Under the pieces are notes generated by a model that was not told the DNA's origin, made no database searches, and saw nothing but the letters and a program-made list of their open reading frames with translations. Positions 1 to 43,798 of a stretch of 43,798 nucleotides of DNA are shown piece after piece. How positions within the stretch are numbered: the first letter of the stretch is position 1; each line of letters opens with the position of its first letter. The DNA lies in IMG/VR virus record IMGVR_UViG_3300042564_003607, positions 1 to 43,798 of that record; one strand, given 5' to 3'. The position numbers were made by a program, and so were the translations under genes. This stretch comes from a virus.

Positions 1-684
1 CTAGCGAAAGAAATCGCAGAATTCCACGCAGATAAGAAAGATTTAGCCGAAACCAAAGTAAAATTGGTTCGCGAAAGCAAGGCCAAGTTTGAAGCTATCA
101 AGAAAGATTTTGTTGCTCGTTCTGCAAAAATCATTGAAGAAACAGTCTCTAAAGGACTTAAATCTGAAATGCATCAATTGCGTGAAGACATTGAAGCTGC
201 TCGTAGAAATGATTTTGGTCGCAGAATTTTTGAAAGTTTTGCTAGCGAATATGCTGCCAGCCATCTTAATGAGAAATCAGAAACCGCTAAACTTCTAAAA
301 GCATTTGCCGTAAAAGAGCAAGAACTTGAAGAAGCAGCAAAGATTGTTGCAGACACACAAAAATTAGTTGAAAGTCGTGAAACAGAATTACGCATTGCCA
401 AAGACTCAGCCACTCGTAAAGAAACAATGAACGAATTGCTTGGTCCACTCGGCGGCGATAAAAAACAAGTAATGAAACAGTTGCTTGAATCTATTCAAAC
501 TGACAGACTACACGTGGCTTTTGACAAATACTTACCAGCTGTAATGGATGGTGGAGTGCCAGTCAAAAAATCACTTACAGAATCAAAAGAAATCACAGGC
601 AACAAACAGGCACAATCAATCAGCAGCGAAGATAAAACTGCTGAAATCATTGACATCCGCAGGCTTGCGGGACTAAAAGTTTAA
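1..684 (+). CDS. 22: Prohead core scaffold protein gp22 (C-terminal part)
   Basis: The reading frame is open from the first base, so the N-terminus lies outside the window and no start is assigned. About 227 codons are visible. They are rich in E, K, A and R with heptad-like spacing, as expected for the long coiled-coil core protein around which a T4-type prohead assembles and which gp21 later degrades. The end is a short hydrophobic tail (IRRLAGLKV). The identification rests mainly on position: 11 nt after the stop begins an unmistakable gp23, and gene 22 precedes gene 23 in T4-like phages. A separate ATG-led frame inside it is a shadow. I am fairly sure of the role; the sequence alone would only say 'coiled-coil protein'. 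Confidence 0.8.
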   Translation, partial: LAKEIAEFHADKKDLAETKVKLVRESKAKFEAIKKDFVARSAKIIEETVSKGLKSEMHQLREDIEAARRNDFGRRIFESFASEYAASHLNEKSETAKLLKAFAVKEQELEEAAKIVADTQKLVESRETELRIAKDSATRKETMNELLGPLGGDKKQVMKQLLESIQTDRLHVAFDKYLPAVMDGGVPVKKSLTESKEITGNKQAQSISSEDKTAEIIDIRRLAGLKV

Positions 685-695
685 GGAGAACTATA

Positions 696-1871
696 ATGTC
701 ACAATTACTCGAGTCACGCTGGTCGGAAACCAAAGAAGCTCTTTTAGAAGGTCTTCAAGGTAACAAGCGTTCAGTAATGGCAACTACTCTAGAAAATACC
801 CGCAAGTATTTGGCAGAGAGTGCCACTGCTGGAGCCACATCCGCCGGCAATATTGCAACACTTAACCGTGTTATTCTACCCGTCATTAGACGTGTAATGC
901 CAACAGTTATCGCTAACGAGTTGGTAGGTGTCCAGCCTATGACTGGCCCCGTGGGTCAAATCCACACTCTACGTGTTCGTTACGCAGACAACTACACAGG
1001 CAGTACTGGTGACAGTGCAAGTGCTGGTGAAGAAGCTCTATCACCATTTAAGGTTGCAGAAGGATATTCTGGTAACACAAATGGCAGAGCTGATGCAACA
1101 GCAGCCAAAGAAGGTGCAGCTGGTAACAGAATGAGCATTCAGATCTTGAAACAAACAGTTGAAGCTAAGACACGTAAATTGTCTGCTCGCTGGACGTTTG
1201 AAGCTGCTCAAGATGCACAAGCCCAACAAGGCATTGACATCGAAGCAGAAATCATGGCTGCTCTTGCACAAGAGATCACAGCTGAGATCGATCAAGAAGT
1301 TCTACGTAGCTTGACAACACTATCTGGTACAGCCGTACTAACATACGACCAAGCTACTGTTAGTGGTACTGCTACTTTCGTTGGTGACGAACACGCTGCT
1401 CTAGCTGTTCAGATCAATCGTGCTAGCAACATCATTGCACAGCGTACACGTCGTGGCGCAGGCAACTTTGCAGTTGTTAGTCCGTTTGCATTGACAATTC
1501 TACAAAGTGCTACAACTTCTGCGTTCGCAAGAACAACAGAAGGTACATTCGAAGCTCCTACAAACACCAAGTTTGTTGGTACATTGAACAGTGCTATGAA
1601 GATCTATGTTAACGGTTATGCCGCTGACAGTGCTCCAGTGCTAATTGGTTACAAAGGTTCTTCAGAATCTGATGCAGCCGCTTTCTACTGCCCATACATT
1701 CCATTGATGAGCAGTGGAGTTGTACTAGATCCATCAACATTCGAACCAGTCGTATCATTCATGACACGTTATGGCTATGTTGAATTGACTAACACAGCAT
1801 CATCTCTAGGTAACGCAGCTGACTACTTGGCTAACGTTGCTATCACCAGCGGTAATGTTAAGTTTGCTTAA
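696..1871 (+). CDS. 23: Major capsid protein gp23
   Basis: Forms the hexamers of the T4-type head. The N-terminal half carries the family signature around residues 53-85 (NRVILPVIRRVMP, then NELVGVQPMTGPVG), and the C-terminal third has the FYCPYIPLM and FMTRYGY segments typical of gp23. The family is cleaved by the gp21 protease after (L/I)xE; here LAE at residues 39-41 fits, which would release a 41-residue propeptide (T4 removes 65). At 391 aa it is clearly shorter than T4 gp23 (521 aa), so the T4 insertion domain is probably reduced or missing; this is inferred from length. The start is set by a ribosome site (AAGGAG) 7 nt upstream of the ATG. It follows gp22 by 11 nt and is closed by a strong terminator. 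Confidence 0.95.
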   Translation: MSQLLESRWSETKEALLEGLQGNKRSVMATTLENTRKYLAESATAGATSAGNIATLNRVILPVIRRVMPTVIANELVGVQPMTGPVGQIHTLRVRYADNYTGSTGDSASAGEEALSPFKVAEGYSGNTNGRADATAAKEGAAGNRMSIQILKQTVEAKTRKLSARWTFEAAQDAQAQQGIDIEAEIMAALAQEITAEIDQEVLRSLTTLSGTAVLTYDQATVSGTATFVGDEHAALAVQINRASNIIAQRTRRGAGNFAVVSPFALTILQSATTSAFARTTEGTFEAPTNTKFVGTLNSAMKIYVNGYAADSAPVLIGYKGSSESDAAAFYCPYIPLMSSGVVLDPSTFEPVVSFMTRYGYVELTNTASSLGNAADYLANVAITSGNVKFA

Positions 1872-1895
1872 TAGCTGACTTTTACAACAAAATTC

Positions 1896-1919
1896 AAAAA
1901 GGCTCTTCGGAGCCTTTTT
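1896..1919 (+). terminator. Rho-independent terminator after gp23
   Basis: Perfect stem: AAAAAGGCTC, loop TTCG, GAGCCTTTTT. The GGCTC/GAGCC core closed by a stable UUCG tetraloop and ending in a T run is a textbook intrinsic terminator. The A and T runs are symmetrical, so it could also work on the opposite strand. It separates the capsid operon from the next late unit. Confidence 0.9.
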
Positions 1920-1927
1920 GTTTGACT

Positions 1928-1933
1928 TAAATA
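1928..1933 (+). promoter_or_regulatory. Late promoter box (TAAATA), leaderless type
   Basis: TTAAATAT lies just behind the gp23 terminator. Only 4 nt (TCTG) separate the box from the ATG at 1938, so a T4-type start about 6 nt after the box would fall on or next to the start codon. No Shine-Dalgarno sequence is present. Confidence 0.5.
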
Positions 1934-1937
1934 TCTG

Positions 1938-2207
1938 ATGCAAATAGAAAGCGATAAAGACTTTACAGAATTAAGAAAACAGTTCTTGATTTGGCGCAAA
2001 CGTTTTCCTATGTTTGCACACGATGTCTATCAAATAGAAAAAATTATAGACTCGCATATACAACAGCACAGTAAAATTATGGTCATGCATAGACAAACAC
2101 ACAATAGAAGCTACTTGGAAAAAGCACAACTAGAAATAGACGCTATCAATCAAGTATTAGGCACAGTTGAAAAACTAGAACTGATGGCTATGCTAAGTCG
2201 CGGATAA
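1938..2207 (+). CDS. Small helical protein of unknown function
   Basis: 89 aa. I do not recognise a family. The sequence is charged and aromatic with no membrane segment or metal motif, and looks mostly alpha-helical (FLIWRKRFPMFAHD near residue 17, then long amphipathic stretches). It lies between the gp23 terminator and the next late promoter, so it is a single-gene late unit. The ATG is the only plausible start: the next Met is at residue 25. There is no ribosome site, but a TAAATA box sits 4 nt upstream, which suggests a leaderless message. It could be a small head or assembly protein, but nothing in the sequence proves that. Confidence 0.7.
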   Translation: MQIESDKDFTELRKQFLIWRKRFPMFAHDVYQIEKIIDSHIQQHSKIMVMHRQTHNRSYLEKAQLEIDAINQVLGTVEKLELMAMLSRG

Positions 2208-2210
2208 ATA
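2203..2210 (+). promoter_or_regulatory. T4-type late promoter (GATAAATA)
   Basis: One mismatch to the T4 late consensus TATAAATA. It overlaps the end of the preceding small gene. Transcription should start near 2216, giving a leader of about 77 nt before the ATG at 2293. Confidence 0.75.
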
Positions 2211-2214
2211 AAGT

Positions 2215-2268
2215 ATCATAAAGTAAGAGCCGTAAAATCGGACTTATGCGGAACCCGCCGCGTATGAT
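2215..2268 (+). ncRNA. Structured 5' leader: predicted three-way junction
   Basis: An outer stem ATCATA (2215-2220) pairs with TATGAT (2263-2268). It encloses one hairpin, TAAG..CCG with CGG..CTTA (2224-2246, loop TAAAAT), and a GC-rich hairpin, GCGG/CCGC (2248-2261). The outer stem starts at the predicted first nucleotide of the late transcript. A ribosome site (AGGAG) follows at 2282. I know no matching riboswitch family. The pairing is read by eye without energy calculation. Confidence 0.45.
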
Positions 2269-2292
2269 TTAAAAAATCACTAGGAGAAACAA

Positions 2293-2991
2293 ATGGGACG
2301 TTCATTAAAGAAAGATATATTTGGTACTGATGTTATTAGAAATGGTGTTGGTACAAATACTGGAATTACAGTAAGCGGTTATTTTAGCAGTGCATTAGCT
2401 ACAGACTATTCTATTGTTAAACAACGAGGTGCAAACACATTTGTTGTTGCAAGACAATTTGGTATGGCTAGTGCTGTAACTGGAAATACCACGTCAGGCA
2501 GTAAAACAATTGCTTCAGTAAGTACAGACCCCACAGATGCTCAGTATGAATTTACAGTTGGGGCTAGTATACACGGAGTAGGAATTCCAGACGGTTCTGT
2601 AATAGAATCAATTGTTAGTTCTAGTTCTATCACTATTTCCAATGCAGCTACAGCCACAGGAGCTGGTGTAGCATTATTCTATGACGGTATTAGAAAAGTA
2701 GGTAAACTGGTCGACACAACACCAAACGCCAACGGTGAAATCCTAATGCGTGGTTCCCCAGTATCTGGAACAGCAGGTGGTGAGTTAGAAGGAACTTCAG
2801 CTGGTCTAGTACCAATCCGTAAACTAACAAAACGTTTAGCTTACGGCTTTCCAACTGTGCCAGTACTAAGTGGCGGCATTCATAGAGGTGAAGATGACAA
2901 TACTGCTACTAACCATGACGGTGTTCGTTACACATGGTACTTAGAAAGCGATTCTTCAGCAGACTATATTGTTCTAACACAAGTTAGCTAA
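2293..2991 (+). CDS. Virion structural protein, N-terminal anchor plus beta domain
   Basis: 232 aa, probably a head- or tail-decorating protein. The start MGRSLKKDIFGTDVIR is similar in style to other small structural proteins of marine T4-like phages. Residues of about 62-133 look like an inserted beta-sandwich module: GSKTI, then GVGIPDGSVI, a serine run and a TATGAG stretch, the pattern of bacterial Ig-like repeats in phage fibres. The C-terminus is hydrophilic. It begins a run of tightly packed plus-strand genes, the next starting 13 nt later. The start is fixed by AGGAG. Function is inferred from context. Confidence 0.75.
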   Translation: MGRSLKKDIFGTDVIRNGVGTNTGITVSGYFSSALATDYSIVKQRGANTFVVARQFGMASAVTGNTTSGSKTIASVSTDPTDAQYEFTVGASIHGVGIPDGSVIESIVSSSSITISNAATATGAGVALFYDGIRKVGKLVDTTPNANGEILMRGSPVSGTAGGELEGTSAGLVPIRKLTKRLAYGFPTVPVLSGGIHRGEDDNTATNHDGVRYTWYLESDSSADYIVLTQVS

Positions 2992-3004
2992 TCAAGGATA
3001 GTAT

Positions 3005-4141
3005 ATGGCACTGAGTGGACGTACAGTACAATCTAGCGGTGACTACAATATTAAAACCGGAGAAGGCAGTACTATTCTGCTGGACACCGGTCCTAATGTA
3101 GGTGAAGTCCGAATAACTGGCAATCTCATTGTATTGGGAGAAACACTCACGGTTGAAGCCACAAACTTGAATGTTCAAGACAATATTATTATTCTCAACT
3201 ACGGCGAAACTGGACAAGGTGTTACACTAGGTTATTCTGGCGTACAGATAGATCGAGGTTATAACATCGATTCTAGTCAAGTTGCGCCAACTGCTTTGCT
3301 GTGGGACGAAGCTAATGAAACTTGGCAAATAGCTCAAGGTACTCCTGAAGACGGTTTTAATTATACTGATAGCAAATTAAAACTGTCACAGATTCTCACT
3401 GACGCTGCCACTGACGACGGCGACCTAATTCTAATTGGTGCAGGCACAGGAGTGGTAAAAGTAACAGGAACGGTGAACTACGAACAGCGAGTGTTAGACG
3501 ATGACGATGTTCCGAACAAACGCTATGTAGATGATGCAATTCAATTAAATCCTACATTTCAAATCACTAAAGACGATACCAGAGTCATTGTATTCGACAA
3601 AGAGAATGCACTACCAGCAGCATCCTTTTCACCTGCAATAGGACCGTATATAGCTCAACCTGTAAACAGTCAAATTGCTTTTATTGTTGACAACAGACGT
3701 GTGGCAGTAATGACTAAAGATCATTTCGAAATGACAGGTCTTACTATTTTTACTGAAGATCCTGTAGTACCCGATGTAGAAGCAGCTATGTCAGGTAATT
3801 TCAACCCAGGCCCAATTTCAACAAATCTTACCGGTTTTGAAAATCAAAGCGCAGTGGTTATTCAGTCAGACAATACCAACGCCAACATAAGATTAGAAAC
3901 CAATGGCACAGGCAAGGTTGTGATTTCGTATGCCATGAGTTTTGAATATCATGGAAGTCCGGTAACACAGGTCGGCAGCACATCTATACTTTACGGATCT
4001 ACGCCAGGAACGGGTACCACAGGTTTAAGTTTTAGAAATACCAGACCCAGTAAAGAATTAAATGGTACAGTAAATGCCAGTTTTACCACTGATGAATTAA
4101 TAAGTAAAAATAGAGCATTACTTTTCAGTATGTTATTTTAA
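3005..4141 (+). CDS. Tail-fibre-like structural protein
   Basis: 378 aa. Near residues 33-70 it has the fibre motif VRITGNLIVLGETLTVEA followed by NLNVQDNIIILN, short beta repeats that build the stem of trimeric fibres in marine T4-like phages. A second signature, VPNKRYVDDAI, lies near residue 164. The C-terminus ends in ISKNRALLFSMLF, possibly an assembly helix or tip. There is no enzymatic motif. A ribosome site AAGGA precedes the ATG. Neighbours are all small structural genes with gaps of about 10 nt, so they are co-transcribed. The exact place in the virion cannot be told. Confidence 0.8.
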   Translation: MALSGRTVQSSGDYNIKTGEGSTILLDTGPNVGEVRITGNLIVLGETLTVEATNLNVQDNIIILNYGETGQGVTLGYSGVQIDRGYNIDSSQVAPTALLWDEANETWQIAQGTPEDGFNYTDSKLKLSQILTDAATDDGDLILIGAGTGVVKVTGTVNYEQRVLDDDDVPNKRYVDDAIQLNPTFQITKDDTRVIVFDKENALPAASFSPAIGPYIAQPVNSQIAFIVDNRRVAVMTKDHFEMTGLTIFTEDPVVPDVEAAMSGNFNPGPISTNLTGFENQSAVVIQSDNTNANIRLETNGTGKVVISYAMSFEYHGSPVTQVGSTSILYGSTPGTGTTGLSFRNTRPSKELNGTVNASFTTDELISKNRALLFSMLF

Positions 4142-4150
4142 GGATTACAA

Positions 4151-4501
4151 ATGGCAATCGCAAACACACGATTAACAACAACAGCATTAACCACAGTTTA
4201 CACAAGCTCTGGCGACAATGCAATTACCACAATTATTGTGTGCAACACCGGAGCAGTAGACCTTACCAATGAAACTACTCGTGCTAGCGATTTAGATTTA
4301 TATTTGGTTCCAAGTGGTGGAGGCAGCGGCACTGAAGCCACAAGAATAGTCAGCAAGCTGACAGTACCTGCAGGTGAAACAGTTTTTTTCAGCGAAGAAA
4401 GAGTAGTTTTAAGCAACGGAGATACTGTTCAGGCTCAGGCCAGTTCCACGGGCGGAGTCGGTGGATTATTAACTATAACTGTAAGCACATTACCAGTATG
4501 A
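4151..4501 (+). CDS. Small beta-sandwich virion protein (family copy 1)
   Basis: 116 aa, almost entirely beta-prone. The pattern LTTVYTSSGDNAITTIIVCN near residue 13, then a glycine loop, then VPAGETVFFSEE and a final alternating strand, resembles the proteins at 7966 and 22201. All three look like one fold of about 110 aa. This suggests a small decoration or fibre-base subunit. Its stop overlaps the next start (ATGA), a sign of translational coupling. There is no catalytic motif. Confidence 0.75.
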   Translation: MAIANTRLTTTALTTVYTSSGDNAITTIIVCNTGAVDLTNETTRASDLDLYLVPSGGGSGTEATRIVSKLTVPAGETVFFSEERVVLSNGDTVQAQASSTGGVGGLLTITVSTLPV

Positions 4502-5055
4502 AATTCCTAAAGACACAAAATACCAGCAGATTTGGCCTTAAAGACAATGCCTTTAAGGCAAATCCCTACGGTCGTTACACCATGGATGGCACAGGCGGCC
4601 TACGACTGCCAAAAGGCACAACAGCACAACAGCCAAATCTTTCCGGAGTAGAAATGCCCGATGGTGCCAACGGAATGTTGCGTTACAATACCACCACAGA
4701 TGAGTTAGAATGTTATATTGCAGGCTTTTGGGAAACAGTCAAAGGTTCCGCAACTAACTCAATAATTCAACAGTCTACGCTAGGCCCTGGAAATTTTATA
4801 GAAACAAAATTTGGACCACTGGTTCCTGCCTATGCTCCTGATTATACAGCCAATGCCAACAATATTATTGTATTGGTAGAAAATGTTTGGCAGATTGCCG
4901 GCACAAATTTTACCATAGTCACTACACCTGTTGGCGTTCCCTCTGCTAGTTTTTACGGTGGCGCAGGTAGTTATCCTTCAGGATATTATATAAGTTTTTC
5001 TGATGCAGTGCCTATTGGCAAAACGGTCACTGTGTATTACGGTTACGCTAATTAA
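4498..5055 (+). CDS. Fibre-associated structural protein with RYNT motif
   Basis: 185 aa. The N-terminus is basic and short. Residues of about 59-82 carry MLRYNTTTDELECYIAGFWE, a motif that recurs near the ends of several fibre proteins in this window. The C-terminal half is beta-rich (a glycine- and tyrosine-rich patch, then VPIGKTVTVYYGYAN), like a small receptor-facing domain. It overlaps the preceding gene by 4 nt (ATGA) and the next begins 3 nt after its stop. Probably a fibre or baseplate attachment subunit; the role is inferred. Confidence 0.75.
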   Translation: MKFLKTQNTSRFGLKDNAFKANPYGRYTMDGTGGLRLPKGTTAQQPNLSGVEMPDGANGMLRYNTTTDELECYIAGFWETVKGSATNSIIQQSTLGPGNFIETKFGPLVPAYAPDYTANANNIIVLVENVWQIAGTNFTIVTTPVGVPSASFYGGAGSYPSGYYISFSDAVPIGKTVTVYYGYAN

Positions 5056-5057
5056 TC

Positions 5058-6788
5058 ATGACGCAACTAGGTAGAATAAGCGGTCCCATTCTAACATCAA
5101 ATTTAGAAAGAGATCCCGGTGAGGACCTTGCTTTTGAAACTGATCTGTTGTATCTAGATGTTACAAATTCACGCATCGGCCTAAATAAAAATAATCCAAC
5201 AACAGCTCTCAACATCAACGGATATGTAAAAACTACAGATTTAATAGTTGACAACCAAGCAATATTTGACAATCTTATATTCAACGCCAACGGCACTATA
5301 TCAACAGTTGTGGGACCCATTAATATTAGTCCTGTTGGAGCAGGCGCTGTTATTAATCTTGACAGGGTACTAACAGCACAACTCGAAATCAACGGTAATG
5401 TAATTAAAAATTACACTACCAACGGTAATGTTGTGCTTAATCCCAATGCATCTGGATCCATAAATATTCAAAGCAGTACCAGTATACTAGGTAACCTAGT
5501 GGTCACTGGTAATACTGTACTGACTGGAGATTTATCAGCAGCAGACAATATCATAGTTGGAGATAGTCCTTTAGATGTTGTTACAGTGGCTCCAGATTTT
5601 ACACAAGATATTATTCCGGGAATAAACAACACGTATGATCTAGGTCAATCTGCAAAACGTTGGAGTCAGTTACACGCAGCTAATGTAACAAGTGGCGGTA
5701 GTTTAACTTTTTCTGGCAGTAACTATCTTTCTCTAAGTGCCGCCCAAACAATAGGCACACAAGCGTTTACCTTTGAATGTTTCTTTTATACAGCTAGTAA
5801 TGGACTACAAACAATACTGGGAGCGTCGGCCGCCGGAGGGATGTCAATATGGCTGTTTGGCGATGGCATCAATCCAGTAACCACTATACAAATTGATAGA
5901 TCGTATGTTGACGCTGCCGTATACACAGTTAGTCCCATAACCATAAACACATGGCATCACATTGCAGTAACAAGAGACAGTGCGAACAATATGTCAGTAT
6001 TTTTAGATGGCGTCAAAGCTACCGGAGCCGCATCGAATGCCACAAACTACACCGGTGCCAGCGGACTTATTGGAGCGGTTTGGTCATCTCCTTATTTCTT
6101 TACAGGGTATTTGACTCAGATAAAATTAGCTGTAGGATCAAACTATTACACTCCAACAGCGGCTAGTATAGTAATTCCTACTGCATTATTGACAACTAGC
6201 ACAAATACAACGTTATTATTAACTGCGGCAGCCAGCGGTACATACCTTACAGATACCAGTGGAGTACAAACAATATCTAATATAGGTGCAGTTACTTACA
6301 GCACATTTTCACCACTCACAGCTGTTGCTAATCTTGTGCTGCCCCAGGCAGTTGTTATCAGCGATCAAATGAGACTAGATGGAGTCACTGGCCAAATTAT
6401 CAGTGTGCAGTCAAATGATGATATTCGAATCACACCATTTACTGGAATAACTTCAATTGAACGCACACAGTGGCAGGACAACACAGTTACTAACCTCAAC
6501 AATTCTGCTATTACCTTTGCATCTACTGCTACAGGTTATTTAAAATATCAAGGTACAAATGGTTTTGTAATACCTGCAGGAACAGGAGACGATGCGTTCG
6601 CTCCAGGCACCCCGCAAAATCAAAGAAGAGCTAGTCCCGAAGAAGGTGAAACTCGATGGAATACTGATCTAGCATATATTGAGTGCTATGACGGTACAGT
6701 ATGGCAATTATCAACTGGTGGTGGTGCAACAATCAGTGTACCGATAATGCAAGATTTAGGAAATGTATATACTCTCATTCTAGGCTAA
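5058..6788 (+). CDS. Fibre protein with inserted LamG (concanavalin-like) domain
   Basis: 576 aa. The N-terminus (GRISGPIL..NLERDPGEDLAFETDLLYLDV with IGLNKNNP) and C-terminus (GYLKYQGTNGFVIP; TRWNTDLAYIECYDGTVWQ; NVYTLILG) match the paralogue at 6909. Between them, from about residue 212 to 415, is a foreign block absent from the paralogue. It reads as a laminin-G/concanavalin-like jelly roll: FTFECFFYTAS, NTWHHIAVTRDSANNMSVFLDG, and YFFTGYLTQIKLAVG. Such domains bind glycans, so this fibre probably contacts the host surface. The flanking stem consists of GNLVVTGNTVLTGDL-type beta repeats. The ATG follows the previous stop by 2 nt. Confidence 0.85.
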   Translation: MTQLGRISGPILTSNLERDPGEDLAFETDLLYLDVTNSRIGLNKNNPTTALNINGYVKTTDLIVDNQAIFDNLIFNANGTISTVVGPINISPVGAGAVINLDRVLTAQLEINGNVIKNYTTNGNVVLNPNASGSINIQSSTSILGNLVVTGNTVLTGDLSAADNIIVGDSPLDVVTVAPDFTQDIIPGINNTYDLGQSAKRWSQLHAANVTSGGSLTFSGSNYLSLSAAQTIGTQAFTFECFFYTASNGLQTILGASAAGGMSIWLFGDGINPVTTIQIDRSYVDAAVYTVSPITINTWHHIAVTRDSANNMSVFLDGVKATGAASNATNYTGASGLIGAVWSSPYFFTGYLTQIKLAVGSNYYTPTAASIVIPTALLTTSTNTTLLLTAAASGTYLTDTSGVQTISNIGAVTYSTFSPLTAVANLVLPQAVVISDQMRLDGVTGQIISVQSNDDIRITPFTGITSIERTQWQDNTVTNLNNSAITFASTATGYLKYQGTNGFVIPAGTGDDAFAPGTPQNQRRASPEEGETRWNTDLAYIECYDGTVWQLSTGGGATISVPIMQDLGNVYTLILG

Positions 6789-6800
6789 TTCTCCAAAAGA

Positions 6801-6808
6801 TATAAATA
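6801..6808 (+). promoter_or_regulatory. T4-type late promoter (TATAAATA)
   Basis: Exact consensus in a 120-nt intergenic gap. The predicted start is near 6814, leaving a leader of about 95 nt before the ATG at 6909. Confidence 0.85.
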
Positions 6809-6816
6809 CTACTGAT

Positions 6817-6840
6817 TACAAAGAAAAGTCTTTCTTTGTA
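6817..6840 (+). ncRNA. Perfect 10-bp hairpin at the 5' end of a late mRNA
   Basis: TACAAAGAAA, loop AGTC, TTTCTTTGTA. It begins about 3 nt after the predicted transcription start. The rest of the leader has a near-direct repeat (GTGGTAAACC and GTGGTTAACC) and a second small hairpin CCGTG-AAA-CACGG at about 6880-6892, before the AAGGAG ribosome site at 6898. A 5' stem at the very end of a message usually protects it from decay; that role is inferred here. Confidence 0.6.
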
Positions 6841-6908
6841 TGGTCAAACTGTGGTAAACCCGCAATGCAAGGTGGTTAACCGTGAAACACGGGGTCTAAG
6901 GAGAGCTA

Positions 6909-7961
6909 ATGGCTATTGGAAGAATTTCCGGTCAAATGCTTAAACCTAATCTAGTCAGAGATGGCGTGGATCTAGCGTTTGAGACTGACTTATTATATTT
7001 AGATGTTGTCAACTCTCGAATTGGGGTTAACAAGTCCTCCCCACTGCACGACTTAGACGTCAACGGTACAACAAAATCCACAGATCTAGAAGTAACCAAT
7101 CAATTTGACATTGGCAACATAACCGTCACTGGTAACACTATCAGCAGCGATCTCAGTACTATAACTTTTTCACCATCGGGTGCTGAACCGACCATCTACA
7201 ATGCTAGATTGGTAGTAGATGACATTCAAATTCTAGGAAATACTATTTCCACAGAAGTATCAAACAGTGCTCTAGAACTACGAGCCAACGGTACAGGAAT
7301 TATAGACATTTACGGTAATACCAACATTACTGGAAATCTTGATGTTACTGGAAATATCAATGCCACTGGAAATGTAACCATAGGCGGAAATATTATCATT
7401 GGAGACAGTCTAACTGATTCTGTTACTATCAACGCCAGCATTCAAAGTGATCTAGTTCCTCAAACCGACAATACTTGGGATTTGGGTTCCGGAGCATATC
7501 GCTGGAGGAACATCTACGTCAACAACCTGTATACCGATGTGTTAAATGTTACCATGCTAGATGTTGGTAACCTCATGTTTAGAGACAATGAAATTACCAG
7601 TACAACAGGGCAAGACATAATCATAGACGGCAATGGTGCCGGCGGCGTTAGACTGGGAAATTTTCGAATAGCTGACAATGTTATAACCAATCTCAGTTCT
7701 AATGCAGTAACTGAAATTGCGCAAACGGGCACAGGATATTTTAAAATTCAAGGCACAAATGGTTTTGTTCCTCCAGTGGGCAGTGATGCTCAAAGACCCA
7801 CTGCTTATGCAGTACTAGGAATGACTCGATTCAATACCAATTCAAAAGCTCTTGAAATTTGGGACGGACTTACCTGGGCATCACCTTCGGGATCATCTGG
7901 AGCAGTTTCAGAAATTACGGCCAACGAAATAGCAGCCACTTATGCGCTGATGCTAGGATAA
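6909..7961 (+). CDS. Fibre protein, paralogue without LamG
   Basis: 350 aa. It shares with the gene at 5058 the N-terminal module (DLAFETDLLYLDVVNSRIGV), the stem repeats (TGNLDVTGNINATGNVTIGG), the DNTWDLGSGAYRWRNIYV segment, and the end (GYFKIQGTNGFVPP; MTRFNTNSKALEIWDGLTW; ATYALMLG). It lacks the LamG block, so it shows the ancestral or deleted layout. It has its own late promoter and structured leader, so it can be made in a different amount from its paralogue. It probably forms part of the same fibre or a related one. Confidence 0.85.
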   Translation: MAIGRISGQMLKPNLVRDGVDLAFETDLLYLDVVNSRIGVNKSSPLHDLDVNGTTKSTDLEVTNQFDIGNITVTGNTISSDLSTITFSPSGAEPTIYNARLVVDDIQILGNTISTEVSNSALELRANGTGIIDIYGNTNITGNLDVTGNINATGNVTIGGNIIIGDSLTDSVTINASIQSDLVPQTDNTWDLGSGAYRWRNIYVNNLYTDVLNVTMLDVGNLMFRDNEITSTTGQDIIIDGNGAGGVRLGNFRIADNVITNLSSNAVTEIAQTGTGYFKIQGTNGFVPPVGSDAQRPTAYAVLGMTRFNTNSKALEIWDGLTWASPSGSSGAVSEITANEIAATYALMLG

Positions 7962-7965
7962 AATT

Positions 7966-8298
7966 ATGCCAACCTTATTTAGACACGCAGTAAACACCGA
8001 AATAGGAACCACACCTGTAGATGTACTGCAAGTAGATCAAGGAGTTAGAGTTACCGTTATAGGTTTTAATCTAGCCAACGTTACCGATTATGACACCGTG
8101 GTAGTCAACGTATTTGTTATAGATGAAAACTCTACTCAGGCACATTACGTGCGTGGTTTATCAATCTCTCCCAACAGTACAGCTAAAATTATTACACAAG
8201 GTGAAAAACTGATATTACCAGAAACTGCAGGAATACGAATAGTCTGCGACACTGAAAACAGTATAGATTCTGTTATTAGTTATGTAGAAATATCTTAA
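7966..8298 (+). CDS. Small beta-sandwich virion protein (family copy 2)
   Basis: 110 aa, strand-rich, with the layout of the proteins at 4151 and 22201: an N-terminal TTPVDVLQVDQGVRVTVIGFNL strand pair, a central acidic stretch, LSISPNSTAKIITQGEKL, and a terminal VISYVEIS strand. No cysteine pair or metal motif. It lies 4 nt after a fibre gene and 9 nt before the next small gene. Likely a fibre-base or decoration subunit; assignment to the same family is by pattern, not by high identity. Confidence 0.7.
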   Translation: MPTLFRHAVNTEIGTTPVDVLQVDQGVRVTVIGFNLANVTDYDTVVVNVFVIDENSTQAHYVRGLSISPNSTAKIITQGEKLILPETAGIRIVCDTENSIDSVISYVEIS

Positions 8299-8307
8299 GG
8301 AAAAATC

Positions 8308-8673
8308 ATGCCAAGTAATTATTATTTAGGTCAAAGTCCAGATGAAGCACTAGGTGATAGTCCTCGCTATTGGTATGCTTTGCGTAGAAACAACGATGGA
8401 GAATTGTTTCTTTTAAGAAGCGATCAACTCAAAGATAAAGACAGTATTGAATTAAATTTGCCTGGAGCAGTTGAAGAAAACTTTGAAGATTTTGAACCAG
8501 GAGTAGACTACTTCGATGGTGTCACACAAGATCACGAAACAGAATATGATAATTTGGTATGGACACAATATCGTTGGGACAACAGAAATATATTGTACTA
8601 TGTTGATAATCAGGGAAGATTAACACAGCGAATAAATCAGGGATATACATATCCCACAGGTCATTCAAGTTAA
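8308..8673 (+). CDS. Small acidic structural protein
   Basis: 121 aa, strongly acidic, aromatic-rich (SPRYWYALRRNNDGELFLLR, then an ENFEDFEPGVDYFDG stretch, then WTQYRWDNRNILYYV). I recognise no named family. It sits directly before the first giant gene, 13 nt upstream, with a ribosome site AAGGA ahead of its own ATG. Its acidity and its place in the structural run suggest a virion or assembly protein for the giant tail component; that is inference. Confidence 0.7.
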   Translation: MPSNYYLGQSPDEALGDSPRYWYALRRNNDGELFLLRSDQLKDKDSIELNLPGAVEENFEDFEPGVDYFDGVTQDHETEYDNLVWTQYRWDNRNILYYVDNQGRLTQRINQGYTYPTGHSS

Positions 8674-8686
8674 AATGGAATAAATC

Positions 8687-11600
8687 ATGGCAGAATTTAA
8701 GATCAGTAGAATTAGATATACGTGGAAGAATGAATGGGCAGCCGATTCATCCACATATAATAAAGACGATGTAGTGAGATATGGCGGTAGCACTTGGATA
8801 TGCCAACGACAACACATAGCATCCACTTTTGCTGCTGATCAAAATTATTACAATAATGTTTCGGACACACAACCAACTCCAACCTGGCTGAAAATGACCG
8901 ACGGATATGCATGGCGAGGAAATTGGAGTAGCACAACCCTTTATAATCCTGGCGATCTTGCACTGTATGGCGGCGTCATTTATATTTGTATTACTAGTCA
9001 TTCCTCTGTAGCAATATTTGATACATCTGTGTCTAACTGGGCTGTGTATCTATCAACAGATAATTGGAGATCAGAGTGGGCTCCAGCCACTAGATATGGT
9101 ACTGGGGACATTGTTAGATATAATGGTATTGTATACAGATGTATTGTAGGTCACACTTCATCTACTACAAACTTGGGTTTAGAAATTGGAAACAATGATA
9201 CCGAAGACGATAGTGTCAGCGAACTATGGCAAATATACTACGAAGGTATAGAATATAAAGGAACATGGACTGCTACTACTAGATACCGACAAAATGATCT
9301 TGTAAAATATGGCGGCAGTATTTTACGATGTGTCACTGGACACGTTGCATCATCTAATATCACCAATGCAAATTTTGTTACAGAATTTCCTGGATTTAAT
9401 TTTTACCAAAATTGGAGCAATGCAGTTTATTATGCTGCTGGCGACATAGTAAGATACGGAGGATATCTATATATCTCCGCCACCAATCACACCAATAGTG
9501 CCAACATCTCTGAAGACACTGTAAATTGGAATGTGCTGTCCAAAGCCACTGATTTCATGGGCATATGGAGTGCAGCTATAGATTATAAAGTTGGTGATGT
9601 AGTTCGTCGTGGCGGAAATTTATACATAGCCACAGCAGATACCACAAATGATGGCAGTTCATTAGATTATTTAGATGCTGGTAATTGGGAAATAGTCACT
9701 GTAGCTCAGGAATATAGAAGTTCTTGGATTGCAGGGCAAACATATAGTTTAAATGATATTGTGGTATTTAAAGGCAATGTCTACAAGGCTACAACCGAAC
9801 ACGTTGCTGATAATTTAAATTTCCCAGGAGATAACGGTGAGGGTATAATTTATTGGGATCTTGTGTTGCAGGCAGGTTCAGAAGTGGGAATGTCACAGCG
9901 TGGCGATCTACTGACCTTTGATCTTTCAAGAACAGTGGTAGGCGATGGCAGTACTTTTGGGCCAACTAATGTTCCAATCGGAACTGTAGGTCAAGTTGTT
10001 GTTACGAATCAAGAAGGCAGTGTTGATTATGCCTACTGGGGAGATTCAGCTAGAGTAAGATATGTGGATATCACCGGAGTTGATGACTATACAGATCCAG
10101 AAAGAGGAACCAGCCAATTCTTGCCTTGGAGAACTATTAAATTTGCCTGTGAGCAAGTCAATGATGGCTACAATGGACATACCACCATCAAGGTTGCTGT
10201 GGGAGAATACGAGGAATTAACTCCAATCATCGTGCCACCTAAAACAGTGATATTGGGAGCTGAACTTCGTAGTACAACAATAAAACCATCGAGTCCAGTG
10301 ATATTAGCCGCGGATCGCACACGGCACATAGCTGTGTTAAATAGAATTTCTGGAATAATACAGGCAATTGTAGCAGGAACACCTATCAGTCCAGCTAAGT
10401 CAGTGGGAAATTCTTTGAATCAAGTATTTCTATCAGAAACGGTGCAGGTATCATTTATTCCACCTCAATATGATAATGAGCTAATTCCAAATGAAATTTT
10501 TAACACAGTTACTCAACCTGTTGCAACCAGCAGCACTGCTGCCTCAGCAATACAAAATAAAATCACAAATATAATTGCCTACATTAATTTTTATATTAAC
10601 AGTTCTGGTACAGAACCTGCAGTAACAGGATCTAACACAGCACAGACTTCTACTGCATATACCAATACTGTGTTGCAACTAGAAGCTAACAAGACTTTTA
10701 TTATTGAAGAAGCTGTGGCCTATATGCAGGCAACATATCCTACATATGTATTTGATGCAGATTTACTACGACACAGTGTTATGGGATATGTAGATGCTTG
10801 GAAATATGATATAATCTATACAGGAAATTACAAATCTTTATTAAGAGCAAGATATTATAGAAATCAAATACTAGGCTGCACAGAAACTGAAGACATGTTC
10901 TATGTTAGAAACGCTACAGGTATCCGTAATTGTACCTTAAAAGGTATAGACTCTGTACTAAATCCACCTGTGGCTTTTGATCTCTATCAACTGCCACTAG
11001 GCGGTGCCTATGTGTCATTGGATCCAGGATGGGGGCCAGATGACACCAGTGTCTGGATCACTAGCCGATCACCTTACATTCAAGGTGTTACTACTTTAGG
11101 CACCGGTTGCGTTGGACAAAAAATTGATGGCGCTTTACATAACGGCGGCAATAAATCCATAGTCAGCAATGATTTCACACAGGTGCTCAGCGATGGTGTT
11201 GGTGCTTGGGTGCGTAACAACGGTCGTGCTGAACTAGTTTCAGTGTTTACATACTATTGTCACATTGGTTATTTTGCCGAAGATGGTGGCATCATACGAG
11301 CCACAAACGGCAACTGTTCCTATGGTACCTACGGCGCCATAGCAGATGGAGTCGATGCTTCGGAAACGCCAGCCACTGCAAGGAACTATACTAGAGCTCA
11401 GCAGGCTATAGTAGCTGCCGCTTTTGCTGGCGACTTTGTTGACGAAATACAGATTTTAGAATGGACGAATTTTGGACAAGATTACACATCAGCTACTGCT
11501 GTGTTTTCCGGTGCTGGTGTCAATGCTGATGTGATTTTTGAAGAGTTTAGAGATGATGCTGTGTTTGAAGCAAGACGACTTGATGCTAATGCAGGCACTG

Positions 11601-14302
11601 CTCTGATAGCACAAGAAATAGGCGGCAGCGGTTATGTAGTAGTAGGAAATAATGCACAAACGGGCACAGCTACTACTATAACCATAGCTACCAATGATGC
11701 CAACAGTATTGCCGAATATCTCGGAATGAGAATACTTATTACCAGCGGAGCAGGAACTGGACAGTATGGATATATCACTGCCTATGATAATGTGACAAAA
11801 GTAGTTAATGTAAGTAGAGAATCAGATGATCAACCAGGTTGGGATCATGTGGTTCCAGGCAAACCGGCCACTGTGCCTTTGCTAACCAATACCACATACA
11901 GAATTGAACCTAGAGTGATATTTTCTGCACCTGCATATACAGCAGAAGAAATCACAGTTCCTGCTACTACTATTTGGTCAGAAATTGTCTTCGGTGACAC
12001 AACTGAAACCTACAATAATGTAGCAGTTGACGAATCGGGTACCGGTACTACTATAGATGTTATTGCCGCCTTAGCTACATTTAATGTGGTCAAACAGGGT
12101 AGAAACTATACAGTGACGATCAACAACGGCGGCGCTGGTTATGAAGTTAACCAACTCTTAACTATTGACGGTAGTCTAGTAGGCGGCGCATCACCTATAA
12201 ATGACATTCTAATTCAGATTACAGATGTTAGTGATGACAGTACAAATTCAATACTGGATTTTGAACAAAAGACTTACGGCACAGGTGAAGACAATCTAGC
12301 TGCCAGTGGTAGATTTGTAGTGGTATCTACTGCGGGTAGTGCTGCTATGTATAGCCCAGATGGCACCAACTGGACCACATTCAATATGCCCACATCGGGT
12401 GATTGGAAATGCCTTGCCGCAGGCAGAGTCACTTATCCGTCATTGGGTGATCATGTATTTGTGGCCATACGTCAAGGCAGTGCTGCGGCAGCTAGTTCTA
12501 CAGATGGCATAAACTGGATCGCAAGAAGTATGCCAGCATCCAGAGAATGGAATTCTGTAGTCCACGGTGGCGGCATATTTGTAGCAGTTGCTGGAAATCT
12601 AGATGCAGGGGCAATTAGTACTAATGGCGTAACATGGACTTCAACCACCCTACCAGATATTGGCGATTCAACGTTTAACGAATGGGTCGATATTGCCTAT
12701 GGTAAAAATAGATTCGTAGCAGTAGCTAATAGTGGAAACTTTGTTGCGGTTGGCGAATATAATAGCGGTACAAGTACTATGACTTGGACTCCGCGTATTA
12801 TGGATGCTGTTGCTGACTCCTCGTACAAATCTTGGCAAAGTATTGCCTACGGTAACAATAGATTTGTTGCTATATCAAATACAGGAGATGTTGCATATAG
12901 CTTTGACGGCTCTGATTGGATGCCAGCTACTATGCCATCGCAGGATGGTAGTACTGCTCATAACTGGAAAAAAATTAGATACGCACAAGGTGTATTCTTT
13001 GCTATAGGAGATACAGGAAATCGAACAGTGGGTGCTGATCCAAGTACAGGATTTACTAATTTTGCAGCAACCAGCTTTGACGGCATTGTATGGACTGAAA
13101 GAACTCTGGCCAGTACAAAAGTTTGGCAGTCTGTGGCGTTTGGCTCTCCGTATGTAGATGCCAAAGATTCCTCAGTAGGCAACAGCACCCCAACATGGAT
13201 TACTATTGATAACACAAACAAATTCAACAAGATACATACAGGTGCAAGAGCATTAGGACGAGTAACAATTGCTAGTGGAGTCATCAGCAGTGTGAAATTA
13301 TGGGATCCGGGATCTGGTTATACAGAAGGTCCTAGCTGTACATTTGTTGATCCAAACAACAACAGAGATGCAAGAATTGAATGTCGTACCGGTGACGGAG
13401 TATTAGCACAACCAAGTTGGCTTAATCGAGGATTGGGTTACAGAACAATTTCCACCGCAGTCACAGTCACAGGCAACGGATTTGCAGATGTGATTCCCAG
13501 CGGTAAATTTATTGTTATCAACGATTTAGTGACATATCCCAAAGTTGGTTCTAATTTAACCATAGGTAATTTGTCCAGCGACTATACATTGGTTACCATT
13601 GAAGAACTAGGACCCACAGATAGAGGGTTAGCAGCAAGAATACGTATTACTCCAGAGATTAAAAATAGAGACCAATTGGAACACTTGACTTTAATATCCA
13701 TAAGAACCAAATTTTCTCAATGTAGAATCACAGGTCATGATTTCTTGGATATAGGCACAGGAAACTTTGAAGAAACCAATTATCCTGAATTATACAGTGG
13801 ATTTTATGATCCACAGCCTTTTAATGAAATTGTAGAAGAAAATAGAGGCCGTGTATTTTATACCTCAACAGATCAAAGTGGTAACTTTAGAGCAGGCGAG
13901 TTGTTTGCAGTTGAGCAGGCCACAGGAACAGTGACAATTAGTTCGGACTTCTTTGATCTTTCTGGTCTTACTGAACTACGACTTGGTGGTATCAGAATTG
14001 GTGGCACTGGTGCAGTTGTTAGAGAATTTTCCACAGATCCTTTGTTCATCGCAGATTCCAATAACATTGTTCCAACTCAACGAGCCATAGCTGCTTACTT
14101 GGCCAACAGACTCAGCGTAGGCGGATCAGAAATTGCAGTAGGTAGTTTTATTGCAGGAACTGTGCTAGTAGGACCTGATAGAATCAACAACGTTGCCGGC
14201 CTGAGAATTATTGTACCAGTAAGAGCAGAATTTGACGCAGCAAATTCTGGAATAAGTGGTAGTATATTAGCCCAGACAATGTTTTACAGGTCATTCAAAT
14301 AA
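8687..14302 (+). CDS. Giant tail/adhesin protein: CBM-like repeats, beta-helix, beta-propeller
   Basis: 1871 aa. Residues 1-400 contain seven repeats of about 50-60 aa with the plan W..(x)Y..GD(I/V)V.YGG..Y.C..H, as in carbohydrate-binding modules of the CBM5/12 type. Next comes a pectate-lyase-like beta-helix (IKVAVGEYEELTPIIVPP, about residue 505, to SNDFTQVLSDGVGAWV), interrupted by one helical unit (about 664-730, LEANKTFIIEEAVAYM). Residues of about 1207-1490 form a beta-propeller of BNR-like repeats (W.SIAYGNNRFVAIS; STDGINWIARSMP). The C-terminus has TSTDQSGNFRAGELFAVEQ and NNIVPTQRAIAAYLA, also found at the end of the next gene. It is a virion-surface protein, probably glycan-binding; no glycosidase catalytic residues could be assigned. 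Confidence 0.85.
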   Translation: MAEFKISRIRYTWKNEWAADSSTYNKDDVVRYGGSTWICQRQHIASTFAADQNYYNNVSDTQPTPTWLKMTDGYAWRGNWSSTTLYNPGDLALYGGVIYICITSHSSVAIFDTSVSNWAVYLSTDNWRSEWAPATRYGTGDIVRYNGIVYRCIVGHTSSTTNLGLEIGNNDTEDDSVSELWQIYYEGIEYKGTWTATTRYRQNDLVKYGGSILRCVTGHVASSNITNANFVTEFPGFNFYQNWSNAVYYAAGDIVRYGGYLYISATNHTNSANISEDTVNWNVLSKATDFMGIWSAAIDYKVGDVVRRGGNLYIATADTTNDGSSLDYLDAGNWEIVTVAQEYRSSWIAGQTYSLNDIVVFKGNVYKATTEHVADNLNFPGDNGEGIIYWDLVLQAGSEVGMSQRGDLLTFDLSRTVVGDGSTFGPTNVPIGTVGQVVVTNQEGSVDYAYWGDSARVRYVDITGVDDYTDPERGTSQFLPWRTIKFACEQVNDGYNGHTTIKVAVGEYEELTPIIVPPKTVILGAELRSTTIKPSSPVILAADRTRHIAVLNRISGIIQAIVAGTPISPAKSVGNSLNQVFLSETVQVSFIPPQYDNELIPNEIFNTVTQPVATSSTAASAIQNKITNIIAYINFYINSSGTEPAVTGSNTAQTSTAYTNTVLQLEANKTFIIEEAVAYMQATYPTYVFDADLLRHSVMGYVDAWKYDIIYTGNYKSLLRARYYRNQILGCTETEDMFYVRNATGIRNCTLKGIDSVLNPPVAFDLYQLPLGGAYVSLDPGWGPDDTSVWITSRSPYIQGVTTLGTGCVGQKIDGALHNGGNKSIVSNDFTQVLSDGVGAWVRNNGRAELVSVFTYYCHIGYFAEDGGIIRATNGNCSYGTYGAIADGVDASETPATARNYTRAQQAIVAAAFAGDFVDEIQILEWTNFGQDYTSATAVFSGAGVNADVIFEEFRDDAVFEARRLDANAGTALIAQEIGGSGYVVVGNNAQTGTATTITIATNDANSIAEYLGMRILITSGAGTGQYGYITAYDNVTKVVNVSRESDDQPGWDHVVPGKPATVPLLTNTTYRIEPRVIFSAPAYTAEEITVPATTIWSEIVFGDTTETYNNVAVDESGTGTTIDVIAALATFNVVKQGRNYTVTINNGGAGYEVNQLLTIDGSLVGGASPINDILIQITDVSDDSTNSILDFEQKTYGTGEDNLAASGRFVVVSTAGSAAMYSPDGTNWTTFNMPTSGDWKCLAAGRVTYPSLGDHVFVAIRQGSAAAASSTDGINWIARSMPASREWNSVVHGGGIFVAVAGNLDAGAISTNGVTWTSTTLPDIGDSTFNEWVDIAYGKNRFVAVANSGNFVAVGEYNSGTSTMTWTPRIMDAVADSSYKSWQSIAYGNNRFVAISNTGDVAYSFDGSDWMPATMPSQDGSTAHNWKKIRYAQGVFFAIGDTGNRTVGADPSTGFTNFAATSFDGIVWTERTLASTKVWQSVAFGSPYVDAKDSSVGNSTPTWITIDNTNKFNKIHTGARALGRVTIASGVISSVKLWDPGSGYTEGPSCTFVDPNNNRDARIECRTGDGVLAQPSWLNRGLGYRTISTAVTVTGNGFADVIPSGKFIVINDLVTYPKVGSNLTIGNLSSDYTLVTIEELGPTDRGLAARIRITPEIKNRDQLEHLTLISIRTKFSQCRITGHDFLDIGTGNFEETNYPELYSGFYDPQPFNEIVEENRGRVFYTSTDQSGNFRAGELFAVEQATGTVTISSDFFDLSGLTELRLGGIRIGGTGAVVREFSTDPLFIADSNNIVPTQRAIAAYLANRLSVGGSEIAVGSFIAGTVLVGPDRINNVAGLRIIVPVRAEFDAANSGISGSILAQTMFYRSFK

Positions 14303-14310
14303 TGATCAAA

Positions 14311-14318
14311 CTAAATAT
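14311..14318 (+). promoter_or_regulatory. Late promoter (CTAAATAT)
   Basis: The CTAAATA form of the late box lies 18 nt before the ATG at 14336, followed by a ribosome site CGGAG at about 14325. The predicted leader is about 12 nt. Confidence 0.7.
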
Positions 14319-14335
14319 AGAATACGGAGTAGAAA

Positions 14336-17300
14336 ATGGCAGAATTTAAACTAGGTAGAATTAGATTTGTTTGGAAAAACACGTGGACCCCATCCACCAC
14401 TTATTACATTGATGATGTAATAAGGTATGGTGCTCGCACATACATTTGTGCAGTAGGACACACGTCTGCCTCAGATTTCAACACAGATTTAGAATACAGT
14501 CCGACCAAATGGAATCAGATGAGTGACGGCCAAAGCTGGACCGGAGATTGGAACGTTAGCTCTTTCTACAAACTCAATGACGTGGTCAAATATGGTGGAC
14601 TTCTTTACATCTGTAACGACAGTCACACTTCAGCAGCTACTACAGCGTCAGGACTAGAAGCTGATCAAGCCAAATGGACACTATATGCAGAGGGACTTGA
14701 TTGGAAGAACGATTGGACAGTAGCCACACGCTACAAGGTAAATGATCTTGTACAGTATGGTGGTTATACCTATGTGTGTAATCTTCATCACACTTCAGCT
14801 GCTACCGAAGCATCGGGATTGGAAGCAGATCAAGCCAAATGGGATACATTTAATCCTGGCATAGAATACAAAGGCACGTGGGGTACTGTGCCATCTACTA
14901 GATACAAAATCAACGATGTAGTGAAATATGGTGCCGGATTGTGGATCTGTGTCACACAACATAGTGCCGGCGGTATCTTTTCCATTGATCTTGCCGCTGG
15001 ACGCTGGAGTCAATTTACCAAAGGCACAGAATTTGAAAGCACTTGGAATAATGCTACTCTGTATCAACCTGGAGACATTGTTGTATACGGCGGTAATCAA
15101 TACATAGCTAAAACTGTTCATACAGCTGCAGGAGCTGAAGAAACTCCTACAACACAGGCATCAAGATGGGATCTTTATACAGAAGGTTTTAAATTTCAAT
15201 CTAGCTGGGCCAATACTACATCATATAAAATAGGTGAAGTAGTATCTCAAGGCGGTTATACCTATTTGGCAGCACAAGATTCTCCTTCAACTGCTGTTAC
15301 TGTTGTAACAGTAACAGCAGCTACAGATGTCTTTAACGTAGCCTCAACTGCAGGAATGGTAGTAGGAATGACTGTAAGATTTACAGGCACAACATTTGGT
15401 GGAGTGTTTACTACAGCTAGGTACTATGTAAAAACTGTGGCCGCAGGTGAGTTTACTGTGAGTACCACACCAGGCGGCACAACATTTAATATTGCTGCAA
15501 ATGCATCAGGTTCAATGACTGCCACAGTGTCAGCTGAACCACCAAATACCACATATTGGTCAAGACTCAATGCCGGTATCAGCTGGCAAGGTGAGTGGGA
15601 AGATGACAGAGAATATCTATTAGGTGATGCAGTAAGATTCAATGCGAATGCATTTATCTGCGTGTTGGCTCATAGATCAGAAGGTGACGACGGTTCTACT
15701 GTGGGCACAGCCGGCGGCGGCCAAGTCAACAGCAGACCAGATCAGGATAGTACAGGCACATATTGGAATCTGTTAAACATTGGTACAGAAACCAGTGTGC
15801 TAACAGTGCAAGGAGATCTAGTCTTTTTTGGCGGAAATGGTCCAGAGAGACTGCCAATTGGGCGCGAAGGAACCGTACTGAGATCAGACGGTACAGGCCC
15901 AGAATGGATTGCTCTTGGTGAAGTTGATCATACTTATTTTGTGGCAACTACAGGAACAGATCTGCCTTCGCCAATACACGGCAGAACCTGGGACAAACCA
16001 TTCAAGACCATACGCTATGCCTGCGAACAGGTCGAACGTGGCCCACGCAATCCTGATGCAAGATATCTATTAGAACTGAATCGTGTGTTTATTCAACGTG
16101 AAGTTACAGAATTTATACAGAACCAGATTACCAATAGCATTGCACCATTTATTGGATTTGTCTACGATGATTTCAAATGCGAACGAGATGTAGGTTTTAC
16201 ACTAGATGCAGTAACCTACGATCTATGTCATGGCGGTAACATCAAATCACGTGGAGTGGCTAATTCATTAATTGGCGGCCTCACCGAAGGTGAAACAGAA
16301 GCATATCCAGGGTTGGCCATTGAATCAGACGAATCAGTCTCTGCCTATAACTACATGCTCACTGTTGTTGGAAATGTGTTGGCACAGACAGCTCCAACCA
16401 TAAACTATCAAACAGTAAACGGTGACAATTCTACTGCCACGGTGGCTCAATATTTCAACAGCGATCTCACAGCAGAAGCTGATGCATTGGCCACAGTAAC
16501 AGCAAGTGTTACACTGATCACTAATGCAATCACTGCTAGAGCAGCAGCAGTCACAGCACCACAGATAGCAGCAGCCATAGCCAGTGTGCCAGCAAGACGT
16601 AGTCCCAACAATCTCATAAGAGTTGCCACAGGTCAGTATCGTGAGACACTGCCTATCATTGTGCCAGAACAGACTTGTGTGATCGGAGATGAACTGCGTT
16701 CCACCAATGCAGGCCCAGCAGGCAGTCTAACTAATAGATCTGATGCAGGCTACAGCGTAAGCACACTGACTAGATTGCAAACAGTGGTTGATCAGATCGT
16801 ACGAGGCGCCAACGTCACCGAAAGCGCCGGCAACACTGCTACACAAAGCATGTCATTCCCATATGCCAGCACCGACGAAGCAGCTGATGCAGCGCAGTTA
16901 GTTAGAGTCATGCAACATCAGATTGATTTCAAAATCAGCTCTACGTTCATGGTGAGTTCTGCAACTCCTACAGGATATAACACCACATTCCTGTCAGGGT
17001 TTGGTGATGCAAGAACACTTCTGATTGAAAACAAAGAATTTATCAAAGAAGAAATTACTGCATACCTGACAGAAAATTACCCTTCAGTCAAGTACAGCAG
17101 AACTAAATGCAAGCGTGATGTAGCATTTATTGTTGATGCCATGAGCTATGATTTGACCTATGGAGGAACCTGGGCCACTCTAGTAGCTGGTACAGCATAT
17201 TTCGACGGTGATAACAGCACACAACTACAGATTGACAGCACAGAAATTGCTGCCACAGTAGCCGCTTACGGTAGATTAAAGACTATAGTACAAGAGATAA

Positions 17301-20300
17301 TTGCCAACACCACAGTAACAAAATCTACTGCCAACACTGCTACTCAATGGACAGACTCAACAAACTTGGCAGGTGGTTCAGCTGCCAATGCCACAGTGGG
17401 CGCCTTGGTAGACATTATTACCAACATCATACAAGGTGACAGCACAGAAGGAAACACTCCTCAGATCAATGTGACCACTATAGCTACATTGAATACATTG
17501 ACCTCTACTGCACACGGATTATCAGTGGGTGATGCTGTGGTTCCAAGAATCACTGCCAACGGACTGGTCAACGGTACAAAATACTGGGTAGTAACAGTCG
17601 CTACTCCCGACACATTCCAACTGGCAGCCACATACGGTGGTGCAGTATTGGCTTCGTTTACTAACGGCGCTGGACTTGACATTGATTTAGAAACCATAGA
17701 TTACCCAACGGCAACTAACGCTGTGACATCAACCACTGCACTGATAGCAGCCGCAGTGACTCTCGACGCTGCACAGGAAACCATTGTGCAAAATGTCGTC
17801 GATGATCTAAATGCAGTGGCTTGGCATACTGATTTTGTGGTAGACGAAACTTCTTTAACATCAACAGATTTTAGAATTTACGTTGGAAAGCATACTCTAG
17901 CACATACCTATGTTAGTGGCGGAATTGTAACTAAAGCCAGCGGGACAGAGTTAGCAGTTAGCAACTTTGTCTATAATAACTCCACAGGATATGCGGTAGT
18001 AACTACTGCAACACACGGGTTGGCAGCAGGTGATATTGTTAACATAACAGATATTATTGTATCTTGCTTATCGTCAGGTGGCTCACCGGTTAATGCAATA
18101 TTTCCAAGCGCCTACAAAACTGATGGAGTTACTCCTAAGATTCGATATCTCCAAACCAAGTGTATTAGAGATACTCGATTGATATTGGAAGCTGTAATGT
18201 TTGACTTTATGTTCAACAGCAACTTCAAAACTAGAGAAGCAGCATACTCATATCTAAGAGCTTCAGCAGCAGAGGTATTTGTAGGCAATCAAAAAACCAT
18301 TACTAGAGACGCATTGACTAATGCCAAGACAGAAGCACTGGCTAACGTAGGCAGCAATGCAACTGCACAAGCTCGCATTGAAACACTAATGACCATGGTA
18401 GATGACATTGTCTACGGCGCTACCAATGAAGGCAGTCGCTGTGCTACAGGCAACAGAATGGCTGACTATGCTGTGCTACAACTAGAGCGCAATAGAGATT
18501 ATATTGTTGCAGAAATTGATGCTTACATTGATTCAACTTTCACCACCACAGTTACCGCTGCCACAGCTGCCACTGACGTATTCACTTGTACATCAACGGC
18601 ATGGATGACAAGAAATGCAGCTGTAAGATTCACAGGTACGACAATTGGTGGAGTAACTACCACCACTACCTACTATGTACAGAATGTGGTCAGTGCTACT
18701 ACATTTAAGATAGCTACCACAAGAAATTCAAACACAGCGTTTAATATTGCCAGCAATGCTAGCGGTTCAATGACAGTGAGTTTATTCTATAGCAGTACAG
18801 CCTGTCTCAGAGATGTTAACACTTACATTGATGCACTCAAGTATGATTTAAAATATCCAGGAAACTACAAATCTAGATACGCAGCTAGATATTATGCAAA
18901 CAGTGTAACGGGCAGTTTGGAAGAAGATATGTATTATCTTAGAGATGCTACAGGTCTAAGAGATCAAACACTCGAAGGACTCACAGGTGATCTACTAGCT
19001 GAAAATGAATACGGTACTTCTAGAGTGAGTGCAGGAGCATATGCATCATTGGATCCAGGTTGGGGTCCAGAAGATTATCGTACTTGGATTAACACCCGTT
19101 CGCCATATGTACAAGGTGTAACCACATTGGGCACAGCGGCTGTAGGTCAAAAGATCGATGGAGCATTGCACAACGGTGGAAATGACTCAATTGTTTCCAA
19201 TGACTTTACTCAGGTAATATCAGACGGTATTGGCGCTTGGATTACCAATAACGGTCGTGCTGAATTAGTATCTGTGTTCTCATATTATGCACACATAGCA
19301 TACCTAGCGGAAAACGGTGGACGTATACGAGCAACTAACGGCAACAACTCATACGGAGACTTTGGTTCAGTAGCAGAAGGCTTTGACGCAAGTGAAACTG
19401 CCGGCACAGCCATAGTTGACAACCGCTTGCAATTTGACGCAGAGATTGATCGTGTGATCACTGACGGATCAGCACTGACACAATTAGAATTTACCAACGC
19501 AGGCATTGACTATACAGAAGTCACTTACACGCTAACTGGTGGCGGCACAGGTGCTATCGTTGAAGCAGATGAATTCCGTGATGATGCTGTGTTTGAAGTT
19601 CGCATGTTGGACCTAGTTGACGACAGTACAAATGCTCCAGAAGCAGAAGGAAATCTTGGCGGATTTGGTTATAAGACTGCTTCTAGCACTGCTCAGGGCG
19701 GAACATCAACTACTATAACCATAGCTGCCACAGACGGTGAATCCAGCACTGCCTATATAGGCATGAAAGTTGTGCTCACAGGAGGTGCAGGTGCAGGACA
19801 ATTTGGTATAATTACCACTTATAATTCTGGTACAAAAGTGGCAGGATTGATCAAAGAATCAGATGGCACAGCAGGATTTGATCATTTGATAGCAGGTACT
19901 ACCATAGTTAATCCAGATGCTTCTACTACCTATGTTATTGAACCTACAGTAATATTTGCAGCACCTGGATACGCCAGCACAGCAGCCACTCTGCCAACTT
20001 CAGGCACATGGACCGCAGTAAAATACGGTGAAACTGCTGCTGTGTACACCACAGTTACAGGCACATATTCAGGAGCGGGCACCGGAGCCACATTCACAGT
20101 GATACGCAACGGATGGAAATACACACCCTCTGTTCAAGGTGCTGGCACAGGTTATACTAGATTACAGACCATAACCATACTAGGTACCAGCCTGGGCGGC
20201 ACCACTACTGCTAATGATCTAGTGATTACTATCACAGCAGTAAATTCTACCACAGGTGCTATCTTAGAATTTGATCATAGCGGATACGGCATAGGTGGCA

Positions 20301-22180
20301 GATATGTTGCTCTACGCAATGGAGTTACCGCTGGTGCAACATCAGAAGACGGAGTTTCATGGACCACCCAGGGTAGCTTGATGCCAAGCGCAGCAAACTG
20401 GTCTGCAATGACTGCGGGTCTATTTGACGATAACTCTTCTGTAGGCAAAGTCAGCAAATTTGTAGCAGTTGCAGGCACCAGTGCCAACACCATTGGAGCA
20501 TACAGTAATGACGGCATTACTTGGACAGCAACTAGCATGGAGACTTCTGCTGTATGGGTTGATGTGGCTTTTGGTAAACAAAAATTTGTAGCTGTTAGCA
20601 GTGATGTAACCACAGTGAGAATCAGCAACGACGGCGAAAACTGGGACGAAACTGGAACATTGACCACTACTGGATTCACAGCTATTGCCTACGGTAAAAA
20701 CAGATTTGTAGCTATCAAGAGTGGTTCTTCAGTGGCAAACTATGCCACATCAACCACAGTCACAGGCACTTGGACTGCCGGAGCACTGCCTTCTAGCTCA
20801 AACTGGAACAGCATCGCTTACGGTAACAACAGATTCGTTGCTATTTCAAACACCAGCGGAACCATAGCTGCCTACAGCTTGGATGGTATTACATGGACAG
20901 CTAGCACATTGCCAGCTACAGCATCATGGACCAAAGTCACATACGGTCAAGGAGTATTCCTTGCTGTAAGCACAACCACAGCAGCAGCAACATCGCCAGA
21001 TGGCGTAACATGGACTACCAGAGCCACTTCTACAGCAGCATCTGGTTTCTCTGCAATCACATTTGGTAACAGAAACAGATACGGCTTGTTCGTAGGAGTT
21101 GGTGGCGGCACAGGGGATGTAGCTACATATATCAGAACTGGTGCCACAGCTAGAGGTCGAGCCAAGGTGGCTGCTGACAAACTGTTCCAGGTCAATATCA
21201 CAGAACCAGGATCAGGCTACGCTACTGTGCCTACAATCACATTTACTGATCCCAACAACACGTTTGAATCTCCTGTGACAGTGAGAACAGGCAGCGGCGT
21301 GTTGGCTAATCCTAGCTTTGTTGCTAGGGGATCAAGTTATGTTACAGGCAGTGGAGAAGTAGATCAAGGAGATGGTTATTCCAATCTGTTCCAGCCAGGT
21401 TCGTTTGTGGCCATGAGAAGAATCAGTCTTCAACCAGTGCCAGGCGCTAACGTGGTGTTCAGTCATTTACCTGACAGAACGTTCAAGTTGGTCAACGTGG
21501 TCACTTTCTTGGGATCAAACGACGGAGGCTACACAGCATTTTTCCAAATTAGCCCGCAGCTGACTAGGTCAGAAGCACCCACAGACGGAACTAGTGTTGA
21601 AACTAGGATTAGATACAGTCAGGTTAGATTGACCGGACACGATTTCTTGGACATTGGCACAGGCAGTTTTATTGATACCAATTACCCCGGACTAGCTACT
21701 CAGCCTGTTATTGCTGCTAACGAAGCAGTGGATAACGGCGGCGGCAGGGTGTTCTTTACATCGACTGACCAGGACGGAAACTTCCGAGTGGGAGATTTGT
21801 TTGCCATTGAACAGTCAACTGGTATTGCTACGTTAAACGCTGATGCATTTAATATTTCGGGACTGCAAGAACTTAATTTGGGCAACGTGACGCTAGGCGG
21901 CGGGTCAGCAACAATCACTGAATTTTCCACAGATCCGTTCTTTACAGCAGATTCTGACAACATAGTGCCCACACAGCGAGCTATCAAGGCTTATATTGCT
22001 GGACAAATTGGCGGCGGCGGCGCAAGTTTAAATGTTAACTCAATCACAGCAGGTAGTGTGTTTATCAGTTCAAACGTTATCACTACTACTACAACAGGCC
22101 CAATTAAAATGAATGCAGTTTTTGAATTCAGAGGGGGTGTTATAGGAATACCTTTGGCATTCAATTACTTTTTGAACTAA
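14336..22180 (+). CDS. Giant tail/adhesin protein, expanded paralogue
   Basis: 2614 aa, the largest gene here and a paralogue of the preceding one: nearly the same first 12 residues, seven N-terminal CBM-like repeats, the beta-helix (DGALHNGGNDSIVSNDF), the propeller (about residues 1986-2260, SIAYGNNRFVAISNTSG) and the same C-terminus. The extra 743 aa come from four copies of a helical unit (about 578-648, 893-958, 1269-1312, 1381-1527; core C.RDV...DA..YDL.YGG) and from inserted beta domains. One such domain splits CBM repeat 6 (about 319-404) and its relative splits helical unit 4 (about 1402-1484). It probably forms a long flexible host-contact fibre. There is no frameshift over 7.8 kb. 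Confidence 0.85.
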   Translation: MAEFKLGRIRFVWKNTWTPSTTYYIDDVIRYGARTYICAVGHTSASDFNTDLEYSPTKWNQMSDGQSWTGDWNVSSFYKLNDVVKYGGLLYICNDSHTSAATTASGLEADQAKWTLYAEGLDWKNDWTVATRYKVNDLVQYGGYTYVCNLHHTSAATEASGLEADQAKWDTFNPGIEYKGTWGTVPSTRYKINDVVKYGAGLWICVTQHSAGGIFSIDLAAGRWSQFTKGTEFESTWNNATLYQPGDIVVYGGNQYIAKTVHTAAGAEETPTTQASRWDLYTEGFKFQSSWANTTSYKIGEVVSQGGYTYLAAQDSPSTAVTVVTVTAATDVFNVASTAGMVVGMTVRFTGTTFGGVFTTARYYVKTVAAGEFTVSTTPGGTTFNIAANASGSMTATVSAEPPNTTYWSRLNAGISWQGEWEDDREYLLGDAVRFNANAFICVLAHRSEGDDGSTVGTAGGGQVNSRPDQDSTGTYWNLLNIGTETSVLTVQGDLVFFGGNGPERLPIGREGTVLRSDGTGPEWIALGEVDHTYFVATTGTDLPSPIHGRTWDKPFKTIRYACEQVERGPRNPDARYLLELNRVFIQREVTEFIQNQITNSIAPFIGFVYDDFKCERDVGFTLDAVTYDLCHGGNIKSRGVANSLIGGLTEGETEAYPGLAIESDESVSAYNYMLTVVGNVLAQTAPTINYQTVNGDNSTATVAQYFNSDLTAEADALATVTASVTLITNAITARAAAVTAPQIAAAIASVPARRSPNNLIRVATGQYRETLPIIVPEQTCVIGDELRSTNAGPAGSLTNRSDAGYSVSTLTRLQTVVDQIVRGANVTESAGNTATQSMSFPYASTDEAADAAQLVRVMQHQIDFKISSTFMVSSATPTGYNTTFLSGFGDARTLLIENKEFIKEEITAYLTENYPSVKYSRTKCKRDVAFIVDAMSYDLTYGGTWATLVAGTAYFDGDNSTQLQIDSTEIAATVAAYGRLKTIVQEIIANTTVTKSTANTATQWTDSTNLAGGSAANATVGALVDIITNIIQGDSTEGNTPQINVTTIATLNTLTSTAHGLSVGDAVVPRITANGLVNGTKYWVVTVATPDTFQLAATYGGAVLASFTNGAGLDIDLETIDYPTATNAVTSTTALIAAAVTLDAAQETIVQNVVDDLNAVAWHTDFVVDETSLTSTDFRIYVGKHTLAHTYVSGGIVTKASGTELAVSNFVYNNSTGYAVVTTATHGLAAGDIVNITDIIVSCLSSGGSPVNAIFPSAYKTDGVTPKIRYLQTKCIRDTRLILEAVMFDFMFNSNFKTREAAYSYLRASAAEVFVGNQKTITRDALTNAKTEALANVGSNATAQARIETLMTMVDDIVYGATNEGSRCATGNRMADYAVLQLERNRDYIVAEIDAYIDSTFTTTVTAATAATDVFTCTSTAWMTRNAAVRFTGTTIGGVTTTTTYYVQNVVSATTFKIATTRNSNTAFNIASNASGSMTVSLFYSSTACLRDVNTYIDALKYDLKYPGNYKSRYAARYYANSVTGSLEEDMYYLRDATGLRDQTLEGLTGDLLAENEYGTSRVSAGAYASLDPGWGPEDYRTWINTRSPYVQGVTTLGTAAVGQKIDGALHNGGNDSIVSNDFTQVISDGIGAWITNNGRAELVSVFSYYAHIAYLAENGGRIRATNGNNSYGDFGSVAEGFDASETAGTAIVDNRLQFDAEIDRVITDGSALTQLEFTNAGIDYTEVTYTLTGGGTGAIVEADEFRDDAVFEVRMLDLVDDSTNAPEAEGNLGGFGYKTASSTAQGGTSTTITIAATDGESSTAYIGMKVVLTGGAGAGQFGIITTYNSGTKVAGLIKESDGTAGFDHLIAGTTIVNPDASTTYVIEPTVIFAAPGYASTAATLPTSGTWTAVKYGETAAVYTTVTGTYSGAGTGATFTVIRNGWKYTPSVQGAGTGYTRLQTITILGTSLGGTTTANDLVITITAVNSTTGAILEFDHSGYGIGGRYVALRNGVTAGATSEDGVSWTTQGSLMPSAANWSAMTAGLFDDNSSVGKVSKFVAVAGTSANTIGAYSNDGITWTATSMETSAVWVDVAFGKQKFVAVSSDVTTVRISNDGENWDETGTLTTTGFTAIAYGKNRFVAIKSGSSVANYATSTTVTGTWTAGALPSSSNWNSIAYGNNRFVAISNTSGTIAAYSLDGITWTASTLPATASWTKVTYGQGVFLAVSTTTAAATSPDGVTWTTRATSTAASGFSAITFGNRNRYGLFVGVGGGTGDVATYIRTGATARGRAKVAADKLFQVNITEPGSGYATVPTITFTDPNNTFESPVTVRTGSGVLANPSFVARGSSYVTGSGEVDQGDGYSNLFQPGSFVAMRRISLQPVPGANVVFSHLPDRTFKLVNVVTFLGSNDGGYTAFFQISPQLTRSEAPTDGTSVETRIRYSQVRLTGHDFLDIGTGSFIDTNYPGLATQPVIAANEAVDNGGGRVFFTSTDQDGNFRVGDLFAIEQSTGIATLNADAFNISGLQELNLGNVTLGGGSATITEFSTDPFFTADSDNIVPTQRAIKAYIAGQIGGGGASLNVNSITAGSVFISSNVITTTTTGPIKMNAVFEFRGGVIGIPLAFNYFLN

Positions 22181-22184
22181 ATAT
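22177..22184 (+). promoter_or_regulatory. Late promoter (CTAAATAT) overlapping a stop codon
   Basis: The TAA stop of the 2614-aa gene is part of the box. The ATG of the next gene is at 22201, with CGGAG in between, the same arrangement as at 14311. Confidence 0.7.
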
Positions 22185-22200
22185 AACGGAGAAATAAATT

Positions 22201-22521
22201 ATGGCAACAGGAAGATTAGGAACAGCAGATCTATCAGCAGCGACACTGACAACAGTGTATACGGTGCCTGCTACAACATTCACGGTGGCAACAGTCAGCG
22301 TGGTAAATCGAGGTGCAGGTGTGGCACTGATAAGAATTGCAATGGCAAGTAGTGCCTCACCCACTGACGCAGAATGGTTGGAATATGATGTAAGTCTATC
22401 TGCCAAAGGTGTGCTAGAACGCACTGGCATTGTTATGGACACTGGAAAATTACTAGTGGTACGTTCCAGTGCTACTGGTGTTAATGCAGTGGTCTACGGC
22501 ATTGAAACTGCAACAGCGTAA
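22201..22521 (+). CDS. Small beta-sandwich virion protein (family copy 3)
   Basis: 106 aa. LSAATLTTVYTVPATTFTVA near residue 10 closely parallels the start of the 4151 protein (LTTTALTTVYT), and VVNRGAGVALIRIAM and the terminal AVVYGIETATA strand complete the same fold. It is the clearest relative of copy 1. Ribosome site CGGAGAA precedes the ATG. It heads a plus-strand unit ending in a glycine-rich adhesin. Likely a decoration or fibre-base subunit. Confidence 0.75.
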   Translation: MATGRLGTADLSAATLTTVYTVPATTFTVATVSVVNRGAGVALIRIAMASSASPTDAEWLEYDVSLSAKGVLERTGIVMDTGKLLVVRSSATGVNAVVYGIETATA

Positions 22522-22534
22522 CTAGGAGAATACC

Positions 22535-23437
22535 ATGGGTAGAAAACATACAGCAGGAACAGCAGGCGGCTCAGGAGTTGGTGGTTTTAATATAGATAAC
22601 ACCACTCTGAGAGCCGCCGACGATCTGGACATTACCATAGATCCTAGTGGAACTGGTATATTCAAAGTAGATGGTGATGCGCAGTTACAAGCTCAAGGCG
22701 ATCTAAGATTCGCAGATGCAGATAGTTCAAACTGGGTAGCTTTCCAAGCACCAGCTACCGTTACATCAAATGTAACTTGGACACTACCTGCTACAGACGG
22801 CTCAAACACACAGTTGTTATCAACTAACGGAACAGGTACATTAAGTTGGGCCACTGCTGGATTAGCTTTAACAGATAATACTTCTGATGCTGCCTCTCAC
22901 TTTGTAACGTTGACTACAGCTACTTCAGACACCACAATCACAGCAGTGAGACGTAGTTCTTCAAAATTAACTTTCCAGCCCAGCACAGGTATATTAAGTG
23001 TCACTGAGTTAAGAGTAGCAGGACTGGCCACAAGATTAGCAGTAGAAAACGTGCAGTCAAGCAGTTATACATGTGTGCTATCAGACGCTGGAAAAGTTGT
23101 TGTCATGGACAATACCGGCTCAGCAACCATAACTATACCTCCTAACAGCAGTGTGGCTTTTCCTATAGGAACAATAATCAGCATAGCTAGAATCAACACA
23201 GGCAGTGTGGCTCTTACAGCAGGCAGCGGTGTTACTCTCACAGGTAATACTTCTACAGGGGCTATGTTTGCTGGTGAAGAATTAATTTGCAGAAAACGCA
23301 GCACAGACACCTGGTTGGTAATAAGTGGAGCTCCACCAACTGGCTCATTTTCAGCCACGGGTGGAACAGTCTCAACTAGTGGATCTTATAGACTGCATCA
23401 GTTTACCAGTGTCACTAGCTACACGTTCGGACCTTAA
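22535..23437 (+). CDS. Fibre-like structural protein
   Basis: 300 aa. A glycine-rich start (GTAGGSGVGGFNID) leads to a beta stem (DDLDITIDPSGTGIFKVDG), then WVAFQAPATVTSNVTWTLPA, a hallmark of phage fibre shafts, then SSYTCVLSDAGKVVVMDN and PPNSSVAFPIGT, as in many tail-fibre knobs. The end, GGTVSTSGSYRLHQFTS, resembles the start of the glycine-rich protein that follows, as if the two came from one longer adhesin. AGGAG precedes the ATG. It is part of the 22201-24826 unit. Confidence 0.8.
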   Translation: MGRKHTAGTAGGSGVGGFNIDNTTLRAADDLDITIDPSGTGIFKVDGDAQLQAQGDLRFADADSSNWVAFQAPATVTSNVTWTLPATDGSNTQLLSTNGTGTLSWATAGLALTDNTSDAASHFVTLTTATSDTTITAVRRSSSKLTFQPSTGILSVTELRVAGLATRLAVENVQSSSYTCVLSDAGKVVVMDNTGSATITIPPNSSVAFPIGTIISIARINTGSVALTAGSGVTLTGNTSTGAMFAGEELICRKRSTDTWLVISGAPPTGSFSATGGTVSTSGSYRLHQFTSVTSYTFGP

Positions 23438-23456
23438 AAAAGAAACGGAGAAATAT

Positions 23457-24398
23457 ATGCCTTTTATCAGCACAATACGAAGTCAATCAAATGTTCAACA
23501 GCCCGAAAAAGCAATTTCGGAATCTATCTATGAAATCACCGGTGGGGATAAAGTATACACCGCCGGAGGTTATACCATACACATGTTTACCACAGTGGGA
23601 GACCATGAGCTAACGGTCAAAGTCAAAGAAAAATATAAAAATATGGCACACTTAGTTCCTGTAGCAGCAACTTCAGGCACTGTAGAATATCTAGTTATCG
23701 GAGGCGGCGGCAGCGGCGGTATGGGACTAAGCACTAACGGCAATGGCGGAGGTGGTGCAGGAGGATACCTCACAGGTTCTACACCAGTTAGTGGCAGCAT
23801 ACCAGTTACTGTGGGCGGCGGCGCAGGTCCTTATCCCTACAACGGTAGTACTGAAGGATCTTCTTCAAATTTTGGTCCTATACAAGGCGTCTATGGAGGG
23901 CGTGGCGGTTATTACTACGGTTCAGCCGGCGGATATGGAGGCAGTGGAGGTGGATCTGCTGCTGGATACGGTGCAGGTAGCGGAACAGGCGGCCAAGGCA
24001 ATCCTGGTGCACCGGGCGGCTATTATTGGTCAGGCTACGGCGGCGGTGGCGCCAGCCAATCCGGACAAGGCGTTCAAGGTGGATTTGGTACTTCCAGTTC
24101 AATCACAGGTTCTAGTGTAGCCCGAGCAGGTGGAGGTGGAGGTGGAGGAAATAGTTCGGAGTATAGTGGCGACGGAGCCAGCGGTGGCGGCAGAGGTCAC
24201 GGTAGTGCTCCAAATTGGGGCTACAGCTACTACACATACAGTCAAGATCCTCGCGGAGGATGGGGAGTTACTCATGCCTATTCCGCTAATTCTGGGTCAG
24301 GCGGCGGCGCCGGCTCATACTGGGCTCCGAACATTGGTTGGTATCAAGGCGGTGGATATGGTGCACCCGGCCTAGTGGTAGTGAGGTATCCTACCTAA
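23457..24398 (+). CDS. Glycine-rich adhesin-like fibre protein
   Basis: 313 aa. After a 70-residue start (GGYTIHMFTTVGDHELTV) comes about 230 residues dominated by G, S, Y and A, beginning VEYLVIGGGGSGG and ending in YGAPGLVVVRYP. This end motif is common at the C-terminus of glycine-rich phage fibres. Runs of glycine separated by tyrosine loops are reminiscent of the polyglycine-II adhesin gp38 of S16-like T4 phages, which binds the host receptor; that comparison is by pattern only. I chose ATG 23457 over an earlier in-frame ATG because it follows ACGGAG and does not overlap the previous gene. Its stop overlaps the next start (TAATG). Confidence 0.75.
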   Translation: MPFISTIRSQSNVQQPEKAISESIYEITGGDKVYTAGGYTIHMFTTVGDHELTVKVKEKYKNMAHLVPVAATSGTVEYLVIGGGGSGGMGLSTNGNGGGGAGGYLTGSTPVSGSIPVTVGGGAGPYPYNGSTEGSSSNFGPIQGVYGGRGGYYYGSAGGYGGSGGGSAAGYGAGSGTGGQGNPGAPGGYYWSGYGGGGASQSGQGVQGGFGTSSSITGSSVARAGGGGGGGNSSEYSGDGASGGGRGHGSAPNWGYSYYTYSQDPRGGWGVTHAYSANSGSGGGAGSYWAPNIGWYQGGGYGAPGLVVVRYPT

Positions 24399-24826
24399 TG
24401 GCAATTTTTAAAACCTATCGAGACATATTCATAACTCCTTGGGAAGATGAACTATTCAATGAGAATTGGATGGATCATGATGTTCCCTATGCGCCACCAA
24501 CTGTGAATTGGAAATATGATAGAGAAATGAGGGTTGAAGATGTAGAAATCTGGGAACAGATTTGCTACAAATCTGGAGGCATAGGGTTGTATGCTGCATA
24601 CCTGCCCTATGCTGAATTTTATATTGTCACAGGAAAATGGATACAGTCAAAACCCAGTAATATTGAATGTTTTTATGGACCAGGCTCCATGCAGGCTGCA
24701 TATCGCAGAGCCAAAGAAGTAGGAATGATAGTTGCTGTAAAGAAAACCTGGGTAGACGATAAAGATCTATGGTTACATCAGCCCGGCGGTGTTAAACAGC
24801 AAGGCAATATCATACTGTCTGATTAA
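24398..24826 (+). CDS. Small protein of a paired family (copy A)
   Basis: 142 aa, unknown function. The core VEDVEIWEQICYKSGGIGLY, continuing YAAYLPYAEFYIV, is clearly related to the protein at 28419 (DIEVWEEIYFKPGVIGVY, then AAWDPYCEFYLV). Both end in a segment with (K/N)(K/N)(T/I)WVD. The start overlaps the stop of the glycine-rich gene (TAATG), so it is translated with the structural unit. Its stop faces the minus-strand oxygenase operon 18 nt away. It could be an adaptor of the adhesin or an accessory protein. No enzyme motif is visible. Confidence 0.7.
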   Translation: MAIFKTYRDIFITPWEDELFNENWMDHDVPYAPPTVNWKYDREMRVEDVEIWEQICYKSGGIGLYAAYLPYAEFYIVTGKWIQSKPSNIECFYGPGSMQAAYRRAKEVGMIVAVKKTWVDDKDLWLHQPGGVKQQGNIILSD

Positions 24827-24844
24827 CACTAGCACCATGGTCAA

Positions 24845-25531
24845 TTATTTGGTGTATGTTATATAGGATTTTTCAGACACATTACCACTAGGTTTAGTAG
24901 ATGCTTTATGTTCTTTTAGAAGTTCTAGACTAGGACCTGAGCCTAGCATGCCCAAAGAATCACGTTTGTCCCATTTCCATTCTGCATTTGGTCCATGAGC
25001 ATCTACATAATGAAAGAAAGCCTGCACTTGCCAAGCATCTTGACCTTTGTCGAAAGGGTCGCGCCAATGAGGCACATCGCATCCTCGATAAATTGCTAGG
25101 TCACCGGGTAGTAGATCTACTCGATTACCGCCCATATATATTGACCAAACGTTGCCAGCGTCGTAATTAAAATTGAAACATAGAGTTGCAGAAATTTCAC
25201 AAGCCGGTCTATCTACATGGGGAGTAAGTTCGTCACCGTTTCTATAAATTCTATAGTAACAATAAGTCGGAAACAAAGAGAACCCCACCGCTTGTTCTAG
25301 CACAGGTTGCAGATGCAACAACATGCTTTCCATTGCAGGATCACAGTATTTTGAATGAGCTTCAGCACACTGAGCTCCGTTGCCCATCATGGCCTTTTCT
25401 GGAGTAAAATCCTGCATTTCGTCAAACAGAGCATATTGAGTGATAAAATCTCTTAGTTCTGTAGAAATAGCCGATCGAACTATACAATAGCCGTTGTTTT
25501 TAAAATCAAATTGAGTAGATAAATTATTCAT
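24845..25531 (-). CDS. 2-oxoglutarate/Fe(II)-dependent oxygenase
   Basis: 228 aa. A double-stranded beta-helix oxygenase: the metal triad is visible as H105-x-D107 (ELTPHVDRP) and H155 (CDVPHWRDPF), with the strand LLPGDLAIYRG before the distal His. The usual 2OG-binding Arg/Lys is not obvious after H155; the segment reads AWQVQAFFHYVDAHGP. Family members hydroxylate protein residues, nucleobases or small molecules; the substrate is unknown. It is the last gene of a five-gene minus-strand operon, 6 nt after the previous stop. It shows little similarity to the other oxygenases here, so it is not a recent duplicate. Confidence 0.8.
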   Translation of the reverse strand: MNNLSTQFDFKNNGYCIVRSAISTELRDFITQYALFDEMQDFTPEKAMMGNGAQCAEAHSKYCDPAMESMLLHLQPVLEQAVGFSLFPTYCYYRIYRNGDELTPHVDRPACEISATLCFNFNYDAGNVWSIYMGGNRVDLLPGDLAIYRGCDVPHWRDPFDKGQDAWQVQAFFHYVDAHGPNAEWKWDKRDSLGMLGSGPSLELLKEHKASTKPSGNVSEKSYITYTK

Positions 25532-25537
25532 AATTGT

Positions 25538-26266
25538 TTATTCCATAATATTTTTTTTAATTTCACGAATTATATGTTTATGTATTTTAGAGGCACGGAA
25601 TATATTATACAATTTTTTAAGATTTTTTTCGCGCCAATAAAATTTTAATCTTATACAACTTATTGATGCATCGAACAATTCATCGGTAAGACGAAATCTT
25701 TTCAGGACGATTTTTTCATCACTAGGAAAATTTACGTAAAGTAAAGGATCGCCTTGATTAACTTTGAACTCTCGCACATTGGGCCAACCTTGAAAAGCGT
25801 ACTCTAATGGCCTAAACCATGAACTTATATTCATATTACCAGGCACATAATATCCATAATTATTTATAGGACTATGATGCAAGAATGGATGTCTTGTTTC
25901 TATTTCTTGATTGTGTTCGCTAAAAAAAATCCAATTAGCACCTAAATTTATAGTATATGAATCTAACATAGACGGAGGTTTTACTGTAGGAGTAAGATAA
26001 CCTAGCATTTGTTTTTCAGCTGCTGTGTCTATAATTGTATTTCCGTGAACTTCGACAGCACAGTTGGTTGGACTGGAAAGAAGAAATGTGTTTTTGATTG
26101 AATTAATAAATGCAGGACAATTAATAAAATTATCACGGTTATTTTCTCTCTGAATTTTTTTTGTCATGTCTGTTAGCACACTCACCGGAGGTTGAAATGC
26201 CAAAAACATGGCTGCACGCTCGGCAGCTGAGTCATTCCAAGGACTGTAATACACTGTTTGACTCAT
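25538..26266 (-). CDS. Uncharacterised protein, member of a three-copy family
   Basis: 242 aa. It shares a layout with the proteins at 26267 and 36210: a CP(A/G) dipeptide in the first third, a central aromatic strand (ANWIFFSEHNQEIETRHPF), an NISSWFRPLEYAF strand and REFKVNQGDPLLYVNFPSD, equivalent to the GTPLAQLIAVP turn of the 36210 protein. Identity is low, so the relation is by pattern. It resembles a family of about 230-260 aa I have seen as a domain of unknown function (DUF6065-like) in marine phages and bacteria. The ATG follows the previous stop without a gap, with GGGGAG upstream. Confidence 0.7.
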   Translation of the reverse strand: MSQTVYYSPWNDSAAERAAMFLAFQPPVSVLTDMTKKIQRENNRDNFINCPAFINSIKNTFLLSSPTNCAVEVHGNTIIDTAAEKQMLGYLTPTVKPPSMLDSYTINLGANWIFFSEHNQEIETRHPFLHHSPINNYGYYVPGNMNISSWFRPLEYAFQGWPNVREFKVNQGDPLLYVNFPSDEKIVLKRFRLTDELFDASISCIRLKFYWREKNLKKLYNIFRASKIHKHIIREIKKNIME

Positions 26267-27058
26267 TTATTCTCCCCGATGAAAAGGACAACCACTTGCT
26301 TGTTGTTCTATTTTTTCATGTAGTCTTTTTTTGTTGCTATAAAGCTGAGTAGAATCACGATATTGATCTCTCCGCATAACAAATTTATCAATGCCAAATA
26401 TTCTTTGATATTCGGGAAGCGTGACCAAATGTTGCACAATTTTGATCTTCTTTTCAGTCATAGGATGCAAAATAGCCAGCGGAGTTAACGGCATAATAGT
26501 ACAACTTTGCCGTTGTTCAGTCTGTTTTACAAATAGATTGATTTCAGTAGCATGAGTATATTTATAGTTAACTAGACCGGGTAATACTGATATAATTCCA
26601 TGTGTGTCTTGCATATTCCATAGCGGTTCGGTCCAAGTAAAATTTATGTTTTCTTTGGTCTTGATTGCCCACGGAGAAATGAGTTTTACATTATGACCAT
26701 GCTGGCCAGCAAAGCCAGGAAATTGCACACCTGGATGATTAGTGGGGGTAGAAACGTCCCCGTTAGAACTCACCCATTCCCACTCTCGTTCAGATCCTAT
26801 GGGATTTACAATCATATCCATTTCAAACCATGCAGGAATAGCTATGCCTTTTTTATAGTATTCTATAACTGCGTTACAATGTTTTAAGGTTACCAAAGGT
26901 GGATCAGAGTCTGGAACTTTTGATGGTAACTGTTTCCACCAATCTGGAACATATTTCATTGCCCAGTCAATTTTAGCGTAGTCGTAGGCATGTGCGAGAT
27001 GAGTAAAGCAGTCTAACACCACTTCTTTTTGTCTGGTAAAAAAATATGGAAATTTCAT
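26267..27058 (-). CDS. Uncharacterised protein, three-copy family, DUF6065-like
   Basis: 263 aa. The recognisable frame is WWKQLPSK near residue 40, then IPAWFEMDMIVNP, VKLISPWAIKTKENINFTW, SVLPGLVNYKYTHATEINLF, and MPLTPLAILHPMTEKKIKI. These parallel segments of the 36210 protein (VVRAWQDIYIKTG, KFITGWCCKIPNDYMLIQTP, GINNINVPVFW, GTPLAQLIAVP). No catalytic triad or nucleotide site is seen. The C-terminal tail (about 50 aa) is basic and ends in SGCPFHRGE. Its ATG overlaps the preceding oxygenase stop by 4 nt (ATGA). It is co-expressed with three oxygenases, so a shared substrate or complex is possible. Confidence 0.7.
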   Translation of the reverse strand: MKFPYFFTRQKEVVLDCFTHLAHAYDYAKIDWAMKYVPDWWKQLPSKVPDSDPPLVTLKHCNAVIEYYKKGIAIPAWFEMDMIVNPIGSEREWEWVSSNGDVSTPTNHPGVQFPGFAGQHGHNVKLISPWAIKTKENINFTWTEPLWNMQDTHGIISVLPGLVNYKYTHATEINLFVKQTEQRQSCTIMPLTPLAILHPMTEKKIKIVQHLVTLPEYQRIFGIDKFVMRRDQYRDSTQLYSNKKRLHEKIEQQASGCPFHRGE

Positions 27059-27723
27059 AATAGTATTTGTCTCGATGCAGGAATGGGAAAATAATCAGAA
27101 CTTACTTCTTGGATAAAAAATACCTGTGTGAGCCTAGGCCTGTTATCGTGACCTATAAATTTATTTACACCGTGATACTGAGACCCGTCATAGGCAATAA
27201 TTCTATTGTAGATATTTTTAAAATTCACTGTTTCTTCAAATAGACTGTTGTTTTTTTCTAGCTTTTCATTGTAGAAATCAGTTTTAGATCTATCAAAATT
27301 TAAAAACATATCTTGTTTTTCTTCTAGATTGATAGGCATGTCAAATGGGTTTTTTGGTCTAAACAACGATGTGCCGCAGCTCGTATCTATACCGGGAGTG
27401 AGATATATCACTCCAGCATACGGCCTATAGTCTGCATGAATCCAACCTTGGTTGATTGATGAGTATTGATCTGGTTCTACAATTTGGAAGTAGGTTTCTA
27501 CAGCCCATTTAACACTGCTGGTTTTTTTAAAATCAAAGGTCAAGGAAAAAAATTTATCGCAGAAATTTTTAAAAAATACAGGATTTACAGAATCTAGAGA
27601 AGGCGATCTTTTGCCGGGCCATGGCATATTAGAAGTTGCTTTGAATTCCAAAGACAAAGCAAATTCTCTAATTACATCTGGATTATTATAAAAATTGTCT
27701 ACACACAAAGAGGGAAAATACAT
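27055..27723 (-). CDS. 2OG/Fe(II) oxygenase-like protein (DUF6445-like)
   Basis: 222 aa. H96-x-D98 (QGWIHADYRPYAGVIYLTP) is the proximal pair; H184 (DGSQYHGVNKF) is the distal ligand and R197 (RPRLTQVFF) fits the 2OG-binding Arg. N-terminal YFPSLCVDNFYNNPDVIREF, 'the date of the fish', is typical of a family of phage and bacterial 2OG-like proteins (DUF6445-like). Substrate unknown. It is second in the operon, starting 1 nt after the previous stop and overlapping the next ATG by 4 nt. Confidence 0.8.
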   Translation of the reverse strand: MYFPSLCVDNFYNNPDVIREFALSLEFKATSNMPWPGKRSPSLDSVNPVFFKNFCDKFFSLTFDFKKTSSVKWAVETYFQIVEPDQYSSINQGWIHADYRPYAGVIYLTPGIDTSCGTSLFRPKNPFDMPINLEEKQDMFLNFDRSKTDFYNEKLEKNNSLFEETVNFKNIYNRIIAYDGSQYHGVNKFIGHDNRPRLTQVFFIQEVSSDYFPIPASRQILL

Positions 27724-27724
27724 A

Positions 27725-28354
27725 TTATATTTCTCTGTCCTTGATCCACGTTACCATACTGTATTTTGTGCCAGATGTTACTGGATGCGCAATGTGTAGA
27801 TAAGCATAGTTGGACGGAAACAAAACTAACATTCCGGGTTCGGGTTTAATTTTCACGTGAAAATTAGGAAACTCTAATTCACCGCCTTCAAAATCGTCGT
27901 TTAGATAGCACAAGCAAGATATTGATCTTCCCATTGGGGTCCCACCGTCATAATGACCTTTGTATTCTTCGCCTTGATCATATTTTAACATCTGGTAATG
28001 TTCGTGCCAAAGAGTTTCCTTGATATTAAATCTTTTAGCATAGGGAATTGATGCTGCTAACAACAACATATAGAACTGGTTATGGACATTTTGTAATACA
28101 GCGTTATTGGTAATTCCTGCTAGATGAGTGACACCCATCATTTTGTTTGTTCTATAAGTTTGATTTGCCCCTTCCTGAGTGGTTTCGGCTCGTTGCCAAT
28201 GCACTCCAGAATTCAAATCGCTGGCAGCATTCTCAACCATCTTGATAGTGTTCTCTGGATTCGGCCAAGCATTTTCGTAAATGGCAATACAGCCTCCTAT
28301 TATAGTGCTGGGTTGCAATTCCCCAGGAAAAAAATTGTTTATTACCACGGTCAT
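27725..28354 (-). CDS. Prolyl-4-hydroxylase-type 2OG/Fe(II) oxygenase
   Basis: 209 aa. A clean P4H-alpha-type domain: Y125 and GHYDGG give H134-x-D136, then CYLNDDFEGGELEFP, PEPGMLVLFPS, distal H187, and PVTSGTKYSMVTWI, where K197 would bind the 2OG carboxylate. All catalytic residues are present, so it should be active. Phage members of this family are common, but their substrates (protein proline, nucleobase or metabolite) are mostly unknown. It is the first gene of the minus-strand operon, with AAAGGA upstream of the ATG and a TTAAATA box 25 nt before it. Confidence 0.9.
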   Translation of the reverse strand: MTVVINNFFPGELQPSTIIGGCIAIYENAWPNPENTIKMVENAASDLNSGVHWQRAETTQEGANQTYRTNKMMGVTHLAGITNNAVLQNVHNQFYMLLLAASIPYAKRFNIKETLWHEHYQMLKYDQGEEYKGHYDGGTPMGRSISCLCYLNDDFEGGELEFPNFHVKIKPEPGMLVLFPSNYAYLHIAHPVTSGTKYSMVTWIKDREI

Positions 28355-28378
28355 ATTGTTTATCCTTTTTACACTAGC

Positions 28379-28384
28379 TATTTA
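28379..28384 (-). promoter_or_regulatory. Late promoter box (TTAAATA) for the oxygenase operon
   Basis: On the minus strand CTTAAATAG precedes the first oxygenase gene; predicted start near 28373, leader about 19 nt with an AAAGGA ribosome site. It is back-to-back with the plus-strand box at 28405. Confidence 0.55.
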
Positions 28385-28404
28385 AGACTGAAACAAAATT
28401 ATTT

Positions 28405-28412
28405 CATAAATA
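28405..28412 (+). promoter_or_regulatory. Late promoter box (CATAAATA), leaderless type
   Basis: Six nt separate the box from the ATG at 28419, so the expected start falls at the start codon. No ribosome site. Confidence 0.55.
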
Positions 28413-28418
28413 TTGATT

Positions 28419-28763
28419 ATGCCCACACGTTTTATTTCCAGTGACGAAATTTTCAACCACAAATTTGATAAGAATTATTGTCAACATATTTCGCCTAAAA
28501 ACTTGCAAACTACTGCGGATCCCAGGGTTGCAGACATAGAAGTTTGGGAAGAAATATATTTTAAACCAGGTGTAATAGGAGTATATGCCGCCTGGGATCC
28601 ATACTGTGAATTTTATCTTGTGTATTACCCTGTTTTGTCAGAAACAAATTTTCATTCATTGACTTTTTTTGGAGAAGATGCGTCGAACAAAGTGCAGAAA
28701 TTACTTGCAAAATATGATATACAGCTTGTTACTAACAATATATGGGTAGATGAAACTAACTAA
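28419..28763 (+). CDS. Small protein of a paired family (copy B)
   Basis: 114 aa, unknown function, paralogous to the protein at 24398 through its central block (ADIEVWEEIYFKPGVIGVYA, then AWDPYCEFYLVYYP) and WVDETN at the end. The two copies bracket the minus-strand oxygenase operon. I chose ATG 28419 over a TTG two codons earlier because the promoter box would place the mRNA end at this ATG. It overlaps the convergent gene at 28756 by 8 nt. Confidence 0.75.
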   Translation: MPTRFISSDEIFNHKFDKNYCQHISPKNLQTTADPRVADIEVWEEIYFKPGVIGVYAAWDPYCEFYLVYYPVLSETNFHSLTFFGEDASNKVQKLLAKYDIQLVTNNIWVDETN

Positions 28764-28983
28764 ATTTCAGTGAAAATGTCAATTGATCAAAACTATTTGG
28801 AAATTCAATGTAACTCCAGTCTTTAGAAATCGTTGATTTAAATTCAGTTTGCCAAAGTTGCCTAATTACAGATTGATCAACAACAGATAATTGGTTTTGA
28901 TTTTCTATAAGATATTCTAAAGCCTTTAGAAAAATAGAACTCACAGAAAAGTCATCTTGTATTATTTTGATAGTACCTGTCAT
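28756..28983 (-). CDS. Small hypothetical protein
   Basis: 75 aa, no recognised family. Predicted helix in the middle (IFLKALEYLIENQNQL) and two tryptophans (RQLWQTEFKS, KDWSYIEFP). The start is supported by a minus-strand TAAATA box 4 nt upstream of the ATG; there is no ribosome site. The 3' end overlaps the convergent gene by 8 nt. The gene is short and weakly supported, but it fills the space between two real genes. Confidence 0.55.
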   Translation of the reverse strand: MTGTIKIIQDDFSVSSIFLKALEYLIENQNQLSVVDQSVIRQLWQTEFKSTISKDWSYIEFPNSFDQLTFSLKFS

Positions 28984-28987
28984 TGTA

Positions 28988-28993
28988 TATTTA
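28988..28993 (-). promoter_or_regulatory. Late promoter box (TAAATA), leaderless type
   Basis: AATAAATA on the minus strand, 4 nt before the ATG at 28983. It is back-to-back with the plus-strand box at 29017. Confidence 0.45.
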
Positions 28994-29016
28994 TTGACAC
29001 ATAGATGACATTTTTC

Positions 29017-29024
29017 AATAAATA
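29017..29024 (+). promoter_or_regulatory. Late promoter box (AATAAATA)
   Basis: One mismatch to TATAAATA. The predicted start is near 29030, 17 nt before the ATG at 29047. It would exclude the earlier in-frame ATG at 29005, which lies upstream of the box. Confidence 0.55.
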
Positions 29025-29046
29025 CTTTACTAATATAAAAACACCA

Positions 29047-30555
29047 ATGGCCAAAATAACCGTATCTGACGCAATAAGAATAATTCCTAGAGAAGCTGAA
29101 TTTCTAAACAGAAAGTCAGGTCTACGAGGTGAAATTTTCTACGATCAAGCAGCTAACACTCTTAGAATTTATAACGGATCTACCGTTGGTGGACTAAATT
29201 TAGCCAGGGGCGATTTAGCCAATGTTTCCGAAACAGACTTTGTGAGTCTAGCCAGTAGCTCTAGACTGTTTGGTCCAAATATTCACATACATAATACTGT
29301 TGTAAATAGCAATTTGATTTCGGGCGACAAAGACTATGTAACATTTACAGTGGGTACAAATGATATTACAGCATTGTATCTAACAAAGTACGTAGGGGTT
29401 GACCTAAAAGCATTCTTTGCTATTCAACAAGGCACAGCATGGACTGCTGGTCAAGATGTAAATCAAATGTTAACCTACGGACATCTTGGTCCATGGGACC
29501 CATCGCTTGCTGTTGGAAGTAACGTATTAGCCGGCAACCCATTGCATCCCGGTGCTGTCACATTGGCAGCAAACACTACATATACTGTGTGGATTCAGCA
29601 AACCGGATCAAACATTACAGAATATGCCCTTAGCACAAATCCTTATTGGGTACCGGCAACCGCAGATCTTCCTGCAGACTATTCAGGTGACCCTTTAGCA
29701 CCTACAGTGTTATATCAAGACGGGGCAGGCCAGGCCAGCGGAGGAACTAGTGTATCTGTAGATGACACAGCGCCGAGTTCCCCCAGTCCAGGCAATCTTT
29801 GGTTAGATACCAACACTGGTATACTGTATGTTTATTTTGATGACGGTGATTCTGAACAGTGGATCCAGCCGGTATTTCCCTATCCTGATACCACAAATTT
29901 AGCCACTACATCCTACGTGGATTCTACTGTGGCAGCACTGCCGGCTACGGCAGGATTGGCCACAACATCATTTGTAACCTCGGCTGTGTCAGCTGGAGCA
30001 TTTGTATTAAATATTCAAGCAGATGACTCTACAACAAGATCTATCTCAACTGGCAGCACAGTGCAATTTAACGGGTCAGGCGGCATTACTACAACTACTG
30101 ATAGTTCGGGTAATGTCACTATCATCGGCGGAGGCACCACAGGCAATGTTACTTTTGCTGTGACTACCATAGATTCATCTGATTCTTCCGCTATAATATT
30201 TACGCCCGCAGTGATTTATGAATCAGATGTCACAGTGCAAAATAATCTTGTGATAGATAACAGTGTCAACGTTGCATTGGATCTGTCAGTAAATAATCGA
30301 TTGACTGTGAAAGACATCATACTGACTGGCAATTTTTCAAGTCAGGGATCTGGAACACCTGAACTATTTTCAGATAATGAAATACAATTAACAGCTGGTA
30401 CCCGTGTAGAGATAACAGCAAGTCCTTTGAAAATGGCATCTTTCACATCTGGGGCAAGAGATCTGTTAACGGCTGTTAACGGTGATATGATCTATAACAC
30501 CACAACAAATAAGTTTCAAGGACGTGCCGGCGGCGCTTGGGTAGATCTGCATTAA
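29047..30555 (+). CDS. Tail-fibre-like structural protein
   Basis: 502 aa. The N-terminus MAKITVSDAIRIIPREAEFL is followed by SGLRGEIFYDQAANTLRIYN, an attachment-like module. Around residue 240 is SPSPGNLWLDTNTGILYVYF, a fibre motif, then LATTSYVDSTVA repeats (a fibre hinge element), a beta stem (VQNNLVIDNSVNVALDLSVN), and a terminal MIYNTTTNKFQGRAGGAWVD, a version of the RYNT/W motif. The start is chosen at 29047, not the in-frame ATG at 29005, because the late promoter box at 29017 would remove the upstream start from the mRNA. It is followed 3 nt later by the protease. Confidence 0.75.
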   Translation: MAKITVSDAIRIIPREAEFLNRKSGLRGEIFYDQAANTLRIYNGSTVGGLNLARGDLANVSETDFVSLASSSRLFGPNIHIHNTVVNSNLISGDKDYVTFTVGTNDITALYLTKYVGVDLKAFFAIQQGTAWTAGQDVNQMLTYGHLGPWDPSLAVGSNVLAGNPLHPGAVTLAANTTYTVWIQQTGSNITEYALSTNPYWVPATADLPADYSGDPLAPTVLYQDGAGQASGGTSVSVDDTAPSSPSPGNLWLDTNTGILYVYFDDGDSEQWIQPVFPYPDTTNLATTSYVDSTVAALPATAGLATTSFVTSAVSAGAFVLNIQADDSTTRSISTGSTVQFNGSGGITTTTDSSGNVTIIGGGTTGNVTFAVTTIDSSDSSAIIFTPAVIYESDVTVQNNLVIDNSVNVALDLSVNNRLTVKDIILTGNFSSQGSGTPELFSDNEIQLTAGTRVEITASPLKMASFTSGARDLLTAVNGDMIYNTTTNKFQGRAGGAWVDLH

Positions 30556-30558
30556 GCT

Positions 30559-32589
30559 ATGGAAAAAAAATATTATCAATTGGCAACTCATACTGAAGCA
30601 GAATGGGATGAACTAAATGTAGAATTAACAGGTCCGGGTCAAGTCAGTGAATATGTGCCCGACAGAGCTGTAGACTGTGTAGATGACCAATTACACAGTT
30701 TGACTCGAGGCACGTATCTACTCACTGATACCGAAGCAGAGCAGTTAAAAAACGATCCAAGAATAAAATTCATCAACATAGACTACAAACGATACGCTGA
30801 ATTCACACCCCCGCCTGACGAACTGCACTCAGTAAGACCAGATTTAGTAAACAGATATACTGCTGCGGTGAAAAATTACAGAGAATTTTCTGTTACCAAC
30901 ACACTGGCAGTAACGCCCGATACTTCAGATGTCAACAGAACCGGATATCAGCTTTATAGATGCACACAGAAATTAGATCCTTGGGTAGATGCTGCACTGG
31001 CAGACAATTCAGTGGTCAATACCAATATTCCACAATACGGCACGGGCAAGCACGTGGATGTCATAGTTGCAGATGACGGTACCTGGATCGGCCATCCAGA
31101 ATTTCAAAGCAATTCTCTGTCTAATTCTAGTCCGTTCGCAGCCGTGCCAAACCCTATCGGCTACGTTGGCGGCAATGTTCTACCAGGCAACGGCACCTGT
31201 GATTTGTTAGATCTAGTCCTAGATTCTCCATATTACATAGATCCTGATTGGTTTGATGCTGATCCTGCTACAAGATTAACAACAAGATGGGACGGAACTA
31301 CAGTGCCGGTTGAATCAGTGGCTAGATCTTGGTGGTCTGACAACTCCTTGCGCAGTACACAGTTTGCAAATGCAGGCACAGTGAGTGTTACTGCGTTGTA
31401 TACCAGGGCAAACTGCAATGGCAATAACGCTGCAATATCTAATGAAGGCGATCACGGCACCTGTTGTGCCGCACTTACCTACGGAAGAACACAAGGGTGG
31501 GCATATAACTCTAACAAATGGGTATTAGATCTCTACGGCGCTTTAGGGATAGGCATAGAACAGGGCTTTGATCTGATGAAAATATTTCATACTGTGAAAC
31601 CAGTGAATTCTCTTTTCAATACTAGAAATCCCACAATAACAAGCAATAGTTGGGGCTATCGATCCGACAAAGCTCCTGGCGGAGCAACATATTATTACAC
31701 TCATAGATCAACCAGTAACACCGCTTATACCACCGAAACAGGAATAAATTGGCTGAGCCATATGGGTACACAGGGTGATTCCGGCCGCTGGAAAAGTGAA
31801 ATGAAAACAAATTCATTCACTACAGCACAAGATGAATTAATTGCTGCTGGAGTGATTTTTGTTGCGGCTTCTGGTAACAGCAATCAAAAACAGGTCAACA
31901 GTAGTCATCCGGACTATAACAATTTTATTACCATTATCAATGGCGGGCCTCTAGCTACCTCTAATTTCTCCGAGTTCGGACTTGGGGTATTTGGGACAAC
32001 AAATCGCCGGGGATTCCCTCAACAAGGCGGCAAATACACCGATGCCAATGGCACCGTAATTTATCCTGTGATCAATATAGGTGCATTAGATGATGATTAT
32101 AAAACTTCAAAAGAAGCCAAAGTTTCTTACAGCGATAGAGGAAACAGCATAGACGTCTATGCCCCTGCAGATGGCACCTTGGCAGCTAATAGAGGCTATG
32201 CCACAAACTGGCCAAGACCCGATACCTATGCTGCTCTCAGCTACAGTTCTGGGAACACCACTGACGCTGCCTTTAGCGGCACTAGTGCTGCCTGTCCTGT
32301 GGCCACAGGACTTATAGCCACAGTGTTAGAGTGGAATAGAGACTGGACCTGGGTGGAAGTCAAAGCATGGTTACAATCTTTAGAAACGCAGGACGCTGCT
32401 GATTTTTACTTTGGCACGGAATCAACCACAGTCAATACTGCGAATTGGTTAGACTACGAAAGCCTCGAAGGCGGCGATGCTCGAGTGCTTTATCAAGGGC
32501 AGATTGACGCTAGATTTAGATCAGGAACAAGAAAAATCTTATCCAATCTTAGAATCACTAGTGGTTTAAAACTAAGATTAGGTCGTTGA
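30559..32589 (+). CDS. Subtilisin-like serine protease (peptidase S8) with propeptide
   Basis: 676 aa. A complete subtilase triad: D172 (VIVADDGTW), H299 (GDHGTCC) and S576 (SGTSAACP), with the oxyanion Asn as N440 (AASGNSNQ). Residues 1-100 look like an I9-type inhibitory propeptide (RGTYLLTDTEAEQL). The Asp-His spacing (127 residues) is much longer than in subtilisin, so an extra domain is inserted. The C-terminal 50 residues (SLEGGDARVLYQGQ.., RITSGLKLRLGR) resemble a virion-attachment tail. There is no signal peptide. It sits between two fibre genes and could mature fibres or degrade surface proteins or capsules. The substrate is unknown. Confidence 0.9.
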   Translation: MEKKYYQLATHTEAEWDELNVELTGPGQVSEYVPDRAVDCVDDQLHSLTRGTYLLTDTEAEQLKNDPRIKFINIDYKRYAEFTPPPDELHSVRPDLVNRYTAAVKNYREFSVTNTLAVTPDTSDVNRTGYQLYRCTQKLDPWVDAALADNSVVNTNIPQYGTGKHVDVIVADDGTWIGHPEFQSNSLSNSSPFAAVPNPIGYVGGNVLPGNGTCDLLDLVLDSPYYIDPDWFDADPATRLTTRWDGTTVPVESVARSWWSDNSLRSTQFANAGTVSVTALYTRANCNGNNAAISNEGDHGTCCAALTYGRTQGWAYNSNKWVLDLYGALGIGIEQGFDLMKIFHTVKPVNSLFNTRNPTITSNSWGYRSDKAPGGATYYYTHRSTSNTAYTTETGINWLSHMGTQGDSGRWKSEMKTNSFTTAQDELIAAGVIFVAASGNSNQKQVNSSHPDYNNFITIINGGPLATSNFSEFGLGVFGTTNRRGFPQQGGKYTDANGTVIYPVINIGALDDDYKTSKEAKVSYSDRGNSIDVYAPADGTLAANRGYATNWPRPDTYAALSYSSGNTTDAAFSGTSAACPVATGLIATVLEWNRDWTWVEVKAWLQSLETQDAADFYFGTESTTVNTANWLDYESLEGGDARVLYQGQIDARFRSGTRKILSNLRITSGLKLRLGR

Positions 32590-32595
32590 TAAATA
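32588..32595 (+). promoter_or_regulatory. Late promoter (GATAAATA) overlapping a stop codon
   Basis: It overlaps the TGA of the protease gene; start expected near 32601, 13 nt before the ATG at 32614. Confidence 0.65.
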
Positions 32596-32613
32596 TTTTA
32601 CAGAGATTAAAAA

Positions 32614-34260
32614 ATGCCTATAAATTTTCCTAATAGCCCAACACTCAATCAGGTCTATACTATCGATCAAAAATCGTGGCGATACAACGGCACTGCTTGG
32701 AATGTGATCAGCAGTGGATTTGATTTCTCAACCTCACCTAGTTTTACCAACTTAGTAGTGTCAGGACAACCAACTGTGATAGCAGACACTGCCACAGACA
32801 CACTGACATTGGTAGCAGGATCCGGTATTGCTATCACAACCAATGCAGCCACAGATACTATAACTTTTACTTCCGTGGCTTCTACTGGCAATATCACTAT
32901 TGTAGGCACAACTCTTAACGTTACCAATGCCAATCCTATAACCATAACTCCTAACTTAGTGTTAGGTGGTACTTTGAGATTCCCAGATAACACTGTTCAA
33001 ACCACAGCCACCGTGCAAGGACCAGCAGGACCAGAAGGCCCACCTGGTGCAAGTGGTAGCGGTTCAGGCGATGTAAATTCTGTGTTAGGTAGCTATGTTG
33101 ATAATGCCATAGTTAGATACAGTGGCACTAGCGGCACAACTATCAAAGTCAGCTCAGCCAGTATTAACGATGCAGGATTACTTACTGCCACTAACTTTAG
33201 CGGCGGTGGAGCAAGTCTTACTGCACTCAATGCTACTGAACTTACGTCAGGCACTGTGCCTGATGCACGATTTCCAGCCACGCTACCTGCAAGCTCGGGT
33301 GCGAATCTCACTGCACTCAATGCCAATCAGTTAACCAGCGGCACTGTGCCTGATGCACGTTTTCCGGCCACACTACCAGCTGCCAGCGGTGTAAATCTCA
33401 CTGCTTTAAATGCTACAAATCTAGGCAGCGGCACTGTTCCAGTTTTGAGATTAGGCGCATCAGGCACAAGAGATGCTACCACATATCTAAGAGGCGACAA
33501 CACCTGGGCTGCAGGCTCTGGAGGAGGTGATAGTTTTTCTACCATAGCTGTTGCAGGGCAATCTAGTGTTGTAGCAGATTCAGCCACAGACACACTGACC
33601 CTAGTGGCAGGTTCAAACATTACTATAACCACAGATGCCGGCACAGACACTATAACTATTGCTGCTGCGGGCGGCGGAACAGCATCTGATAGTTTTGCTA
33701 CTATAGCTGTCGCAGGACAGAGTTCAGTTATAGCAGATTCAGCCACAGACACTCTTACTATAGCCGCAGGCACAGGAATCTCAATAACTACGGATTCTGG
33801 CACAGACACAGTGACTATTGCTAGCACAGTCAGCGCCGGTGCTACAGCGTTTACAGGACTAAGTGATCGTGCAGATCTTACCATAGACCAATTTTATCTA
33901 CCAGCTATCACAAGACTTAATGTGACCAATAATGGAGCAACAGCATATAGATTTGATCAATACGGAACCACTGACGATCCCACAATATATGCTATAAATG
34001 CTACCACCATAGCCTTCAATCTCAATGTGATGGGCCACCCTTTCTTAATACAGGATAATACAGGCGCAAATTATAACACTGGGTTAGTACACGTTACCAC
34101 AGGGGGTTCTGTATCTACAGGCTCGTCTGCTCAAGGTCAAACATTGGGCACATTGTATTGGAAGATTCCGGATTCAATTTCTGGTAATTACAGATATCAG
34201 TGTAGTATTCATGGTAGCATGATTGGAACTATTACTATCAAGAATTTTGCCACTATTTAA
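32614..34260 (+). CDS. Tail fibre with collagen-like, tandem-repeat and cupredoxin domains
   Basis: 548 aa. In order: an N-terminal attachment (PINFPNSPTLNQVYTI; SWRYNGTAWNV), a beta repeat VIADTATDTLTLVAGSGI, a short collagen-like triplet run (GPAGPEGPPGASG, about residue 135), three repeats of LTALNA..LTSGTVPDARFPATLPA, two further copies of the TIAVAGQSSV.ADSATDTLT repeat, and a C-terminal domain from about residue 430. That domain reads as a type-1 copper protein: H475 (GHPF), then C530, H533 and M536 (YQCSIHGSMIG), preceded by a YWKIP strand. The full ligand set suggests a real copper site at the fibre tip. Confidence 0.85.
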   Translation: MPINFPNSPTLNQVYTIDQKSWRYNGTAWNVISSGFDFSTSPSFTNLVVSGQPTVIADTATDTLTLVAGSGIAITTNAATDTITFTSVASTGNITIVGTTLNVTNANPITITPNLVLGGTLRFPDNTVQTTATVQGPAGPEGPPGASGSGSGDVNSVLGSYVDNAIVRYSGTSGTTIKVSSASINDAGLLTATNFSGGGASLTALNATELTSGTVPDARFPATLPASSGANLTALNANQLTSGTVPDARFPATLPAASGVNLTALNATNLGSGTVPVLRLGASGTRDATTYLRGDNTWAAGSGGGDSFSTIAVAGQSSVVADSATDTLTLVAGSNITITTDAGTDTITIAAAGGGTASDSFATIAVAGQSSVIADSATDTLTIAAGTGISITTDSGTDTVTIASTVSAGATAFTGLSDRADLTIDQFYLPAITRLNVTNNGATAYRFDQYGTTDDPTIYAINATTIAFNLNVMGHPFLIQDNTGANYNTGLVHVTTGGSVSTGSSAQGQTLGTLYWKIPDSISGNYRYQCSIHGSMIGTITIKNFATI

Positions 34261-34324
34261 TTTTTCTGTACTCTAGCTAGTCTATATTACTCGGCCAGAA
34301 TACTTACTGACCTAAAGATACTGT

Positions 34325-34332
34325 ATTAAATA
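34325..34332 (+). promoter_or_regulatory. Late promoter box (ATTAAATA)
   Basis: It lies 17 nt before the ATG at 34350. The 64 nt upstream of it (34261-34324) show no further feature. Confidence 0.45.
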
Positions 34333-34349
34333 CTTGTTACAGTAGAATT

Positions 34350-34949
34350 ATGACTCCACAAATTATTCCAATTTTTCCTGCAGCTATCTATAGAATTAAT
34401 CTTAGAAAGTTATCAGCAACCGAACGCACAGCGTTCGACACCAATACCGTAACTGCTGTAAATAGACAAGGCAATCAGACATCTGTTAATTCCTCTTTAC
34501 TTGATGACACCGTATTTTTAGATTTGAAAAACATATTCATGGAACACGTTCACAATTATGCTCGAGAAGTGATCAAAACAGACTGCCAATTTTATATGAC
34601 AAATTCTTGGAAAAATCAAAATAAAAAAGGTCAGCCACATGATTTGCACAATCACAGAAACAGCGTGATTTCAGGAGTATACTATGTGAATGTTGCAGAC
34701 AGTGAAAATTCTATTTGTTTCAACAGACTGACATCACCGTTTTTCATGGAGTTTGAGTGCAGCGAGCGCACCCCATTTAACAGCATAGAATGGCAAATTC
34801 CTGTTGAAGATGCAATGTTAATACTTTTTCCTTCCAGTCTCTATCACAGTGTGCCTGTAAATACCACAAACAATGAACGATTGAGTATTTCTTTTAATAC
34901 TTTTATCAAAGGAAATTTCAATAATAACACTCTTGTGATCAGTGCATAA
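34350..34949 (+). CDS. 2OG/Fe(II) oxygenase-like protein (PF13759-like, copy 1)
   Basis: 199 aa. It follows the 2OG-FeII_Oxy_5 plan: an aromatic strand (YMTNSWKNQ), then H100-x-H102 with NSVISGVYYV, MLILFPSSLYH with H166, and R177 (ERLSISFNTF) in the place of the 2OG-binding Arg. The proximal motif is HxH, as in this family, not HxD. Three further members lie downstream (35612, 36938, 37470). The substrate is unknown. The N-terminal IIPIFPAAIYRINL is a signature shared with the member at 37470 (VIPLFPTPLFVAEI). Confidence 0.8.
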   Translation: MTPQIIPIFPAAIYRINLRKLSATERTAFDTNTVTAVNRQGNQTSVNSSLLDDTVFLDLKNIFMEHVHNYAREVIKTDCQFYMTNSWKNQNKKGQPHDLHNHRNSVISGVYYVNVADSENSICFNRLTSPFFMEFECSERTPFNSIEWQIPVEDAMLILFPSSLYHSVPVNTTNNERLSISFNTFIKGNFNNNTLVISA

Positions 34950-34957
34950 TATAAATA
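34950..34957 (+). promoter_or_regulatory. T4-type late promoter (TATAAATA)
   Basis: Exact consensus, directly behind the previous oxygenase. It serves the rubrerythrin-like gene, with ribosome site GGAG at 34981. Confidence 0.8.
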
Positions 34958-34993
34958 CACTATATAATTTCAACTATTTAGGAGTTAATTTAC

Positions 34994-35581
34994 ATGAATA
35001 CAATATTGCCAGTACCAGCCCCAGAAGGCTACCAAGAACCATTAGTTGCACCTCCACCTCCACCTCCAGACCTTGATCCAAATACGCCGTTGGCTATCCC
35101 AGTAGCATTAGACAGCAAAACAGCAGCTAATCTCAAACTAGCGTTTGCTGCAGAGGCACGATCTAATGATAGATATCACTATTTTGCCACCATAGCTGAA
35201 AAACATAAAGATGCAAATGCCGCAGCTTATTTTAAAAAAATTGCTGAAGACAAACACATGTTTGCTCAAGGACATATAAAAGAAGCCATATTGGGTGGGT
35301 TAGGAGATCCGGATACCGGAAAGCCATCTGCGCATATTACCCAGGTATTAGAAACTGCAATTGCTTCTGAAATGCAAGCATCGGCTGAGATGTATATAAA
35401 ATATGCAGACGAGGCTCGAGTAGAAAAGTTACCACATTTAGCAGAATGGTTTACTGAATTATCAAGAAGAGCAGCTTCCCATAAAAAATCATTTGAAGAC
35501 CTATTAAGATACTACGATTCTGACCCATCAAAATTTTACGATTCTGACCTACCGAATCCAGAACTTCGCGCGGATTGGTGA
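34994..35581 (+). CDS. Rubrerythrin/ferritin-like diiron protein
   Basis: 195 aa. Residues 1-38 are a proline-rich linker (a run of six prolines), then a four-helix bundle: helix 1 FAAEARSNDRYHYF (E54), helix 2 KKIAEDKHMFAQGH (E85-x-x-H88), helix 3 ETAIASEMQASAEMY (E120/E126), helix 4 EWFTELSRRAASHKK (E151/E155, H163). The first half-site matches rubrerythrin (E and ExxH); the second ExxH is not intact, so the site may be altered. No rubredoxin (CxxC) domain follows. Relatives detoxify peroxide or store iron. Here it may protect or supply the neighbouring Fe(II) oxygenases. Its promoter is late type. Confidence 0.8.
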   Translation: MNTILPVPAPEGYQEPLVAPPPPPPDLDPNTPLAIPVALDSKTAANLKLAFAAEARSNDRYHYFATIAEKHKDANAAAYFKKIAEDKHMFAQGHIKEAILGGLGDPDTGKPSAHITQVLETAIASEMQASAEMYIKYADEARVEKLPHLAEWFTELSRRAASHKKSFEDLLRYYDSDPSKFYDSDLPNPELRADW

Positions 35582-35597
35582 AGCTGCGGGCGGGTTA

Positions 35598-35603
35598 TAT
35601 AAT
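35598..35603 (+). promoter_or_regulatory. Sigma70-like -10 box (TATAAT) before the 35612 oxygenase
   Basis: Perfect TATAAT with a weak -35 (TTGGTG at 35575, spacing 17). The ATG at 35612 lies 8 nt after the box, so the message would have almost no leader. Confidence 0.45.
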
Positions 35604-35611
35604 CTGTTTGC

Positions 35612-36166
35612 ATGAATCAAATAGACTTAAATCTACCAATATTTATACACCAAGGTTTAAAATCTTATCCAATTGATTGGATGAAGACTCGGGTGTTAGC
35701 AGCACACCAAACGGCTGATTATACAATCGGAAACAATTTTCAAATCAAAGATTCTTCCGGTGTGTTTTATACCTTATACAAAGATTTTTTTCGTATTGCC
35801 AATCAGCATTTTGGTCCACTAGAACTAGATCAAAGAAATCTTGCTAGCTGTTGGGGTTATGTAACGAATAAATTTTTTTACAAAGGCGGTATCCATAATC
35901 ACCTAAATACCTGTGTAATTAATGCTGTTTACTATTTGAATATACCCGAAACTACAGACACACATCAGGGTTCTTTGAGTTTTTATAACAATAATTTTCA
36001 AGAAGTTTATAATATAAGACCCGAAGTTGGTGATTTGATTATTTTCCCCAGTTATCTTAATCATCAACCCCATCAATCATTCTCGTTGGATTATCGAATT
36101 TCTATCAACATGGAAATTATTTGTCAAAATGTCTGGGGCGTTGATAACAACTTTGTTTTGAGTTAA
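35612..36166 (+). CDS. 2OG/Fe(II) oxygenase-like protein (PF13759-like, copy 2)
   Basis: 184 aa. CWGYVTNKFFYKGG leads to H95-x-H97 (IHNHLNTCVINAVYYLN), followed by GSLSFY, PEVGDLIIFPSYLNH with H151, and R162 (DYRISINMEI). The spacing is as in the gene at 34350, but overall identity is low, so this is an old duplicate or an independent acquisition. It starts 30 nt after the rubrerythrin stop and has a TATAAT box 8 nt upstream and no ribosome site. Confidence 0.75.
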   Translation: MNQIDLNLPIFIHQGLKSYPIDWMKTRVLAAHQTADYTIGNNFQIKDSSGVFYTLYKDFFRIANQHFGPLELDQRNLASCWGYVTNKFFYKGGIHNHLNTCVINAVYYLNIPETTDTHQGSLSFYNNNFQEVYNIRPEVGDLIIFPSYLNHQPHQSFSLDYRISINMEIICQNVWGVDNNFVLS

Positions 36167-36173
36167 TGATTGC

Positions 36174-36202
36174 TTGTAAAATCTATGTCAGTGTGTTATA
36201 AT
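36174..36202 (+). promoter_or_regulatory. Sigma70-type promoter with extended -10
   Basis: -35 TTGTAA (36174-36179), 17-nt spacer, -10 TATAAT (36197-36202) preceded by TGT, which makes an extended -10 (TGnTATAAT). Predicted start near 36209, next to the ATG at 36210. It is the best host-type promoter in the oxygenase block. Confidence 0.65.
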
Positions 36203-36209
36203 CAAAGAC

Positions 36210-36938
36210 ATGATTGCACAAAAGATTATATTTTATCCCACTATACCTGGTATCGATAAGACAATGCCTATTTTATCTGCTGATAAAATTGTACATAATT
36301 GGAAACAGGAAGCAGCCAGAGAATTTAAAAATCAAAAAAATAATCTCGGCCATACTATACATAGTATTTCTAATTGTCCTGGAATCAATACTCTACAGAG
36401 CCAAGGATATGTAGTGCGGGCGTGGCAAGACATCTATATCAAAACAGGCTCACTACACGATAAAATACAATGGCATACTCCTATTGATCAGCAGAAAATT
36501 AACGGCAGTCCGGCAATTGAAGAACATCAGGACAGTCTGTTTAAAACATTTCAACACTGGCCGCACCACTCTAGTCGATCTGTAATAAAGTTTATAACCG
36601 GCTGGTGCTGTAAGATTCCAAATGATTATATGTTGATACAAACTCCTGTGTTTTATGCAGATGACAATCGATTCACTGCGCTAAGTGGAATTTATTCGAG
36701 TGACTACGGAATCAATAATATCAATGTTCCGGTATTTTGGCATAATCTCAACGAAGAAACAGTGATCAAAGCTGGTACTCCTCTTGCGCAATTAATTGCA
36801 GTTCCTAAAGACTCTTTGGAATTAGAAATCAGAACTGATATTGACAAAGAAGAGTTAACGATAAATTATATATTGATGAACAATACTTTCGTAAGAAATT
36901 ATGCCAAGATCAAATCATTTTTTCAGAGGAATCACTAG
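36210..36938 (+). CDS. Uncharacterised protein, third member of the DUF6065-like family
   Basis: 242 aa. Core segments: SNCPGINTLQSQGYVVRAWQ, IKFITGWCCKIPNDYMLIQT, PVFYADDNRFTALSGIYSSD, NNINVPVFWHN, and VIKAGTPLAQLIAVPKDSLE. This is the clearest version of the family; the minus-strand copies at 25538 and 26267 are more divergent. No enzyme motif is recognised. It begins a short plus-strand operon with two oxygenases, and its TAG stop overlaps the next GTG start by 1 nt. All three copies sit next to oxygenases. Confidence 0.7.
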   Translation: MIAQKIIFYPTIPGIDKTMPILSADKIVHNWKQEAAREFKNQKNNLGHTIHSISNCPGINTLQSQGYVVRAWQDIYIKTGSLHDKIQWHTPIDQQKINGSPAIEEHQDSLFKTFQHWPHHSSRSVIKFITGWCCKIPNDYMLIQTPVFYADDNRFTALSGIYSSDYGINNINVPVFWHNLNEETVIKAGTPLAQLIAVPKDSLELEIRTDIDKEELTINYILMNNTFVRNYAKIKSFFQRNH

Positions 36939-37459
36939 TGCAAAGTACATTATTTGAAACAAAATTTTATGGATATTATATTAATGATTGGGAATTAAAG
37001 AAAGAAAAAATTTCGAAAAAAATTAATATTACATCATTGATAAAAAAACCTGATCAATTGTTCACAAGCGATCGAGGTAATAACACCTATCAGTCTGAAT
37101 TTGTTGAAATTTTTAAGAATGAATTGTCACTATTTTCAAATGAAATTAAAGTAGACTCATTAGATATAGGCGACGTATGGACAGTATCTTATGCAAAAGG
37201 AGATTTTCATATCCCTCACAATCATTCGAGTGTGGGATATTCCGGAATCATATATTTAGATTACAATGAAACCTTACACAGTCCAACTTATTTCATTAAT
37301 CCTACAAATGACCCTATAACCGATCAAACAGAAATAAAAAAAATAGAAGCCAGTGAAGGCTTAATGATTATTGTACCGAGTAATATTTTACATTACACGT
37401 TGCCTAATAATTCACACACAATCAAAACTATAATTGGCTTTGATTTAAAATTTAAATAA
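36938..37459 (+). CDS. 2OG/Fe(II) oxygenase-like protein (PF13759-like, copy 3)
   Basis: 173 aa, with a GTG start overlapping the previous stop by 1 nt (TAGTG) and AGAGGA upstream. The sequence has VWTVSYAKGDFHIPH then H94-x-H96 (HNHSSVGYSGIIYL), a hydrophobic strand, IIVPSNILHYTLP with H152, and TIKTIIGFDLKF, where a Lys stands in place of the usual 2OG-binding Arg. Base composition is AT-rich compared with the fibre genes, suggesting a separate origin. The reduced length and the missing Arg leave activity open. Confidence 0.7.
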   Translation: MQSTLFETKFYGYYINDWELKKEKISKKINITSLIKKPDQLFTSDRGNNTYQSEFVEIFKNELSLFSNEIKVDSLDIGDVWTVSYAKGDFHIPHNHSSVGYSGIIYLDYNETLHSPTYFINPTNDPITDQTEIKKIEASEGLMIIVPSNILHYTLPNNSHTIKTIIGFDLKFK

Positions 37460-37469
37460 GGCGTTTTTG

Positions 37470-38156
37470 ATGACCTACGAAGTTATTCCGTTATTTCCAA
37501 CTCCATTATTTGTTGCAGAAATACAAGGATTTACCAACGAAGAATTAGAATTTGTAAAACAATCATCTTTATACGCTCGATACAAAGATGAACCAGGAAG
37601 ACTTGTAGGATCGGATAGATTTGATATTATACATTTACCTGAAATGTCAAGAGTGTGTAATTTTGTGCAAACACAGTTGAATCTATATGCTCAAGAGATA
37701 ATGTCTATATCTAATCAGTTGTTTCCTACTATCAGTTGGCTGAATCGCACCTCAACAGGAGCATATCATTATCAACATCATCATGTAAACAGCATTGTCA
37801 GCGGAGTTTTATATTTCACAGAGGATCCTGCCCCTATCGAATTTCACACAGATAAGAATTGCGTCTGGCATCCATTAAAGATGTTCCCTACCAAATATAA
37901 TCAATATAATACTCACAGCACCACAGTTGAAATTAAACAAGGAACATTATTGATGTTTCCGTCCTACCTAGAACATTCTGTAATGAGATCAATAGCTGAG
38001 ACCGATAGGATAAGTTTATCTTTTAATACCTGGATAGACGGGACCATAGGCCTATTAGATAAGACTAGTTTTCTAAATTTAGATGCGCCAACATTAAAAT
38101 TTGAACCCAAAGATAACTTGAATGTGTTGATAGAAAGACAAAGATTACAAAAATAA
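37470..38156 (+). CDS. 2OG/Fe(II) oxygenase-like protein (PF13759-like, copy 4)
   Basis: 228 aa. VIPLFPTPLFVAEI near the start, then AYHYQHHHVNSIVSGVLYF (H103-x-H105), GTLLMFPSYLEHSV with H169, and R180 (DRISLSFNTW). It is longest of the four by a C-terminal extension. The start is placed at ATG 37470; a TTG one codon earlier is less likely. A TTAAATA sequence overlaps the stop of the previous gene, 11 nt upstream of the ATG, and could be a weak late box. The gene ends 54 nt before the convergent minus-strand unit. Confidence 0.75.
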   Translation: MTYEVIPLFPTPLFVAEIQGFTNEELEFVKQSSLYARYKDEPGRLVGSDRFDIIHLPEMSRVCNFVQTQLNLYAQEIMSISNQLFPTISWLNRTSTGAYHYQHHHVNSIVSGVLYFTEDPAPIEFHTDKNCVWHPLKMFPTKYNQYNTHSTTVEIKQGTLLMFPSYLEHSVMRSIAETDRISLSFNTWIDGTIGLLDKTSFLNLDAPTLKFEPKDNLNVLIERQRLQK

Positions 38157-38210
38157 TTAATTCGAGAATAATCTCTAAAAATATATTGTTACAGTATGTT
38201 TCAACTTTGT

Positions 38211-38489
38211 TTAACTTTTCTGCGCCTGTGTCCAGTCTCTAATTCTAGTTTCTAATTTTTTTCGCAACTCTGATATTTCATCTTTCATCTCATTACCCAT
38301 GGTTGGTAACTGTCTAGAGTATATCATTTCTAGATGCATACTATCAAGTTTTTTAATGCTATAGGTTAATTTTTGCAATAATTGCACAGTTTCATTTTTT
38401 ACACTGCCCTCGGGCATGGTGGCTATCACTGATTCATATCTTTCACAGTCTTTGATAAATCTAGTAGATTTTTGCAGTATGCTTGACAT
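38211..38489 (-). CDS. Small helical protein of unknown function
   Basis: 92 aa, highly charged and predicted almost entirely helical (VQLLQKLTYSIKKLDS; ISELRKKLETRIRDW). No family recognised. It overlaps the upstream gene by 29 nt in another frame, which suggests translational coupling. It could be a small assembly protein of the neck/tail unit; nothing proves it. Confidence 0.6.
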   Translation of the reverse strand: MSSILQKSTRFIKDCERYESVIATMPEGSVKNETVQLLQKLTYSIKKLDSMHLEMIYSRQLPTMGNEMKDEISELRKKLETRIRDWTQAQKS

Positions 38490-38859
38490 TTTCTAACTCC
38501 AATATGGTTTCAATTTTTGTACGAATTATGGTATTGCTCAGCGTGTTTTTTAAACCGGTATGTAATTGTTTAGGCAAGTGATTCAATGCAGCCCAACATA
38601 TAGTAGCAGCTGATGTTGTGAGAAATTCATCATCAACTAGACAGATATATGTTCCATATTCAAATCCACGGTCCTCACTGAGATACAATTCTATGGGTAA
38701 AATTTTACCCACTGAGAAATTATTTAACAACGGTTCAGCATCTTCCAATAGACTGCTATTTCTCACAAAGGTAGGCACAGTCCATTTGGCATCTTCTAAA
38801 ATAAGAAGAATTCTCTTGGTATTTTTGCTTAGAAACAGTAAACCGGCACGTTGTTGCAT
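38461..38859 (-). CDS. Degenerate Nudix-fold protein lacking the Nudix box
   Basis: 132 aa. The beginning (QRAGLLFLSKNTKRILLILE, then WTVPTF) and the end (YGTYICLVDDEFL; CWAALNHLPKQLHTGLKNTL) match the flanking strands and the WP(K)PLHPGL-type tail of phage Nudix hydrolases. But the segment that should hold the Nudix box (GX5EX7REUXEEXGU) is short and has neither the REUXEE core nor the glycines. It is therefore probably a pseudoenzyme or structural protein. The start has a TAAGTA sequence 5 nt upstream. It lies in the same minus-strand unit as gp15 and gp14, 11 nt after gp15. Confidence 0.65.
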   Translation of the reverse strand: MQQRAGLLFLSKNTKRILLILEDAKWTVPTFVRNSSLLEDAEPLLNNFSVGKILPIELYLSEDRGFEYGTYICLVDDEFLTTSAATICWAALNHLPKQLHTGLKNTLSNTIIRTKIETILELENVKHTAKIY

Positions 38860-38870
38860 CTAGATACTTA

Positions 38871-40355
38871 TCAAGCATTTAGATCAAATCTCCAATATCC
38901 GGCAGCGTATTCACCTTCAAACGATCTTAACCATTGTGTGCCATCCCACTTGTATTGCACACCGGTGGTCAAATTAGTAAAATATTGAATAGCAGTAACA
39001 GTGGCAGGATCAAAAGTTTCTTGCCACACAGCACCAGTCCATTGAATTATGGAATTGGCCTTGATCACTGTATCGTTGCCTATGAGATCTTTCCAAGCAT
39101 CTGGGCCATCGTAGGCAGTTGAACCAGAATCAAAGTTGTTCCATCCAGCGTCTTCCACGTGCTGTCCAACATTGGCACTAGGATTGACATCGTCTAATAC
39201 TAGATATCTTGTGCCTACAGGTATGGCAGCAATACTTCCAAATTTTTCAATAGGACTAAACTTGTAGGGATCAACAATGGCAGTAACGGGTGATATTGTA
39301 TTGGAAGGTACGGTGTCCATATCGAGATCGATCACTAGATATGTGGGATCAATTTCATTTACTGTAAATGTACCAGTGACTTCGTAGCCACTAGGTTGTG
39401 TAAAATGTATTCTACTGGTACCAGTATATCCACCGTGAAGCTCCAAGACCTTATACCAATCTAGTCTTTGTTGATTGCCTTTGTAAAGAGTCTCATCTAG
39501 ACCCAAGGCTATCACTGCTTCATAGACATTTAACACTGTGAGATCATAGAATCCTGTGGCCTTGTTCAAGATCAGCAATACACCAAATCGATCCACGGTG
39601 TTTCGTATTTGAGTGGTTGCACCGTCACCGTCACCGTTGAATATGAGATCTTCTAGATCCAATAGTTGACCTGATTCCCCAAACACATTCATGATAATGT
39701 TTTTAATAATGCCCATTTTCTTGACTTTGGCCGGCGGACTGATCCAGATAGGAGTTTGAAAGTCTAGAGTGCATATATCGATGTCACTTTCTGTACCCTG
39801 TGGAATGGTTCTAGAACTAAAATTGATGCTGCTGAGATCTACCACACTGATACTGGTCCAGTCAACATAGTTGTCTGTGGTTTGAATTTCAAGACTGGGA
39901 TTAAACAATACTAGAATTTGTTCCAGCAATTGAAGTTTTTGATCTGTGTTACTGGTCCAAATTTCTGCTTTCATAGACAGTTTAAATGGAGTGGGCATGA
40001 GTCTTTCCACGGTGTAACCACCGCCTTGTACACCGCCGTATTCTCTTTCACCTGCTGGATTGGTGGTGTACTGCCGTTCTCTCACAGATAGTTTACTAAC
40101 AAAACTGTAATCACTAATTCTAGAGTTATCTAACTCAAGTCCGCTAATATAACAGGCTATTCTAGGTACCGTTGACAGTTTGTTTTCACTGTTGTCTTTG
40201 ATCATGCTAGCAACCTGTCTAGTCATATCACCGTACAACACAGGCACGTGTCGCTCTTCAGGAACATCGCCTCCAGTTTTATATTTGAATCCTATAAAGA
40301 TTCTCATAAACTGGGTGACATATCGTCTTACTTGCGCATCGTAAAAATAATCCAT
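38871..40355 (-). CDS. 15: Tail completion/sheath stabiliser gp15
   Basis: 494 aa. The N-terminal half follows T4 gp15: YFYDAQVRRYVTQFMRIFIG, VPVLYGDMTRQVASM, VPRIACYISGLELDN, MPTPFKLSMKAEIWTSN and LQLLEQILVLFNPSLEIQ. gp15 caps the tail tube and sheath and joins it to the neck. T4 gp15 is 272 aa; the extra 220 residues here form a C-terminal beta extension with QYKWDGTQWLRS, a motif also seen in fibre genes of this window. The ATG overlaps the gp14 stop (TAATG). Confidence 0.9.
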   Translation of the reverse strand: MDYFYDAQVRRYVTQFMRIFIGFKYKTGGDVPEERHVPVLYGDMTRQVASMIKDNSENKLSTVPRIACYISGLELDNSRISDYSFVSKLSVRERQYTTNPAGEREYGGVQGGGYTVERLMPTPFKLSMKAEIWTSNTDQKLQLLEQILVLFNPSLEIQTTDNYVDWTSISVVDLSSINFSSRTIPQGTESDIDICTLDFQTPIWISPPAKVKKMGIIKNIIMNVFGESGQLLDLEDLIFNGDGDGATTQIRNTVDRFGVLLILNKATGFYDLTVLNVYEAVIALGLDETLYKGNQQRLDWYKVLELHGGYTGTSRIHFTQPSGYEVTGTFTVNEIDPTYLVIDLDMDTVPSNTISPVTAIVDPYKFSPIEKFGSIAAIPVGTRYLVLDDVNPSANVGQHVEDAGWNNFDSGSTAYDGPDAWKDLIGNDTVIKANSIIQWTGAVWQETFDPATVTAIQYFTNLTTGVQYKWDGTQWLRSFEGEYAAGYWRFDLNA

Positions 40356-41746
40356 TATTCATCTGCCTCTGGTCTAAGAGCCTTGCTGAGACTCTGTCTT
40401 TCTTTCACAGTGTGTCCATCTATTGTGGCTGTATTTGTATTATTGATGAATCCAGCTTTTTGTGTCAGGCGAACATCTTTGCCTTCAAATTGATCGCTCA
40501 CTCCAACATCACTTGGTCCGAGATTGCTCATGGTCATTCTCACCTTGTCTTCAACTTTGACCCATCTTGATCCGTTGTATCTAAACAACCTATAAGGGAA
40601 GTAATCTTTACGTAGACAGAATTGACCATCTGCAGGAGCTATCGGAAAGGCTATACCGGCTGTGAATGGCGCACCGTTTGGAGGAACTCCGCCGCCTACT
40701 AGGTATCCGTTATAACCAGATACTTCTGATGATAACAGAGCAGTGGCAGCAGTGGCCCCTACATATACGGGAGTACCATCGGTGTTGTACAAGAGATTGC
40801 CGTCTTCATCAGTGGCCTGAGTTTCTAGACTAGCGTCTAATTGACTGGTATCTGCGCTGACTAATACCGGCAATTGATTTTCATCCACTGTCAACGTGTA
40901 AAACTGTGTGGTATCCGAGCCGCTTCTCGGAGCATCTGCTTCAGCCTGATCGAGAACTGCCTGAGTGATCTGCATTTCTTTTTCGTAGGTGCTCATTATG
41001 TTTCGTAGGCTGTCGGCTAGTTCATAATAGACAGCATTAGGAGGCGCAACTCCGGTAACTTCTTGTAGCACTGTATAATGTTTTCCATCCAGTCCAGTAA
41101 CAACATCGCCTGGATAGTAGGTCACAGCTGCATTGTATGTGCCAACCATTGCATCTTTGTTGGCAACTTGATCTAGTATTTCTTTGAATTCTTGACTGTC
41201 AACCAGTGGTTTACATTTGGCACGATATAGATGCGGATACCAAGTAACTGAAAATCCTTCCGCGGCTCGATTTACTTCCTCAATCACATAGAATCTTTTT
41301 AGAGAAAATTGAAAATCATTGAGAGCATGATCGTCTTTGAGATGTGGCAGTTCAATAACATCCCCACTGATCAATTTACGACCTAATTTTTCAATAGTAT
41401 CGTTGATGTGAAAGGTTATAAAAACTGTGTCGTTTTGTAAAAATAATCCAAACTGACTGAGATTGAAATCTAGATCTTGTAGACTGTACACACCTCGCAT
41501 TACGTAAATGTCGGGATCGTATTTGCGATCTCTATTTTCTAGGAACAGCAAATCCTGTATCTGTGTAGGATCGCTTGTGTTATACACGGGTAGAGTAGGC
41601 GAGGCTGGATTACCTGTAGATCCGGGTCCTAGATATCGATGTATAAAAACATCAGTACCTCCAACCTGGAACATTTCCCAGATATTTTTATCTATAAATT
41701 TATAATCATTGCCCTTTTCGGGACGGTAAAGACTTAGTCTTGGCAT
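40355..41746 (-). CDS. 14: Neck protein gp14 with a carbohydrate-module-like insert
   Basis: 463 aa against 256 in T4. The core (YSLQDLDFNLSQFGLFLQND; LISGDVIELPHLKD; FYVIEEVNRAAEGFSVTWYP) aligns with the gp14 segments for the head-tail neck. After it, at about residues 200-245, comes YNAAVTYYPGDVVTGLDGKH, which looks like one of the CBM5/12-type repeats of the giant fibres. The rest is beta-rich. The start is ATG 41746; a possible ATG at 41806 lies inside the divergent gp13 gene and upstream of the promoter box. It is the first gene of the minus-strand unit, divergent from gp13. Confidence 0.85.
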   Translation of the reverse strand: MPRLSLYRPEKGNDYKFIDKNIWEMFQVGGTDVFIHRYLGPGSTGNPASPTLPVYNTSDPTQIQDLLFLENRDRKYDPDIYVMRGVYSLQDLDFNLSQFGLFLQNDTVFITFHINDTIEKLGRKLISGDVIELPHLKDDHALNDFQFSLKRFYVIEEVNRAAEGFSVTWYPHLYRAKCKPLVDSQEFKEILDQVANKDAMVGTYNAAVTYYPGDVVTGLDGKHYTVLQEVTGVAPPNAVYYELADSLRNIMSTYEKEMQITQAVLDQAEADAPRSGSDTTQFYTLTVDENQLPVLVSADTSQLDASLETQATDEDGNLLYNTDGTPVYVGATAATALLSSEVSGYNGYLVGGGVPPNGAPFTAGIAFPIAPADGQFCLRKDYFPYRLFRYNGSRWVKVEDKVRMTMSNLGPSDVGVSDQFEGKDVRLTQKAGFINNTNTATIDGHTVKERQSLSKALRPEADE

Positions 41747-41753
41747 AGTAGTA

Positions 41754-41759
41754 TATTTA
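41754..41759 (-). promoter_or_regulatory. Late promoter box (TAAATA) for gp14-gp15
   Basis: GGTAAATA on the minus strand, 7 nt before the gp14 ATG. It shares a 33-nt intergenic gap with the opposing gp13 box. Confidence 0.6.
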
Positions 41760-41766
41760 CCGCTAC

Positions 41767-41774
41767 GATAAATA
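41767..41774 (+). promoter_or_regulatory. Late promoter (GATAAATA) for gp13, leaderless type
   Basis: One mismatch to TATAAATA; ACAGT then ATG at 41780, so the expected start is the A of the ATG. No ribosome site is possible in the remaining 5 nt. Confidence 0.65.
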
Positions 41775-41779
41775 ACAGT

Positions 41780-42538
41780 ATGAGCCAAATAGACCAATCC
41801 AAGCAAGAAGTTTTTAGTTATTGCAAAGCCATGCTGGGCGACGGCATGATTGATGTAGAACTAGATCCCGTACATTACGAAACTGCACTAAACAGAGCAT
41901 TAGGCGTTTTTCGACAGCGTTCAGACAATGCTGTTGAAGAAAGTTATGCGTTTTTAACACTGAGAGAAAACCAGCAAGAATATATTTTGCCAAAAGAAGT
42001 ACAACAGGTGCGACAGATATTTCGTAGATCAGTTGGTTCAAGAAGCGGCAACGGCACAGGCGGCACAGTATTTGAGCCATTCAACATGGCCTATACCAAC
42101 ACCTATTTGTTGAGTTCAACAAATATGGGAGGACTACTGACCTACGAATTGTTCAGTGGTTATCAAGAATTAGTGGGCAAGATGTTTGGATCTTTCATCA
42201 ATTTTACTTGGCAACCGCAGAGTCGCAAGATAATGATTCAACAGCGTCCTAGAGGCGACGAAGAAGTAATGTTATGGGTCTATAACACCAAGCCAGATTT
42301 TGCCATCATTGACGATACCTATGCTGGACAATGGATCAAAGATTATAGTTTGGCCAACTGCAAGATGATGCTAGGACAAGCCCGTGAAAAGTTTGCTCAA
42401 ATTGCTGGACCTCAAGGCGGAAGCAGCCTAAACGGTGCAGCAATGAAAGCAGAAGCCACGGCTGAAATTGAAAAACTCACAGATGATTTGATAAAATTAG
42501 TACCAGGCGGCCAGGGATATACTTTTATTATAGGTTGA
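41780..42538 (+). CDS. 13: Neck protein gp13
   Basis: 252 aa. Features of the gp13 family: SYCKAMLGDGMIDVELDPVH near the N-terminus, YETALNRALGVFRQRSDNAV, PKEVQQVRQIFRRS, a central FEPFNMAYTNTYLL, and FTWQPQSRKIMIQQRPRGDE. gp13 and gp14 form the neck that closes the filled head. The two genes are divergent here, which separates partners that act together but lets one promoter node control both. The TGA stop overlaps the -35 element of the next gene's promoter. Confidence 0.85.
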   Translation: MSQIDQSKQEVFSYCKAMLGDGMIDVELDPVHYETALNRALGVFRQRSDNAVEESYAFLTLRENQQEYILPKEVQQVRQIFRRSVGSRSGNGTGGTVFEPFNMAYTNTYLLSSTNMGGLLTYELFSGYQELVGKMFGSFINFTWQPQSRKIMIQQRPRGDEEVMLWVYNTKPDFAIIDDTYAGQWIKDYSLANCKMMLGQAREKFAQIAGPQGGSSLNGAAMKAEATAEIEKLTDDLIKLVPGGQGYTFIIG

Positions 42539-42563
42539 CCGCAGCAATATTCTCCTGTATACT
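42535..42563 (+). promoter_or_regulatory. Sigma70-type promoter for dNMP kinase
   Basis: -35 TTGACC (42535-42540), spacer exactly 17 nt, -10 TATACT (42558-42563). Each box has one mismatch to the consensus. The -35 lies in the gp13 stop region. This is a host-RNA-polymerase promoter, expected for an early or middle nucleotide-metabolism gene among late genes. Confidence 0.75.
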
Positions 42564-42571
42564 TTATACAG
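42555..42571 (+). promoter_or_regulatory. Inverted repeat over the -10 box
   Basis: CTGTATA, loop CTT, TATACAG: perfect 7-nt arms covering the -10 box and the predicted start. Position and symmetry are those of a repressor operator. No T run follows, so it is not a terminator. Confidence 0.45.
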
Positions 42572-42583
42572 TTGGAGAATATT

Positions 42584-43240
42584 ATGATTATTGGAATTTG
42601 CGGTTTTATTGGCTCAGGAAAAGACACAGTTGCAGACTACCTAGTGAATTTTCACGAGTTCCGTAGAGAAAGTTTTGCATCAACTCTTAAAGATGCAGTA
42701 GCCTCAGTGTTTGGCTGGGATAGAACCATGCTGGAAGGCCGCACCAAAGAAGCCCGTGAATGGCGAGAACAAGTAGATCCATGGTGGGCCGCTAGACTTG
42801 ATATGCCTACATTGACTCCGAGATGGGTGTTGCAATACTGGGGTACTGAAGTTTGTCGTAAGGCATTCCACGATGATATCTGGATTTCTAGCCTAGAAAA
42901 CAAACTGCGTAACAGTCGAGATAATATTGTTATTTCAGATTGCAGATTCCCCAATGAAATTGAATCACTAAAACGTGCAGGAGGCAGTATTGTTTGGGTA
43001 CAAAGAGGCATACTGCCCATCTGGTATGCAGATGCGGTTAGTGCTAATCAAGGCAACAATGTGGGATTGAACGCAATGAAAATGCGCAAGATACACGCCA
43101 GCGAGTGGGCTTGGCTAGGTAGTGATTTTGATGTGGTCATTGACAACAACAGTACTATTGATGATCTTTACAGACAGTCAGCCAGTCTAGTAGTCAGCGA
43201 CAAGATCACCCTGTCGCCAAGTGATTCCTTCTTTGCCTAG
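42584..43240 (+). CDS. 1: Deoxynucleoside monophosphate kinase gp1
   Basis: 218 aa. The P-loop G7-x4-GKDT (GFIGSGKDTVADYL) and the SDCRFPNEIESLKRAGG segment (about residue 110) mark the gp1-type dNMP kinase, which phosphorylates dTMP, dGMP and hydroxymethyl-dCMP in T4 for DNA synthesis. WVLQYWGTEVCRKAF is the family's substrate-side helix. I chose ATG 42584 with GGAG 7 nt upstream; an earlier TTG covers the ribosome site. It is an early-type gene between late genes, with its own host-type promoter. Its 3' end is overlapped by the antisense HNH gene over 54 nt. Confidence 0.9.
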   Translation: MIIGICGFIGSGKDTVADYLVNFHEFRRESFASTLKDAVASVFGWDRTMLEGRTKEAREWREQVDPWWAARLDMPTLTPRWVLQYWGTEVCRKAFHDDIWISSLENKLRNSRDNIVISDCRFPNEIESLKRAGGSIVWVQRGILPIWYADAVSANQGNNVGLNAMKMRKIHASEWAWLGSDFDVVIDNNSTIDDLYRQSASLVVSDKITLSPSDSFFA

Positions 43241-43522
43241 TATTTGAGCACAGTTTGAACACACAGTTTTTAAATTGCTGTGGCGACAGTTGTCTAGATT
43301 GCCGTCCATATGAAATACTTTAAAAACTTCTTTGTGGGCGCAACGAAATCCACATTTGTCGCATTGATTTTTAATTCGATACCCGGAGCGATACCATCTA
43401 GGAATACCAAAACCTAGACCATTAGCCATGCAGATTTCGCACAGGCTTCGATAATAGATCTTGTTGTTCTTTTTATAGTTAACAGCACGGGGTCTAGAAC
43501 CGCATTTACATAAAGGTCTCAT
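43187..43522 (-). CDS. HNH-like zinc-finger protein
   Basis: 111 aa. Cysteine pairs C5/C7, C28/C31, C54/C57 and C88/C91, and an HNH-like core H71-x-D73-G-N (VFHMDGNLDNC) with N83 (HSNLKTVC). The layout suggests a metal-stabilised HNH nuclease or DNA-binding protein; similar small proteins occur in marine T4-like phages beside gp1-like genes. It may be a homing-type nuclease, but its place between two core genes is not proof. The minus-strand start has a TAAATA box 5 nt upstream, the same spacing as gp13. The last 17 codons run antisense inside the dNMP kinase gene. Confidence 0.75.
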   Translation of the reverse strand: MRPLCKCGSRPRAVNYKKNNKIYYRSLCEICMANGLGFGIPRWYRSGYRIKNQCDKCGFRCAHKEVFKVFHMDGNLDNCRHSNLKTVCSNCAQILGKEGITWRQGDLVADY

Positions 43523-43527
43523 ACAGT

Positions 43528-43533
43528 TATTTA
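43528..43533 (-). promoter_or_regulatory. Late promoter box (TTAAATA), leaderless type
   Basis: TTAAATA, ACTGT, ATG on the minus strand; nearly the same arrangement as at gp13 (ACAGT). Confidence 0.5.
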
Positions 43534-43551
43534 AAAGAAGTAAGCCTTTTC

Positions 43552-43588
43552 AGCCCCTTTGCCGTCTTGTATATCCTGGGGTTTTTTT
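43552..43588 (+). terminator. Possible weak terminator upstream of the sheath gene
   Basis: AGCCCC (43552-43557) can pair with GGGGTT (43578-43583, one G-T pair) and a seven-T run follows (43582-43588). The loop is about 20 nt, so this is a weak candidate. It would stop transcripts from dNMP kinase before the gp18 promoter. Confidence 0.3.
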
Positions 43589-43596
43589 GTGATGGC

Positions 43597-43604
43597 GCTA
43601 AATA
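43597..43604 (+). promoter_or_regulatory. Late promoter (GCTAAATA) for the tail sheath
   Basis: The CTAAATA form of the late box, 34 nt before the ATG at 43639, with AGGAG at 43626. The start is expected near 43610. Confidence 0.7.
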
Positions 43605-43638
43605 ATAGTACATTGATTTAACCCTAGGAGACAGTCGA

Positions 43639-43798
43639 ATGGCACTAACATCACCAGGCGTAGAAGTACAAGTAATTGACGAGAGTTTTTATACTCCAGC
43701 TGAACCAGGTACGGTTCCGTTAATTGTTGTAGCCACTGCTGAAAACAAAATAAACGGAGCTGGCACAGGCACAGCTTCAGGTACCACTGCAGCCAATG
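43639..43798 (+). CDS. 18: Tail sheath protein gp18 (N-terminal part)
   Basis: Only 53 codons are in the window; the gene continues past the right edge. The start MALTSPGVEVQVIDES is the gp18 N-terminal signature (T4: MTLLSPGIELKE), the part that wraps the tube and joins neighbouring sheath subunits, followed by VPLIVVATAENKI. It has a canonical late promoter and ribosome site. Gene order gp13, gp1, gp18 differs from T4 and from marine relatives where 13-14-15-16-17-18 are together; 16 and 17 are not in this window. Confidence 0.9.
   Translation, partial: MALTSPGVEVQVIDESFYTPAEPGTVPLIVVATAENKINGAGTGTASGTTAAN

Follow-up and report, generated by a model that had tools for sequence, protein, structure and literature searches.

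Gene organization

The window, i.e., the whole stretch of 43,798 nt analysed here (IMG/VR virus record IMGVR_UViG_3300042564_003607), contains seven oxygenase genes between positions 24845 and 38156. The initial annotation had proposed seven such ORFs in two blocks of the late/tail region. All seven are found at the positions given there, and the two blocks are borne out by the gene layout. The genes are as follows.

24845..25531, minus strand: phrog_2954 protein (labelled "ferrochelatase"), oxygenase fold, metal ligands H105-x-D107...H155 (PHROGs, AlphaFold model)
25538..26266, minus strand: phrog_17480 protein, no function assigned (PHROGs)
26267..27058, minus strand: phrog_7084 companion, first copy (PHROGs)
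27055..27723, minus strand: DUF6445/phrog_1644 oxygenase (labelled "minor coat protein"), metal ligands H96-x-D98...H184, followed by R197 (Pfam, PHROGs, model)
27725..28354, minus strand: prolyl-4-hydroxylase (P4H)-type 2OG-Fe(II) oxygenase, PF13640, metal ligands H134-x-D136...H187, followed by K197 (Pfam)
29005..30555, plus strand: tail-fibre-like protein, between the two oxygenase blocks
30559..32589, plus strand: subtilase, PF00082, between the two blocks
32614..34260, plus strand: p32614, baseplate wedge/tail-fibre connector-like protein with a short collagen-like stretch GPAGPEGPPGASGSG
34350..34949, plus strand: PF13759 oxygenase, ligand pattern H100-x-H102...H166...R177 (Pfam)
34994..35581, plus strand: rubrerythrin-like protein without rubredoxin domain (PF02915)
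35612..36166, plus strand: PF13759 oxygenase, ligand pattern H95-x-H97...H151...R162 (Pfam)
36210..36938, plus strand: phrog_7084 companion, second copy (PHROGs)
36938..37459, plus strand: PF13759 oxygenase, ligand pattern H94-x-H96...H152...K163 (Pfam)
37467..38156, plus strand: PF13759 oxygenase, ligand pattern H104-x-H106...H170...R181 (Pfam)

The last oxygenase gene begins either with ATG at 37470 or with TTG 3 bases upstream, at 37467. The protein at 34994–35581 has a ferritin-like diiron domain (PF02915, E 1.4e-11); its translation has no cysteines and the C-terminal rubredoxin domain is absent.

Oxygenase fold and active sites

The seven proteins represent four kinds of predicted non-heme iron dioxygenase: phrog_2954, DUF6445, the P4H-type PF13640 and four of the HxH-type PF13759. 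Pfam, with matches counted at the curated cut-off, places five of them in oxygenase families. The protein at 27725–28354 matches PF13640 (6.6e-17), and those at 34350, 35612, 36938 and 37467 match PF13759 (8.9e-22, 5e-10, 2e-8 and 2.2e-20, respectively). The protein at 27055–27723 matches DUF6445 (9.1e-14, also above cut-off); its oxygenase fold and that of the phrog_2954 protein come from AlphaFold models searched with Foldseek. A check by HMM and structure, set beforehand, found none of the seven outside the oxygenase fold, and it is close to certain that all are double-stranded beta-helix proteins.

The HxD...H iron triad is present in three of the seven proteins, and the four PF13759 proteins have HxH...H. 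These are the sub-types first listed: a P4H type with HxD..H..K, a DUF6445-like protein with HxD..H..R, a third HxD type and four HxH proteins. The HxH is invariant in 115 of 115 PF13759-type relatives that have those columns, hence the three-histidine site is typical of this family. An Arg or Lys at the 2-oxoglutarate (2OG) position, 10–13 residues past the distal His, is found in six of the seven proteins, the exception being phrog_2954. The four HxH proteins are 18–24% identical to one another, as low as the initial annotation had indicated. Recent duplication of these genes was considered and rejected, as close-kin orthologues are 84–95% identical.

The nearest structures are protein prolyl hydroxylases, i.e., the P. 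putida EF-Tu prolyl hydroxylase, PHD2 and the Bacillus P4H. The protein at 27725–28354 is similar by sequence (E 1e-8) to prolyl 4-hydroxylases from Bacillus (3itq/5hv0), P. putida (4j25/4iw3) and a chlorella virus (5c5t). The protein at 34350–34949 is similar by sequence (E 1e-7) to the solved PF13759/TIGR02466 structures 2rg4 and 3bvc. Both of these have the HxH, but unlike the phage proteins they are bacterial; they are uncharacterised.

The phrog_2954 family

The protein at 24845–25531 matches phrog_2954 at 3.8e-44. This family appears in print as "Hyp. with ferrochetalase domain" (PMC3037559), a label reused in PMC9599517 and PMC11561400, the latter of which handles phrog2954 as a ferrochelatase auxiliary metabolic gene enriched in seasonal phages. 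A true ferrochelatase could supply haem or iron chemistry to the neighboring oxygenases. This reading is highly improbable. Thirteen phrog_2954 members give no Pfam match of any kind, ferrochelatase models included, and the window protein gives none in NCBIfam. An AlphaFold2 model built with 51 sequences from the window or viral contigs has a mean pLDDT of 87. Its best PDB matches are the P. putida prolyl hydroxylase structures 4j25 and 4iw3 (Foldseek E 2.1e-11 to 6e-10), followed by PHD2 and SnoN/SnoK; 2OG-type oxygenases or their relatives make up all of the best 50 PDB matches, and a ferrochelatase fold is not among them. The HxD...H is invariant in 51 of 51 sequences. On this modeling the family labelled "ferrochelatase" is almost certainly an oxygenase-fold family, and that it is not a ferrochelatase can be held with great confidence.

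The fold is similar to that of the bacterial and viral prolyl 4-hydroxylases, but phrog_2954 does not have their usual 2OG-binding Arg/Lys. The position usual for binding the 2OG carboxylate has neither; an invariant glutamine (Q170) is at +15 from the distal His. From the alignment, invariant R94, R108 and R157 are possible substitutes.

Genomic context is in line with the structural result. Another oxygenase-fold ORF is within 1.5 kb of 70 of 80 phrog_2954 loci, and the density of such ORFs is 0.69/kb near these loci vs 0.06/kb more than 3 kb away, an 11-fold difference. Six distinct ORFs have phrog_2954 fused to a PF13640 domain, and in one ORF it is fused to a tryptophan halogenase. The adjacency and fusion to an oxygenase are most simply read as a two-domain oxygenase that is either split or fused, in which the P4H-type enzyme would have the phrog_2954 protein as its partner domain. 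The pelagiphage "ferrochelatase" is reported to be always beside an oxygenase gene (PMC9599517). That pair consists of the same two adjoining families as in the window, except that the window's "ferrochelatase" is itself predicted to have an oxygenase fold.

An iterative profile search also linked phrog_2954 to P4H; it was left out of the evidence, since fused proteins can cause drift. PDB sequence-profile searches with phrog_2954, DUF6445 and phrog_7084 gave nothing useful. No paper calling phrog_2954 an oxygenase was found in open-access text, and within the open literature searched its identity as an oxygenase-fold family appears to be new.

DUF6445 and annotation labels

The DUF6445 model (27055–27723) was built from 12 sequences and has a mean pLDDT of 87. 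It matches PHD2, HygX and OGFOD1 with E values of 1e-5 to 5e-5, at TM-scores of only about 0.5. The iron ligands are invariant in the alignment. A profile-profile comparison of phrog_2954 and DUF6445 gave no match, so the fold shared by the two families rests on the structure models.

With regard to the oxygenase fold, the PHROG labels of three families mislead: "ferrochelatase" for phrog_2954, "minor coat protein" for phrog_1644 and "DNA endonuclease V" for phrog_274. Structure models were used to check the first two; the third is judged by inference only, from the matches of window oxygenases to phrog_274. For phrog_1644, both sequence and fold point to an oxygenase with the full HxD...H...R; a virion location of this protein may still be compatible with that identity.

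Conservation in related contigs

In IMG/VR contig 3300042907_001080 (281,658 bp) the genes and their order are as in the window, and its capsid protein is 89% identical to that of the window. Contig 3300042892_004349 has even the phrog_17480 gene in common with the window; outside the window that gene is found in the nearest relative only. The seven oxygenase genes are 78–98% identical to those of the 281-kb contig and two other kin. The dN/dS values against orthologues are 0.04–0.31, and this purifying selection excludes chance. In the 281-kb relative both blocks have kept their position next to the p32614 tail gene; in two more distant contigs the left block has done so. The 281-kb relative has nine oxygenase-fold loci in 55.3–66.0 kb and five more elsewhere (loci merged by hand).

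Number of oxygenase genes in related phages

The initial annotation regarded seven such genes as an unusual number. This does not hold, as such numbers are routine among related phages. Loci were counted with four profiles (phrog_81, PF13640, phrog_1644 and phrog_2954), and a few counts are inflated by split matches. The window has 7 loci, HTVC008M 19, P-SSM2 23, P-RSM6 19, S-SSM7 25, S-SCSM2R 15, Sf-CH3 14 and Mosig 12; since the records were picked as related or as matching the query, these are not population frequencies. The density is not unusual either. The most loci in any 13.3 kb are 10, in IMG/VR 3300022937_000008; P-RSM6 has 8, and the window, P-SSM2, Sf-CH3 and 3300022923_000005 have 7 each. 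The maximum per 13.3 kb is 6–8 across HTVC008M, P-SSM2, P-RSM6, S-SSM7 and Sf-CH3. T4 and the T4-like jumbo phages Phosso, Vibrio 2.275.O. and 121Q have at most one oxygenase locus each.

Published work agrees with these counts. Sullivan et al. 2010 found numerous such genes in 14 of 16 cyanophages (PMC3037559), and cyanophage S-SCSM1, published in 2022, has 24, with a highest mutual identity of 44% (PMC9602691). The marine T4-like cyanophages and pelagiphages (S-SCSM1, P-SSM2, S-SSM7, P-RSM6, HTVC008M) resemble the window in having many divergent oxygenase genes of low identity, from the same Pfam/PHROG families and often in tandem runs. The window differs in its capsid protein, which is nearer to those of T4-like jumbo phages infecting Sinorhizobium, Vibrio and enterobacteria (66–71% identity) than to those of cyanophages.

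Companion genes

The rubrerythrin-like gene had been linked to the oxygenases at the outset. The link is conserved in close kin, but only there. Better supported as a companion is phrog_7084, as are flavin-dependent tryptophan halogenases in many relatives. The window has two copies of phrog_7084. Among 23 other records it is present in 13 copies, and all 13 have an oxygenase-fold locus no more than 0.9 kb away (distances measured by hand). In relatives, halogenases are interleaved with the oxygenase islands: 8 of 10 halogenase islands have an oxygenase gene within 1.5 kb vs 2.8 expected at random placement (p=0.0006), a statistic from eight related genomes that are not phylogenetically independent. 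Halogenase genes are absent from the window and from its 281-kb relative. Both the recurring island with phrog_7084 as its constant companion and the placement of halogenases beside oxygenase islands above chance appear to be new within the open literature searched.

Proposed function

An oxygen-dependent modification system, as first suggested, is plausible. The first choice of mechanism, a tentative one that we hold at somewhat less than even confidence, is late hydroxylation of phage proteins by the oxygenase island, probably of tail-fibre proteins. It is preferred because the position around tail-fibre genes is conserved in kin and because the enzymes are close to protein prolyl hydroxylases. 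The island, in a large T4-like phage, is wrapped around tail-fibre genes together with its two phrog_7084 companions. The enzymes would be made late with the tail genes, as judged from position only, and would use O2 and 2-oxoglutarate to hydroxylate the side chains of amino acids in phage proteins, with tail-fibre/adhesin chains as the likeliest targets.

S-SSM7, Sf-CH3 and P-RSM6 have islands of like kind next to their tail-fibre genes. Tail-fibre linkage as a general property of such clusters was rejected: in P-SSM2 much of the oxygenase cluster is among replication genes. The collagen-like stretch of p32614 is an obvious prolyl-hydroxylase target, and a collagen-like tail fibre was considered as the P4H substrate. 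It was rejected, as the GXY stretch is just five triplets long and distant kin lack it while retaining the P4H gene; this absence counts against the mechanism. The lack of the usual basic 2OG-binding residue in phrog_2954 was also counted against it.

The island may instead tailor a small molecule, glycan or peptide, as in a natural-product-like pathway, with its tail-side position incidental. The halogenases beside related islands and the halogenase–phrog_2954 fusion ORF favor this, as do fold matches to the natural-product enzymes HygX, SnoN and SnoK. The lack of halogenases in the window and the 281-kb relative argues against it, and synthetase, ligase and transport genes are not seen in the island; this reading is possible but on the doubtful side. 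A role in modification or repair of DNA or nucleotides, TET/JBP- or AlkB-like, is unlikely. A DNA-repair function has been suggested (PMC3037559) and the protein at 27725–28354 has a weak Pfam similarity to Tet_JBP (E 0.023), but the best matches are to P4H, PHD2 and PF13759 and not to TET or AlkB. The genes are in the tail region, and partner genes for DNA modification are not seen in the window. Sullivan et al. 2010 (PMC3037559) proposed for cyanophages that such enzymes draw down or sense the pool of 2-oxoglutarate in the host and thereby alter nitrogen regulation. Here that is improbable: seven enzymes that diverge in sequence, each with its own conserved active site, are ill suited to burning one metabolite, and the proposal depends on cyanobacterial NtcA.

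Hydroxylation of virion proteins could be part of a wider pattern, which we offer as a speculative possibility. A mobile island of marine phages, consisting of phrog_2954, DUF6445, P4H-type and HxH-type oxygenases, phrog_7084 and often halogenases, might hydroxylate and halogenate the phage's own adhesion proteins. This would be a virion maturation chemistry not described before, and the viral "ferrochelatases" that marine surveys tally as haem genes would be part of the island.

Marine phages encode these oxygenases by the dozen. The oxygenase fold of phrog_2954 corrects an annotation on which at least two recent papers draw as evidence of haem/iron metabolism in viruses, and it explains the adjacency or fusion of this family to an oxygenase. 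The recurrence of the island with phrog_7084 and halogenases suggests a shared pathway that can be tested.

Genomic context

The following genes of the window are considered here:

696-1871, major capsid protein
26267-27058, first copy of phrog_7084, an uncharacterised family
36210-36938, second copy of phrog_7084

Among named phages, the major capsid protein has its closest relatives in T4-like jumbo phages, with 71% identity to Sinorhizobium phage Phosso and 70% to Vibrio 2.275.O. Because of this affinity, the 43.8-kb window is probably a piece of a phage genome of at least 280 kb.

The tail fibre encoded at positions 14336-22180 is 2614 aa in length and contains four chitin-binding-type carbohydrate-binding modules (PF02839). 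A glycine-rich protein resembling polyglycine tail-tip adhesins is encoded at 23325-24398. The gene at 30559-32589 encodes a subtilisin-like protease (PF00082) and has tail-fibre genes on either side. The protease has a counterpart in cyanophage S-SSM7, and none was found in the examined part of the 281-kb relative, contig 3300042907_001080.

Oxygenase clusters and the phrog_2954 active site

In related marine phage contigs (L101, L103, L194 and L196) and at 156-159 kb in phage P-RSM6, oxygenase clusters are interleaved with tryptophan halogenase genes, as many as four of them in a row. A single ORF in L194 (positions 4702-6672) encodes a fusion in which a flavin-dependent tryptophan halogenase (PF04820) is followed at the C-terminus by the oxygenase-fold domain of phrog_2954. 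Among the phage records searched, phrog_7084 occurs only beside oxygenase clusters; one of the window copies displays a weak dUTPase-like similarity (E 0.019).

An alignment of phrog_2954 sequences, including the window protein (positions 24845-25531), reveals that the iron triad (H105, D107, H155) is retained and that an invariant Gln, Q170, is at the place expected for the 2OG-binding Arg or Lys. These residues suggest that phrog_2954 may have an atypical cosubstrate site, or that the protein may represent a non-2OG partner domain.
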